Shown in pieces: positions 1 through 64,000 of a DNA stretch of 64,000 bases (within the stretch, counting starts at the first letter, position 1; each line of letters begins with the position of its first letter). The translations under genes were made by a program, and so were the position numbers. The notes beneath the pieces were generated by a model. That model did not search any database. It saw only the letters and a list, made by a program, of their open reading frames with translations, and was not told the origin of the DNA. Source of the DNA: Ulota crispa (Eukaryota; Streptophyta; Bryopsida; Orthotrichales; Orthotrichaceae); the NCBI GenBank assembly GCA_963920765.1, contig OY987249.1:8990817-9054816 (forward strand), given 5' to 3'.

Positions 1-117
1 TATTCTAACTTCTTTATTGATCTCAAATGTAATAAAGGTGTGAATGCACTCCAAATACAAGAAAAATACTCTGTAATGTACTGGTCGCACATGGCTGCTA
101 GGTCGTTCAAGGGTTAA
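1..117. mobile_element. Right part of a TTAA-ended MITE (family TTAA-a)
   Basis: The segment ends in GGGTTAA at 111-117. Read on the reverse strand it matches the short elements at 7084-7315, 44831-45058 and 47190-47423, sharing words such as ATTTGAGATCAA and TTGTATTTGGA. The left end lies outside the window. It has no coding capacity. Confidence 0.7.
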
Positions 118-659
118 CCGCAGCAACGACATAGACCTCTAAGATGCCACATCATATTTCCCGAAACAAAAAATCTCATGACACTGGCTAGTTCAGCTCA
201 CTCTTGCTGATTCACATCAAAACCTAACAGAGATCTCATGCGCGATTCTGTGTGTGAAGGGTCTCAGAACATCTGTCCAGTCCAGATCATCAGCCTAAAA
301 GGGAAGTTCGTCACGTGGCAAATATTGAGATCCGATACGGAAACCTGCCACTCGTAAAGAAAAATGCACATACAGATCCTCCAAAGGTAAACCCAATATG
401 GGACCCTGGTAAACTTTACTCCCAAAACTCGATCAACCAAAAACCCTGCTCTTCTCCAAACATCAAAATTCCTCAGCTGCATTTATACTACAGACTATTC
501 CTCAAATACAAATTTTCCCCAATTGATGTACACATGCTGTTGTTTTATATATAAAAAAATGGAAGCAGATTACCATCTGCTATCCATGTAAGATACGTCA
601 ACAAATTCTATTGGCGTTTTTCCTTCAGAAAAAGGCCAAATTTCTAATAAGAATACTGG
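118..659. other. Intergenic stretch, nothing recognised
   Basis: AT-rich DNA downstream of the XYLT repeats. The short reading frames on both strands resemble no family I know and lack a coding look. I see no RNA gene or inverted repeat. Confidence 0.5.
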
Positions 660-1409
660 ACAAATTGTGCTTCCAGAAAAAGGGCACCTTTGCAGTGCAG
701 TGCAGGCCCAGCAGGAAGATCCGGTCGATGCGCCTCGGCGGCGCTGCCCATGTCAAGCTTACAGAAAGGCACCTTTAGAGCAGCTCCACCCCTTTCACTG
801 GAAAGAGAATGCGACAAGTGTTTTGGAGAGCCACAAAGCAGGTCAATTGCAGTAGCGGTTCCACCATTTTCAAAACACTCCCATTGCACTCACGCTAACC
901 TCTCACCTCTTGCTCTTGCTGTCCTTTCTGCTTCTTCTTTCCAACCCCTTCCAACCATATTTAAGCTATTCTGGTCCTTCGGTGAGCTCTAGCGTGAACA
1001 GGAAAGACCTCCACAATGGCATGAATAGAAGCTTGTACCGGTGGTGGAGGCCCAAACTCCAGGTCCTCTCCAGCGAAGGTACAGGTTAAGTGCGCCTTTC
1101 AGTCTGCCACCGGTGGCGATGCTCTTCCTGTGAAAGGCTTGCAAAAGATCCGGTCTAAGCGCCTCGTGACCTCCGCAGACTTCGCTGCGGGCGCTGCCCA
1201 TGTCAGGCTCATAAAAAAGGCACCTACCTTTGCAGTGCAGGCCCATGAATATTCAAATAGCTGCGCCTCGTGACCTCCGCACACTTCGCTGCGGCGCTGC
1301 CCATGTCAAGCTCATAAAAAAAGGCGCCTTTACTTTACTGTGGAGGCTTGCAAAAGATCCAGTCAATGCGCCTCGTGACCTCCGCATACTGCTGGCCCCA
1401 TGACAAGGC
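660..1409 (-). repeat. Degenerate tandem copies of the XYLT C-terminal coding exon
   Basis: Four decayed units lie just downstream of the XYLT stop, near 667-770, 1087-1205, 1206-1307 and 1308-1407. Each resembles the end of the last coding exon (1410-1510). Shared landmarks are GCGCCTCGTGACCTCCGC, GGCGCTGCCCATGTC and CTCATAAAAAAGGCGCC. In the coding direction they spell versions of the C-terminal peptide around DMGSAA and RLDRIF. Unit length is about 100-120 bp. They are out of frame with each other and are not extra exons, because the intact exon already ends in a stop. They may lie in the 3' UTR. Confidence 0.75.
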
Positions 1410-3987
1410 TCACAAAAAGGCGCCTTTGCTTTGAAGGCCCGTGAAGATGCGGTCGATGAGCCTCGTGACATCCGCGCAGTCGGCGGCGGCGCTGCCCATG
1501 TCGATCTTGTGGTACTCGATGCCCATCCAACGCGACATGACTTCGAAATGCGGGCGGACGAAGTACGGGCTGACCAATTCTAAAATGGCGGTTTTCCCAG
1601 GCCGGCAGAAGAGCAGGTGAGAGAGGCCGGCGCCGTGCGCGCCCACGATGATGGACGACTCGCGCACCTGAACACCATATTCATTAAAATGAGAGAGAGA
1701 TTTCAGACCTCTCAAAATAACCATATTGATTTAGGTCGCGTGACTAGAAGCTCAACTAAAAGCACCAGTTTCCATTAAAATGAGTATGAATTTGACTGTA
1801 AAGATCGTATCAACCGAAAATTTGAAACGTTTTAATGGATATGGTGTTACCTGCTTCACTTGCTCGTCCAGCGTCATGTGCGCCAGCAGCCCGTTCACAA
1901 CAGTAATGCCAAGCTTCGTCTGCCCGGACCTCGCAGACGCCCACGATTGCAGTGCTTCCAGCACTTCCAGTTCATTGCTGAGCCGTGACTCCGGCTTGCC
2001 GGTGTGCCGCGGGTGTGCCAGGTAGTCTTCTCTCCTCACAAACAACACCTTCACAATGGCGCTACTGCTGCTGTCGTCGTCGTCCGGAGGAGGCTCCATG
2101 GTGGTGGTGGTGGGGGTGGTGGTGATGGTGCTTTGGTTGAAGGCTGTGGTGAAAAACTCGCCGAACTCACGCACGCGTGCAGTGTTGTGCCTTGGGTTGC
2201 TAGCTATGTCGTCAGGGGCACAACCCCTGCAAGAAAGGTCAAGATCAAGGCCCTTGAAAAACGGGGAATTGTACCCCAACGGGGAAAAAATCAGGTGGTC
2301 AAAGCACACCGGCCCTGTTAGGTGCCTCGCAAAATGAACTCCACTAAACATGGCTTTCCAAGCGTCGTCCATAGGAGACTGCACAATCATCGACACATTC
2401 CCCCATCAATCAATGACTTCAGCCTACATATAACATATAAATACTAGTGAAGAGGATGAATATAAGCATACAAGAGATGAGCAATGTTACCTAAACCAGA
2501 AAAAACAATAACCTAGCATTGCCAGTTAGAGAGATTGGTGCAAGAATCATTTTCTGTTCGTTTCACCTCGATTTGTTCAAATCTGGTTTTTTTTCTACGA
2601 GAACCAGTGAAATCTAAGTGAGTGTGAAGAGGTTGCAATTGCACAACAGAACGCTTACGTAGCACGTTAAAAAAGGCTTGAAACAACAAGGTTTTAAGCA
2701 ACCACTTTAAGGTAGATTGGACATCCTACGGTGTCATACATGCAATGAATTCTTTTAAACCTGTTATCTCACCCCAGTTGCACATGGTGTTGGTTCAAGG
2801 TTTAAGCTTTGAGGCTTCGACCTATGCAGTATAAAGTGGCCATAGATTCACTACATACAGCTCTCTTATTACTGACTTTGTCAAAACACTTTATATATAT
2901 ATGTATATACACACACACACACACACCTTGCAATGGCCATCCACGAAAATCAAACGTGGCCGCTTCTTCAGGTTTGTGACGCGTGAAGTCATGTACGCAT
3001 TGTACCAGTCCGTGACAGTATGAAACAGATTCGCATACTCGAACCGTGTCACAACGATAGTCGGTGTCGATACTCTCTGCAATGCCACATTCAGTTACAC
3101 TTTTGCACAAATCTCTTACGAAGAAGCCGTTGCTGTACTGTACAGTACAAGCTCAAGCAACTCTGTTTTTAGGGTTTGTCAGTCAGTAGTACCTGTGCAC
3201 AGACGACCTCGTCCACGGGGACGGTGCGGATCTGTTCAAACAGATGGTTCAGGGTGTGCTGCGTGATGGTCTCCACCGGTATGAGCCTCTCCAGCATGGT
3301 CTTGTTGAACAAAGCCCGCCGCTCCTCAGTCTCGGGAACCATGACTTCGAACGCCCCGGTAGTAAAATACGGCAGCTCCTCTTCTTCGTTCCGGCCCATG
3401 ACAGCGTCCAGCGCCTCCCCGCCTTTCGACATCTTGATCTTCTTCGGGTACATGATCATGTTCGTCCCTTCGCAAATGGACGTCCGCAGCGTTTCACTGT
3501 AAAAGCATTGAAACAAACTCCCCTTTGGTGGAGGCTGGTATGGTTTGCTCCGCCTTGGCAGTTGCGCATCGTCACCTTCTTCACCTGCTAGTTGTTGCAT
3601 TCTTCGAGATTTACTCGTGGTGTGTGGACCTGGATCCAGAAGAGTAAAAGCCTGCGTGTAGCCGTTCCCGAAGAAAGCCTCACATGAATCGGCGCTCAAG
3701 TCTGCGTCTACCGTCCATGACGTGAACGACGGCAATTGCGGCCACGGTTTGCCTAACGAAAGACGACCTCCAGATATTCGAATGTTCCCGGGTTGCACGG
3801 GATGGTCCACGGAGTTCAACAGAAAAAAGAGGAGTTGGATCACATTCAGAAACACTAAAACGCCGACCACTCGTTTTACCCAAAGCATTTTCACTCCCCT
3901 TCCTCCTCCTCCTCCCCCTTGAGACTGCATCAACGCCATCTCCAACAAAAAAATCTTCCAAAATGTTATCCCCTCGCCATCAATCAA
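1410..3987 (-). CDS. XYLT: Beta-1,2-xylosyltransferase (GT61), four exons
   Basis: This Golgi enzyme adds beta-1,2-xylose to the core mannose of plant N-glycans. Exons on the minus strand are 3987-3193, 3076-2927, 2378-1851 and 1667-1410. All junctions are GT-AG and phase 0, giving 576 residues. An N-terminal tail precedes one membrane segment (about 40-57), as in type II Golgi enzymes. Hallmarks of plant XYLT are CFYSETLR, KMSKGGEALDAVMGRNEEEELP, RFEYANLFHTVTDWY (about 276-290), FVDGHC, FSPLGY, VLFVRREDYLAHPRH and, in the last exon, the GT61 motif GAHGAGL (500-506). Arabidopsis XYLT is 534 residues. The first Met (3987) is upstream of a second at 3939 that would give 560 residues; either could be used. 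A Thr/Asp/Ser-rich insert follows REFGEFF. A (GT)n repeat abuts the exon 2 donor. The frame is intact, so it is probably functional. Confidence 0.93.
2891..2926. repeat. TA/AC microsatellite at the XYLT exon 2 donor site
   Basis: A run of TA followed by about nine AC units ends directly at the splice donor of XYLT exon 2 (exon end 2927). On the gene strand the intron begins GTGTGTGT..., so several alternative GT dinucleotides stand side by side. Confidence 0.85.
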
Positions 3988-5330
3988 AAATCGTTATCAA
4001 AATGTCCACGATCGCAAGATTCTTGATACGCAATCTGTAGATCTGCTACGAGCGAACTGAAACCCTAATTTGAACTCATTTCGCCGCGGGTTTGATTCGA
4101 TCGATCGATCCCGCTCCAAACCCCTGCCTACGTGGGTTTCATGAAAGTCAATCTCTGCAGCAGCCAAACGATGCAAGCGTGAACCCCGTGACGAAGATCG
4201 AATCAAGCAAACCGACCGACATAGCTTTCCATCCAAATTGAAAAAGCTTTAAAGGTGGATTTTTCCAAAACAATGGGAGTTTTCGAAGCTCGCGCAGAAA
4301 CCCGAAAACGTAAACATATTACATCACGACATAGCGAAAGAAATTAGGTGCGAAGAAACGCTACCTCCCGTTGTTGCCACCAACACGTCGATGATCTCGC
4401 TTCCTCGTTGTCTCTCCCTCGTGACACCATCGCCATCGCCGCGACCTCGTCTACTACACTCGAATCACTCTCCACTGGCGCGAAGTCCAAGAAAACCACC
4501 AAACCCTCAAAATCCACCGAACACCTCCTCGAGTGACAATAATCGACCAATCATCGTGCTATGCGTCAGAATCAAACGACAACGACGATGATGAAGATAC
4601 TACTACTACTACTGCTCGGATATCAACAAAACGAACACTACTTGAGCGCCTACTCTCTCAAACCAATCCGGCATATAAAAATTCAGGGTTAGTTTCGTTT
4701 GATTATCCTAACGACATCGCGTCTGCAGCGTGGCCGGATCTCGCCAGCTGGCTATGGATTCCGACACCATAGTGGTGCGGTACGTTAACAAATTGCAACA
4801 GGCTCAGTATCACTTGCACTTGAATTGAGCACTCTGTGAATAGAAAGTATAGAAAGTGGCGAGAGTGTCATCTGAAGGTACGTTCACAAGGGAAATGTAA
4901 GTACACCATCACAGTACGTGAATCTGTAAGTGAAGGAACGATGAAATGCTACGGATCGACAGACCACGAGCGTTGTCGTGGCATCGAAAGTGTACCCGAT
5001 TGATTCCCCTCATGTCTGGCAAGGGGCAGAAGTGAAGGACAATCAGTTGACTGGAAGGTGGGTCGAAACGGAGTGAGTGAGCTGCTTTCCTCGACTGAGT
5101 GATTTGTGTGCGAAAAAAGCGAAATCTCTCCGCACATGAAACTGATGGATGATTTGAGCACAGATTTCAATGGCCTGTGAGGCTGGCAACATGAAATTCC
5201 GGCGCAAAAGAGAAAGCAAAGATCCAGATGGTTCTTGTGTTGGCCAACGAGCTTGACGAGCTCTCAAAGTTCTTTCGATGGACGGTTTTTTCTACCAACA
5301 CGAGCTCGACGACGTCAAATGCGTCAGTTT
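3988..5330 (-). promoter_or_regulatory. XYLT upstream region
   Basis: This stretch is clearly more GC-rich than the repeats further left and right, as expected of a plant promoter and 5' UTR. Plus-strand frames at 4344-4772 (Thr/Ser-rich, with an Asp/Glu/Thr run) match nothing I recognise. I do not call them genes, though a short divergent gene cannot be excluded. Confidence 0.45.
4060..4068 (-). promoter_or_regulatory. Telo-box-like AAACCCTAA upstream of XYLT
   Basis: The motif lies about 75 bp upstream of the first XYLT Met. Telo-boxes are known in promoters of plant housekeeping and organelle genes. Similar motifs lie upstream of the APO and PPR genes here. Confidence 0.4.
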
Positions 5331-5520
5331 CCTTGGGGGGGTTCAGTGAAACCCACCCTGGAGTTAATGGCTCTGACACCCTTATTTCTGGGGTCAGGGT
5401 TAAAATGGGTCAGGTGTTTTATGTGTTTTCATTGTGAACAGGAGAATCAAAATAAAGAACTTGTCCTTATTTTAGAGTTAGTCATTATATTCCCTTACGG
5501 GTTTTCTTCATATTGCATTT
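5331..5520. repeat. Locally duplicated segment (also at 6230-6365 and 6625-6700)
   Basis: The words GGGTCAGGTGTTTTAT, AATCAAAATAAAGAAC and TGTCCTTATTTTAGAGTT recur in the same order at the two other places, with divergence. It looks like a local duplication broken up by the insertion at 5621-6213. No coding potential is seen. Confidence 0.6.
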
Positions 5521-5620
5521 AGGGCCTCTTTACACTAAAGTAGAAGCATCCAAAAGTGACTCTTACTTTAGATGTGGTAATTTGGAGGGTCTTTTGAGAA
5601 TCTAATGGCATGGGCTTGTA

Positions 5621-6213
5621 AGAGTATCTCCACTGGTCCGCCTGGTTTACAAAACATGCTAGAAACATTTGAGCGGGGTCACTTCGAGTGAAAATGGCCA
5701 GCATCACCTCAATTGTCCACTAGTTTACTGCAATAATGACTTAGGGCATCCTTCCATGCTCCATCGGTACTTGGTAAAACTATATTTAGCGAACCGATAA
5801 TTGGTCAGATCAGAGTTCCATTTTTTGAAACCCCAATTTGACCGATTATCAATCCGCTAAATATAGTTTTATCAGGTACCGATGGAGCATGGAAGGACGC
5901 CCTTAGAAGCAATTTGAGTGGGTTTAGGTATGCTTCTATGTTGTCACGTGTAGACGCCATGGGGCCAATGACAGGTAATTGTTGTGGTGGGCTAGGGCAT
6001 TTAAAATCCAAACTCTCTAAATAGCGTACTAGAGCAGAAATCGAGCTCGCTCAAATAACTTGGAATCATGGGAGGAATGCGTCCCCGAGCTTGAATGCAG
6101 TAAGGCCGCTCACTTGGACGGCTTGAGCGTAACACTGGTGGAGATCCAGACATCCTAAGCGTGCCTCTAGCTCTGCTCATTGGACGTTTATGGGCAACCG
6201 GTGGAGATGCTCT
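5621..6213. mobile_element. MITE with AGAGCATCTCC ends (family GCATC), with an inner insertion
   Basis: The left end is AGAGTATCTCCACTGG and the right end is CCGGTGGAGATGCTCT. The same end motif bounds elements at 18686-19139, 22993-23379, 24924-25240, 25413-25812 and 51513-51831. Its body carries a complete smaller element at 5744-5902. I could not read a clean target duplication, so the superfamily is open. Confidence 0.7.
5744..5902. mobile_element. Tourist-like foldback MITE, 159 bp
   Basis: Both ends begin GGGC(A/G)TCCTTCCATGCTCC and the arms pair for about 65 bp. The element is flanked by TTA on both sides (5741-5743 and 5903-5905), the target duplication of PIF/Harbinger elements. It sits inside the 5621-6213 element and is therefore the younger of the two. 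Confidence 0.8.
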
Positions 6214-6709
6214 TAGGAAATGGGTACAAACCCAGGGGTTTCACTAAAAACTCACCATAGACTTAATGTTTTTGACACCTTATTTTGGGGATCAGAGTAA
6301 AATAGGTCAGGTGTTTTATACATTTTGTGAACAGGAATCAAAATAAAGAACCCATAACATTTAGTAGCTTGAAGAGAGGTTGCCTTTTCCTCTCTTTAGG
6401 TATCATCCACAAACTTCATCATGACAAAAAAAAAAATTTATTTTATTTTTTATTTTATTTTTATGACATGTCTGACCCCCACATTGATGTATGTGCACTA
6501 AACTGAGCTTCTTTTTCATAAACTCTCTGACAAATTCAGCCAAGTGTCCTCTTAGCTACTGATGGATGCGGAATATTTCACACTCTTCAGTTTGAGGGAG
6601 GGCAGGCCTGCTGAGTGCTACTGAATGTTATGTGTCCTTATTTTAGAGTTGGTGGTTTTATTCCTTTACATAATTTCTTCACATCACATTCAAGATGTTT
6701 TTTTGGTTT

Positions 6710-7020
6710 TTCTCAAGGTAGACAAACTCAAACCTCAAAATGTAAGTAGGTAAGGAAAAATTGGCTAAAATTGGAATGAATGAATGATTTGCACTCATTC
6801 ATCCAATATGGTTACTAATAGGTTACTTTCATCCAAAATATGGTGATAAGGTGTTTGATTCTGCAAGATTGTGTTAATTTTATCCACTTTTTCTTACAAA
6901 TTTTTTTGGGTATTGGTTGCTAGAAGCAATTTGAGGTACAAATTGGACAAAAATTCTCCAAGAAAATGAACCTTAATTGCATTTAGGTTGCCTTAACAAT
7001 TCGAGCTGCTTTACATTATA
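6710..7020. repeat. Dispersed repeat plus a fragment of the CACTAAAT family
   Basis: The part up to about 6965 resembles the reverse strand of 51865-52100, with related Asn-codon-like words such as CATCCAA and TTACTAATAGG. At 6972-7000 it runs into TGCATTTAGGTTGCCTTAACAATT, an end piece of the family at 11926-12229. Both are decayed. Confidence 0.4.
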
Positions 7021-7083
7021 TCCAAAGATTGAGAAACCATTGATTTTTACCAATTGTATTGCAAGAATTAGGAATTTGGCATC

Positions 7084-7315
7084 TTAGCCCCTGAATGTGT
7101 AAGCGTGCCGCTATGACCAGTACAATACAATGTGTTTTTCTTGTATTTGGAATGGGTTCACACCTTTATTACATTTGAGATCAACAAAAAAGTTGGAGAA
7201 TAGATTAAACGCGGTTCTAGTGAGCTACTTGATATCCCAAAATTCTTACTGATGGTAGCAATTGCCAATTATACAGCAGCGTATATACTATGCCCTATGG
7301 TCATTTAAGAGTTAA
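7084..7315. mobile_element. TTAA-a MITE, 232 bp
   Basis: It runs from TTAGCCCCTGAATG to CATTTAAGAGTTAA and is similar along its whole length to 44831-45058. One base of the left TTAA has changed. It is non-coding. Confidence 0.75.
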
Positions 7316-7329
7316 CCCTTCAGACTCAA

Positions 7330-9911
7330 GTAACCTTACCTACACCCGAGAGTTTAAGGGTTTAAGGTACTTTAAGGTCTCAAAAAATTCAGGAAAAAAA
7401 TCTTTAAGGTTAGCCTTTCAACAAACTATCAAAGAATATCATTTTTGTGGAAAATATTATTGTAGAATATTTCATATTAAAGGGCAAAGTTACAGCTCAT
7501 AGGGTCCCTAGAAGCAAATCTAGATTAACTTTAATACTATTTAGATGAATTCCTATAATGATACTTGATAATGTCCTGATAGAGATCTCTCCATCATGTA
7601 GATACTCGTTATTTATTTATGTTTATGTTGATTTCAATAAATCAACAGTTGAGACAAAATGAGTGGTTGTGGTGAGGACTACGGTTTGGTGACAGTACAA
7701 CGACCATAGATTTCAGTGCGCTGCGCCGTCTTGTCACATGCATAGCTTAGCGGAGTAAGTAACAGATTGGTTGAGCTAATTTTCTGCCTCACTAGCTGCT
7801 AAGACGTGGACCATCATTATTGTTCAACGAATCCAATGGGATTTGAATTCAGACTAAAGGACGACCAAAGACAACCGCTTCTCTAACCAACCAAATTCAC
7901 GACTTAGTAACTGAAAATAAGCATTTGACACTATTATATATCCGCAAAGGCAAGTGGCCACTTTACGGTGGTGTTTATTTTGTAATTTAATTATTTTTAT
8001 ATATTTATCTAGATGTTTTAGAAAGCTTATATATTTTGCTTTTATTTGAATAAAAAATACTAAGGATTTAGAAGTGAATGAGAAATGTATGAAAAAAAAA
8101 AGTTTGGCATCTATTGTGGAATTAAGATAGAGGGGGACATGGGCTCATATGCTCCACTTCCCTACCTTTAATATGGTTGAAATTAAGGATGAGAGATTCC
8201 TATAGTTGTTGAAAGTTAGTGTATGAGTGTTGGTGGGAAGAAAGAAGAAATTTCGAAACTTTGATGTGAGAGAATTTTATGTATATATATGATTTTGAAT
8301 TGAAATTCGAAGAAGTTGTTTTTTGTATAATTATTTTTCCAAAATGAGTTTGCAAGTTTGATTTGACGTTGTGATGCAAAAGTTATGAATGTTTGAATTT
8401 TGAAGTCAAAAAGTCAAATTATGAAGAAATGCTGAGACTTCAACAAGCCATAGCTTATGATATGTATATTATTTTGCAACAAGATTTAAAAGGAGCGTTT
8501 ATCTTAATCTTAGTTTTTTATAAAGTTTTTAAACTCAAGATTTGAAACTTGGAAAAGAAAGTTATAGAGGTGTGAAGAATTGAAGGTGGCAACTCTTTTG
8601 TTATGAGAAGGCCGAAATTTTGAAGAACTATAAGTTTCGGAGAGTATGAAATTTTCTTTTCAAAATTTTAAAAGTGATAGTTTGTTGTCATAGTTTTCCA
8701 AATTATCTTCAATCATTTCATTTTGAGTCTTATTAAAGAAATCATAATGTATAGAAGTTGGGGATTTAGGTGCTTTAAAAAAAATTGAGAACCACACTTT
8801 GATTAACTAGAGTTTTTAGATAGAGTTTTATTTTGAAGTGAAAATTTTAAGAATGGTAGTCAGTGATTCATCTTTTTAAATTGATATCACAATTCTATGA
8901 ATGATGTGTAGAACAAAAATTATAAAAGTTTATAGAAGCAGTGTTTAGTTTACGATGAGAATAAAAACATTTATACTTTGAACCCGCATAACTTTTGGAC
9001 AGTAGTTTAAATTGACTTGAAATTTGGAGGGATGTTAGAGGGTTAGAAGAGTTTTTCAAATTGCTACTTAGCATTTGGATCTTTGAGCCATCTGTGGCAC
9101 TAGATTGAAAGTTACAGCATATCTAGGGCTTGTTATTTATGATTTTTCCTATTGTTTTGATTAAAATATAAAAATTTGAAGACATGAAGACTTGAAGACA
9201 TGAAGACTTAAAGACATGAAGACTTGAAGATCTGAAATTATGAAGATTTCAAGAAAAATGTTTTGAGTTTATTTTTTATGTATGTATAGGATGTGACTTT
9301 GTTATTCCTAGCCGATTTTGAAGGCTCATTTGTCAATTCATTTTCATTCTGTTTTGTAAATCTTGTTGTGGGTAATTTGAGCTAAACTTAATTTAATCTC
9401 ATTTATTGTCGTGGTAACAAAATGGAATTGATCACCCATATGGTTAAAATTTATTTTATTCTTACAATCTGGATTTTTGTCCAGCAGATTGTGAATTTGA
9501 ATTTAGGATTCCGTCATACGGACGACAACCCGATCTGCTATTCCGATCTATCCTTTTTGTATCCAGTGGACTTTTATATCTACTTTAATCTTTATACTCC
9601 TAGAGCCAGCCACAGAATAGACAAACGGAAATTTGAATATTGAAAATCTGAAGAGTAAAGATCAAGACGAAAAACGATTTTAATTAGCAACGCACGATTG
9701 CAACAAAATATTATGCATGTTCTCAAGGCGCGCTCCTCTCAATCCGACAACAATCTCAATCCTAATTCTCTCAAAGCAGCTTAGCAACTGACATGAGACA
9801 AAATTTGCTTGCACAAATATCATTCACTCCTCCACTTTTGATTTACTAGTATAGTATGCAACTCTTAAATCTAATGTGCAAAATTGAGGGCCGCTTGGGA
9901 TTGGGTTTGTC
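7330..9911. mobile_element. AAGGTAG-family element (I type), split by a 2.2 kb insertion
   Basis: The parts 7330-7556 and about 9716-9911 align in order with the element at 50008-50837. Shared words are GGTTAGCCTTTCAACAA, CTCATAGGGTCCCTA and CTTAGCAACTGACATG. The intervening block has no counterpart there and is treated separately. Confidence 0.55.
7557..9715. other. Unclassified 2.2 kb insertion, AT-rich
   Basis: This block interrupts the repeat around it and must be a later insertion, but I see neither clear end repeats nor protein motifs. It contains a decamer-like tandem run (GAAGACATGAAGACTT and variants) at 9179-9240. A long non-coding transposon or the decayed remnant of a retroelement are both possible. 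It looks broken and old. Confidence 0.35.
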
Positions 9912-10331
9912 TTAGGTAGAAGCACCCAATTGCAGCAGTAGCAATTTTGCAACATCTTAAATTAAACCTAAAGTAGACACATTTGCACCTAAACAAGATA
10001 CAAATATATCCAAATGAGATACACAAGTTAACATAAGAGAACAAAAATTGTGTAAGTGGCAATTTGTGATTGGGTGTGACATGATCTTTTTGTTGTCATG
10101 ACATGATCTTGTTATAGTCGCTTTTTTATGGATCTAGTGTCCACAATAGGTCAATCTAAGAAGTGACTTTCAACAATTCATAATTTATTCATACAATCTC
10201 AATAAATTCCAAAAACAATTTTACTTGAATCTGTACCCAATTCCTAACAAGCACATGCCATTTCATTCTCAAAAGAACCCTCCAGATTACCACATCTGAG
10301 GTAAGTGTTACATTTAGGTGCTTCTACCTTA
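9912..10331. mobile_element. AAGGTAG-family MITE (K type), about 420 bp
   Basis: The left end is TTAGGTAGAAGCACCCAA and the right end is TTAGGTGCTTCTACCTTA, which are inverted copies. The end motif is close to that of the I-type element it adjoins. No target duplication is readable and there is no coding capacity. Confidence 0.55.
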
Positions 10332-10851
10332 CCTATGCACAACCCTACACCAGTTTTGGCCGGTTTTCTATACCAATTGAGAACCGCCGGGTAGCCCAAG
10401 CAACAGGGTATGTGCCTCTTTTGTCTCGAAGCCTTCCTGCGAGTGCGAGAAGACAGAAATTCTCAGTCCTCTCAACGCAAGCTCCACAGGAATTCTCTGT
10501 AGCGTTTTGCTTGTTCCAGCGTAATTGAAGGACTTTCACAAAGCACTATTTCAATTCCATGTGCAACTCTTCCAGGACGAAGGAGCTCAGTACAACACCA
10601 ACGCTCTCGGCGTAGAATCAAACGCAAATTTGAGATGAATCGAACGGTACGATATGAATATATATTCACGCTAATCAGTGTCGGTGACAAATCCTCGTCA
10701 AAATTACATCGAGTGGAAGCTGAATACCACGTAATCTCCAATCCCTAAACCGCACAGTACCAGTAGTTTTGAATTTTTATGCTCTTTCAGAATTAGGGTT
10801 TCGGCACATATTTTCTTGGAAGGTTTGAATTTGCATTAGATGTGAGGAGAT
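10332..10851 (+). promoter_or_regulatory. Non-repetitive DNA upstream of the APO gene
   Basis: Composition rises toward genic GC and no repeat copies are seen, so this is probably the original APO promoter region, later pushed back by the MITE at 10852-11263. TTAGGGTTT at 10793-10801 is telo-box-like. A minus-strand frame at 10472-10741 matches nothing I recognise. Confidence 0.4.
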
Positions 10852-11263
10852 TTAACCCATTAACGTCTGGTCGACCATTTCCTGGTCAATTTTGACTCTT
10901 TTAAGTTTGTAGAGAGAGCATGTCAAGGAATTTGATGACTTGGCAAAGGGGAAGGTATGGGGAAGGGGAAGGTATGGGGAATTGGAAAGTGAAGAGTCTA
11001 GGACAATAACCAGGTCAATTTGAGATGGCATGTGGCTAGAGGGTTGAAAACACTATATGAGTACCGGCTGAAAATACACCATTAAATGCAAAAAGATGGT
11101 CATAACAACTAAAGAGTGAGCGTATCCCTAAACCCTGCAAGATACTTCCATTTATATGGTCAAATATGTGGTAGACATATGTATTCAATAGTTTTAAATT
11201 TTCCCCCAAATGACCATACAAAGGATTGCCCACCCCAGAATCGACCACAGACGTTAATGGGTT
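10852..11263. mobile_element. TTAA-b MITE, about 410 bp, upstream of the APO gene
   Basis: It runs from TTAACCCATTAACGTCTG to CAGACGTTAATGGGTT and is an inverted-orientation copy of 37825-38236 in the PPR gene. The right TTAA is degraded to TTCT. It ends about 140 bp before the APO start codon, so it may influence the promoter. Confidence 0.8.
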
Positions 11264-11399
11264 CTACTCAGGGATCTGTGATTGTTTTGCAATGTGTGAT
11301 TTACAGCTCGAGTTGCTCTCTCACGTGCTCGTTGGATTGTTTTTCAGACGCTGGCATTTTGGTGACGAGTCGAGTGTTTTGATTTTGCGAGAGAGAAGA

Positions 11400-14300
11400 A
11401 TGGCGGTCGCGTCGGTGTCGCAAATTACCGCGGTGTCGACTTGCTCGTTCGTGAGGTCGTCACCGCGAGTGAAGTCGACCGTAGTGTCGTTCGGCATCCA
11501 GAAGAAGTGCAGCTATGGCTGCTCCTCCAGCAGATTCTTGGCTTCCGAAACGCCTTTCTCCTTTGTGGTTTTGAAAACTGGCGGCAAGCCGGGCACGAGA
11601 ATTGGTACGTGTTTTTTTTAGGCTTTTGACTCCTTTTCGGTTGTTTTCGGGAATATTGTATTGGAAATTAGAGGGACTTGCAAATTTACTGTATTGGAAA
11701 TTACAGGGACTTTGCAAATTTGTTGCGAATTTTTGTGTTGCAAGGGAGAGGATACTAAAACCGCCAGGAACCTGATCCCGACTCCTGTTACCAGCGGCAA
11801 CTCATCCACACTTGGTTGGCTTTTTAATTAGCAACTAGATTGTAAGCTTGATTAGGCTAAATGTCCATGGCCACTCATTTTTTCATGGAACGAGGGTTTC
11901 CAGTTGTCACTTTTACTGTCACTGGTACACTGAATATTGCATTTAGGTTGCGTTGACAATTAGGTTGCCTTACCATGGTAAGGCACCTCATGACTCATCA
12001 CTTGACCACTTGGAGGTGCATGCAACTCTCTAAATACTTGGATTTCACATGGTTTATGATTTGAAAGCTATTCATTTGTCTTTTCTCAACTTCATTGTTG
12101 TTAACAGGCCATTTAAAAACTATTTATTGCAGTGATTTTGATGAAGTTATTGTAACAGCAGTAAGTATTTATATAGTGTGAACTGTCGAGAAATTAGTGT
12201 GGGGCAACCTAAACGCAATATTCAGTGTATCGATTTACAATCTTTGACTTTGAAATTGTCTAAGAAATTCATACTCGGTGATAGAAATTTGATCTGAACA
12301 GATTTGGCTCTTGTGTCCAAAGCTCCCTCCAGAGTTCTATGAGTTGTCTATAAACATACTCCTATATTTGTGAAAATGCTCAAAGTGACGCAAGTAAGAT
12401 ATTTTCACCCTTTTCCCAGAATGATGAGTTTTGTTCCCATTTGTACAGTTCATGCGCAAGGCCAAAATTATCAACAAAACGAGGACTTACCAACGACTAA
12501 GTCGACAAAAGTGAAGAAGCCATTTGTGAGACCTATCAAGCATGGCAGTCACCAGAAGAGAATGAAGAGAAGGGAGCTCAGGCAGTTACCTCCGAAGCCT
12601 TTAAAGGCGCCTGCGAATGGCTTGCTCGTAGAAAAGCTAATACCATTGGCACATTCTGTATACAAAGCGTATCTAGTCGTCTTGGATGGTGTTTCCAGAC
12701 TTGTGAAACATCTGCCCGTTAAAGCCTGCAGGTACACTAAAGGTTTGGTTTTTTTTTTCTTCCTTATTTTAACTTCTCTCAGGTGTCTACTTGGAAATCT
12801 TCAATGTATTGGAAATTTATGCTATTCCGGTGACCAATATATCTTAACTCCCTTTTTAAGAAGTCTCTTCTTGAAGGAAGGTAAACAGAATGTACCAACA
12901 GGAAGAGAAATAATCATACGCAACATGGTTTCATGATAGAAATTTGTTTCTGGAGAGTTACAAACTGTTGACTATGGACATTTACGGATTAGTCAAAGGT
13001 AACCTTTACACGATCCGCATGTGTCTAGTGTTTGAAAACTGATGCGTGATGCTTTTAATGTGCAGGTGGTGCTCAGAAATACATGTGGCAAAAGTAGGAC
13101 ATGGCATAAAGACATGTCTTGGAAAGAACAACTCTGGACGCTATGGAGAGCATTTATGGGTGCCTGGGTATCTGGATGACGTCGTAGCCCCGTTGGAAGC
13201 TTTCCATCTAGTCGATCGCCTGCAGAAGCCCATACCACATGAAGACAGATTTAAACATGATAGAATTCCGGCTATTGTAGAGTTGTGTATCCAGGCAGGT
13301 GTGGATCTACCAGAGTTTCCAACAGTGAGGAGGACTACACCTGTTGACAGTTCATTTATCTGGCCTAAGGTTGGTAGCGGTGAAGACCTTGCTACTATAT
13401 ATGAAATCAATGGCAGAAATAGAACAGCGAGTATTGATAATGATGAAGCTATGACATTGGCTTCTAGTAGTGAAGGAGTGTTACAATGTATGGCAACAGA
13501 TCAACCGGAGATACCAAGAGATGAAACAGGAGAGAGTCAGAGAGAGCGCATGGATGTGGTTACTATTAGTGATGATGATGATTTGAAGACAGTGGCGAAG
13601 AAAACATTGCGTGCCTGGGACCAGATGCGTGCAGGAGCTGCTAGACTAATGGCCACATATCCAGTCAGGGCCTGTGGTTACTGCCCTGAAGTTCACGTTG
13701 GTCGTAAAGGCCACAAATTACAGTTATGTGGCGCATTCAAGCATCAGTGGCGCAACGGGCAGCATGGGTGGCAAGATGCGGCTTTGGATGATTTGATTCC
13801 TCCCAGGTATTTCTTCACATCCCGAATTGCTTCTCCTTTACGAAAAGTAGTTCAACAACAGATCGACTAAAGGCTACTCTACATTGCACCGGTTGAAACA
13901 ATGGGCTTAAAAATTTTGAATCAACATTGTGTGTAACCAGGGGCTTGATAACGAACTTAATCCCTTGGAGTGCCTGGGAGGAAGAATTACGTTGATTTGG
14001 ACCTTTTTGAGGAAAATAAAGTATGGCCTCTAGAAGTAAGATCTTAATTTTTGCAAGTTTTTCTTCTTCTTCTTCCATCTCTGCATGAACTGATTCAAAG
14101 CCTTGCACAATAATTATGAAGTACCTAATGTCATTGAAGAATAGTCAAAAATTGCTCTCTAAGCATACTTGGATGTACTCCATCCTTTTCAATCAGCTCC
14201 TACTGTAAGCACTTGAAAACATACATCGTCCATTGGACGCTGGCTCTCGTAAGGGTTGCTTGAAAATACTCATCGTCCACCCATTGGAAGCTGCCTCTTT

Positions 14301-14925
14301 TATTTCAAATTATTTCATTTCTATTTGTGACATATTTAAGGTGACAAATGTGCAATTCACTTCTAATTTGCTTCCAAGAGGTAGCTTGAAGCCTCACCAT
14401 CTCAAATATTTTGGGAGCCATACAGTCGCCATTTCTTCGTTTTCATTCTTGTGTCGTAGCTAGTGTATAGTTGATATTGCACAAAACTAGGTGACACCAA
14501 CAGATTGGGTTTTTTTGCACCAGGTCTGGTAATCGTGTATTATTTCTTGTTATCTCAAACCGGTTGCTTCAACATGTGCAATATAGTGCGAAAGTAATAA
14601 ATACGGACTTGCTTGGCAGAACCGTGTCGTGAGAGTATTGCATGACTTAAACTCTAGGCAATAGGAATGTGAAGCCATGCTATGAATGATTTGGAAGGAT
14701 GTGCAAATCAGTAACAATGTGTGTGGTGTGTGCAGTTTTGTTTGGCACGTGCGTGACCAGGATGGACCGCCACTAAGGAACAAGTTTGCGAAATATTATG
14801 GTAAAGCTCCCGCTGTTGTAGAATTGTGTGTTCAGGCAGGTGCTGACATTCCCTCCAAGTATAAGCCGTTTATGCGGCTTGATGTCATCATACCTGATGA
14901 AGATGAGCTAGAGATGGTGGCCTAG
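11400..14925 (+). CDS. APO-family chloroplast protein (APO1/APO2-like), four exons
   Basis: APO proteins are plant-specific, plastid-targeted RNA-binding factors. APO1 is needed for photosystem I accumulation and chloroplast intron splicing. Exons are 11400-11604, 12449-12731, 13066-13806 and 14736-14925, with GT-AG junctions, giving 472 residues. The two APO zinc motifs have the form C-x2-C-x3-H-x5-H-x4-C at about 162-180 (CRWCSEIHVAKVGH...C) and 366-384 (CGYCPEVHVGRKGH...C). Flanking family signatures are NGLLVEKLIPLAH, RIPAIVELCIQAGVD, KHQWRNGQHGWQDAALDDLIPP and VWHVRD. The first about 40 residues are a transit peptide strikingly like that of LHCB6 in this window. The exon 3/4 junction reads PPSFVWHV where relatives usually have PPRYVWHV. 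APO1 and APO2 cannot be told apart by eye. Confidence 0.9.
11926..12229. mobile_element. CACTAAAT-family MITE in APO intron 1
   Basis: The ends are TACACTGAATATTGC and GCAATATTCAGTGTA, followed inward on both sides by TTTAGGTTGC. Relatives are 40530-40833 in a PPR intron and the copy split over 51256-52590. Each whole copy is bordered by TA, which favours a TA target duplication over the 3-bp duplication of CACTA elements. Confidence 0.75.
13957..14133. mobile_element. Partial TTAA-m element in APO intron 3
   Basis: From TTAATCCCTTGGAGTGCCTGG it follows 42671-42850 for about 170 bp, including GATTTGGA, a pyrimidine run near TTTCTTC and TGATTCA..CCTTGCACAA. The right end is not recognisable. 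Confidence 0.5.
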
Positions 14926-15694
14926 TTTTGTATTGGCTAATGTCTCTGTGAATGTCGTGTATTTTCTATGAAGTGTGTTTGGATTACTACTCTTGGTTGG
15001 TATTAGACAACCTGGTGTAGACCATCACTGAAAGATTAATATGATAAACCAAATGCATTGTCCTTTTCTATACTATTTAATATTTCAAATTACTCAAAGA
15101 CTTATAAGACGGAGCTCTTGATAATGACAACTTAAAAGTATTCAACTTATGTTTCAACAATATAAAGGATATTCTTACCTTTACATCCAGGTCCACCTCT
15201 TTGAAATGGAATCTGATTTATGTATTGGTAAACTTTGCATATTTCTATAAATCTCCTTGATGTTCTGTTCAATTTGAGCGTATTCCTCAGGGCATAGGTA
15301 TAGGCTACATAGAATTCTGCAAACGTTTGTATCATATGTTGATGTAACTTGTACACACAATATGTAAGAAAACAAATTTGAAATGTGATTTACAATATAT
15401 ATTCATGCATTTTTTCAAATTATATGAATATTTGAGATTTAAAATAGAAATTCAAAATTTGAACAAAATGAAAGCTAACCTTGCAACCTTCAAGATGGTC
15501 GCAAATACATGTGTACACTAATGAATAAACAGATTGTGGTATGCCCAATGAATCAATCAATGTAAGCTCCCTAGTACATGTTCAAATTATCTCAAAATTA
15601 TAAAAATCCAAATTGAAAACATGTCCAATATTATTTTCTTACAACATTGATTCAACTTTTGTGCAAGGTTCCATCTTTAAAAGAAGTTACCTAT
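14926..15694. other. AT-rich region downstream of the APO gene
   Basis: It contains the APO 3' end and then AT-rich DNA. The minus-strand frames at 15147-15375 show no family signature. No RNA gene is seen. Confidence 0.4.
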
Positions 15695-15836
15695 ACTAGT
15701 AAAAAAAATGTATCTTAAACTATTGGTTTACAATAACTAAAAGTATCCTAAACAACTATATAATGAATCAATTATAGCTGTTATGACATTTGCAGTTGTT
15801 GTGAATGAGTTGTTTAGGACACATTTTTTTACTAGT
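15695..15836. mobile_element. GTAAAAAA-family MITE, 142 bp
   Basis: The ends ACTAGTAAAAAAAATGT and ACATTTTTTTACTAGT are inverted copies, followed inward by CCTAAACAACT. The same end word bounds the repeat at 45640-45806 and, loosely, the 4.4 kb element at 29252-33629. Confidence 0.7.
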
Positions 15837-18107
15837 GCTATAACTTGCAGCTTTGAGTGGGTTTAGTGTAATCTCCAAGCATTTTGTGCAAAAGCTTCAG
15901 TTGTCTAACATAACTTGACTCTCAATTGCTTGCACATAATGAGATAAAATTAGGTTAATATCCAAATTTGATGTATCAATTGACCTCAATTTTAAGATTT
16001 CATACTATGGGGATAATTTGGTGAACAAATGTACTTGCATTAGAAGCAACTCTTGGCAACATTGCTAGTAGAACATGTCCATCATTTGCTTGTTGTTTTT
16101 TGCAAGAGATTTTTGCTATAGACATCATTAATAGATATTGAATCACTCTCATATTATTGGAAAGGCTTGTTTGGTCATTGTAGAACATAAAAAGAGCCAC
16201 CATACTTCTTTTGCACCTTGCATGCTTCTACAAATCAATTAGCCACATACTTCTAAAATTGTTGAGATCATTTTTTGGACTTATAGATGACAATTTAGAT
16301 ATGTATACACCTAACGAGCAATTGACCTTTAAACATCACAAATTCTAAGAATATATTGAGAAAGCCAACCCTAACAATTTCTATTTAAATGGCATAATCT
16401 CTACCTTGTGACAAGCAAATTGCCATTCAATATAATTCTTGCATCTTTTGTAGCATGGACACTTGAGAAAGTAACTCACAACAAGCTATTGTAGAGGAAC
16501 CACATAGGTGCAACACCAAACTAAATGCAACACCCAAAAATCTCACAAAATGAAACTTGAATAGTTATACTACTTATGATAAAACAAGATTCTTGGTCAT
16601 AGGCCCAATAGTTTTAGAATTGAGTACATTACTTGCATAGCTTCCCACCATTCACACGTATGTTGTGTTGAAAATAGCTGCTTTCCATCATTGTTTAGTA
16701 CAATAGTGGGAGCTAGCTTGAATCCCTTAGCATTATTAGATGCTCCATATTGAGATGTAAAAGCTTAATAAAGTCCTTGTGATGAAGCACAACCTCTAGT
16801 TCACCAAATTTTAAAAGAATTTGTTGTTGCCAACCCTAACCAATTTTAACAACCATCTTTGTGAGATCCTCAAAGTTATTTAGTGAAAGGGTAAAAATTA
16901 AATATTAATTGAAACATGTACTAAAGCTTCAAAAATATAAAATCAAACCAGGTTCAAAAGTCAAATACTTACATTTTTTGAATTGTATAGGTTCTATTCC
17001 CATTTGTCAATGTCATAGGCACTTCTCATATTGACTTCATTGATATTAAATTGTGAATCAAAGAGCAAATTTAACAATGTATTTGTGTCATTGGTTGATA
17101 GTCCTTGTTTGGTTATGAAACTTTGCATGAAGTCAACAAGATAAAATGTTGAATTAAAACAAGCCCAGCCGTTGTTGCTGTTAAGTCACTGTTTTCCATG
17201 CAATTATAGTCTTCAATACAACAGTTACTTAAAAAAAACCTCTTCTTGAATCTCATTACTAGTTAAGGATAATTTTCTAGAATTAGGACTTGGTTAGCTA
17301 GAACCGCAAAGCTCATCAACTTCAAATTGTAGGTCCACTATTTGATGGGACACTTGCTATAAAATTGAAGAAATTGTCATACTATATATTCATTTGTCAT
17401 AGTAAAATGGTAAATATCAATTTTAATGTAAAAAAGTTTCATTTGACTGCAATCTAGTTACAAAATTGATATGAATGATTTTTTTGTTCAAAAGGATCAT
17501 ATACACTTTATAAAATTGAGAGTCTACTACTATATATGTTTTGAAATACCAATGACAATGTATTATTGATGTTCATTTCAAACTTGTCACATAAAGACCA
17601 AAAATTAATTTATAAAGAGAAATAAGAACCTTCTCTTCTTTCTAATAGTACTCCACCAAAAGTGGGACAATTTATGACAAGAATTGTAGTCAAATGCTTT
17701 AGATTCACTTAGCCTTGGTATCAAATGATGTTAGTAGAAATATTGCTTCAAAATATATTTAAGTAAAATTTTGGAACAAAATCACTTTGCAATCACTAAG
17801 CCTAACAACACATGAAAATAAAGCTTTTATATAGGACCTTTTGTTTGGATCCTTTTGAATGCTAATCAACTTTTAGTAGGAAAATTTTAGGTGAAGTGGT
17901 ATTACACAATCTTACATCTCACAATGAAATTGAGGATTCAAGGAGCCTAAGGGCCAACTTCCATGTTGCATGGGAATTGAAGAATTGCAAGAACAACAAA
18001 GGAGTAACAAAACTATATATGAAAGTATGCTGAAAAACAAATAAAATAAAAACTAAAAATGTTGTTCCTACAAGTTTCTCACAGAAAAACACAAAAACTT
18101 CAAGGAT
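15837..18107. other. Decayed AT-rich DNA, no gene recognised
   Basis: This is 2.3 kb with no long reading frame. The minus strand at about 16400-16900 has a faintly coding look with many stops (short Cys/Lys-rich pieces), perhaps the relic of an old element. I cannot assign it. Confidence 0.35.
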
Positions 18108-18367
18108 CTAATGGGCAATTTACACTATCTCCCACATCCCAAGCCCCACTAAGATTTGAGAATCTGATTGATGTATAGCCAAAATTGAAACATGGTGTTT
18201 CACTTTATGTCCCATGTCATGGTTGCCTACATGATAACACTTTTTGGAAGTTTTGGCATCAAAGAAGGTGGGACTTCACTCAAAGTTTGGGTCGACCATT
18301 TTGCTAGATCCAACTTTCAACCCAAGTCCCACCATTATTTTGCATGAAATATTAACAAGTTTCTTTA

Positions 18368-18640
18368 GCAAGGTAGCAACATCCATAACCATCACTGTAC
18401 CCATAACCATCACCTCTAAAATCTTGGGAAATCTGGGGAAGTGAATAGATGTAATTACAAGGATGTACAACTTGTGAACATGAAACCTTAGTGTTGGTAT
18501 TTGGTGCAATTGCAGTCGGCTCTTTAAGAATTCACAACTTAGTCTCACAGTATCCAAATAATACATTCAAAAGTGCAAACTCATCATTTTTCTCTTGCTA
18601 ATAGGATCCTATCATTTGGTAAATGATTATTAATAACCAT
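18368..18640. repeat. R repeat, also present inverted in PPR intron 1
   Basis: It matches the reverse strand of 38247-38474 almost throughout, including GGTAGCAACATCCATAACC, AACCTTAGTGTTGGTATT and CTAATAGGATCCTA. It begins AAGGTAGCAAC, like other AAGGTAG elements. It is non-coding. Confidence 0.65.
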
Positions 18641-18685
18641 CATGTTCAAAACCCTTAATTTGACGATTATAGATGCTGCTACTTT

Positions 18686-19139
18686 AGAGCATCTCCACCT
18701 CGGCCGCCAGCCTTGGGCGCTATGCCTAGGCAAGCAGCCAAGTTTTATTTGAAGCGGGGCCTAAAGGTGGCTGGCACAGCCCATCTCGGCCGGATCATCA
18801 TGGCTTTGCTTTGCTTGGCAACTCTTTTTTCCAAGGTTCAATTCTCAACAGCCTATCAAGACGTGCCATGTCAGCACGCAACTGACCATGCAATTCCTTG
18901 CGAGTTTAGATTCGTAACCAATCCGAGAGTGACACGAAGGCAAATTTTTAGTGGCCTACAGCCTTAGCATTTCCCCTCCCCACCTACCAAAGGGAGGAGA
19001 AATTCTAGGGCTGCAACGCCCCAGCTTGTAACCCGCCCCCGGCCTAGTGTTATTGGCGTTGGGTGGGGGTTCGTCGTCTCCCGCACCCCACCAAGTCAGG
19101 GCTCTGGATGCGGACCGGCAGGCACGGTGGAGATGGCCT
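18686..19139. mobile_element. GCATC-family MITE, about 450 bp, GC-rich
   Basis: It runs from AGAGCATCTCCACCTCGG to GCACGGTGGAGATGGCCT. It is unusually GC-rich for a repeat here. Frames inside it (18713-18967, 19047-19235) are taken as accidental. Confidence 0.65.
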
Positions 19140-19454
19140 TACTCCTTGTTTTTTTATAACTCAACAAAAGTGAGATTTGACAGTAAAAAGGACTTGCAGA
19201 AATGGGACGTGGGACATAGTGTGAACAACCCCTAAGTTTTCCAGAGTACCATAGCCAAGTCAGATGCGGCATTGAAATTGGCCCCAGGGGACTCCCCTTA
19301 CAAGGCTGCCCGTGGCCATAGATCCCCTGAACAGATTACGAGAGGGAGATAAACTCCCGTGAGTTCGTAACCCCGTCCCCAAGAAAACTTGACCAGAAGA
19401 AATCCACATGGCGAGCACCCATTGAACGAACAAGATATGGAGCCCCATCCAAGG

Positions 19455-19607
19455 CCAATCCACAGCCGTGGAACTGATAAGGCAAATCGTGCGCCACTCG
19501 TTGCCTCCGCTCGCCGCTCGCAAAGCACAACGCCAGGGGCCCCCTCTCTCGCATGGCGTTCATGCACACCCTCACCACCCAATCGCCTTCCCATTCCCAA
19601 GTTATAT
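19455..19607 (+). promoter_or_regulatory. LHCB6 copy A promoter elements
   Basis: CCAAT lies at 19455-19459, the light-responsive I-box-like GATAAGG at 19476-19482, and a TATA-like TTATATG at 19602-19608, about 120 bp before the start codon. The same order occurs upstream of copy B, so the duplication carried the promoter. CCAAT plus GATAA is typical of light-harvesting gene promoters. Confidence 0.6.
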
Positions 19608-19724
19608 GCCAAATTGCCGCCACTCTCCCGTTCAACCCCTCACGATTACCGCCTCGCCGTTGCCGAAGCTCACATTCGGCAGGGACACTCCAACAGTAAT
19701 ACCAAAGGTGAAGCTTTTACAGCA

Positions 19725-20640
19725 ATGGCGGTGGCCAGCAGCGCGTCGGTGTCGCAGATTACCGCATCGGTCGCGAGATCCTCCTTCGTGGGGTCGTCAC
19801 GGAGCTTGCAGGCCAGCCCCGTGGTGTCGTTCGGCATCAAGAATGTGAGCCGCGTGGTGGCCATGGCCACTAAGAAGTTCAGCGCCAAGCCCACCGGAGG
19901 GAAGAAGTCGTGGATTCCTGCTGTCAAGGGTGGCGGTAGCTTGGTCGACCCCGAGTGGCTTGATGGCTCGTAAGTCTCACACAACTTCTCAATTACTGAA
20001 AATTGCTAATGCCAGAGCACTGGGATTATGTAACGAATGCAATGTAGGGTTAAGTCTCATGGTGGCATTGTTGTGGTGATGCTGGTGCAGGCTTACCGGT
20101 GATTATGGATTCGATCCCTTGGGATTAGGCAGGGACCCGTCGTCGCTGAAGTGGTACAGAGAGGCGGAGCTGATCCACGGGCGATGGGCGATGACCGCGG
20201 TGGTGGGGATTCTTATCGGGCAGGGATGGAGCGGTGTGCCGTGGTTCGAAGCTGGTGCCGAGCCATCTGCCGTAGCGCCGTTCTCGTTCGGTAGTCTGCT
20301 TGGTACACAGCTGCTGCTGATGGGATGGGTGGAGACGAAGAGGTGGATCGATTTTCTGAACCCCGGCACGCAAGCCGTGGAGTGGGCGACGCCGTGGTCA
20401 CGAACTGCTGAGAATTTCAACAACTCCACGGGAGTGCAGGGCTACCCCGGAGGCAAGTTTTTCGACCCTCTGGCGTTTGCCGGGTCCGTGAATAGCGGAC
20501 AGTACGTGCCCGACTTCTCGAAGCTGGAGAGGTTGCAACTCGCCGAAATCAAGCACGCGCGCCTGGCGATGGTGGCGATGCTCATCTTCTTCCTCGAGGC
20601 CGGGCAGGGGCTGACCCCCCTGAGCCCCCTTGGCCTGTAA
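19725..20640 (+). CDS. LHCB6: CP24, minor PSII antenna protein, copy A
   Basis: CP24 is a chlorophyll a/b-binding thylakoid protein that links LHCII trimers to the photosystem II core. Exons are 19725-19969 and 20091-20640, split inside a Ser codon with a 121-bp GT-AG intron, giving 264 residues. A Ser-rich transit peptide covers the first about 45 residues. The mature protein shows the CP24 signatures [20 protein letters not shown] and [11 protein letters not shown]. The two LHC helix motifs are [11 protein letters not shown] (106-116, with pigment ligands Glu108 and His111) and [12 protein letters not shown] (234-245). [12 protein letters not shown] and the C-terminus EAGQG-TPL..LGL distinguish CP24 from CP26, CP29 and the Lhca proteins. 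The frame is intact. Confidence 0.96.
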
Positions 20641-20873
20641 ATACCACTCCAATTTTGAGCCGTTTGTCGATGCTGTACCATTCTTATCATGAAATCTACT
20701 GTTTCCTCACATTCCCTTTTTTCCACTATGTACGTCTATGTGCATGGATAGCTTGTTTGAATATGTATTTGTCTTGCTTTGTATCTGTATGACTTGGTTT
20801 ATCACGTAAGCATGCTGGGTTTGAGAATTCTCGTCATGTTGGTTTCGTTTGCGTGGAAGTTTGAGAATGATTC

Positions 20874-21270
20874 TTAAGGGGCGGTTTAGACTATGACCTA
20901 CCGATATCTGAGAATGTGATTGGTGTAGAGCCAAAGGTGGGACTTGGTGTTTCACAATATGCTTCAAATCCCACATCCCAGTCATGGTAGCACTTTTTGG
21001 AAGTCTTGGTGCTAAAGAAGGTGGGACTTCACTTAAGGTTTGGGTGGACCATTGTGCTAGACCCAACTCTCAGACCAGGTTCCATCAACATTTTTACATA
21101 TAGTATTTATAACTCTCTTTAGAACTGCTTTTTGCTTGTAATAAACCAACTAAGTTGGAAATTTTGCGTTGTAATGGGATTTGCACAGACGAGACATGAA
21201 GTTGGGGATTTTTCGTTGCAATGGGATTTGCATAGATGAGACATGGGACATAGTCTGAACCGGCCCTTAA
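20874..21270. mobile_element. P-family MITE, about 397 bp, intact
   Basis: It runs from TTAAGGGGCGGTTTAGACTA to TAGTCTGAACCGGCCCTTAA, with inverted ends about 25 bp long. Relatives are 18108-19235, 33849-34134 (inverted) and a piece at 24424-24597. It lies just downstream of LHCB6 copy A. Confidence 0.75.
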
Positions 21271-21653
21271 ACGGTATAATGTTGTCTATTTTGTGCTCTG
21301 AAATTGGACCTATAACTGTTCTGGAAAATTCCTTCCCTGTTGTGAAGAGAAATTTGTTTTGCGTTGACAACTTGGGTTTCTGTCGAATTGGAGAAGTTGC
21401 TTTTGTGTGGATTAGCTTCTGCTAGATTGCGTTGTTTTATTGGGTTGCTGCACCTTGATTATCTTGTAGAACAATGCTTATTATCGAAAAATTAGAAGTT
21501 CTATACCTGTGTTGAATTTATATCTTCTCTGTTGAGCATTGCCGTAGTATGTAAATTGTGACCTCACGAGTATTTGAACTACAAGAGTAGGAAACGAGAA
21601 ATTTTTAAGGTTATTTTACGAAAATGAAATAAATAAGAATCTATCGTGAAGGA

Positions 21654-22304
21654 TTAACCCCTAAATGCCCAAGGCCTTTTTGAACTTCTTGGCATTTTCA
21701 GGAAAGTGAACAATCAACCAACCTTTTCGTAAATCTCATCAAGTTTTTTTAAACTGTAACCGTACAAATTTGAACTTGACATGTTAGAGATTACATGGAA
21801 AAAGAAAACACAATAATATCACTTATAGTTTGAAAGATTATAACATTTGAACATGAGGGTGTTAAAATTGCAAAAGTGACTTGAAGTTTTCTAATCCTCA
21901 TTTTGCATGTCAAATTTAAAAATTTGGTCATCAAAAAAATTTGAGGTTTAAGGTCATTACATGTTTAACTTCAATCAATTTATGGTTTTCAAAATCTGCT
22001 CCTACATTTTTTTTAAATGAATTTTCAATGTGGATTTTTCTCCAAGCTCTAGTGTATTTGAGGCTCATTTTCAAGATTTTCCAACACTAGAAAGCTCAAG
22101 ATTACAATGGACACCCTTGTAGAAAAGCTTGAGTAGAAAAATCATCATCCTCCATTTCAAAATCAGGTTTTTGTTGTTAAAGGTAGATTTCAAATCAAAC
22201 TTGCATTCAATTTTTTTTACTAAAAATAGTATTTCATAAGGTTTTATTCAACTTCAAAGTTTTGCAAACACCCAAATTGGGTGCCTTGGGCATTTAGGGG
22301 TTAA
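21654..22304. mobile_element. TTAA-d MITE, 651 bp, intact ends
   Basis: It runs from TTAACCCCTAAATGCCCAAG to TTGGGCATTTAGGGGTTAA. It is similar throughout to 49220-49858 and, inverted, to the outer parts of 58584-60905. There is no reading frame of note. Confidence 0.85.
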
Positions 22305-22992
22305 TGTAACGTGTCTCTTTACATTCAGTGTAGCTTTCTCTTTTCTAGTAAGAGACCTATTCAAAATGACCTACTCCTCAGTTTGATCTTTACCATATGA
22401 GGTAGTCCTCATCAAACTGCAAATTTCCTTGATATTGAGACTGAGGAATACTGCTCCCCCACATTGGCAACCCTTGCAAAGAACAATTTTGCTCAACAAC
22501 TTTGAAAGAGTGCTTTATTCATCATTGATTCTGATCTTGGATCACTCTTTAGGTGTTTAAAGTATCTTAACTTGAGTGACAGTTTTGTAATTTAAAAAGA
22601 GATTAGTGTCGGAAATGTCACAATGCAAAATTTTACCTTAGATTTATGCTGTTTTTCAAAAAGTGTATCACCACTTCTTGTTGGATACATTTTAAATTGT
22701 AATTGTCTTCTGCCTTCCGTTCTAAGTATTCCAAGTATAGAGAGTTGGTTTTAAACTTGGTAAGGAGTGCACTATATAGATAGAGTCTTAACCCCTAAAT
22801 GCCCAAGAGTACTTATCTTGATTTTGAAATGCAGTTTTGAAGTTTTTGAATTGTCGTTGGAAGGTCACTATTTAACATTGAAACACAATTGTAACCATAC
22901 AACCTTGCACCTTGAAGCTTCTAGATGATGCCGCCAATTTTTTTATAAAAAAGCCACGTGAATGTTCAGAGACATGTGTTTGAATGTGGATG

Positions 22993-23379
22993 AAAGCATC
23001 TGCACTCTTGTATGTGAAACAAGCCCTCAATAGCACTTGGTGTGGCCGTTCCACTTGGTGCACCTCATTGTAAACGTGCAAAAGTTGTATGCAAGCCAGG
23101 GCTTGCTCAATTGTATCTCAAACACTAAATGTTCAATGTATGATGAATTGTTAGCATGCCCAAATCCTAAACAATTGAAATTTGTTGATTGGTTGACACA
23201 AGAGGATCAAGATTGCAACTCAACACTTGCATTTTGTGATACGCTCTCAATGCTTGCTTTTACTTGCTTGAGGGCAAAGGTGGGGGGTATTGGAGATTTG
23301 AGCAAGCCTGTGATTGTGGATGTACCCTAAACACCTATTTTTGAGTGCTCTAGGTTGCATGCAAGGGTGTAGATGCTCT
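22993..23379. mobile_element. GCATC-family MITE within the 22788-24412 element
   Basis: The ends AAAGCATCTGCACTCTTG and CAAGGGTGTAGATGCTCT are inverted copies. The frame at 23037-23330 is internal to it and is not called as a gene. Confidence 0.6.
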
Positions 23380-23768
23380 AAGGATAATTGTCTTTGTTTG
23401 TTTTGGAGATGCTTGAAACTTGTTATGCAAAATGGCTGAATTTGTGTACAAAATACATGTTACTTCACAGCTAATGATTCCCCTTCCAAATCCATGATCA
23501 CAATTTCATAAATGAGCCTACAATGCAATCGAAACAAATAGCTACCATCTAATACAATGAAAATGTTTAGTTCCAAATATTGACCAAAAATCATGTTGAA
23601 TGAAAGAGAAGTTGAAAATGAATGAACTCTAACTTACAACAAATACATTTGTTGTAAAACCTAAACCCTAAAACAAATTGAGATTTTGTTAGATGATGAA
23701 CTTTTAGTACAAACTACAAAGGGTCCTCACTACAAAGGGAGTGCTGAAGAGAAATCTTGACTTTATGC

Positions 23769-24137
23769 TTAACCCTTGAACGTTGGATGTGTGGCTGTGC
23801 CTGCACTCTACAGTGATTTTTATAGTGGTGTGGTAGGTGCCCACCCATTAGAATTTCGTTTCTTAAAGTTGCAAAAGTCAACAGTGCACAATGCCCTCAT
23901 AAAAAGTGCAAGATGGGCAGCATGGGACCTCACACCATGTCTCTGAATCTTCTCACAATTTGGGTTATCGAAAAATATGTGTGCATTTTTTGAGATCATT
24001 TTTGCATTCCATGATGCATCATGTGTCTATGATCACTTCTACAAAAAATTGGCTGAAAAAACAACTTTTTTTTGTGACTTTGCTGTTTTTTGGTGGCTAT
24101 AGGACGATTTTTGTCCCTTTTGACGTCTAAGGGTTAA
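23769..24137. mobile_element. TTAA-c MITE, about 369 bp
   Basis: It runs from TTAACCCTTGAACGTTGGA to TTTTGACGTCTAAGGGTTAA. Its middle matches 48835-49223, for example in GATGGGCAGCATGGGACC and CATGATGCATCATG. Confidence 0.8.
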
Positions 24138-24423
24138 TTTATTGCCCATTAATCTAATGTGACAACTTGTCATAAGCTCTTTTGTGCACTATTCATCACA
24201 CTTTTTGATGTGCAACAAATATGCTTGCAATAGAGCTTCTACAAAAAAAAATTGAAATATGATTTGGAAAAAATTCAAATTGGACACTAAAACTAACTTT
24301 AGACTACAGCTTCTTCAACTAAAAAAACTAAAACAATCGAATCTTTACATTCAATAAAATTTCAAAATTTCTTAAACACCCAAATTTGGTGCTTCAAACA
24401 TTTAAGGATTAACAAGAGTTAGG

Positions 24424-24597
24424 TTCAACAATGTTGCTCGACCCAATCTACAGCTCAAGTCCCACCATTTCTTACATAATTATAATACTCTTCGTTTTTT
24501 TTAACATGACTTTTCGTCTTATAAACACAACAAAGTTGAGATCTCGTTTTTAGGTGGAACTTGCAGAAATGGGACGCATGAACTGCTCCAAATGCCG
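24424..24597. repeat. Fragment of a P-family element
   Basis: It resembles the right half of 20874-21270: AAGTCCCACCATT, then GGACTTGCAGAAATGGGAC as in 19190-19210. The left half is missing. Confidence 0.45.
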
Positions 24598-24923
24598 TGG
24601 TTGATGTGACTTTACTAGCAAATAATTACACCACATGAGGGTCTACAACCAAGTCATGAGATGATATGCATGTGAGGATACTTTACAAATAAGGGCGCAA
24701 AATCACTAAAAAAAACACAGTTGGAAGCCCAACAATGCAAATCAATAGCACATTTAAAGTGCTGCTACTGCCCTACTATATGACCAATATGGCCAATGCA
24801 TCCTAACCTTTAGAGCTGAGGAAAATATGCAGTGGAGGATCCAATGCATCGTGAAAAGAGTAGCAAGAAAAAGATGCTGTGCCCAGGCGTATGAGCGTCG
24901 CTCTTGGCGAGGAGTTCTTCGTA
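24598..24923. other. Intergenic, nothing recognised
   Basis: No repeats, RNA genes or coding signals that I can support. Confidence 0.4.
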
Positions 24924-25240
24924 AGAGCATCTCCACCGGTTGAGACTCTGCTCAAAGTTTTCCATCTGGTCTGGTTAGGCCTGAAGGCTCCCAATCTTCA
25001 GCTATGCTTTTTGAAAAGGTGGCCTAACATTCCCAGACACCCCAAAAATAAGTAGTTGACCACTTATTTAGGAAAGTAGAGGATAAAGCTCACTGAAGTT
25101 AAGGTGAATAGTACATGAATAGTGATTTGAAGAGTGGCTTGTTAGACTTGCCAAATAAGTGAGTTTGAGAGGGTCTTGAGAGGGGCCTAGTTACTTTTCA
25201 TCCACTTTGAGCAAGCCAGAGTCACTTGAGGAGATGCTCT
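24924..25240. mobile_element. GCATC-family MITE, 317 bp
   Basis: It runs from AGAGCATCTCCACCGG to GAGGAGATGCTCT, with GAGTCTGGCTTG-type pairing further in. The flanks show no clear target duplication. Confidence 0.7.
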
Positions 25241-25362
25241 AAGTCAGAGATTGAGCAACACTGAAGCAACCAATAATTAGCAGTAACATGCAATCGATTG
25301 GCAGTCGGTAGCAAGCACCCAAAACAAACAGCATCCTTGGTATCGTTGGTATGTCCCAACTA

Positions 25363-26100
25363 CAGTGGTGCATGCATGGATAAGGTCAACGCTTCAAGAT
25401 AGAGAAAAATGTTAAGGGCATCCGCAATGCAGACCCTAGGAATAGGCCCTCTACCAAGAAACACCAGACTGTTTCACAAGGGTTTTCAAGTTTTCATTTT
25501 ATTTCCATGTACAACACTTCAATGCAAACTCGTTATAATGGTCTGCACATGAAAACTTAACTAAGTGGTAGATGACATGTGGAGGCTAGGAACAAGGCTA
25601 GGAAATATTCTTATCAATTTTGTCATGGCAAAAGTAACAAGACTCTTTCAAGGACAAGAAAATCAACAAAATTTGCCATTTTGAGCCATTTGCATGCTGA
25701 GGTCTTGGAAGCACACATGTCTATGAAGGTTACATTGCATTGCATGATTAATTGAAACGCCAATACAATACCGATGTAGTTGTTGATACCTGTTGCATTG
25801 CAAATGCTCTAACCATATTCAAATATCAATCATAAACAAGCACTCCACTTGCATTGTTTTCCCTAATTTTGGTCGTTGCAATTCTAGAGGTACTTTTCCA
25901 TCCATGTTTGTATCTCATGAACCAAACGTCTTTCTCGTTGATGAGTTAAGATGGACATTGGCCAAAAACAAGCGTTGATTGTATGCAAGCACTTCACCTT
26001 TACCAAGCTCATATTATATATTTTGAGCAAAAGGGAAATGGGACTTTGATCCTATTTGATCGTTTTAGCTACAAAGGTTGATGTTAACCAAGCACCACTG
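25363..26100. mobile_element. TA-flanked MITE with CAGTGGTGC ends (Tc1/mariner-like), carrying an insertion
   Basis: The ends CAGTGGTGC and GCACCACTG are each bordered by TA, the target duplication of the Tc1/mariner/pogo group. Further in, GGATAAGGTCAAC pairs with GTTGATGTTAACC. It matches 39333-39652 along its length except for the inner GCATC-type insertion at 25413-25812. Confidence 0.75.
25413..25812. mobile_element. GCATC-like MITE nested in the TA-flanked element
   Basis: The left end TTAAGGGCATCCGCAATGC and right end GCATTGCAAATGCTCTAA are inverted copies. The block is absent from the sister element at 39333-39652, which supports a later insertion. Confidence 0.65.
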
Positions 26101-26102
26101 TA

Positions 26103-27137
26103 GTCATAATTTCAGTAGTATTTTGCCCTTTGGGAATGTCCCCTGCATACAACTTTGTCAAATTCAAACTGCATACTAGGAGGAAGGGATGGTTGTGCTA
26201 AATATGCAGAGAAAAGGCTACCATTCTCAATAGAGACTGCAAGAATCATTCCTCCCAAGCGACAAACTCAAACTTGAGATAGAAATCAATGATCAAAATA
26301 CATTATGAAATTAATTAATTTCAAGAAAAACGCTGTCAATTTGGTCATTTTTGTGTAGACTTGGAAGTGTTAATTCAAACATTTTTTTGTCAATTCAAAC
26401 ATTTTTTTGTAAATATAGATAGGTTTTGTAGATTCAGATGTGTTGATTTGGACACTATTTTCTTGTAGTTAACTAGCAGTTTCAGGGTGAGAGACCTAAA
26501 GATGCAGCATTAATGGTACTAGTGTAGCTCACAGAAAAAAACAATGTAACTTGCAAAATTACAAGAAACTACAAGAACAATCACACCTTTCCAAGACTAA
26601 AACTTCTATGAAGAATGAGAAGTTGTGGAGTGGAAATAGGAGCCACTGGGAATGCTTCTCCATGAACAACATGTGGCCCTCCTTTTGTGGGCAGTGGAGA
26701 ATGGAGAATGAGTTCACCTCAAAAATGATGATACAATAAGAAAACAAGTTCCATTCACACAATCAAGGTTTCCAACTACAAAGAAGGTAAAAACAAGAAG
26801 AGCAAGATGAAAAAAAAGACACACATCATATATACTTCACATGCCAAAACTAATCCACGCCCATTCTTCTCCTCCAGAAGTGAAGAAAAAAACTTCTCAA
26901 CCGTCGAGAGAATGAGACCTCTTGAGAAGGTGCCACGTCCCCATTCCCTGAAAACTGAGAATGAGGTGAAGCTACCCCTTATATCTAAATTCGAAAGTGG
27001 CTAAGAAGAAGATTCAGTTTACAAAGAAAGAACAGTACATGCGGGAGAGCATAAATGTCGTCAGAACCAAGAGAGTAGGATTACGTGAAAAAACAGCAGG
27101 ATTCATATTTAGAGTGGGCACAAAATTGGAGTGGTAT
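26103..27137. other. Downstream region of LHCB6 copy B
   Basis: AT-rich DNA with a short tandem pair (TCAATTCAAACATTTTTTTG) at about 26370-26412. The small frames at 26551-26762 show no family signature. The part nearest 27137 is probably the 3' UTR of copy B. Confidence 0.4.
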
Positions 27138-28335
27138 TTAGAGGCCAAGAGGGGTCAGAGGGGTCAGCCCCTGCCCGGCCTCGAGGAAGAAGATGAGCAT
27201 CGCCACCATCGCCAGGCGCGCGTGCTTGATTTCGGCGAGTTGCAACCTCTCCAGCTTCGAGAAGTCGGGCACGTACTGTCCACCATTAACGGATCCAGCC
27301 AGTGCAAGCGGGTCAAAGAATTTGCCTCCGGGGTAGCCCTGCAGCCCCGTGGAGTTGTTGAAATTCTCAGCAGTTCGTGACCACGGCGTCGCCCACTCCA
27401 CGGCTTGCGTGCCAGGGTTCAAAAAGTCGATCCACCTCTTCGTCTCCACCCATCCCATCAACAACAGTTGTGTACCGAGCAGACTGCCGAACGAGAACGG
27501 CGCTACGGCAGATGGCTCGGCACCAGCTTCGAACCACGGCACACCGCTCCATCCCTGCCCGATAAGAATCCCCACCACCGCGGTCATCGCCCATCGCCCG
27601 TGGATCAGCTCCGCCTCTCTGTACCACTTCAGCGATGAGGGGTCCCTGCCTAATCCCAAGGGATCGAATCCGTAGTCACCTGGCAGCCTGCACACACAGC
27701 CATACTTTCATCAGAATTGTATTCACTCACTCGGCTTCATAATCCCGGTGCAATTCCCACACGTTCATCGACAAGGAGATTATTTGGGTTTACTAGGTAG
27801 TGAACTCACTACCATCACCACATCCAAAAGTGGTAAAATCAGTGTAATACCACTTTGCAATTTTCCAAAGTAGTAAATATACCGATTTTACCACGTGATG
27901 GTAGTGAGTTCACTACCTAGTAAACCCAAATAATCACCTTGTATATTTGCCTTCCCTTCAAGGCCAAAACTACATACATTGTACAGTAACGCCGTCCGAG
28001 TATACGACAAGAGAGGAAGCATTTCACCAGCATTGACAAAGCTAATCTCAAAATTGATGTTGGGCAATTTAGAAGCCATGCGAGACTTACGAGCTGTCGA
28101 GCCACTCGGGGTCGACCAAGTTGCCGCCGCCTCGGACACCAGGAAGCCACGACTTCTTGCCTCCGGTAGGCTTGGCGCTGAACTTCTTAGTGGCCATGGC
28201 CACCACGCGGCTCACATTCTTGATGCCGAACGACACCACGGGGCTGGCCTGCAAGCTCCGTGACGACCCCACGAAGGAGGATCTCGCGACCGATGCGGTA
28301 GTCTGCGACACCGATGCGCTGCTCGCCACCGCCAT
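27138..28335 (-). CDS. LHCB6: CP24, minor PSII antenna protein, copy B
   Basis: This is a second, intact CP24 gene in opposite orientation, tail to tail with copy A. Exons are 28335-28091 and 27687-27138; exon lengths (245 and 550 bp) and intron position equal those of copy A, giving 264 residues. By eye about 11 residues differ, among them [12 protein letters not shown] against [12 protein letters not shown] and SLPGDYGF against SLTGDYGF, where Pro is the residue usual in CP24. All LHC helix motifs and pigment ligands are kept. The intron is 403 bp rather than 121 bp, in part because of a palindromic insertion (27771-27942). Both copies look functional, so this is a recent duplication. Confidence 0.95.
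27771..27942. mobile_element. 172-bp palindromic MITE in the LHCB6 copy B intron
   Basis: The outer arms ACAAGG(A/T)GATTATTTGGG pair for about 45 bp (through TTTACTAGGTAGTGAACTCAC), followed by further imperfect pairing. It is absent from the copy A intron, so it arrived after the duplication. Confidence 0.8.
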
Positions 28336-28449
28336 CGCTGCAAGCTTTTCTCTCTTGCGTGTCAAATGTTGTGATATAAGCTTATGGTGAGTTCTACAAT
28401 GCAACAATCGTGTGTGTGTTGACAGAGAGGGAGAGTGACGGCGATTTGC

Positions 28450-28570
28450 ATATAGTTGGACTACTGGGTATAGCTGGTGTTGTGGGACGCGAATTGCCGC
28501 GAGCGTGCGGTAGCGGCAGGCGAGGAGTGATACGCGATTGGCCTTATCGGTCTTACCGGCTTGGGATTGG
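28450..28570 (-). promoter_or_regulatory. LHCB6 copy B promoter elements
   Basis: Read on the minus strand: CCAAT at 28570-28566, GATAAGG at 28548-28542 and a TATA-like CTATATG near 28455-28449. Order and spacing resemble copy A. Upstream homology extends to about 28700. Confidence 0.55.
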
Positions 28571-28909
28571 ACTGAGTTGGAGCAGTGTATCCTTCTCGGC
28601 CACTGGTGGCCTGCCATGTGGATTGGGTACGGTCTTGGAAAGAGGTGCAGCCAGTGCTGGCCTATGGCTTCCACACGACTCAATGATTTTGGGAGAATTT
28701 TGAGTTCCGAAACCCTGCAATCGCGGAGGAGATTTCATTAGGGAGTGTTTGAGGTCTGGTGGGCTGTTCTATTGGGCCCAGAGATCCTTCTTGAGCAAAT
28801 GGAATGGGAGTATCTTCCATGCAAGTCTCTCTGTATACTTGCCTACTCAAATCAATGGTGGACATTTTTTGCAAGTTTATTGGCGACCACCTTCGCACTA
28901 CTGTTGCAG

Positions 28910-29240
28910 AAGGTAGGAGGCTCATAAACCGACCATCCAAGGGCTGAAACTGAATTTTGGGGAGGTGAACCTTCTTCAAATATTCTTCAAATATTTTTCA
29001 GCAAATTCGATAAGAGGAATTGGCATCTAATCCGAGTTGTTTCATATTTTTTGGAGTTTTGTGAAATTAGTTATGAATTTTTGAAGTTGAAGTGGCGTAG
29101 GGCTCTAAAATTGTCCACTCCCTGAAATGTACACTGCTTGTACATTGTTGAAGCCTATGACAAACAAACATGTACAAACAAAGTACCTTTAAGAATGTGG
29201 ATGGTTTTAGAGCCTGAGCAAAACATGAGCCTCCTACCTT
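28910..29240. mobile_element. AAGGTAG-family MITE (H type), about 330 bp
   Basis: The ends AAGGTAGGAGGCTCATAAA and GAGCCTCCTACCTT are inverted. The body matches, inverted, 36132-36451 (CCATCCAAGGGCTGAAACTG, AGTTATGAATTTTTGAAG). Confidence 0.75.
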
Positions 29241-30127
29241 AATCCAAACACAGGTAAAAAACAACGTCCTATATGGTTGCATGTTTTATGACTGCAAAAC
29301 GACTATGATGTGACTAAAAAATGATTGACATTGAAATAGTTGTTCTTTAGTCATTCTTTTGAATGGTTCATCTGAAACTCTCCACAGAATTGTATTCTTA
29401 TAAATTTATAAGTACATTCTCATCCATAAGTGGATGAGGTTGTTGTTGTGTCTGACATCTTTTAGCTGGGGTAGTGGTTTAGTCATATGCCCAAAACATG
29501 AGTTTATAGTATTACTAAGGTGTTACTAATGAACTACTAAAGAGTTACAACTTTCGTTCACATCATTTTCATGCAGAAACACATCATTCACGGTTTTCTC
29601 TCAAAATTTTGGGACTGCTCGATAGCATTATTTTAAACTCTATTCTTCTTGTTCTCTTGAGACTATGTGAACGCACACTATTGCAGCAGTCATTTTTTAG
29701 TTGTTTAGCATGTTTTGTGGCACTACTAGTTTACTACTAGGATATGACTTCTATAATTAAATTTGTTTTGAGTAAGTAGGTTAATGAAGTTGTTAGGGGA
29801 ATAAGTGGCCTAGGGTTGAATGTTGCGCTAGGTACTAGTTCTATACTTACTAATGTGCAACTAATCCATGACTAATAAAAGGCTTTAATGTGATTTTTAT
29901 GTGCAACTAATTGAAGACTAATAAATGACTTCTACATGGTTCTGCCTCTCATGTTGAGTTAATGTTATTTTTTCTATCGCATTAATTTAATGACTAGGAT
30001 TTGATCTTATTTTATAGGTCATGGGTGAGGAGCAAGGAATGTTTTAGGACTTGGGATTTAGGGGTTTAGGGTTTAATGGGAGTTAAAGGAAAGTGGTCAT
30101 AGATAATATGTCACCACATTAGTTAAA

Positions 30128-30270
30128 TAAGTACAAAATGACTACAAAATGACTACAAAATGACTACATAATGACTACATAATGCCTACATAATGACTAC
30201 ATAATGCCTACATAATGACTATATAATGCTTACATAATGACTATATAATGACTACATAATGACTATAAGA
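30128..30270. repeat. Minisatellite of ATGACTACATA-type units
   Basis: About a dozen 11-bp units (ATGACTACAAA, ATGACTACATA, ATGCCTACATA, ATGACTATATA) follow each other with little spacer. They lie inside the 4.4 kb element. Confidence 0.85.
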
Positions 30271-31123
30271 CCACTATGGAAGAACCCAATTATAGTCATG
30301 CATTTGTTGTCACTTAGAAGTTCATGGGTTTTTTTCTTCTACTATTATTATTAGAATATAACTTGAGCAAATTATTTTGGGATTTACGGTGCAATTTTCT
30401 TTTCGGGCCTACATATTGTGGCTTTCAAAACAAGAAAGGTCTTGCTCTACCTATTCCAATTCCAACCAACTATTTGAAAGGGGTGTAGTTTGGTTAGCTC
30501 ATTAGACTATATGTTTAAGAGTTTAGTCGTATTTTCGTTTTACAAGAGTTGTAGTTAGGTCACTATAATCTTCTCCAAGCATGTGCTAGTTGTACATTAG
30601 TTGTATTTGAGTCATACGTTCAATACATTATTATTATTAATGTTATTGTTATTATTATTTTTATTATTATTATGAATTATCATAATAATTAACAATTTAA
30701 AAGCTATAACTAAAGCTCTTTGAAAGATTAAAAAATAATGTTTCATAAATATATATACATATATGTTATCATGATTTTGATTATTTTTTAAAGATAGAAG
30801 TAAAACAAAATTAAAAAAGAAATCATTTAAAAATAAAAAATAAAATTTATACATTCAAATATTAGAAGTTAAAACTTAAAAATGCTTTACAATAATTTTA
30901 GCATGTAAATAGTTCATTTTGATGCGAATTTGTGTTTTAAACATATTGTTGACGTTAAATTGGCCAAAAATAATGATCTAAGTTTTAATAGCAATCATCC
31001 AAAAAACCAAGTTGTAGTTTTTGAGTTAGTTTGAACCCTCCATTGCAATTAGGGTTGGTAGTTTGTAAAGTGACAATGCAGCAGCCGCCTTTAAGTTTAG
31101 GGTTTAGCTCTAAGGACTTGATT

Positions 31124-31450
31124 TGTTGGCTCTCTGCTCTTTAGAGAGTTTGTCAACTCTGTACACTTGTCAAAGTTTGTTGGCTCTATGCTCTTTAGAG
31201 AGTTTGTCGACTCTGTACACTTGTCAAAGTTTGTTGGCTCTGCGCTCTTTTTTGGTTTGCTTGCTCCTCATTTTTCTTAGGTTTGTTTGCTTTGCGCTCT
31301 TCAATCTCAAGTTTACTTGCTCCTCACTTCTCTTAGGTTTGCTTGCTCCGCGCTTTTCTCAAGTTTGTTGGCTTTGTGCACTTGTTAAGGTTTGTTGGCT
31401 CCATGCACTTCTCTGGTTTTGTTGGCTCTATATTCTTTGCACGTTTGTTT
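31124..31450. repeat. Minisatellite of TTTGTTGGCTCTG-type units
   Basis: Two nearly identical units of about 65 bp (TTAGAGAGTTTGTC, CTCTGTACACTTGTCAAAG) are followed by shorter, diverged repeats of (T)TTGCTTGCTCC / TTTGTTGGCTCT. The 132-residue frame across it is a translation of the repeat. Confidence 0.8.
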
Positions 31451-31597
31451 GCTTTGCGCACTACTCGCAATTAACTATTTTTGCATTTGGTCAAGTGCAA
31501 TCTTCGTGCATCCAGCTATAACTAAAATGTTCAAATTGACCTAGCAGAGATCCACATGTGGGTGATATTTTTTATAGTTTTCCTTAAGAAATTAATT

Positions 31598-32062
31598 GAT
31601 TATTTTAAAATTTAGTTAATATTTAATTGATTTTTTAATTAAATAATTATTTACTTTTTAAAATTCCCCTCCCTGCCTTCAGACCCCACGGATGTGCGCA
31701 GGGTTAAGAGGAAGGGGGGAGGGATACAAATGAGGGCTCACGGGTGGAACTTATATAGTTCTTTTTTTTCTTTTTTCTTTTTTCTTTTTTCTTTTTTTTT
31801 CTATTTTTTTTATTATGCCATGTGTCTTTGCATGGGCAGAGACCTGCCCATGCAAGGACACGAGGCAAAACCAGAAAATTCAAAAAAAAAAAAAAAACTA
31901 TATAAGTTCTATTCGTGAGCCCTCATTTGTATCCCTCCCCCCTTCCTCTCAACCCCACGCACATCCGTGGGGTCTGAAGGCAAGGAGGGGAAATTTAAAA
32001 AAATAAAAAATTATTTAATTAATAAATTAATTAAAAATTAACTAAAATTTAATTAAAATTTC
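31598..32062. repeat. Long near-perfect palindrome (foldback), about 460 bp
   Basis: The arms 31598-31765 and about 31894-32062 pair with few mismatches, e.g. GACCCCACGGATGTGCG and AGGGATACAAATGAGGGCTC. A second stem, GTCTTTGCATGGGCAG / CTGCCCATGCAAGGAC, lies at the centre between a pyrimidine-rich and an A-rich run. A transcript would form a very long hairpin. It is probably a foldback transposon inserted into the larger element. Confidence 0.85.
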
Positions 32063-33848
32063 AAATAAAAAAGTTGAAAAAAATAAATAAATCCCCACTT
32101 GCGGGGCAAACTTTGCCAATTGCCCTTCCTTATGGAGGTGAAGTACATTTTGCTCGTACAATCATAAGAGCAATTTTATATGGTCAAGTGCAAAATCAGC
32201 TAATTGCGTGTGTCTTGTCAATGTTTGTTGGCTTTACGCGTTACAACATTGTAACTTGTTTTTAGGCTGTGCTTTCATTGTTTATATGAGATTGCTGAAA
32301 TTGCAGGCGTGTGCAAATGATGTTGACTGGGTTTAGAAAGCAGTGTGTATGATAGTTTGTGAGTGCTAAATGAACAATGGATATACTTTGAGGTTTTGAA
32401 AACCTTGAACCACATATTTAAATTTTACATAGTATTCGCACTGAATCGTGAGTGAATAACAACCGTAAATCGACCGGATTGTAATTACATGGCGACTACT
32501 CCTTAACTGCATTGCAGCTGAATTGCGATTGTATTGTGATTGTAATGGGACTTCGTATGGAATGTATAATGACTATATTGTGACTGTAATGTAACTTGAC
32601 TACATTGTAATGTTGTTATGTCTAAATGATGTCTGCATTTGTGACTAGTTTGTGACTCTAGTTTGTGACTAAATTTTGTATGCTTGTGTGAATGGTTGGT
32701 GATTGTATTCTGTTTGAGGAGTTACTGCATTGTGAATCCCAAATCTCATGTGGCTGTATGACGACTATGTCGTCACTTCAAGTTTGCTTCAACCACTATA
32801 TAGTGACTGGGTTGAGACTACTTTATAATAATTAATTTGCCAACATTGTAACTAAAAATGACGACTATGTGCTGACTAATATAGAACTACCCGCTACCAT
32901 TACTAGTAAATTGCACTATTTCTACACAACAAGCAGTTATCCCAAACCCTAAACGCCCAAAATCCAACAGTAATCAACTTAAGAACAACTAAAATATGAC
33001 TAACTGGAATGTACAAACAACTAGAAAATGACTAACTAAGCACTACAAAATGAATGTAAGTGCTCGTTGGAGCACCGTGGCACCTTGATTCAAAACTAAC
33101 AAACAACTAATATATGATTAATGAAAACTATGGGCTCACTTATCCGTTACCGATACATGATTAAATGAGAATTATGTGATCACTTATCCGTTACTGATAT
33201 ATGACTAAATGATAATTGTGTTGTTACTTATCCGTTACTGAATGTGGATTGGCGTTTTGATAACAAATGTGGATTTTACAAAGCAGTTACTAAGATCAAG
33301 ACACGTTGCCACATGATAGTTTCATTTTGTCAGTGGAAACGTAATGGCACCATTGCAAATTGGGAAAATTTAAATGCCTTTAAGAAAAAAAGAGCAATTG
33401 GGTTCAAGAAAGATAGAACAATTCTTTCTTCCCAATAAAGACAAAGCCAGCATGACATAAAGGATGAGATACTATAATGTCCTAAATGACTGAATGACAA
33501 AAACTACTAAACAACTAAAAAATGACTAAATCGTTACCAAATGAGACCAGTCATGATACAATCATTCAGCGGGAAATGACTCATTTTTTAGTCATTTGTA
33601 ATAGTCATATAGGACGCTGTTTTTTACCTATGAAAACTTGCACGTTTGAGTATATTGGACAAGCAAGAAGAAATCAATTGCTCTTTTTTACATTTCTTTG
33701 AACAAGCACCCAGGCTACAAGAGTCTCTATCTCTATAACAATAACTTGGTTTTCAACTAAGGTGTTATACCTATTCACATTTTTGAAGAGTAGTTTCTCC
33801 TTGTACAAAGCCTTGTTCCTTATGATCCAAAGTCAACAAACAAATATT

Positions 33849-34134
33849 CTAAGGGGTGCTTTGTACTACATTGCACATCCCATATTTGCAAATCCCACCT
33901 AAATGCAAGATCTTAGTATCATTGAATTATTAAGAGCAAAAAAAAATATTAAAAAAGTCATGAATATTTTATGCAATAATATTGGTGAGACTTGGGCTGA
34001 AAGTTGGGTTTAGCAAAATGATCAACCCAAATTTTGAGTGATATCCCACATTCTTTGGCCCCAAAACTTCCAAAAAGTAATGCCATATAAGCAATCAAGA
34101 TGTGGAACATGGGATGTAGTGTGAACCTCCCTTG
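33849..34134. mobile_element. P-family element, inverted, partly decayed
   Basis: It contains GGTGCTTTGTAC..CACATCCCA at the left and GGGATGTAGTGTGAACCTCCC at the right. The middle matches the reverse strand of 18200-18340. Confidence 0.55.
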
Positions 34135-36131
34135 AGTACATCTTATTGAACAACTCAAGAATAAATTAAATACTCTCATCACATCTATGAAGTTGAGATG
34201 GTTTGTGCACGCACAACTAATATTTGAAGATGAGCCATTTTTCTTTCTATTGATGCTAATCATGTGCATGGGTTTACGATACAAAAAAACGTCATAAGTG
34301 TTGAACTTGGTATCATTGCAAAAACCTCAATTTTTTTTAACATGAAACAATGCCCTAACTTCTAAGTCTTACAATTGAAAAACCAATGACCATCTTCCAC
34401 AATTTGTATAAAATGTAGTAATGTGGTCATGGAGATCCTCAAATTGTGCATGCAAATATTAGTTTGCCCCTTCACTCTTGAGTTCATAGAAGTTGTAGAT
34501 GCAGCGTAATCATATGTAATAGTCCCCAATTTGATCTCAATTTGATAATTTCTACAGTGTTCACAAGAAGCTTAAATTGACATATGTAAAATGTAGTAAA
34601 AAAAATACCCTTGTGGCACAATGTTATTAATTTCAACTACTTTTTAGAATTTGTGTCTTTTTGTCTCATTTAAAGACTTATCCATTAAATTTCTAGTTTT
34701 GAATAATTCAATTAACACGTGTATCACCAAGGATACATGTTAACAAAAATGAAATGCTAAAATCTAAAGCAAACAAAAACGAACTTCATAGTTTTTTAAC
34801 TAATGAATGCTTAAAAGCATCTACAAATTTGAAGCCAGCCACATTGTTTAAGCACTTTAATTTTCTTGCATTTGCAATTGGTTCTACTTATGAATGGTTT
34901 TAGACAACTAGATTAAAAAAGCTAATTTGTTTTTTCATTATAAAGGACTAAGCATCATAAAAACTCCGTTTTAGAACATCTACTTTAAGCTTTGATTCAA
35001 CATCTTTTTTTAAGCTCGTGAAGTGAGAGCAAAGAAATGATTTGTCTTATGTTTGTCATAGAGAACAAATTGTAATTTTGTTGTTTAAAGATATCTTTTG
35101 GTAATTTTTGACGTTGTGAGAGAAGTTAAGAGACCAACAAATGTTGGTGAATAATATTATAGAAATTGTACCTTGAACTCATTTTGTAGCTTTTTGTCAA
35201 ACCTTTAGGGAGACCACTCCTTACATTTTATAGTATACACCTTGAGTCAAAAGGGTGTTTGGTGTAGGATTATTTAGTTAAAATATTGTATTTAACCTCT
35301 AAATGCATGAGATACCAAAATTTGGTGGTTTTACGCTAGAATTTGGTACCTCATGCATTTAGGGGTTAAGATGACCTTATTTTTATACAAAAGGCTTTGT
35401 ATGGCATAATTTCAATACCCTAATTTTTTTGCAAATTTGTTCATTTGGTTATTAAGTGGGGTTACCTTATATGTAAAATTTATTTTTCCAATTATATCCT
35501 ATCCATGCTATTCTTCAAAAATGTAGTTCTTCCTTTTTATTAAACAAGTGGATATGGTAATAACCACAAAACCAATAACAAGAATATAAATAAAAGGACC
35601 AATGTCCAAGTGGCAATTTTTATCAACAAGTTGAAACAAAAACAATAAACAAGACAAAGTCAAGTCCCAATAATTTATTCTTACATTGATACACTCAAGC
35701 ATATTTTTAGTATTTCCTTGTGTGACTTTTACAACCAAACTAAAAGTTGGGATTTGGTTTGAACCATGGTTGTCAGATTGGACCGCTTGTCCGTCTGGTT
35801 GCCTGTCAGCCTGAAGTGCTCATGTCCGTCCAATGTAGTCAACTCATAGTCAACTTCAACAAATGATAAAAAATGATGAAAAAAACTTACTTCGTACATG
35901 TTGGTGACACTCATTGTTGCTAATATGAAGTCAAAATGTGGATTTAAAATCATCTCACACAATAAAAATGAAGATTACTAGTTTGATTCTTCCCTTTTTA
36001 GGTCAAAACCCTAAAAATACCCTAATGAACAAGAGCAGACACATGAGTCCCCTTGTTTGGTCCAATTTGTTTGTCCGCTTATGTTGTCCAACAACCTAAA
36101 TTTGCCTTAAGTAACAACGCTGGTTTGAACT
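34135..36131. other. AT-rich intergenic region
   Basis: Apart from the small foldback at 35292-35369, no repeat, gene or RNA is recognised. The short frames lack family signatures. Confidence 0.4.
35292..35369. mobile_element. Minimal TTAA-d foldback, 78 bp
   Basis: It runs from TTAACCTCTAAATGCATGAG to CTCATGCATTTAGGGGTTAA, and almost the whole length is inverted repeat. It consists of little more than the two ends of a TTAA-d element. Confidence 0.8.
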
Positions 36132-36451
36132 AAGGTAGTTTGCTCATAAAGTGATTAGGCTCTAAAACCACTCACCTCACCAGATGTACTCTTTTGGTAC
36201 ATGTTGTTTTTCATAGCCTTTATGTAATGCATAGATGATGTACATTTGAGGAGGTGAGTGATTTTAGAGACCTATACCACTTCAACTTCAAAAATTCATA
36301 ACTAATTCCACAAAACTCTAAAAAATATGAAACAACTCAAATTAGATGCCAATTCCTCTTATCAAATTTACTGAAAAATATTTGAAGAAGTTTCACCTCC
36401 CCAAAATTCAGTTTCAGCCCTTAGATGGACGGTTTATGAGCACTCTACCTT
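36132..36451. mobile_element. AAGGTAG-family MITE (H type) upstream of the PPR gene
   Basis: The ends TAAGGTAGTTTGCTCATAAA and TTATGAGCACTCTACCTTA are inverted. It is an inverted relative of 28910-29240 and ends about 350 bp before the PPR start codon. Confidence 0.75.
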
Positions 36452-36762
36452 AGGACTTGAAATTGTTGAAGTAGGACGTGCGCCAGAGTGCGAACAGCGC
36501 CATTGAGAACACGTTCCCAATGTGCAAAGGGAACAACAAAGGGAACAACGGACTCGCCGCCCCGCTTCAAGCTTCCCAAGCCTCCACCATCTCTCGCGTC
36601 GCAGTCCCAGCCATGAACATGGCTGGGAATATCTCCTAAACATTTGCCATCGCTTGTGCATCTGATGTCCAACTCGGAGATCTTGCGTTTGTCTATGCGG
36701 ATTTTGCATAAATTTCAACCCTTTCTTTTTTCCTTTCGGTACAGAATCAGGATTTAAAAACT

Positions 36763-36770
36763 TAGGGTTT
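36763..36770 (+). promoter_or_regulatory. Telo-box-like TAGGGTTT upstream of the PPR gene
   Basis: It lies about 30 bp before the start codon. The reverse complement is AAACCCTA, the telo-box core. Confidence 0.4.
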
Positions 36771-36800
36771 ACCGCAGGGTTTTAGCTTTACAGGGCAACG

Positions 36801-39800
36801 ATGGCGTCCCGGAAGAGTTTGAAGCTTCTTTGCAAGCATTTGAACGGGCGCCACCAGACTCGGAGCCTAAGCGCGCTTGCAGGAAATGTTCAAGAGATTA
36901 TTGCATCGTCGGAGGGTTTTAGGGTTTTAGGGTTCGGAGGTGCGAGGAACGTGAGTAGCAGTGCGCATTGCGCGTCGATATCGTCTCAACTCGAAGTGAA
37001 GATCGAATTATCCGATCCAGCGCCAGGATTCCAAGCATTTGGAGCGACGGCATCGAAAGGGCCTCGATTTGCTCTCCCGTTCAAACCGTTTGTGCCGCCG
37101 ACGCTCACGCCCATCGAGAAGCTGGACGCGGCGGGATTGGCGCGAGAGATGTCCAATGCGCTCTCTCATCAGAAGATGGACGAGACGGTGCGACTTTACG
37201 ACGACTGGATCAAGATGACGGACGCAGCTGGAAACCCTAATAAGCCGAACATCTTGGTGTACAATTTGCTGCTTCATGCGAAGCTCCGCCTTGGTGCTCA
37301 TCCGGATGCCATGCACCAGATTGTGAACCAAATGGAAGAAGGCGGCGTCACTCCCACGCAGCTGTCGTTCAATTTTCTCTTGCGGTCTGTTTTTCGGCAA
37401 CGCGATTCTAAAGCCGCCGAATTTGTCCTTTACAAGTAAGTTTTTCCTTTAACCTGGTGCCAATTTAGTACTTTTCGTGAAACTTGAAGAATACATCTGC
37501 TTTATACTAGAATTTGCTTTACCATAGAATCCTCCTCTAAAATTTGCATTGCTAACCTTCTTTCAGTGAAAAAAATCTGCTGAATCTATTGAATAGCTCT
37601 TAGCTTGGTGCCGGTTGCAGTACTTATCATGAAACTTGAAGAATACACCTGCTTTACACTAGAATTTGCTTTCTACAGAATTCTCCTCTAAAATTTGAAG
37701 TGCTAATCTTCTTTCAGTGAAAAAAATGTGCTGAATCGAATAGCCTTTAGCTTGGTGCCAGTTGCAGTACCTAAGGTAGCAGCACTCATAACCGTCAAAT
37801 TAAGGGTTTTGAACATGATGATTATTAACCCATTAACGTCTGTGGTCGATTCTGGGGTGGGCGATCGTTTGTATGGCCATTTGGGGCAAATTTTAGGATT
37901 ATTGAATACAGATGTCTACCACAGATCTGACCGTACAAATGGAAGTATCTTGCAGGGTTTAGTGTTATGCATCATGAATTATACTCACTTTTTAGTTGTT
38001 ATGGCCATCTTTTTGCATTTATTGGTGTATTTTCAGCCGGTATTCTTTTAGTTTTTTCAACCCTCTAGCCACATGCCACCTCAAATTGGCCTAGTTATTG
38101 TCCTAAACTCTTCACTTTCCAATTCCCCAGACTTGTCCCCTTTGCCAAGTCATCAAATTCCTTGACATGCTCTCTCCATAAACTGAAAAGAGTCAAAATC
38201 AACCAGGAAATGGTCAACTAGATGTTAATGGGTTAATAAACATCTAGCAAATTTTAGGATCCTATTAGCAATGAGTTTGCACTTTTGAATGGTATTATTT
38301 GAATAATCTGAGAATAAGTTGTGAATTTTTAAAGAGCCGGCTGCAATTGCACCTAATACCAACACTAAGGTTTCATGTTCACATGCTGTACATCCTTGTA
38401 ATTACATCCATTCACTTCCACAGATTTTCCAAGATTTTAGAGGTGATGGTTATGGGTGTTGCTACCTTATCTTGAAACTTGAAGAATGCATCTGCTTTAT
38501 ACTAGAATTTGCTTTACCATAGATTTCTCCTTTAATACTTGGAATGCTAGCCTTCTTTCTGTGAAAAAAGACTGCGGAATCTATTGATTAGTTCTGTGAA
38601 GACGTGTTTCAAGCTCTTTTTTTCGGTATTTCAATGGCGAATCTGAAAGTGTATCGAATCTAAGCATAATATGTTCCTTCTATTACGCTCGTTTCGCGTT
38701 AGTTTACATCTTATCCAAGAGGCCACTGATCGCTACTCTGTTTTTAGGGTTAGGGTGAGAGACTAGAACCACGACTTGTTGAAGAAGCGAATTTAATGTC
38801 AATATGTTTCATGCAAACCATGAGTTATGAGTTGTTAAGAGTATTAAAAAAAGTTCAAAATTCTAAACACAATCTAGAAAAGGAAATCGACATCTGTTCA
38901 AGGAGTGATAATGCACCATTTTGTTCTTAAGTAAATACTCTAATGTGAACAATCTCTGTGCAAGATTCTGCTCAGAATGGAACAAGCCGGCCCAGAGGCG
39001 CAACCGGATGGAGATGCATACAACTTTGTCATTGCGTTGTGTGCAATAAACCGAAGAATACCACCTGCGTTGAGGCACATGCAGGCAATGCACGAGCGAG
39101 GTTTTGTTCCGAGCAAGACTACTTATAATGAAGTACTGCTTGCTTGTGCTCGTCTCCACCGCTCCCAAACAGCGGTTGCTGTTATGAAGCAAATGCAGGT
39201 ATAAGCTCATAAACGCTGTTTTTGCCTTTAGTTTTATTATCATCTCTAACAACCTGAAGAGGAAAGAGACTAGTCAAAGGTCAAAAGATTTAAAAAGTCT
39301 TAATTTCTGAAAATCTATCAAAAACAACAATACAGTGGTGCTTGGATAAGGTCAACACTTCGGGCTGGAAAAATTTGCTGACCTTACCCAAGCATTGATC
39401 GTAAAGAAACACTCTATTTGCATTACTTTCCCTAGTTCTAGTGGTTGCAACTTTAGAATTGCTTTTCCACCATGTTTTTGGTACACTAACTAACTGATGA
39501 GTCAAAATGGGCATTGATGAAAAAAAATATTGACCATATGCAAGCACTTGACCTCAATCAAGCTCATAATACATGCTTTGGGCAAAAGGGGAGTGGGAGT
39601 GTGATCTTATCCATTCTTTGTTATAAAGGTTGACGCTAACCAAGCACCACTGTAATATGTTTGGACCTATTATTTCAAACAATGAATCTCGTGCTTAGTG
39701 GAGTGGTGACATGTTGTTATAGATATAGTGGATATTTTCTGATTAGGATTTTTGGAAATTTTAGTCAATGTGGATGGTACATGTTGACGATTAACTGGAA

Positions 39801-42288
39801 TGGGGTGTATAAAAAGCGCATGTGTTTTTTTGTTGTTGCTGTTCATGTTAGAGATGTGCTTGTTTTTTAGGATTTTGTGTTCTTTGTTAGTTCATTAGTT
39901 GTGTTTGCTTGTGTTTTATGCAGGCTCAGCAAATGGTACCTCAACTTCAGACTTTAATGGAGCTGATCGTAGCAGCAACCGAAGGAGACGACGCAGAGTG
40001 TGCTCTTATGGCGCTCCAGCACCTCAACAGCAGCACTTCCAGGGCTTCGCAGACTGTGGTCATGGATGAGGGAAGTATTGGAGCAGTTCTCGCCACAGCT
40101 GCACGCACCGGTAACGCTGCACTTGCAAAGGAGGCCTGGGAGCTTCTGAAGCTGTCCATTGGTACAGCACGTGCACCGAACGCAGCTGCTTACATGGCCT
40201 TGGTGCATGCCTTGTCCTCCTCTCAACAGTTTGACGCCGCGTTTATGATACTTGCTGAGATGCAAAGTCTTTTTGGAACTCCTCAAAATGCTGAGGAACA
40301 GGAAATCCTGAGCCCGTTTTCATCCTTGAAGCCTCTTGTGGTTTCACTCTCGCAGTTGGGCCCTGCTGGACTGGATGGGGTGAGTATGTTCTTGTACTTT
40401 GTTACGTTGACCTTTCCTTCACCCTCTAATTAACATTTTTATTAGCTTTTTTGACAACCTTTTTCCAATCTTTTTCAATGTTTTGCCTTGCAATTGAAAA
40501 CACGCAAGAGGTTAGTGAACGTTCATCTACACCAAATAGTGCATTTAGGGTGCCTTAACAATTAGGTTGCCTTACCTTGGAAAGTTACCTCATGACTCAT
40601 GACTTGGCCACTTGGAGGTGCATGAAATTGTTTAGATATTAAAGATTTCACATGATTTATCACGTGGACTTAGCTAATTTGTCATCCTGCAAGTATGCTG
40701 TTGTTGCCAAGGCCTTTAAAAGTTGCTTATTGCAGTAATTTATTACTGAAATTTACTGTAGCAGCAGTAATTATATAAATAGTGTGAAATGTCGAGAAAT
40801 TAGTATGGGGCAACCTAAATGCACTATTTGGTGTAGCTAATTGGCGCTACTACTTGGCTTGTGAGAGAAAAGGGGCGTGCTTCTCTAGATTTTGATTATT
40901 TATGTTTTTTTCTCGTTTGCAGGCTTACTTCAAGCTGGCGGAAATGCATGGTAATGGGCAACCTGTACCTCTAGCGGCCATAAACTGCGTCATACTGGGA
41001 TGTGCAAACATTTGGGATGCAGACCGTGCATATCAGACCTTTGAATCTATCAATGGGACATTTGGACTTAGACCCGATGTCCATTCTATCAACGCTCTTC
41101 TAGAGGCCTTTGGAAAGAACAAAAAGGTCTGTTTTGAATCTCACTCTTTCATATCTTCAAAGAACCCCCGTTAGAGTTAATAGAAGTCTAATAGGACGTT
41201 AGATCATTATTAAAGTAAGGTTTAGGTCATTTGAAGTTGATGTTACCCTAAAACCCTAAACTCATAGTTTTTCGATGTGTATCAAGTTATTGACAACGAT
41301 ATGAACATCACTCTTATGATAAGTCCAACATAATTTGTATTATGCTAACGCTTCACTTGTTATTTTCCTCAGATGAAGAGTCTAGTGCCTAGTAACTCAA
41401 ATTTAAGAACCCCGTCAATCTGTGAAGGAGTTTTTGTGACTTATCAGAAGCGTTGCTGTTGAGTTCATTTGTTGAGACTTCCTTTTGGTTTTGTGCAGAC
41501 CATTGAAGCAGTGAAGTTGTTCGAGTATTTGAATGAGTCCGGTGTTACTCCAGATCAGCGATCCTTTGAGTTGCTGATATCTGCTCACATTGTCAACCGT
41601 GATATTCCATCAGCATCTGCCGGTCTGACTGCCATGGTGAGCACCCTCTAAAAATTTACTGAATGTTTTGAATGCATAGTACTTCAAGGTAACTTCACCT
41701 GATTGCAACACTTACCCTAGCCCTAAATTCTAGTTTTAACTATTTTTGAACCGTTGTCCTATTTTTTAGATATTTTATAGTTGAATGCCCTTATTAGCAA
41801 ATTCCCCCTGATGTAATACGAGGTTTTGAAGCTAAGAACTTCGATTCTAAGAAACTCTAAGAATTTCAACTCATACCAAACCCTGTTTGTAACTACTTTT
41901 GAACTGTGTTACTACTTGTGAATGTTTTTTGATTGATGTCTTTATTTTTAAATTCCTCTAGATGTAATGTGAAGTTTTGAAGCCAAGATCATCGATTTTT
42001 GAGAAGTTTTAAGAAAGTTAACTAGGACTTTTATTGAATGTGGATTTATGCAATTCCTGATTCAAATCGCTGTTGCTGCAGATGGATGCGGGTCATGTTC
42101 CCTGCAGAGACCTCTTGTTTAGGTTGTGGAGGCGGTGTCGCAGAGAAAGTGATACCAAGTCAGCTGAACATCTGAGGAGCTTGTACATGACCTTGGGTTA
42201 TGGGGATTGCACGACTTGGGAAGGCAGGCGCCGTCTCATCACTTCTGCTTTCACCAGACAAACTCAATTTGACCCAATTCAGGCTTGA
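36801..42288 (+). CDS. P-class PPR protein, probably mitochondrial, six exons
   Basis: PPR proteins bind organelle RNA or serve in organelle ribosomes. Exons are 36801-37435, 38976-39198, 39924-40379, 40923-41126, 41499-41636 and 42082-42288, all GT-AG with matching phases, giving 620 residues. The N-terminus (MASRKSLKLLCKHLNGRHQT) is basic and lacks acidic residues, like a mitochondrial presequence. Loosely spaced PPR-like helices include NILVYNLLLHAKLRLGAHPD, PDGDAYNFVIALCAINR, SKTTYNEVLLACARL, NAAAYMALVHAL, DVHSINALLEAFGKNK and DQRSFELLISAHI. No E, DYW or SMR domain follows. Introns are unusual for the PPR family, most of whose genes lack them. Length and layout recall the At1g26460 type, which I cannot confirm without a search. 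Intron 1 carries a MITE and tandem repeats; intron 3 carries another MITE. Confidence 0.85.
37825..38236. mobile_element. TTAA-b MITE, 412 bp, in PPR intron 1
   Basis: It runs from TTAACCCATTAACGTCTG to CTAGATGTTAATGGGTTAA with both TTAA copies kept. Its sister at 10852-11263 lies upstream of the APO gene in the opposite orientation. Confidence 0.85.
38247..38474. repeat. R repeat in PPR intron 1
   Basis: Inverted copy of 18368-18640, ending in GTTGCTACCTTA. It directly follows the TTAA-b MITE. Confidence 0.6.
39333..39652. mobile_element. TA-flanked CAGTGGTGC MITE, 320 bp, in PPR intron 2
   Basis: CAGTGGTGCTTGGATAAGG and, at the other end, TAACCAAGCACCACTG are bordered by TA on both sides. 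It is the uninterrupted sister of 25363-26100. The Tc1/mariner group is likely from the TA duplication and CAGT start. Confidence 0.8.
40530..40833. mobile_element. CACTAAAT-family MITE in PPR intron 3
   Basis: The ends CACCAAATAGTGCATTTAGG and GCACTATTTGGTG are bordered by TA. It is closely similar to 11926-12229, including TGACCACTTGGAGGTGCATG-type sequence. Confidence 0.8.
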
Positions 42289-42670
42289 AAATCTAAAAGA
42301 GGTCAGAGAGAAAAAAAACCAAAACTCCTCCAAATTTTATTTTTCTATGCTTATGATGTTTCCAATTGGCCATGGGATCATCATATGAGGTTGAGGAGCA
42401 AGCAATTTGTAGTTAATGCCTGTGAAGCTGGGTACCCTACCCCCTTGTGGACGGTGTTCTGAATCACTTTCATGATCCTTCTAGAAACCGCTGCATTGGC
42501 ATATGATTCAATCCTGTCAAAAGGAGAGAAATCCCAGGTGATTTATAGCTTTAGGGCGACTCTTGTTGTATTGAAGGGGCCATGAATTCACTCAATTTTT
42601 GCAGATATCAGGGAATTTCTGAGAGCACAAGGTTTTACTAATCGTATGGTTATTTTAGATCTTCAGTTTG
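42289..42670. other. PPR 3' flank
   Basis: Moderately GC-balanced DNA directly after the stop, probably including the 3' UTR. No further gene is seen. Confidence 0.4.
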
Positions 42671-42880
42671 TTAACCCCTAAGAGTGCCTGGTAGGAGGGA
42701 GGATGCTGATTTGGAGTTTTAGAGGAAAGATAAATTTTGGCGTGTAAAAAGTTTGGACTGAAAATCGTCATTTTTTCAAGTTTTTTTATTTCCTCCAGTT
42801 TCAACATGAAGTGATTCATAACCTTGCACAAAAATCATTATGCGCCTAAGTGCATAGGCAAGTGATATTGTCGACTAGCA
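42671..42880. mobile_element. Partial TTAA-m element
   Basis: It starts TTAACCCCTAAGAGTGCCTGG-like (TTAA at 42671) and matches 13957-14133. The right end is not recognised. Confidence 0.5.
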
Positions 42881-43234
42881 CACAAGTTTGTCTTTTATGT
42901 TACATCTGGGTGAATGAGATTTGATCAACACTTGAGGGGTGTCAATATTGGACTTTTGCCAGAAGATTGAACAATCAAGTTCTCAAACGAAGGCTCAAAG
43001 TTTATGTTGGTTGACCATCTCATTTGAAGATTTCTCCTAACGTAGACATACCCATCGCTGACCACCTCCCAATACTGCACTCTACATTTGAGGTGTACTC
43101 CACACACTCTTGAACCCAAAGTGGAGCATTGAATGTCACTTGCACAAGCGAGTTCTAGCTCAAGTTAGCTAAGGAGCTGGTTTGGGAGGGTTGGGATTAG
43201 GACTGCCAAGTGCCATTATAGGATCACATCCAAA

Positions 43235-43365
43235 CAATTTGAAGATTAGTCTAGAGTTGCTTTTAGGGACCCTATGAGTTGTAACTTTTCCCTTTCATAT
43301 AAAATATTTTACAAAACTTTTTTCCACAAAAATGATGGTCCATGATAGCTTGTTGAAAACATGGA
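43235..43365. repeat. Fragment of the I-type AAGGTAG element
   Basis: On the reverse strand it follows 7440-7540 and 50580-50630, e.g. GGGACCCTATGAGTTGTAAC. Its ends are lost. Confidence 0.55.
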
Positions 43366-43511
43366 AAAATACAAAGTAATGGCTTCTTTGGGTACTTTTC
43401 ACCTACTGCTTACATGTTAAAGCCAAAAAGCTAGCGAGCAAAAAGCATGTGGGCTTTGATTTTATCCTTTGAACAAGCAAAAATGCTTTTTTTGCGCCTG
43501 CCATCCCCACA

Positions 43512-44287
43512 TTAACCCCTAAAGGACCAAAGAGCCCAATATGGCCAAAGGAGGTGCTTGGAGTTGTGAAAGTATACAAAAGAGGCATTTTTAGCTCAAA
43601 TTTTGGTCTACCACTCAAGTTCAAATGAAATTGTTAGTTCAAAAAAAAATTTTGATCGGCTTGTTGTTCCTTGAAGCGCCTCCTTTGCTCTAGATTCTAC
43701 ATGGAATATGGAAAATATTCTATTTTTTCAACAATTAGGAGAAGAATGTCTTTGGGCAAACAAAGGGAGCAGATTAGAGAGCAGATGGGATGGGTGCTCT
43801 CATGTCTTGTATTGTACAAGGGAGAAGTTTGGTGATATGTCACTTTTTTTTTCTTGATTTGGGCAAGGTTTTTATAACTCTAAAGTAAGGAGCTAGTGGA
43901 ATCTAGCTACTTTGAGTGACCATATCTTTTGGAGTTTTTTTCCATTTGTGGAGTTTTTTTTTCCATCAAGTATAGCAAGACACGATCTCATGGGATCAAC
44001 CATTAGGTTAATTTTTTTTTTGAGAAAATATTACATGAAAGTACAAAATCCATATTTTGAACTGTTGCCCAAATTGGAAAACATGAGATTCTTAACGGTG
44101 GGGATTTTGCAGATTTACTTGGATTTGAAATCAAACTAGTTTAAAACATTTGATTTATAGTTAGGTATAGAATGACCGGTTTGGATTATATGATTACTTG
44201 TTCAACTCTCCAAAAACTTGGGGAATGTGTTGAAGGTTTCATTTTGAAGGTATGCTGAAATTTCTTAGCAAGACGCTTAGGGGTTAA
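43512..44287. mobile_element. TTAA-n element, 776 bp
   Basis: It runs from TTAACCCCTAAAGGACC to AAGACGCTTAGGGGTTAA. Only the outermost 11 bp match other TTAA elements, so it is a separate family. The frame at 43912-44139 shows no known domain. Confidence 0.7.
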
Positions 44288-44830
44288 CAATATGTATGTA
44301 GGTTCCAGAAGAAAAGAATTCAACAAAAACTGAAAAGATCTGAATATAATGAACAATTATTTTTTGACTATGTAAACATCAATTTGAGAGAATAAATTTT
44401 TGATGATTTTCAAACTCAAATCTTTAACTATTTTTCAAGGGTCATGTTCATTTAGTTGTTTCTGCCATTGCATTAACCAATACCTATCAATAAATCTTAA
44501 AGCAAGTATATTGATGTTGAAATGGATTATGTGTTGAGTAGTAGTGATATGCATGAGAATTTTTCTAATGTAGGTTTAAAAGGTAGAGCTTTACAAATAA
44601 TTACGTATATAGATTGTTATCGTAGTAGTTACTGAACTTCTCATTTACAACTCATGATATGATCTAATCAACTCATGATATGATCTAATCAAGACGTTTA
44701 TTGAAGTAAACCATACACACACTCTTTGAATAATAAAATCCTAGTAGGAAAGAGTTACCAAAGACTATGTTGTATCCAAAAAATATTGAAAGCTAAATTG
44801 GGAATCTACACAAGTAAAATGAATCGAAGA
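44288..44830. other. AT-rich intergenic
   Basis: Only a short tandem duplication (ACTCATGATATGATCTAATCA) at about 44650-44692 is visible. Confidence 0.4.
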
Positions 44831-45058
44831 TTAACCCCAAATGTCTAAATGTGCCTCTGCGACTAGTATAATATGAGGTGTTATTATTGTATTTGGAATA
44901 GATTCACACCTTACTACATTTGAGATCAACAAAGAAGTTAGAAAATAGATTGAAGTGGTTCTAGTGAGTTACTTGAGATCTCAAATTAAAACTTCTTATT
45001 GGTAGCAAATATCAATTATATGGGAGTATACTATGTCTTATGGTCATTTAAGGATTAA
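44831..45058. mobile_element. TTAA-a MITE, 228 bp
   Basis: It runs from TTAACCCCAAATGTC to GGTCATTTAAGGATTAA. Same orientation as 7084-7315 and inverted to 47190-47423. Confidence 0.8.
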
Positions 45059-45224
45059 GTTTTTTTCTTTTTTTTGCAAATGCAAGTGCAAAGAAATCAC
45101 AAAAGATCACAAGATTGTAACATCTATAATAAAAAGAAGGTTGTTTGTGTGTCTCATGATATAAGACTCAATATGGGTTGTTCATCTCATGATATAATTC
45201 TATATTAACATCACAAGTTCTATT

Positions 45225-45630
45225 AGAGAGGGGGAAGAGAGAGGAAAAGCCATCCAAAGGGAAGGTGAAAAAGTCCTTAATATTTTTTTCTAAATTCTCT
45301 TTTATAAGTTGGAAATTTTCTATCATAAAGTACTAAGTGTCAAGCATTGGGTGTATCTATCACCTAAAATTTGAAGTTCAAGGAAGGGAGTGGGAGAAAA
45401 AAAAGGCACCAAAGAAAATTTGAGGAGAGGAGGGAGAGAAAAAAATAGAGAAGGGGAGGGTGAAAAGTCACATGAAAAGAGAGACACAAAGCAAAGCGTG
45501 TATATAAACAAATGAACAACAAAAGATTGCTAAGTAGAATGAAAAAGGAGCAAAAAAAGTAAAAAATAGAGCACAAAGGTGGAAAATGAAAGAAGTATGT
45601 AAAGGTGAAAGGTAAAAAAAGAGCATAACA
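45225..45630. repeat. Purine-rich (GA/A-rich) tract
   Basis: Long runs of G and A on the plus strand, with few pyrimidines. The minus-strand frames through it are Phe/Leu/Ser-rich and reflect composition, not genes. Confidence 0.6.
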
Positions 45631-45639
45631 AACACTAAA

Positions 45640-45806
45640 CAAAATTGTGTCCTAAACAACTGATTCACAACAAATGCAAATATCCACAATGACTTAAATT
45701 ATGTCATCTAATAATCATTGTATAGTCATTATATAATCATTGTATAGTCATTATGTACGTTTGCATTTGTTGTGAATAAATCGTCTAGGATGCGTTTTTC
45801 ATGTAG
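45640..45806. mobile_element. GTAAAAAA-related foldback, about 167 bp
   Basis: GTGTCCTAAACAACTGATTC and ACAACAAATGC at the left pair with GCATTTGTTGTGAATAAATCG..TAGGATGCG at the right. The centre is an ATAGTCATTATATAATCATTG-type short repeat. It is related to 15695-15836. Confidence 0.6.
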
Positions 45807-47189
45807 CTTCAAAAGTAGGTGACGATTTCATAATATGTAAACAAATTAATTACATTTGCATAAACACATGTGAGCTTGTGATGGCCTCATACATACAAAT
45901 GTGTGTCACAATAAACAATAAACTTGTAAAAGCGATGTGGAGGTAGTGACTTGAATCCCTTTGCCGTTTTTGGCACCTTCTCTTCGAATAAAAATTAAGA
46001 GTATTGGAAATTTTGAGGCCATAGTAACAAGTATGGGTTTGGATATCCAATTTAAATCTAAACATCACATTATTCTAAAATAGAAATAAAAATAAAAACC
46101 AATGCATAGGGCTATTTATGACGTAGAAGGGTAAAAAGAATTCAAAATCCTTACACAAATTCCAACACGCTCTCACCAAAACTAAGCCCTAAGGGCAGCG
46201 CACCCAACCTCAGAAATGTTATTATAGGGAAAAATAGGGGAACATGGTGTTTTTTTTGTTTTCAATTTTGATCACTTGTTTCCCAAGCCCATTCAACTAT
46301 GCAAATTATTGTTCAATCAATGATAAATTTCCTTGTTTGCAAAAACATATAGATTCTCCATCATTTATCATTCAACTTGATTTGTAAGAACAAAAAACAC
46401 AATATTTGAAAAAGTTGTGCATGAGAAATCGCAAATTTTTGCTAAGCCAAGGAAAATATTATAGCAAATTCATGCATTATTGTTCCTTTTTTATCAAAAG
46501 GTATTTTTCCATACCGGTGGAGATGCTCTAATAGAACCATCCTATCCTACACAAACCACAAACAAACAGTTCCAAACGACATTGCTTTCATTGTTTTGTA
46601 TGCATTTTATTTACTGTTTTTAACCACCAGAGCTAATTATGAACCCCCGCAATTGGGATTATTGATTCGGACCTTGGAGATTTTAATATTAAATAGGAAA
46701 TTAAGGTAGGAAAATGGACAAACTCCCAATTTTCTGTCAAAGAAACGTTAAGTTAGGCACTGTTTGGATGAAGATTACTAATATTTTTTTACGAATGAAT
46801 GTGGATGCATTTGTGATTTCATCTCATTTGATTTCCCCTGTGGCAACATGCAATTTTGGGTACGTGTCACTCTGCCAATGAAATGACACAAAAATGAAAT
46901 CTCTTTTCTAGCTACTAAAATTGCGAAATACAAAGCGTTGGTTTTTGAGTTATGTTAGTGCGTTTAGACTTTAGAGTTTTGTTTAGCAAACTTTGAGCTA
47001 TTTTGTGGAAACCAGGTGTGGCAAGAAACTAATTTCAGCCCGGCTTTCATTTGGTTTGCTCCCTTGCCTTTTAAAACCAGTGGGTGAGGTAGCCACAGCG
47101 CACCAGAAGCAATCCGGAGGTGAGTTTTTAGTAAACGTAACATTAGCAAAATTAGGAGCCCTCCAAGTGTCCCTTAATTTGTGACTCTT
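45807..47189. other. Intergenic with repeat fragments
   Basis: A lone GCATC-family end (CCGGTGGAGATGCTCT) is at about 46514-46530. The frames at 46964-47184 match no family. The rest is unassigned. Confidence 0.4.
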
Positions 47190-47423
47190 TTAACCTTTAA
47201 ACAACTATGTGGCATAGTCTATAAGCTGTTCTAGAATTGGCATTTGCTACCGATAAGAAGTTTTAATTTGAGATCTTAAATAGCTCACTATAATTGTATT
47301 AATCTATTCTTCAATTTCTTTGTTGATTTGAAATGTAGTAAAAATGTAAATTCATTCCAAACACAAGAAATAAACCTTGTATTGTACTAGTCACAATGGC
47401 ATGCGTAGACGTTTGAGGGTTAA
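47190..47423. mobile_element. TTAA-a MITE, 234 bp
   Basis: It runs from TTAACCTTTAAACAACTATG to GACGTTTGAGGGTTAA and is the reverse-orientation sister of 44831-45058. Confidence 0.8.
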
Positions 47424-47514
47424 ATTGTATTGAGCCTAAGTCAAGTACATAAGAAGTGTGTGTGAAGAGTTGCTACCTTGTATGACTTTCCTATTATAAA
47501 AGTACTAGTGGACC

Positions 47515-47879
47515 CTTGTACCCGCCGTTCTGGCGGAGGACCATCATGGGAGGGGGTCCTTGCAAAAATATTAACATGACCTTCCTCATAATCACCTTCT
47601 TCAGGCTTCTTCTCCTTTCCTTTACAATGAGCTTAATTGTACTATGCCTACCTACGCGCCTTGCCTCCTTCTCTAGGCGTCCACCCCCTATTCTTGTGTA
47701 TACCCCATCCCCAAGGACAACCATAACCGCCACATAACCATAGAAATAAGAATAACCGCCACATAACTGACATTTAATCTTCTTGGAGCAACACCCAACT
47801 ACCCAACTAATAGAGATTTTATTATATTATAGACACCCAACTACCCAACTAATGAAACCGAGCCGATTATTAGTATAGA
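47515..47879 (-). mobile_element. Short non-autonomous Helitron, 365 bp
   Basis: On the minus strand it starts TCTATACTAATAATCGG and ends in CTAG. A hairpin CCGCC-AGAAC-GGCGG stands about 17 nt before the end. It lies between A and T, the usual Helitron target, and makes no duplication. These are the defining Helitron marks. It has no Rep/helicase frame. Confidence 0.75.
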
Positions 47880-48834
47880 TAGAGAGACTAAGCACTACAA
47901 AAGCATGGATTTAATATGGTATCCAAACTTGAGTTGACACAATCAAGTACCATGCCACAATTTTTTTGCAATTTTTGGTATTATGCACCATCATGATTGA
48001 ATGGTTGCCTTGTTTCCATTGGAACCCAAGGGTCTTAACCATCGTTGCACTCAAAGCTTTGGATTGAGAAAAGTAGGTTGTAATGTATTTTATGTATCTC
48101 AAAGTACAAATCTAAACATTTATTGGGGTCCTTTGAAAGAGGTTTGGAGGGAACATCTAAAAGACTGATATGTTTGCAAGCAGCACCTGCCCTGCGGCTT
48201 GGTCTACAACAAATATGTCAATGTTGGGTTAGGGTGGAAAAATTCAACATTTTTTATAAACAAGAGTAACAATAATAATCTATCCTCCATTTTGGCGTTG
48301 TTCAATTATATTCTCCTCTACAGTCCTAGAGTAAATTAGGGTCTCTAACTTCAAATACAAATTCAAAACTTCCAAATTCAATCTTCTATACGTAAATATC
48401 TGAATTCTTACATTTGGTGGGTGAAAATTCAACCCTTTTCTACCCTAACCCCACATCAACGTATGTGCAGCCGGTAGCAAATTGAACCTTGCTTTCCATA
48501 TTCCCCAGAGGCCACATCCATTATTTTCCTTGAAGTGAACTCCAAGCTGAAATTTTCACTATTTTCACTTGAGAAAATACCCAAGCATAAGTTTTTACTT
48601 CAAAAGCCCAAATTCAAACATTTTGAATTTATGTTTGGATTTAGAGGTTGTCACAGTTGGCTAGGATTAAATTAGATGAAAATGAAAAACTAAAAAGTAG
48701 GGGCAGATATTTTACTGTTTTTATTGTTAATATAAAAGATGAAGTTTTTTCTAACCTAGGATCTACATGAAGGGAAAGAGGGCATAAAGGAAAGAGGGGG
48801 TTTAGTGAGGGAGGGGAGGCTAGCCTTTAATCTC
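47880..48834. mobile_element. Intergenic with a decayed T-family foldback (48213-48478)
   Basis: ATGTTGGGTTAGGGTGGAAAAATTC at the left pairs imperfectly with the reverse strand of CTACCCTAACCCCACATCAACG at the right. The ends recall the element at 52649-52930. Outside 48213-48478 nothing is recognised. Confidence 0.5.
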
Positions 48835-49223
48835 TTAACCCCTAAATGCTTGGCTGGTCATGATGCTTGCCCCTCTACAATGCTTTACAATGATATATAC
48901 AATAGTGTGGCAAGTATCCACTTATTATAATACTAATTCCAAAAATTGTAAAAGTAAAAAGTGCATGTTAACCTCATGAAAATTGCAGGAAGGGCAACAT
49001 GGGACCTTACATTGTGTCTTTAAATATTTTCACAATTTTAATTACCTAAAATTATGAGTGCATTTAGTGAGGTTGTTTTATTTTGCCTTCAATGATGCAC
49101 CATGTACGAGACCATGTATTTATGATCTCTTCTAAGAATAATGAGGTGAATAGCAACCTTTTTTGTTCTACACAATGTTTTTTGTGGTGACCAAGGAACA
49201 AAAACTGTCTCTTTGGGGTTTAA
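48835..49223. mobile_element. TTAA-c MITE, 389 bp
   Basis: The left end is TTAACCCCTAAATGCTTGG and the right end CTCTTTGGGGTTTAA. The body matches 23769-24137. Its right TTAA (49220-49223) is also the left TTAA of the next element. Confidence 0.75.
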
Positions 49224-49858
49224 CTCCTAAATGCCCATGGCCTTCTTTGAGCTTCTAAGAATGTGCTCTAAATTGACAAAAAGCCAACATTTTAATAAAC
49301 TGTATCAAATTCTTAAAATTGTAATTGTATAAGTTCAAACTAGATAAGTTAGAGATCACAAATGAAAAGAAAACACAACAATATCACTTGTGGATTGTTG
49401 TTTTAATGTTCAATCTTGAAGATATTAAAACTGCAAAAATGACTTGAAGTCTTTCAATCCTCTTTTCACATGTTAAATTTATAAAAATAGGTCACCAAAA
49501 TAATACAAGGTTAAAGGAAAAAACATACATAACCTCAATCACTTTGCTGCTTTTCAAAATCTATTCCACAATTTTTTCAAATGAATTTCTAGTGTAGGTT
49601 TTTCTCCAAAATATAGTGAATTTGAAGCTTATTTCCAAGAGCTCTCAACACTATGGAAAGTTCAGACCTTTGCACAAAATCTTGAATAGAAAAATCATGA
49701 TCAATCATTTTCAAAATCAAATTTTTGATGCTAGAACTAGGCTTTGGAATGAATAGTTCAAATTTATAAATTACTAAAAATAACAAATTAGTTAGGTTTA
49801 TTAAACTTCAAAGTATTTTCAAAATCAAAATTTGGTGCCTCAGACATTTAGGGGTTAA
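49220..49858. mobile_element. TTAA-d MITE, 639 bp
   Basis: It runs from TTAACTCCTAAATGCCCATG to CTCAGACATTTAGGGGTTAA and is similar along its length to 21654-22304. Confidence 0.85.
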
Positions 49859-50007
49859 GGGTTAAAAGACTCACCCCAAGGATACATTTGAGTATGTCGC
49901 CATTTTTGTTTGTAGGGATAAGGAAACTATTGACAATGAGTTTGAATTTGTTGAATATTATCCATAGAAGTGTTTGCCCATGTTTATGAATTGTATCTGA
50001 CTTGCTC

Positions 50008-50837
50008 TAAGGTAGACACACCCATACCTGACTGTTTAAGGGTTCGGGGTACCTCAAGGTCTTGGAAAATTCAGGAAAAAACCCGTAGGTTAGCCTTTCA
50101 ACAAGCTATCATGGAATGCAATTTTTGTGAAAAAAAGTATTGTAGAATATTTTATATGGGAATGACTAGAGGACACCCCCCACTCCCCCAATTGCTATGT
50201 GGACACCCCCTATAGTCCAACCTATTAAATTTGAGATGATTATTACATTGAAATATGACACAAAATCAAAACAATATTTTAGCTCACATTTGCATCCAAA
50301 AGTGTTGCAAACATACAACAAACATGTCTCATTTGTGACATGGTCAAGAGTTAAATCAGTTGCTCTCTTCATTTATAAGTTTAACACTTGAGACCATGTC
50401 ACAAATGAGACATTTTTGTTGTATGTTTCCAACGTTGTAGACACAAATGTGCACTAAATTATTGTTTTGGCTTAATTTCATATCTCAAAGTAATAATCAT
50501 CTCAAATTTAATAGGTTGGACTATAGGGGGTGTCCACGTAGCAACTAGGGGGTAGCCCCTTAGTCATTCCTTTTATATTAAAGGGAAAAGTTGCAACTCA
50601 TAGGGTCCCTATTAGCAACTCTAGACTAACCTTGAAATTGCTTGGATATGTTCCCAAAGTGGCACCAGATGGTCCCAATCTCAACTGCCCCAAAGTAACT
50701 TAGCAACTGACATGTGGCAGAATTTGTTTGTGTAAGTGGCATTCATTGCTCCACTATGGGTTCAACAATGGGTGGAGAAGTCCTCAAATCTAGGGTGCAA
50801 AATTGGGGAGGGGTAGGAAATGGGTGTGTCTACCTTA
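50008..50837. mobile_element. AAGGTAG-family element (I type) split by a hAT-like foldback
   Basis: The ends TAAGGTAGACACACCCAT and ATGGGTGTGTCTACCTTA are nearly exact inverted copies. Taking out 50158-50578 leaves about 410 bp that align with 7330-7556 plus 9716-9911. Confidence 0.75.
50158..50570. mobile_element. hAT-like foldback MITE, 413 bp
   Basis: It starts GGGAATGACTAGAGG and ends TAGTCATTCC, with arms of about 160-190 bp around GTGGACACCCCCTATAGTCC. It is flanked by an 8-bp duplication TTTTATAT (50150-50157 and 50571-50578), the length made by hAT elements. The uninterrupted sister sequence at 7470-7490 has a single such site. Confidence 0.85.
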
Positions 50838-51255
50838 CTGTACACAAATGTTTCTGGGGCTAGGATGCAAAAGCGCAACTTTTATACAAACACGGGTGAA
50901 AGTAAGAATCTGCCCCTTTTTTAGTTGGTTGATTAGTTTTATGTCCTAAACCAAATTCCAAATTGGGAACTTGGAATCCAAAAATGAATTCAAAACTTCC
51001 AAGTTTAATCTCCAAATGGTAGATATCTAAACTCTTACATGTAATGTCAGGTGATAAGTCTCAGATTTGCTTCAAAAACAAGTATGTGCAGTATATCAAG
51101 CCATGGTAGCCAGCAGGGTCTTTTTTATGGCAAAATGGAGCCAAACTGTCAGAATTTTGACAAATTTGAACCAATGTGGGCTAGTCCCTCCATCTACTAC
51201 CCAATGGGCTATTGATATCTAGAATCTAAAAAACAAAAAAATGGGCTAGTAGCTA
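50838..51255. other. Unassigned, includes a possible T-family remnant
   Basis: About 50860-51085 has T-family words (AATTCAAAACTTCCAA, GGTAGATATCTAAACTC), but its ends are not clear. Confidence 0.35.
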
Positions 51256-51512
51256 CACTAAATATTGCATTTAGGTTGTCCCACACTAATTTCTTGACAT
51301 GTTCCACTATATAAATATTTACTGCTCTACAATAAATTTCATTGATTTTTATCACAATAATTTTATTTGAAAGGACTTGGCAGCAGCAACAAAGTTGCAA
51401 AAAATAAACAAGCAACATTCAATTTGTAAACCATGTGAAATCCTAATATCTAGAGAGTTGCATGCACCTCCAAATGGTCATATGATGAGTCATGAGGTAA
51501 CTTTCCAAGGTA

Positions 51513-51831
51513 AGAGCATCTCTTGCAAGCCTCCAAATATCCATGCCCCTTTGACTTTTGGATGGTAAGCAATCAATTCTAGCATGTGTAAGCCTTTACA
51601 TTTATCTTCCCCCTTCAAATAAACCATATTTGAAGGGAAACCCTCTACAAGCTATTTTTATTTTTATTGGCATAGCTTACATTTTGCTTTTGAAAATTCC
51701 TTGACTTGTGATTGGTTGACATTATATTTAGCGGGTTGGAGTGTTGGGGATATAAACGGCCATGCCCTCTTAAATGGAAAAAAAAGGAATGGAGGGGACC
51801 TTGGTAGTTGCAAAGTTGCAAGAGATGCTTT
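51513..51831. mobile_element. GCATC-family MITE, 319 bp
   Basis: It runs from AGAGCATCTCTTGCAA to TTGCAAGAGATGCTTT and is nested in the CACTAAAT element. The flanks AAGGTA and AAGGTG may be a worn target duplication. Confidence 0.65.
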
Positions 51832-52148
51832 AAGGTGGCCTTTAATTTTTTGGCAAATTTTTGCCTAAATCTTACCTTGAACAAGCACTAGTGAATGTTA
51901 CACTAAGAAATTTTGGTGAAAAAGTGGGTGAAATTGCCAACATCCTCCTTACACAAACACCAGATTTGCCAACTTTTGGATGAAAGTAGTTTATACTAGT
52001 AAACATATTGGATGAATGTGCACACATTGTTCATTAATTCCAATTATTTCCAAATTTTCCTCACTTGCATGTATTCTGGGATGCGAGTCACTCTACCCTG
52101 ACAAAAAAAAAACGCTTCTCTAAGGCAACCTAATTATCAAGGCAACCT

Positions 52149-52560
52149 AGGGTAGTATGCTCATAAACAGTCCATTTAAGGGCTTATCCACCATTATCAT
52201 GGTTTTCCGTGGATGGGAGGATTTTTAGTTCATTTTTTAGACAAAGAGAAATAGATGCGAAATGTATCACAAGTTGTTTCATGTTTTTTGAAGCATTTTT
52301 GAGTTACTTATGAACTTTCAAAGTGCATATGTCATATGTCCCAATTTATGACCCTAGACCTTCCAAGAACCGTTCACTTGCAAGTTGTGAAGAGATTTGA
52401 AGAAGCAAGGAGAATGATTGACTCTTGCAATTAAAAACACCTTTTCTTCCATGCATTCAATAATTGTAAGAGGCCAATTTAAGAATAACCCAATGCACCA
52501 TTTCACTACAAGCTACCTAGACGATTCAAAATGTGAGAGCAATTTATGAGCACACTACCT
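52149..52560. mobile_element. AAGGTAG-family MITE (H type), 412 bp
   Basis: The ends AGGGTAGTATGCTCATAAA and TTTATGAGCACACTACCT are inverted. Identical 18-bp sequences (TAATTATCAAGGCAACCT) stand on both sides, at 52131-52148 and 52561-52578. Confidence 0.75.
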
Positions 52561-52648
52561 TAATTATCAAGGCAACCTAAATTTAATACCCAACATACTA
52601 TCAAAATGAGGTAAGATTTTAACCCAAAAAAATCCTCAAAGCAATGGC

Positions 52649-52930
52649 TCAGTCTACTGCACATATGTTGATGTGGGACCGAGGTTGAAAACCTCAAGAT
52701 TTTTCACTTGCCAATGGTAATGGTAATAATTTGTCCCCTATATTAATATAGTTTAATTGTATCCTCCTCTACGTTCTAGACTAATGCAGTGTTTTTGTAT
52801 TTAAAAATGAATTCAAAACTCCGTAATTCAACCACTAGATGGTAATATTTAAACTCTCATATTTTTTTAACAAGTGAAAAAACTGAGGTTTTCCACCCGG
52901 CCCCACATCAACGTATGTGCAATAGACTGA
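52649..52930. mobile_element. T-family foldback, about 282 bp
   Basis: TCAGTCTACTGCACATATG..GATGTGGG at the left pairs with CCCCACATCAACGTATGTGC..AGACTGA at the right, then GGTTGAAAACCTCA with TGAGGTTTTCCACC. Confidence 0.75.
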
Positions 52931-54129
52931 AGGGCTGTTCTCAATGGGACTGTGGACGCGTTTCGGTGAGAGCAGCTTTGTCTGTTTCCTTGACGCAGAC
53001 CCACCTTTCCAGAATTCATTCTTGTATAATGGATGTGTGAGAAAACACGTCTGCTATTGCAGTTTCTTGAACTGACATGTTTCCCTACTTTGTGCAACCA
53101 ATCAAAAGCCCTTAAATAGATTTCATGAAAGCACATACCATGTTTATTACAGGGAATCCACCTTCCATTCCGTGTTTTAATTTTTGCACATGCTTAATTA
53201 ATTATATAAAAGTACGAGGTTTGCTCTTCAATTTTGAGGAGCTCTCACTCCAAGAGCATTGCAAGTCCAAAGTTTTCAAAGTAAGTGTTTCATACCCTTT
53301 TCATTTTCTCAATTTTTGTCCTTTATTTATTTTTTGAACTTGAGTGTTTTAATTTTGTGAAGAGATTGGGAGACATTAGAATTTTCAAATTTTCAAACTC
53401 CATGAGTTAGACTTTTGTGAGCTATAGAGAGTAAATGTTTTTGCTTTTTTGTTCATTTGAGTGGAAGCTATGCTCTCTTACTTATGTAATTTATTATGAA
53501 ACTCAACAAATTTTGAGTTTAGATTTGATGTTTTGAAGAGAGGAGGTAGTTGAGAGATTGCTTTACTTTTGAGTTGAAGTGACATGCTATCTATTTTTAG
53601 ACCCAAGATTTTTAAGTGTAAAGTGTTGCTTAAATTTTGCACAATTTTTAGATTCTTTTAGACATAGTTGTTCATTGTTACATTCCAAACAAACAAAAAT
53701 GTCAAATGCATTGTATTACACTATTAGAGCATTGTAGATGTTTGTCAATGTTTGTCAAAAATTTGTGCAAGTGCTGCCATTTTTAGACCAAATTTTTAAA
53801 GGGACATGTTTGGTGATTTTTTGATCAAATTTCAAAAAAACTAGTGTTAAATTGTATAGTTGAGATTGGAGAAGTAAATATAGATGTGACATGTTATCAA
53901 ATTGCATTTATGAGATTAGACCATAAAATTTGAATTACACATAGTCCATGTACACATTTCAATACTAACTATTTCCTTTGTATTATGCAATATTATCAAA
54001 TCACATACATAAAAAAAAATCTTTAGTACTAATTTTTTTTCATTCATGGATTCTCTTGAGTTTCTTATGTTATCACCTCTTATAGAAAATGATAATAGCA
54101 ATTTTTTTTTTCTTCTTTATAATATTCTT
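52931..54129. other. Left flank of the Harbinger remnant
   Basis: AT-rich, no second gene recognised. It may include non-coding parts of the transposon, but no terminal repeat is identified. Confidence 0.35.
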
Positions 54130-55276
54130 GTTAATGATTATTATGGTAGAAGACAACATAGACAATGGTAGAAATTTCCCTGCTCTCTTCACAACTGAAA
54201 AACTATGCATGAAATTGTATGGCATTACACTCTAAAAATACAAGATGCTAGATGGCATTTAGAATATTGGATGTCTTGGACAATATTTAACAGTTTATGT
54301 GATTTAGTGCATCCTTACTTTTTTTTAAACTACAAATATTTGAGAACGTATAGATGTTGAACGCATCGTTGTTATGGTTTTAAAAATATTAGCATGTAAT
54401 TATTCAAAGGGAATAATTGCAAATTTATATAGTACAGGTAGCACAACTGTTTTTAATTATACACTTTTAATTACAGAAGTTCTTGCAAATAAGGATAAAA
54501 TGTTTTCTAAATTTATTCATATTCCAAGTGGTCAAAAATTGCTTAGCACTATTCAAAAATTCAAAAATTAAATAGGAATTTTTCAAATATGCGGTGCAAT
54601 TGACGGAATTCATATTAAACTAATCGAAAAACCTCGTTTAAAACTAGTTCCCGCAAAATATTAAAATCGACATGATTATTACAATGTTTTATTGCAAGCT
54701 ATTTGTAATAGCGATTTGTGTTTTGGGAACATAGTAGTGCTTGCTCTTGAAGGTACACATGATAAATCTCATCTTCAAGCTTCAAATTATTACTGAAGTT
54801 CAATGAACCGGGAAATTTTGCAAGAGCCAAATATCATCATCAACGGCGAACAAGTTCTACCATATGTGGTTAGTGATTCAACCTATCATCTTTTGACACA
54901 TTTGATAAAAGCATATAATTTAAGAGCCTCCAGAGATGCTACAAAATATTCTTTTGATAAGACTTTTAGGCGAGGACGTGTCAAAATAGAAAACTCATTT
55001 GCTCATTTGAAGAATAGATGGCAAGTTCTCAAAAATATAAATTTTAGTGTACAATTTGCAGGGCAAATTGTTCTTGCATGTCGTGTTTTGCAAAAAATTT
55101 GCAAAATTCACAACGAAGAATTAGTGTTGGATGGAAACAATGATATAGACGATCATTTAAATCGTAATGACATTAGAGTTCCTAGGCCACAAGTAACAAA
55201 AGGTGCTTCTAAAGTAAGTTCATTTAGGATCCAAGATGTTTTGTATTCTGGGTGGATTACAATTGTAATTCAATAA
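54130..55276 (+). pseudogene. Broken PIF/Harbinger transposase (DDE family, HARBI1-like)
   Basis: One frame spells a Harbinger nuclease: KILACNYSKGIIANLYSTGST (about 54380-54440), ICGAIDGIHIKL (first catalytic Asp), RHDYYNVLLQAICNSD, THDKSHLQASNYY, MNREILQEPN, VSDSTYHLLTHLIKAYN (second Asp) and RRGRVKIENSFAHLKNRW (Glu) near 54967-55020. In-frame stops at 54569, 54662 and 54794 interrupt it, so it cannot be active. The frame after 54803 remains open for 157 codons. The N-terminal part before 54374 is worn. No target duplication or terminal repeats could be fixed. Confidence 0.88.
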
Positions 55277-55520
55277 TAAAATATACACATATTTGTATTT
55301 GAACAAAAAACAATAATATCAATAAAAATGGCCATGTTTTTTTCCATTTGTATAGGTGTATATTTATTTATCAAAGTGAATCTTGAAATCTTGAAATCTT
55401 ATTATAGTTTCAAATTATGATTGTGTAAATGGACATGAATGACATAACTTCTCTTATACTATATTGAGTTCAATTATTTATCATTAGGATTTGCAAAAAC
55501 TAATGATAATAATAAATTAA

Positions 55521-55931
55521 GGGAATTACTATAGCAACACCCTATATTGCTAATGAGACACCCCCTTTGAGCATGAAATTTGATAATTTAGAGCTATTTT
55601 TTATTTATTAAGTGGTCCATCATTCATTCAATCACAACATTATCACCTCCTTGAAAGAAAACATGACAAATACAAAGAAAATTTGAAATATTATTGCACC
55701 AATGCTATTTTTTGATATATTTTTGCTTTAAGTAACTCAAAAATCCTATATTTTTAGTTTGAAATTTAAGCGCATTTTTTTGTTTTTTTTAATATAGCCT
55801 TAGAATGATAAAGGTGAAACAAATCTTTTGATCCAAATAAAAAAATCAGCAAAATCAGCATTAAAAATCACATTTTCATGCCTAGTGGGGGTGTCCCGTT
55901 AGCAATTTAAGGTGTTGCTATAGTAATTCCC
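55521..55931. mobile_element. hAT-like foldback MITE, 411 bp
   Basis: It starts GGGAATTACTATAGCAACAC and ends GTTGCTATAGTAATTCCC, followed inward by GAGACACCCCC pairing with GGGGGTGTCCC. It is flanked by an exact 8-bp duplication TAAATTAA (55513-55520 and 55932-55939). Same family as 50158-50570. Confidence 0.88.
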
Positions 55932-56449
55932 TAAATTAATTGATAAATTCAATTACATCATTTAAGTTCTTTGTTGTCAAAAGATTTATTTTCAAAATTC
56001 AAAATCAAATTAAAAAATAAAAAATAAAAAAACAATATTTCAAAAATTTCTTTACTTGTGGAATTTTTCCTTTTTAATAGGGTTTCACCTCTTTAAAGAA
56101 TCATCTTCCTCTCATGTGCACTTATCTTTTCTAAAATACTACCAAAAAGAATATTTATATAGAACCTATTTTGCCATGGAAAATTTTCACTCAAATTCCA
56201 CCAAACATTCAACTGTTCTAAATGGGACCATGAACTTGATATATAAAGAAATGTCCAAGCACGAAAACATTATATTGATTCAAGAGGCATTGTTTATTTC
56301 AAGATAAAATTTTATTAATATATTGTACAAAAACATAAAACAAAATTAAATGATTATGTGTGACTTATCCTTATTTTACACTTCTGTTTATAAGAATTAA
56401 TATAGGAAATTGATATATGCACATTGAGAGGTTGATGTTTGCACACCTC

Positions 56450-56770
56450 CAGGGGTAAATTTTAGATTTCTACCATCATAAAGCTAAATTTGAGAATTTT
56501 GAATTTAGATTTGGATTTAGAAACCATAATTTAGTCTAGAACTATAAATTTGTTGCAATTCAACAACATCCAATGAAAAAGTTTAGCTAGGGGGATAAAT
56601 ATTACTTTTACTTATGTTTGTAAAAAATGATAAGAATTTGTAGTGGGTGCTGTTGAATTGCAACTTCTTTTACGGTTCTAGATTCAATCATGGTCTCTAA
56701 GTCCAAATTTGAATTCAAAATTCTCAAATTTAGCTTTATGGTGGTAGAAATCTACCATTTATCAATTCCC
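56450..56770. mobile_element. T-family foldback, about 320 bp
   Basis: TAGATTTCTACCATCATAAAG..AAATTTGAGAATTTTGAATT at the left pairs with its reverse complement at 56700-56765. The loop holds TAAATATTACTTTTACTTATG. Confidence 0.75.
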
Positions 56771-57068
56771 CTTTTAAGTGGGTGTTGTTCTATTGTATTT
56801 TCATTTGTGGTCTTCAACTAAAACAAGATTGCCAAATCCAAATCTAAATTCAATTTTTCAAATTCATCTTGTTGATGGTAAATATCTAATTGTTACCATA
56901 TCTCCACCCTCCTCCCCTTCCTTGAGTGCACATATATCGAACTCTAAGTGTGCATATCTCAATTCTTTTATTTATGTAGTTTTAGGAAACACCATAACAT
57001 TTTCAATTATTTCCAAACACAAATGTATTACATTTGCATATGTAATCCTATTTAAAAAGTACGATTTG

Positions 57069-57372
57069 CATTACAAGGGATTTGGACCCCCAAAGGGGCT
57101 GTGGGTTTTTCTGTTCCCAATGTTGGGAACCAGCCCCTGCTGGTCGTCAGAAAAATTAATTAAAAAAAAAATCATAGAAAAAAATAAGATTTTTTTTTAT
57201 TTTTTTATGTTTTTAATCTTATTTTTTTATTTTTTTAATAAAATAATATAGGCTGACATGGTCGCCTGAATGTCAGCTTGGCCTCTGGTAGACTGCCCAT
57301 GTAGAAGGTGTTCCCAAAGTTCCCATGGATTTGGAGGAAGGGGCCTCTTTGGGGGTTCAATTCCTTGTAATG
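57069..57372. mobile_element. MITE with CATTACAAGG ends, about 304 bp
   Basis: CATTACAAGGGATTTGG..ACCCCCAAAG at the left pairs with CTTTGGGGGTTCAATTCC..TTGTAATG at the right, about 30 bp in all. The middle has a T-rich/A-rich pair of runs. The superfamily is not assigned. Confidence 0.7.
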
Positions 57373-57633
57373 TACTCTTTTGTAACTAGTTCAACTATGT
57401 TGAAATGTTTTTTTAATCACTAAATAAGTAATGAAGTTAGATTGTGTTTATAAATTATTAAAAATAAGTATATATTGTCTTCATTATGATTCTTTACTTT
57501 ATGTTTCCACTAAAAAATATTGCTTTAGAATTATATTTTATAGAATTACAAGATACAATAAAATGCCAAATACTTTGGCTATGCCTACAAACATGTTTGT
57601 ATGTGTGACCATAAATAAATAAATAAATAATGG

Positions 57634-58049
57634 GGATTGATATGTCTACCACATCCTTTTAGCTATTGTACTACTCCCTTTCAGCCTTTCAAGTATTGTA
57701 CTACATCCATGGGGTAAATTTCTTATTTCTACCATCAAATAGTTGAATTTGAGAATTTGGAATTCAAATTTGGACTTAGAGACCTTGATTTTGTCTAGAA
57801 CCGTAAAGAAAAGGTTGTAATTGAACAACACCCAGTAAAAAAGCTTAGCTCGAGGGAAAATATGACTTTTACTTTTGTTAATAAAAAATGATAAGCTCTT
57901 TCATTGGGTGTTGTTCAATTAGAACTTTGTTATGATTGTAGACTAAAGCACAATCTCGAAGTCCAAATCTGAATTCCAAATTCCCCAATTCAAATTTTTG
58001 ATGGTAGAAATCCAAAATTTATCCATAGGGGTGGTAGACATATCAATCC
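57634..58049. mobile_element. T-family foldback, about 416 bp
   Basis: GGATTGATATGTCTACCAC at both ends in inverted orientation. The arms share AGAATTTGGAATTC and TTGTTCAATT with 56450-56770. It is preceded by an AAAT microsatellite at 57610-57630. Confidence 0.8.
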
Positions 58050-58057
58050 TTATAAGT

Positions 58058-58583
58058 TTCATATATATATATATATATATATACATACATACATATAGAT
58101 ATATGAGTATATATTGTTGAAATTATTTGTACAATATTTATTATTAAAACAAAAACAAACTAAAATATAGTTGAACTTCAAATGTACTCATGTATTTTTT
58201 AAATTGAACTAATAGTTGGCGCTTGGTAGGCTACATATTCACTCTATTTTTTTATTATAACTTTTGTATGTTAGTTAGAATGCAAAGTAAATATTTCAAT
58301 AAATCTTCAAATTTCTTCTATGTGATAACATGTAAAAGATTAAATTTGTGATATTGCAAAGGCAAAAATATAATAACATAGGTTCCTTGTGCTTTTAGTA
58401 CTATGATATTAGAATAGCTTATTTAGTTTCTATATGAAATAATAACCTTTTGATCTCAAATAGTAGAATATAACTTATTAATATTTTGACATGTGTGTAA
58501 TTGAAATTTGTATTTCTACTCAATATTGCATTGCAATATCAAATGCTATCATCCCAAATAATTGATAATGAATGGTTGACTTC
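58058..58583. repeat. AT microsatellite and AT-rich spacer
   Basis: (AT)n with (CATA) units at about 58062-58105, then AT-rich DNA without recognisable features. Confidence 0.6.
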
Positions 58584-58974
58584 TTAATCCCTAAATGTCC
58601 TAGGCACCAAATTTTTGGTGTCAACAATAGTTTGAAGTTCATCAAGTTTAACCAAGTTGCTATTTGTAGTAACTTACATTTTTGCAGTGTTCTTTTTGGA
58701 GTCTAGTTTTAGCATCAAAAACCTGATTTTGAAAATGATTGATGATGAGTTTTCTATTCAAGATTTTGTAGAAGGATATTGACATTACATAGTGTTCATA
58801 GCTCTTGTTATGAGCCTCAAATACACTAGATTTTGGAGAAAAATTTACACTAAAACATCATTTAAGATTTTTTTAAGAGATTTTGAAAATCCGTAAAGTG
58901 ACTAGAGTCATATATGTTATGTTCTCTAACTTTATTTTTTTTGGTGACCAAATGTTTAGATCCAATCTGTGAAA

Positions 58975-59707
58975 GGGTGATTGCAGGAAACACTTGTACT
59001 ATTTCTTGTCCCCTTCACCTCCCGGAGGTGCTTTTTGGCTTGTAACTTTTGCGCAGCAAGTTCTTTTAAGCTGGAATTTCAGAGGAGGATATATGTCATA
59101 GTTATAAACCTTCTATAATTTTTGCAATTTTTTTTAAATTATTTTATTATTTTTCAACAACCCCAAAATAGGTGTCTACCTTGGCCATTTTGGGAGGTTT
59201 CTAGTACTATTTTGGGTTCAAAAAAGCTTTTCTAGGGTTATAAATTAGGGATGTTGTTTATGGAGCATGCTTAATTGCATATATAGAAGGGTTTTGCAAA
59301 ACTATAAATTCCATGGCTTTTACGTTGTCTCAAAATGGGCATCCTATCTCCCTTCATTGGCAAAATATGAAAAAAATTCCTTAGCAAAGCAATTATACCA
59401 TGTGAATGTGTTGAATGGGTTCTCAAATGGCCAGTTTTTATTTTATTTTTTTGAATTATTTTACTATTTTCTAAAAAGCAAGAAAGAAATTGGCTTTTTG
59501 TTGGTGATTTTGTTTTGAGCATAACTTTTAGAATAACATTTTTCTAGGTCTGAATTTTCACAAGTAATCTATTTTAAGTGCTTTACAAACTGTCCATATT
59601 TTACTTTATTTTTAAAAAGAAAATTCCAAAAGCTCGGTAGTACTACTAGTACTACGAGTACTAAGGGTGTTTGAGACAAAACAGTGAAGTGTTTCTTGCA
59701 ACTAACC
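58975..59707. mobile_element. Insertion with GGAAACACTT-type ends, 733 bp
   Basis: The left end GGGTGATTGCAGGAAACACT pairs with the right end AGTGTTTCTTGCAACTAACC (about 17 of 21 positions). Comparison with the intact TTAA-d copies fixes the boundaries. The target duplication may be AAA. No known protein is seen. Confidence 0.6.
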
Positions 59708-59884
59708 AAAAAGAGGATTGAAAGATTGTAACCAGTCATATTTGCAATTTTAACACCTTCATGATCAAACATTGTAATCTTTCAATCCATATATGATGTT
59801 GTTGCATTTTATTTTCCTATGTAATCTCTAACATAAGTAGTTTGAATTTGTATGGTTGCAAATTAAAAAAAGTTGAGACAACTT

Positions 59885-60458
59885 CTTGGGTGGATTACTA
59901 TTTGTATGATGGATACCCTCCGTGTGACAAAGGGATATTTTTTAAGGGGCTATTTATCTCCCAAACATAAATAAAAAGGCCTCTACATTACATATTTTGG
60001 GAAAATGACATATATAAGGGTATCCTATAATACTTATACAGCCTAGGGGATTTCATTTTTTCCTATGCTATTTTCTTTATAAAGAAAAAAAATGATCTGT
60101 TAAGAAAATTGTCAACAATAGATTTTGAATAAGTGAGACAAAAAAGGTATTTGAGTACTGCATTGATGGTTAGATTTTAATATTATAGAAATGTGAATTT
60201 TCTTTTCGATATCATATTTTTATTGTTGAATCACTTTGGTTGATGTTAGAATTTACATTTTTTTTCACATCTAATTTTTTGTTCAGACCCTAGTTAGGAC
60301 ATCTTGATTTATGGAAAATTTTGGTATATGTTTCTCCACAATTTTTTTGGTTAGGCACTTCTTTTTAGCTTAAATTTATATTTTATTTGGACATTCTATT
60401 TTTTGCTATGATATAGGCTATAGCACTTTGGTTGGTTTACATTTTGATTTTTTGCATT

Positions 60459-60494
<36 letters not shown>

Positions 60495-60819
60495 GTCACT
60501 TTTGTTGGTGTAAAATTTTGAATTTGTTTCACTCCCATTTTTTTTTTGTCTAGGATTTTTTTAACCCAACTAGCTTTGTACACCACTAAATATAGTTTTG
60601 TGCATAGGATACTTCCAAATCTTGTGCCCCTATACTAGTTGTAAAAAAAAGAAATGCCCCAAATTTGTAGTGTAGCTATATTATTTATATTGGATTTAGT
60701 ACTCTGAGTGTATTCTATTTTGTTTGTAAGTTTGTTATAATTTTTATCTCAAATGAATGAAACCCTTGCTATATTGTATCGCACATAGATTCTAAGATGC
60801 ACTAAGTGATCCACTCGGG
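59885..60819. mobile_element. hAT-like insertion, 935 bp
   Basis: An 8-bp duplication GACAACTT stands at 59877-59884 and 60820-60827. The ends CTTGGGTGGATTACT and AGTGATCCACTCGGG are imperfect inverted copies. It contains an (AT)n run at about 60462-60490 and no transposase frame. Confidence 0.7.
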
Positions 60820-60905
60820 GACAACTTATTAAAATGTTGACTTTTTGTTCAAGCTACAGCAAACTACTAGAAGCTCAAAAAAGGCCTCAAGCATTTAGGG
60901 GTTAA

Positions 60906-62049
60906 TACAAGGGTTAAAAAGTATACTTATAATGATTTCTAATATTTGAAATTAACATTTTTGTATGTAACACATAAAATCTTATTATTTATACCCTAAC
61001 TTTGTTCATCATCATTGTTAAATTCTACTAAATAAATAATTTCAGACTAAGCATACATAGATATCTTGGAATATGTTTGTTCTATGCAATGAGATGGACG
61101 ATATGGTTTTGTTTTTATAATTTCAATCTGCTAATTTAAAAATACAATAAAATTCCTTAGAACCTTTATAGTTTTCCTTACTAATTTGATTATTTTGAGA
61201 AATCACAAACATATACATATGTATAATTAACATACATATTTGTATATTGAGTAGAAAGTGCAAATTGAAAAATTGAAGAGTTATTTTTTAATTTTACGTG
61301 TTGATTATAAGAAAATATAGCCATGTTACACTAAAAACATATTCAAAGATTACAACAAATAATGTGATATAGTATTGCTATACAAAATCTCTATAATTTG
61401 AAACATGAATCAATGAATTAGAATAATAAATTGTGGTTTGTCTTTGCAAAAATGAGTGCACAAATTTGTTTTAGGATGCACTGATATGTAACATTATATT
61501 TAATGGTTGATACATATTAATTATTATTTATGAAAAATATGTATAGTATATTAAAAAAAATGACAATGACTTTTGAAATTGATAAAAAAAAATTATACAA
61601 ATATCAAAACCTTTTGGCTAGTTTCATTTATTGCAACATCTTAGTTATAGACCAAAAACATGCTTAAATAATTACAAATATAATTAAGTAAAACATAACA
61701 TTAGAGAACAATGACAAAGTCCTGCATATGAACTTTCTCAGGATAGATTTCTCACCAATTGTGATAAGAAAGAAGCAGAAATTCACTGCATACAAGACAA
61801 AAACCTAAAATGCACAACAATACACCAACTTGAATTGCCTAAAACTATTGCGACCATGACTAACCACAACCACAATGAATCACCAATTACTCAATCTCCA
61901 ACACATTTCACAGGACAATGAAGGACGTAAAACAAGCAAATTAGATCTTGGGTTTATCCTAAAACCCTAAATTCTCTAAATTATTTGCATCTAAAAAATT
62001 TTGAAATGTCTATATATACAAATAAGAAACAAACGCTTGTTGCATGGCT
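60906..62049. other. Very AT-rich intergenic DNA
   Basis: Apart from the AT-rich composition, I see no gene, RNA or paired repeat here. Confidence 0.4.
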
Positions 62050-62052
62050 AAC

Positions 62053-62315
62053 CTGCTGGTGTTTTTGCAATCCTTGCACTAGAGAACTGAGTGGAAAAGC
62101 AAGGTGCTGTGGATGCCATTGTAGCGACAAATCACTCCACTAACTAAGAACGGCCATGCACCACCACCCTTAGAATCAAGAAAGAGCTCTCAATCTATCA
62201 GTTCTCAAAGCACATAACTTACCTAGGATTGCCTTGAGCTCTCTCCAAAGCACCACCAATCATTGGAACTCTTGCCAACTTGTGCGCTAATGTCTCCGGG
62301 AATTTCATGCATAAT
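62053..62315 (-). other. Small exon-like, GC-richer island
   Basis: On the minus strand two short open stretches end in splice-donor-like AG|GT. Around 62310-62226 the reading is MKFPETLAHKLARVPMIGGALERAQGNPR; at 62119-62053 it is MASTAPCFSTQFSSARIAKTPA, which resembles the start of a chloroplast transit peptide. GC content is clearly above the neighbours. No matching downstream exon is found, so this may be a gene fragment carried here by a transposon, or chance. Confidence 0.25.
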
Positions 62316-62431
62316 TATGTTTGCACTTATACTAGAAGTTCAATCTCAAGTTTCTATACTTTGCAATAACAAAGTCTTGCTAAATTTTACACTAATATGA
62401 ATACAATACATAATTTTTTGTTTTGCAACTA

Positions 62432-63175
62432 TTAACCCCTAAATGACGGACCTATGACCACTGCTTTTAAGCTTTAGTGCGTATCACTTAACTTGTTGTC
62501 ATTTGGCAACTAGATTTGAACAAAAAAATCTAAATTTATTTTTCAAAAATGAATCAATATTCCTTTTATATTTCACAAAAAAAAACAAATTTAATTTGTA
62601 CAAAATTGTTTTTTTGAGAATTTTTGAAGAAAAAGTGAAAGAAAATCACATCAAATAGAAAATTATTTCAAAAAATCTGAAAATTTCACCATGTGTGTAT
62701 ATTACAATGACAAACATCATGGTCTAAACGAAATTCTTGTGTCATTTTGTAATTAGAAAATAATAAACATTGAAAATACATTCAAAATTTAGATTGCAAT
62801 AAAATATTCAATGTTAGGAAATTTTCCAAAACTCAAATTGGAGTAGAAACTTGATTAGATGGCCTTTATTTTATTAGTTGGGCTCAAACTCAAAAAATAT
62901 CATTTTTGTGGAGAAATTTCAGATTTAGAGCAAGGAACAACAACTTCCCAAAATACACTAAAATAGCATATTTTGTGATCTGTTTTTTTACTAACTTCTC
63001 ATTTACATAAAGAGAAACACTTGCAAAACTACAAATTCAATTGAATACTCATCATAACCCAACATAATAAACCACCAACAAAATACGGATGAAAAAATGT
63101 TTTTCAAAATGTTTTTAGTTCACTGAACATTTGTTCAAGCGCCACGAAATGGCGTTGCCGGTGCTTCTGGGTTAA
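62432..63175. mobile_element. TTAA-o element, about 744 bp
   Basis: It runs from TTAACCCCTAAATGACGG to GGTGCTTCTGGGTTAA. Only the ends resemble other TTAA elements; the right end is worn. No reading frame of note. Confidence 0.5.
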
Positions 63176-63759
63176 ATAAAACACAATTTGTGGCTCTAAT
63201 TGTGGATTTGCATAAAGTTTACATCATAGATATTATAGTCATAATAAAAACATATATCATTACATAGAAATAAATGCAAAGCTTTCAAAGATTTACAGTG
63301 TGATTTTTGTAAAGGATTTGATCAATTGCAAAATACAGGTGGAATACTTTGAATATTTCTTGTATGTTTGTTGAATTTTGGAAATAAGAAAACAAAAAGA
63401 AAGCGTTTGCAAATTTTGGATAAGTTTATAGTTAATATAAAGAGATGTAATAAAGAATTGTAAATGAAGCAAATCTCACATGTATTTATATTTTTTTTTC
63501 AAATTTTTGATTACTTTGCAATAAATGCTCAAATAAATGACCTTACATATTATACAAATCAGACTATCAAAGCAAGAAGTATTCTTTCAATACAATAAGT
63601 TTCTATGTGTAAAGAAGTTACATTATTAAAGCCGCAATTTTTTTTTTTAAATGACATAGAGTATGAATGTAATTTCAGTAAAGTACTAATAGTATATAGA
63701 AACACATATTATTGATATATGATAACATCACTCACCGATATTTTTTGTGAAATTAAGTT
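63176..63759. other. AT-rich spacer
   Basis: No feature recognised. It lies directly 3' of the right-edge reading frame. Confidence 0.4.
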
Positions 63760-64000
63760 TCATCCGGCACATGTGAGTTTCACATCCTTTATTTGGATTG
63801 TTGCTCGCTCTTTCATCTCTAGTTTGAACTTTTCTAATTCTGTCTGTTGAGTTACTAATTGAATTTGTTGAGAATGCACTTGTTGAGCTAAAACAAGATG
63901 GTCTTGAGCAAGCTTAATTTTAACCTCTGAATCGTTTTTCAAAACATTCACAAAACGATCAAGGGAGTCTACAAGGAGTTTCAATGGACTACCTTTGTCT
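63760..64000 (-). CDS. C-terminal part of a coiled-coil protein, runs off the window
   Basis: The minus-strand frame is open from the window edge to a stop at 63760-63762 (about 78 residues visible). It begins DKGSPLKLLVDSLDRFVNVLKNDSEVK, then is rich in Gln, Glu and Leu with heptad-like spacing (AQDHLVLAQQVHSQQIQLVTQQTELEKFKLEMKER), so a coiled coil is likely. No start codon is inside the window. C-termini of this kind occur in the Myb/SANT-like second protein of PIF/Harbinger elements, but also in host trihelix factors. With the Harbinger remnant at 54-55 kb the former is my first guess. Confidence 0.5.
   Translation of the reverse strand, partial: DKGSPLKLLVDSLDRFVNVLKNDSEVKIKLAQDHLVLAQQVHSQQIQLVTQQTELEKFKLEMKERATIQIKDVKLTCAG

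Follow-up and report, generated by a model that had tools for sequence, protein, structure and literature searches.

We describe here a stretch of coding sequence that is common to two neighboring genes of the moss Ulota crispa, one encoding a product with the APO RNA-binding domain and the other encoding LHCB6 (CP24), a minor antenna protein of photosystem II. Both lie within a window of 64,000 nucleotides (contig OY987249.1, labeled C8, positions 8,990,817 to 9,054,816 of the forward strand). The DNA of the shared tract is more similar than is expected from the peptides and their codon bias, and common descent of the two tracts, with a local origin, is well supported by the sequence comparisons. 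We consider it probable that the 5’ part of LHCB6 was duplicated locally and fused in frame to APO exon 1. The features concerned, numbered from the first nucleotide of the window, are as follows.

11400 to 11604, plus strand: APO exon 1, 205 nt with the start codon at 11400, encoding about 68 residues (putative chloroplast transit peptide) and followed by a phase-1 intron.
11400 to 11510, plus strand: tract common to APO and LHCB6, APO codons 1–37 (BLASTN block 11408–11503, with a codon alignment reaching the ATG).
11511 to 11604, plus strand: remainder of APO exon 1, likeness to LHCB6 not established.
12449 to 12731, 13066 to 13806, and 14736 to 14925, plus strand: APO exons 2–4, with PF05634 in two stretches.
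19725 to 19969, plus strand: LHCB6 copy A (LHCB6A) exon 1, transit peptide (approximately residues 1–47) and the start of the mature protein, followed by a phase-2 intron.
20091 to 20640, plus strand: LHCB6A exon 2.
28091 to 28335, minus strand: LHCB6 copy B (LHCB6B) exon 1.
27138 to 27687, minus strand: LHCB6B exon 2.

The four APO exons join in frame at GT/AG sites, from which the exon ends were deduced, and the gene model was built from sequence alone. The product matches PF05634, the APO RNA-binding domain, with 319.5 bits (E 8.9e-96; cut-off 25) and belongs to that family; a PF05634 search of the genome listed four places, three of them above the cut-off, and all four lie within the APO gene of the window. 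Flowering plants have several APO genes, and we know of no plastid-encoded homologue of APO. According to one account, APO1 (ACCUMULATION OF PHOTOSYSTEM ONE 1) is a chloroplast group II intron splicing factor in maize and Arabidopsis, and its domain is plant-specific (PMC9275481). The domain family PF05634, judged by the name of the model, is common to APO1 and the gene described here, whose product is likely a chloroplast RNA-splicing factor, and homology to LHCB6 makes the exon 1 product a putative chloroplast import signal. The exon 2 frame continues without a stop codon into the upstream part of the gene, within intron 1 (12343–12448), and contains in-frame ATGs, and an alternative start there could yield an APO protein that is devoid of the LHCB6-like peptide. 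Intron 1 also carries a MITE-like repeat of approximately 304 bp with inverted ends (11926–12229), which is present in high copy, with at least 71 genome matches including the query (40 scored out of 4797 first-look candidates). Elsewhere in the window there is a transposase-like frame (DDE_Tnp_4, 54797–55276), and there are two PPR-like frames (36801–37439 and 39891–40430), the second of which scores below the family cut-off.

Among the solved light-harvesting chains listed (the best 60 of 624 matched), LHCB6 of the window is nearest to CP24/Lhcb6; the two best chains, which are named CP24 or Lhcb6, match with E 4e-114 and 5e-113, and the top four chains score 375–384 bits compared to 189 for the fifth. 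Of those four, 8z9d and 5xnl are named CP24/Lhcb6, and 7oui and 5mdx are named only as chlorophyll a-b binding proteins. Chain 44 of 8z9d is the sole LHCB6 chain that resembles a full precursor, and the transit peptide described here is unlike it and aligns with it poorly. In the moss P. patens, the mature N-terminal peptide of LHCB6 is given as ATKKVSARPAAGGK, with Thr-2 at precursor position 48 (PMC9434285). The counterpart of this peptide begins at residue 48 in the LHCB6 described here, so the transit peptide is about 47 residues long, insofar as the reported moss peptide is a guide.

LHCB6 is present here in two copies that are inverted relative to each other, and APO, LHCB6A, and LHCB6B all lie inside 17 kb. 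Identity between the coding sequences of the two copies is approximately 94%: of 795 nucleotides, 50 differ, three of them among the 150 nt of codons 1–50 and 47 among the 645 nt of the remainder (19717–20661 compared with 28343–27117). Their introns can barely be aligned, with one 34-bp piece at 73.5% identity and other pieces that are short and weak; patches of similarity remain upstream, and the likeness of the 300-nt 5’ flanks is detectable (0 of 1000 shuffles reach it). The contrast between similar coding regions, closest in codons 1–50, and a diverged intron and most of the flank suggests either gene conversion or codon constraint. The LHCB6B intron contains a long inverted repeat, spotted by eye at 27780–27936, which is possibly another small transposon. 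Outside of the window, eight strong matches to PF00504 (antenna protein) are found on both strands within 0.4 Mb at C4:21391382-21771811, a cluster of major antenna genes. For one major antenna protein of the genome, the highest-scoring solved sequences other than multi-domain chains of entry 9vfj are 7xqp and 8htu, from P. patens (457 and 456 bits), followed by 8c29 (436 bits), which points to a moss, as does the likeness of the LHCB6 mature N-terminus to that of P. patens.

The resemblance of APO exon 1 to the LHCB6 transit peptide, first proposed in a sequence-only reading of this DNA, is borne out at the nucleotide level. BLASTN aligns APO 11408–11503 with LHCB6A 19742–19843 at 79 of 102 identical positions, the six gap positions forming two 3-nt gaps, and the corresponding figure for LHCB6B is 77 of 102. 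In a MAFFT alignment of the DNA the start codons of APO and LHCB6 are out of register, and in the codon alignment a 9-nt gap between the BLASTN block and a matching ATG brings them together, such that the gaps within the tract are of 9, 3, and 3 nt, all multiples of three. A DNA string quoted as common to the genes, GCGTCGGTGTCGCA(A/G)ATTACCGC, holds for LHCB6A but not for LHCB6B, in which codons 7 and 12 are different.

The match is exclusive to these genes in DNA searches of the genome (274,817,297 bases), which skip very common words. Apart from its own locus, APO exon 1 with a 70-nt leader matches LHCB6A (E 2.7e-13) and LHCB6B (E 1.4e-10) and nothing else; LHCB6A exon 1 returns LHCB6B and APO; and LHCB6B with flanking sequence returns LHCB6A, APO, and a patch upstream of LHCB6A. 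Six-frame protein searches, in each of which two candidates were scored, did not list the partner gene: the LHCB6 search listed the two LHCB6 copies, and the APO search listed APO itself and a place on C2 at E 0.82. The matching genes are also linked. The separation of 8 kb stated in the earlier reading is correct from start codon to start codon, but the gap between the genes, from the APO stop codon to the LHCB6A ATG, is 4.8 kb. By simple arithmetic, an unrelated best partner is expected to fall within 20 kb with a frequency of 1.5e-4 (40 kb/275 Mb).

Transit peptides rich in Ser and Val could be alike merely through their composition and a common codon bias, and convergence of this type has some points in its favor, as TCG is frequent in both tracts. 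When the APO peptide was held fixed and its codons redrawn from the usage of APO exon 1, of LHCB6, or of the whole of APO, 2, 0, and 0 of 3000 trials, respectively, scored as well against LHCB6A as the real sequence does; no trial did so when the peptide was shuffled (0 of 3000) or the codons were shuffled (0 of 3000). Among the degenerate codons that specify the same residue in APO and LHCB6A, 16 of 23 are identical, compared to expectations of 7.0 (sd 2.1) or, with APO exon 1 codon usage, 9.7 (sd 2.3); for LHCB6B, 14 of 22 are identical with 6.7 or 9.3 expected. The DNA identity thus exceeds the level forced by the peptide. The redraws, the identical-codon counts, and the genome-wide DNA searches, which matched no further gene, strongly disfavor convergence, as does the presence of the partner only 8 kb away, and we regard it as extremely improbable.

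A comparison by codon position, which had been suggested with the earlier reading, could be made over 35 codons and gives 8, 4, and 10 differences at positions 1, 2, and 3 against LHCB6A, and 8, 5, and 11 against LHCB6B. Together with the in-frame gaps, this pattern suggests that both tracts stayed coding. It also bears on the possibility that the tract is a relic, a 5’ fragment of LHCB6 lying upstream of APO, with the true first exon of APO elsewhere. The open frame that extends upstream of exon 2 to 12343, with its ATGs, would accommodate such an arrangement; however, the gaps keep the frame, the GT/AG sites are phase-correct, and codon position 2 is the least changed, and a relic is therefore very improbable. 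Four-fold sites differ at 23 of 144 positions between LHCB6A and LHCB6B, at 5 of 17 between APO and LHCB6A, and at 6 of 17 between APO and LHCB6B, and they were not used as a clock because the LHCB6 introns are almost unalignable while the coding regions are about 94% identical. As to which copy was the donor, APO agrees with LHCB6A at the two aligned sites where the LHCB6 copies differ, but LHCB6B may simply be derived at both.

The clear match ends inside exon 1 of both genes, at approximately codon 37 of 68 in APO and codon 40 in LHCB6, whose first exon has 81 codons plus 2 nt, and the tract therefore covers about 40 of the 47 residues of the LHCB6 transit peptide. Past this point the peptides align weakly, pairing SRFLAS..TGGK in APO with SRVVAM..TGGK in LHCB6 (an alignment as good arises in 95 of 3000 shuffles), the DNA of the two genes has no alignment beyond chance (289 of 1000 shuffles reach the score), and the gaps introduced by MAFFT are no longer multiples of three. 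The boundary also bears on how the tract moved. The sequence-only reading had proposed capture of a targeting exon, that is, classical exon shuffling, in which a transit-peptide exon is transferred via recombination in introns. APO exon 1 is indeed separate and precedes a phase-1 intron, an organization like that proposed for the recruitment of a transit peptide by chl-fus (PMC4522979). However, the segment is not enclosed by introns of equal phase: no intron interrupts LHCB6 where its transit peptide ends, the first LHCB6 intron is of phase 2 whereas that of APO is of phase 1, LHCB6 exon 1 continues into the mature protein, and the clear tract stops within both exons. Exon capture in this form is not supported by these structures and is quite improbable.

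We also considered whether a degenerate third copy of LHCB6 is present at APO. In a permissive tblastn search of the window with LHCB6, the sole good match near APO is of residues 7–60 at 11409–11588, with the remaining rows near APO at E 8 or worse; this candidate was rejected, and no LHCB6 remnant beyond exon 1 was found near APO. The 300-nt 5’ flank of APO has no detectable similarity to that of LHCB6A or LHCB6B (644 and 409 of 1000 shuffles, respectively, reach the scores), and transfer of a promoter from LHCB6 to APO is unsupported by these comparisons. Loss of similarity in the flank does not prove that the transfer was restricted to coding sequence, because even between LHCB6A and LHCB6B the similarity survives only patchily in the upstream sequence and is almost gone from the intron.

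Codon usage provides an indication of direction. In APO, GC3 is 31/37 (0.84) in codons 1–37, 20/31 (0.65) in codons 38–68, and 171/404 (0.42) in exons 2–4, and in LHCB6 it is 0.88 (A) and 0.85 (B) in the first 40 codons and 0.76 (A) and 0.75 (B) in the rest. Codons 1–37 of APO differ from the body of the gene (Fisher p 1.1e-6), as do codons 38–68 (p 0.023), and the two segments of exon 1 have no significant difference from each other in GC3 (p 0.093). The log ratio of LHCB6 usage to APO-body usage is +24.1 for APO codons 1–37 and -2.3 for codons 38–68, the latter being slightly above all of 367 windows of the APO body (mean -15.4, maximum -2.5); the ratio was trained on LHCB6 beyond codon 50 and on APO beyond codon 69, so that the body is scored on its own usage, which favors the contrast. 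The cumulative codon score has risen to 23.4 by APO codon 35, reaches its maximum of 25.5 at codon 46, and declines from there, and a peak of this height was obtained in 0 of 10000 shuffles.

GC3 in the first 37 codons is at most 0.68 in all 14 control frames, comprising four mTERF frames (0.49–0.65), eight PPR frames (0.35–0.68), and two frames of the window (0.59 and 0.51), although several of the control starts are uncertain. Seven mTERF loci were tried, three of which lack a clean frame, and 11 of 18 were unused; all eight PPR frames were used, of which at least four have starts that look internal. Twelve CRM-domain loci were left out of the controls, as were four antenna frames (from eight tried) with internal starts and first-37-codon GC3 of 0.73–0.81. 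A high GC content may also have other causes in the first exons of genes with many introns. Given homology, we nonetheless think it likely from the codon usage that the transfer was from LHCB6 to APO. The reverse, in which APO was the source of the transit peptide for an ancestor of both LHCB6 copies, is unlikely, as the shared tract is LHCB6-like in codon usage within an otherwise low-GC3 APO gene and the LHCB6 peptide fits its own body, although 8z9d chain 44, with its poorly aligning transit peptide, lends no support to the LHCB6 peptide being the ancestral state. Searches for outside relatives, with LHCB6 in a genome-contig collection and with a segment of the protein encoded by APO exon 3 in viral contigs, found none.

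The duplication that we favor can be set out as a series of steps, in which we infer the mechanism as well as the direction, the import function, and the age of the event. The opening codons of the two genes, about 37 in APO and about 40 in LHCB6, derive from a common ancestral sequence. A 5’ part of LHCB6, minimally the ATG and the greater part of the transit peptide and perhaps also a leader and promoter, would have been duplicated locally and inserted upstream of APO, approximately 8 kb away, where it would have been joined in frame to APO’s own exon 1, either replacing or extending its targeting peptide. As the fusion point is inside an exon, recombination between the present introns would not be needed. 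The LHCB6-like N-terminus of APO would then serve the import receptors, with cleavage occurring either in sequence peculiar to APO or in a remnant of low conservation (SRFLA in APO, SRVVA in LHCB6). The broader proposal, that a nuclear gene renewed its targeting peptide from a linked antenna gene by way of a sub-exonic tract, possibly together with a promoter and with no intron recombination, is one that we make only tentatively and regard as doubtful.

Capture of a transit peptide from another nuclear gene is already known. As described for Populus and other Malpighiales, rpl32 acquired its transit peptide from SOD1, a Cu-Zn superoxide dismutase gene that had been duplicated (PMC8018952). The two cases are alike in that the transit peptide of a plastid-targeted gene is homologous to that of an unrelated nuclear gene, and the source is recognizable from peptide identity, which is 59.4% in that description. 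They differ in that the rpl32 recipient is a gene that moved from the plastid, with exon shuffling proposed (PMC8018952), whereas the recipient here carries an RNA-binding domain that is specific to plants, the tract is shorter than an exon, and the two genes have remained neighbors. A second case, as reported, is chl-fus (cEF-G), in which a transit-peptide exon was recruited at a phase-1 intron (PMC4522979). Like APO, it encodes its transit peptide in an exon of its own with a phase-1 intron after it, but the clear tract described here stops short of the intron, and no corresponding intron is present in the putative donor. A literature search at the level of titles and the openings of abstracts, which is no proof of absence, did not turn up a named peptide common to APO and LHCB6.

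Because transit peptides diverge so quickly, it is seldom possible to trace where one came from. In the present case the recipient, its probable donor, and the second copy of that donor lie within 17 kb and are alignable as DNA, so that the origin of the peptide, its boundary, and its later divergence are directly readable. Besides intron-mediated exon shuffling, the case suggests a second route, sub-exonic capture. If our reading of it is true, a plastid splicing factor may have come under the control of an antenna gene, and local capture between linked genes, if it occurs generally, would partly account for the fast turnover of transit peptides.
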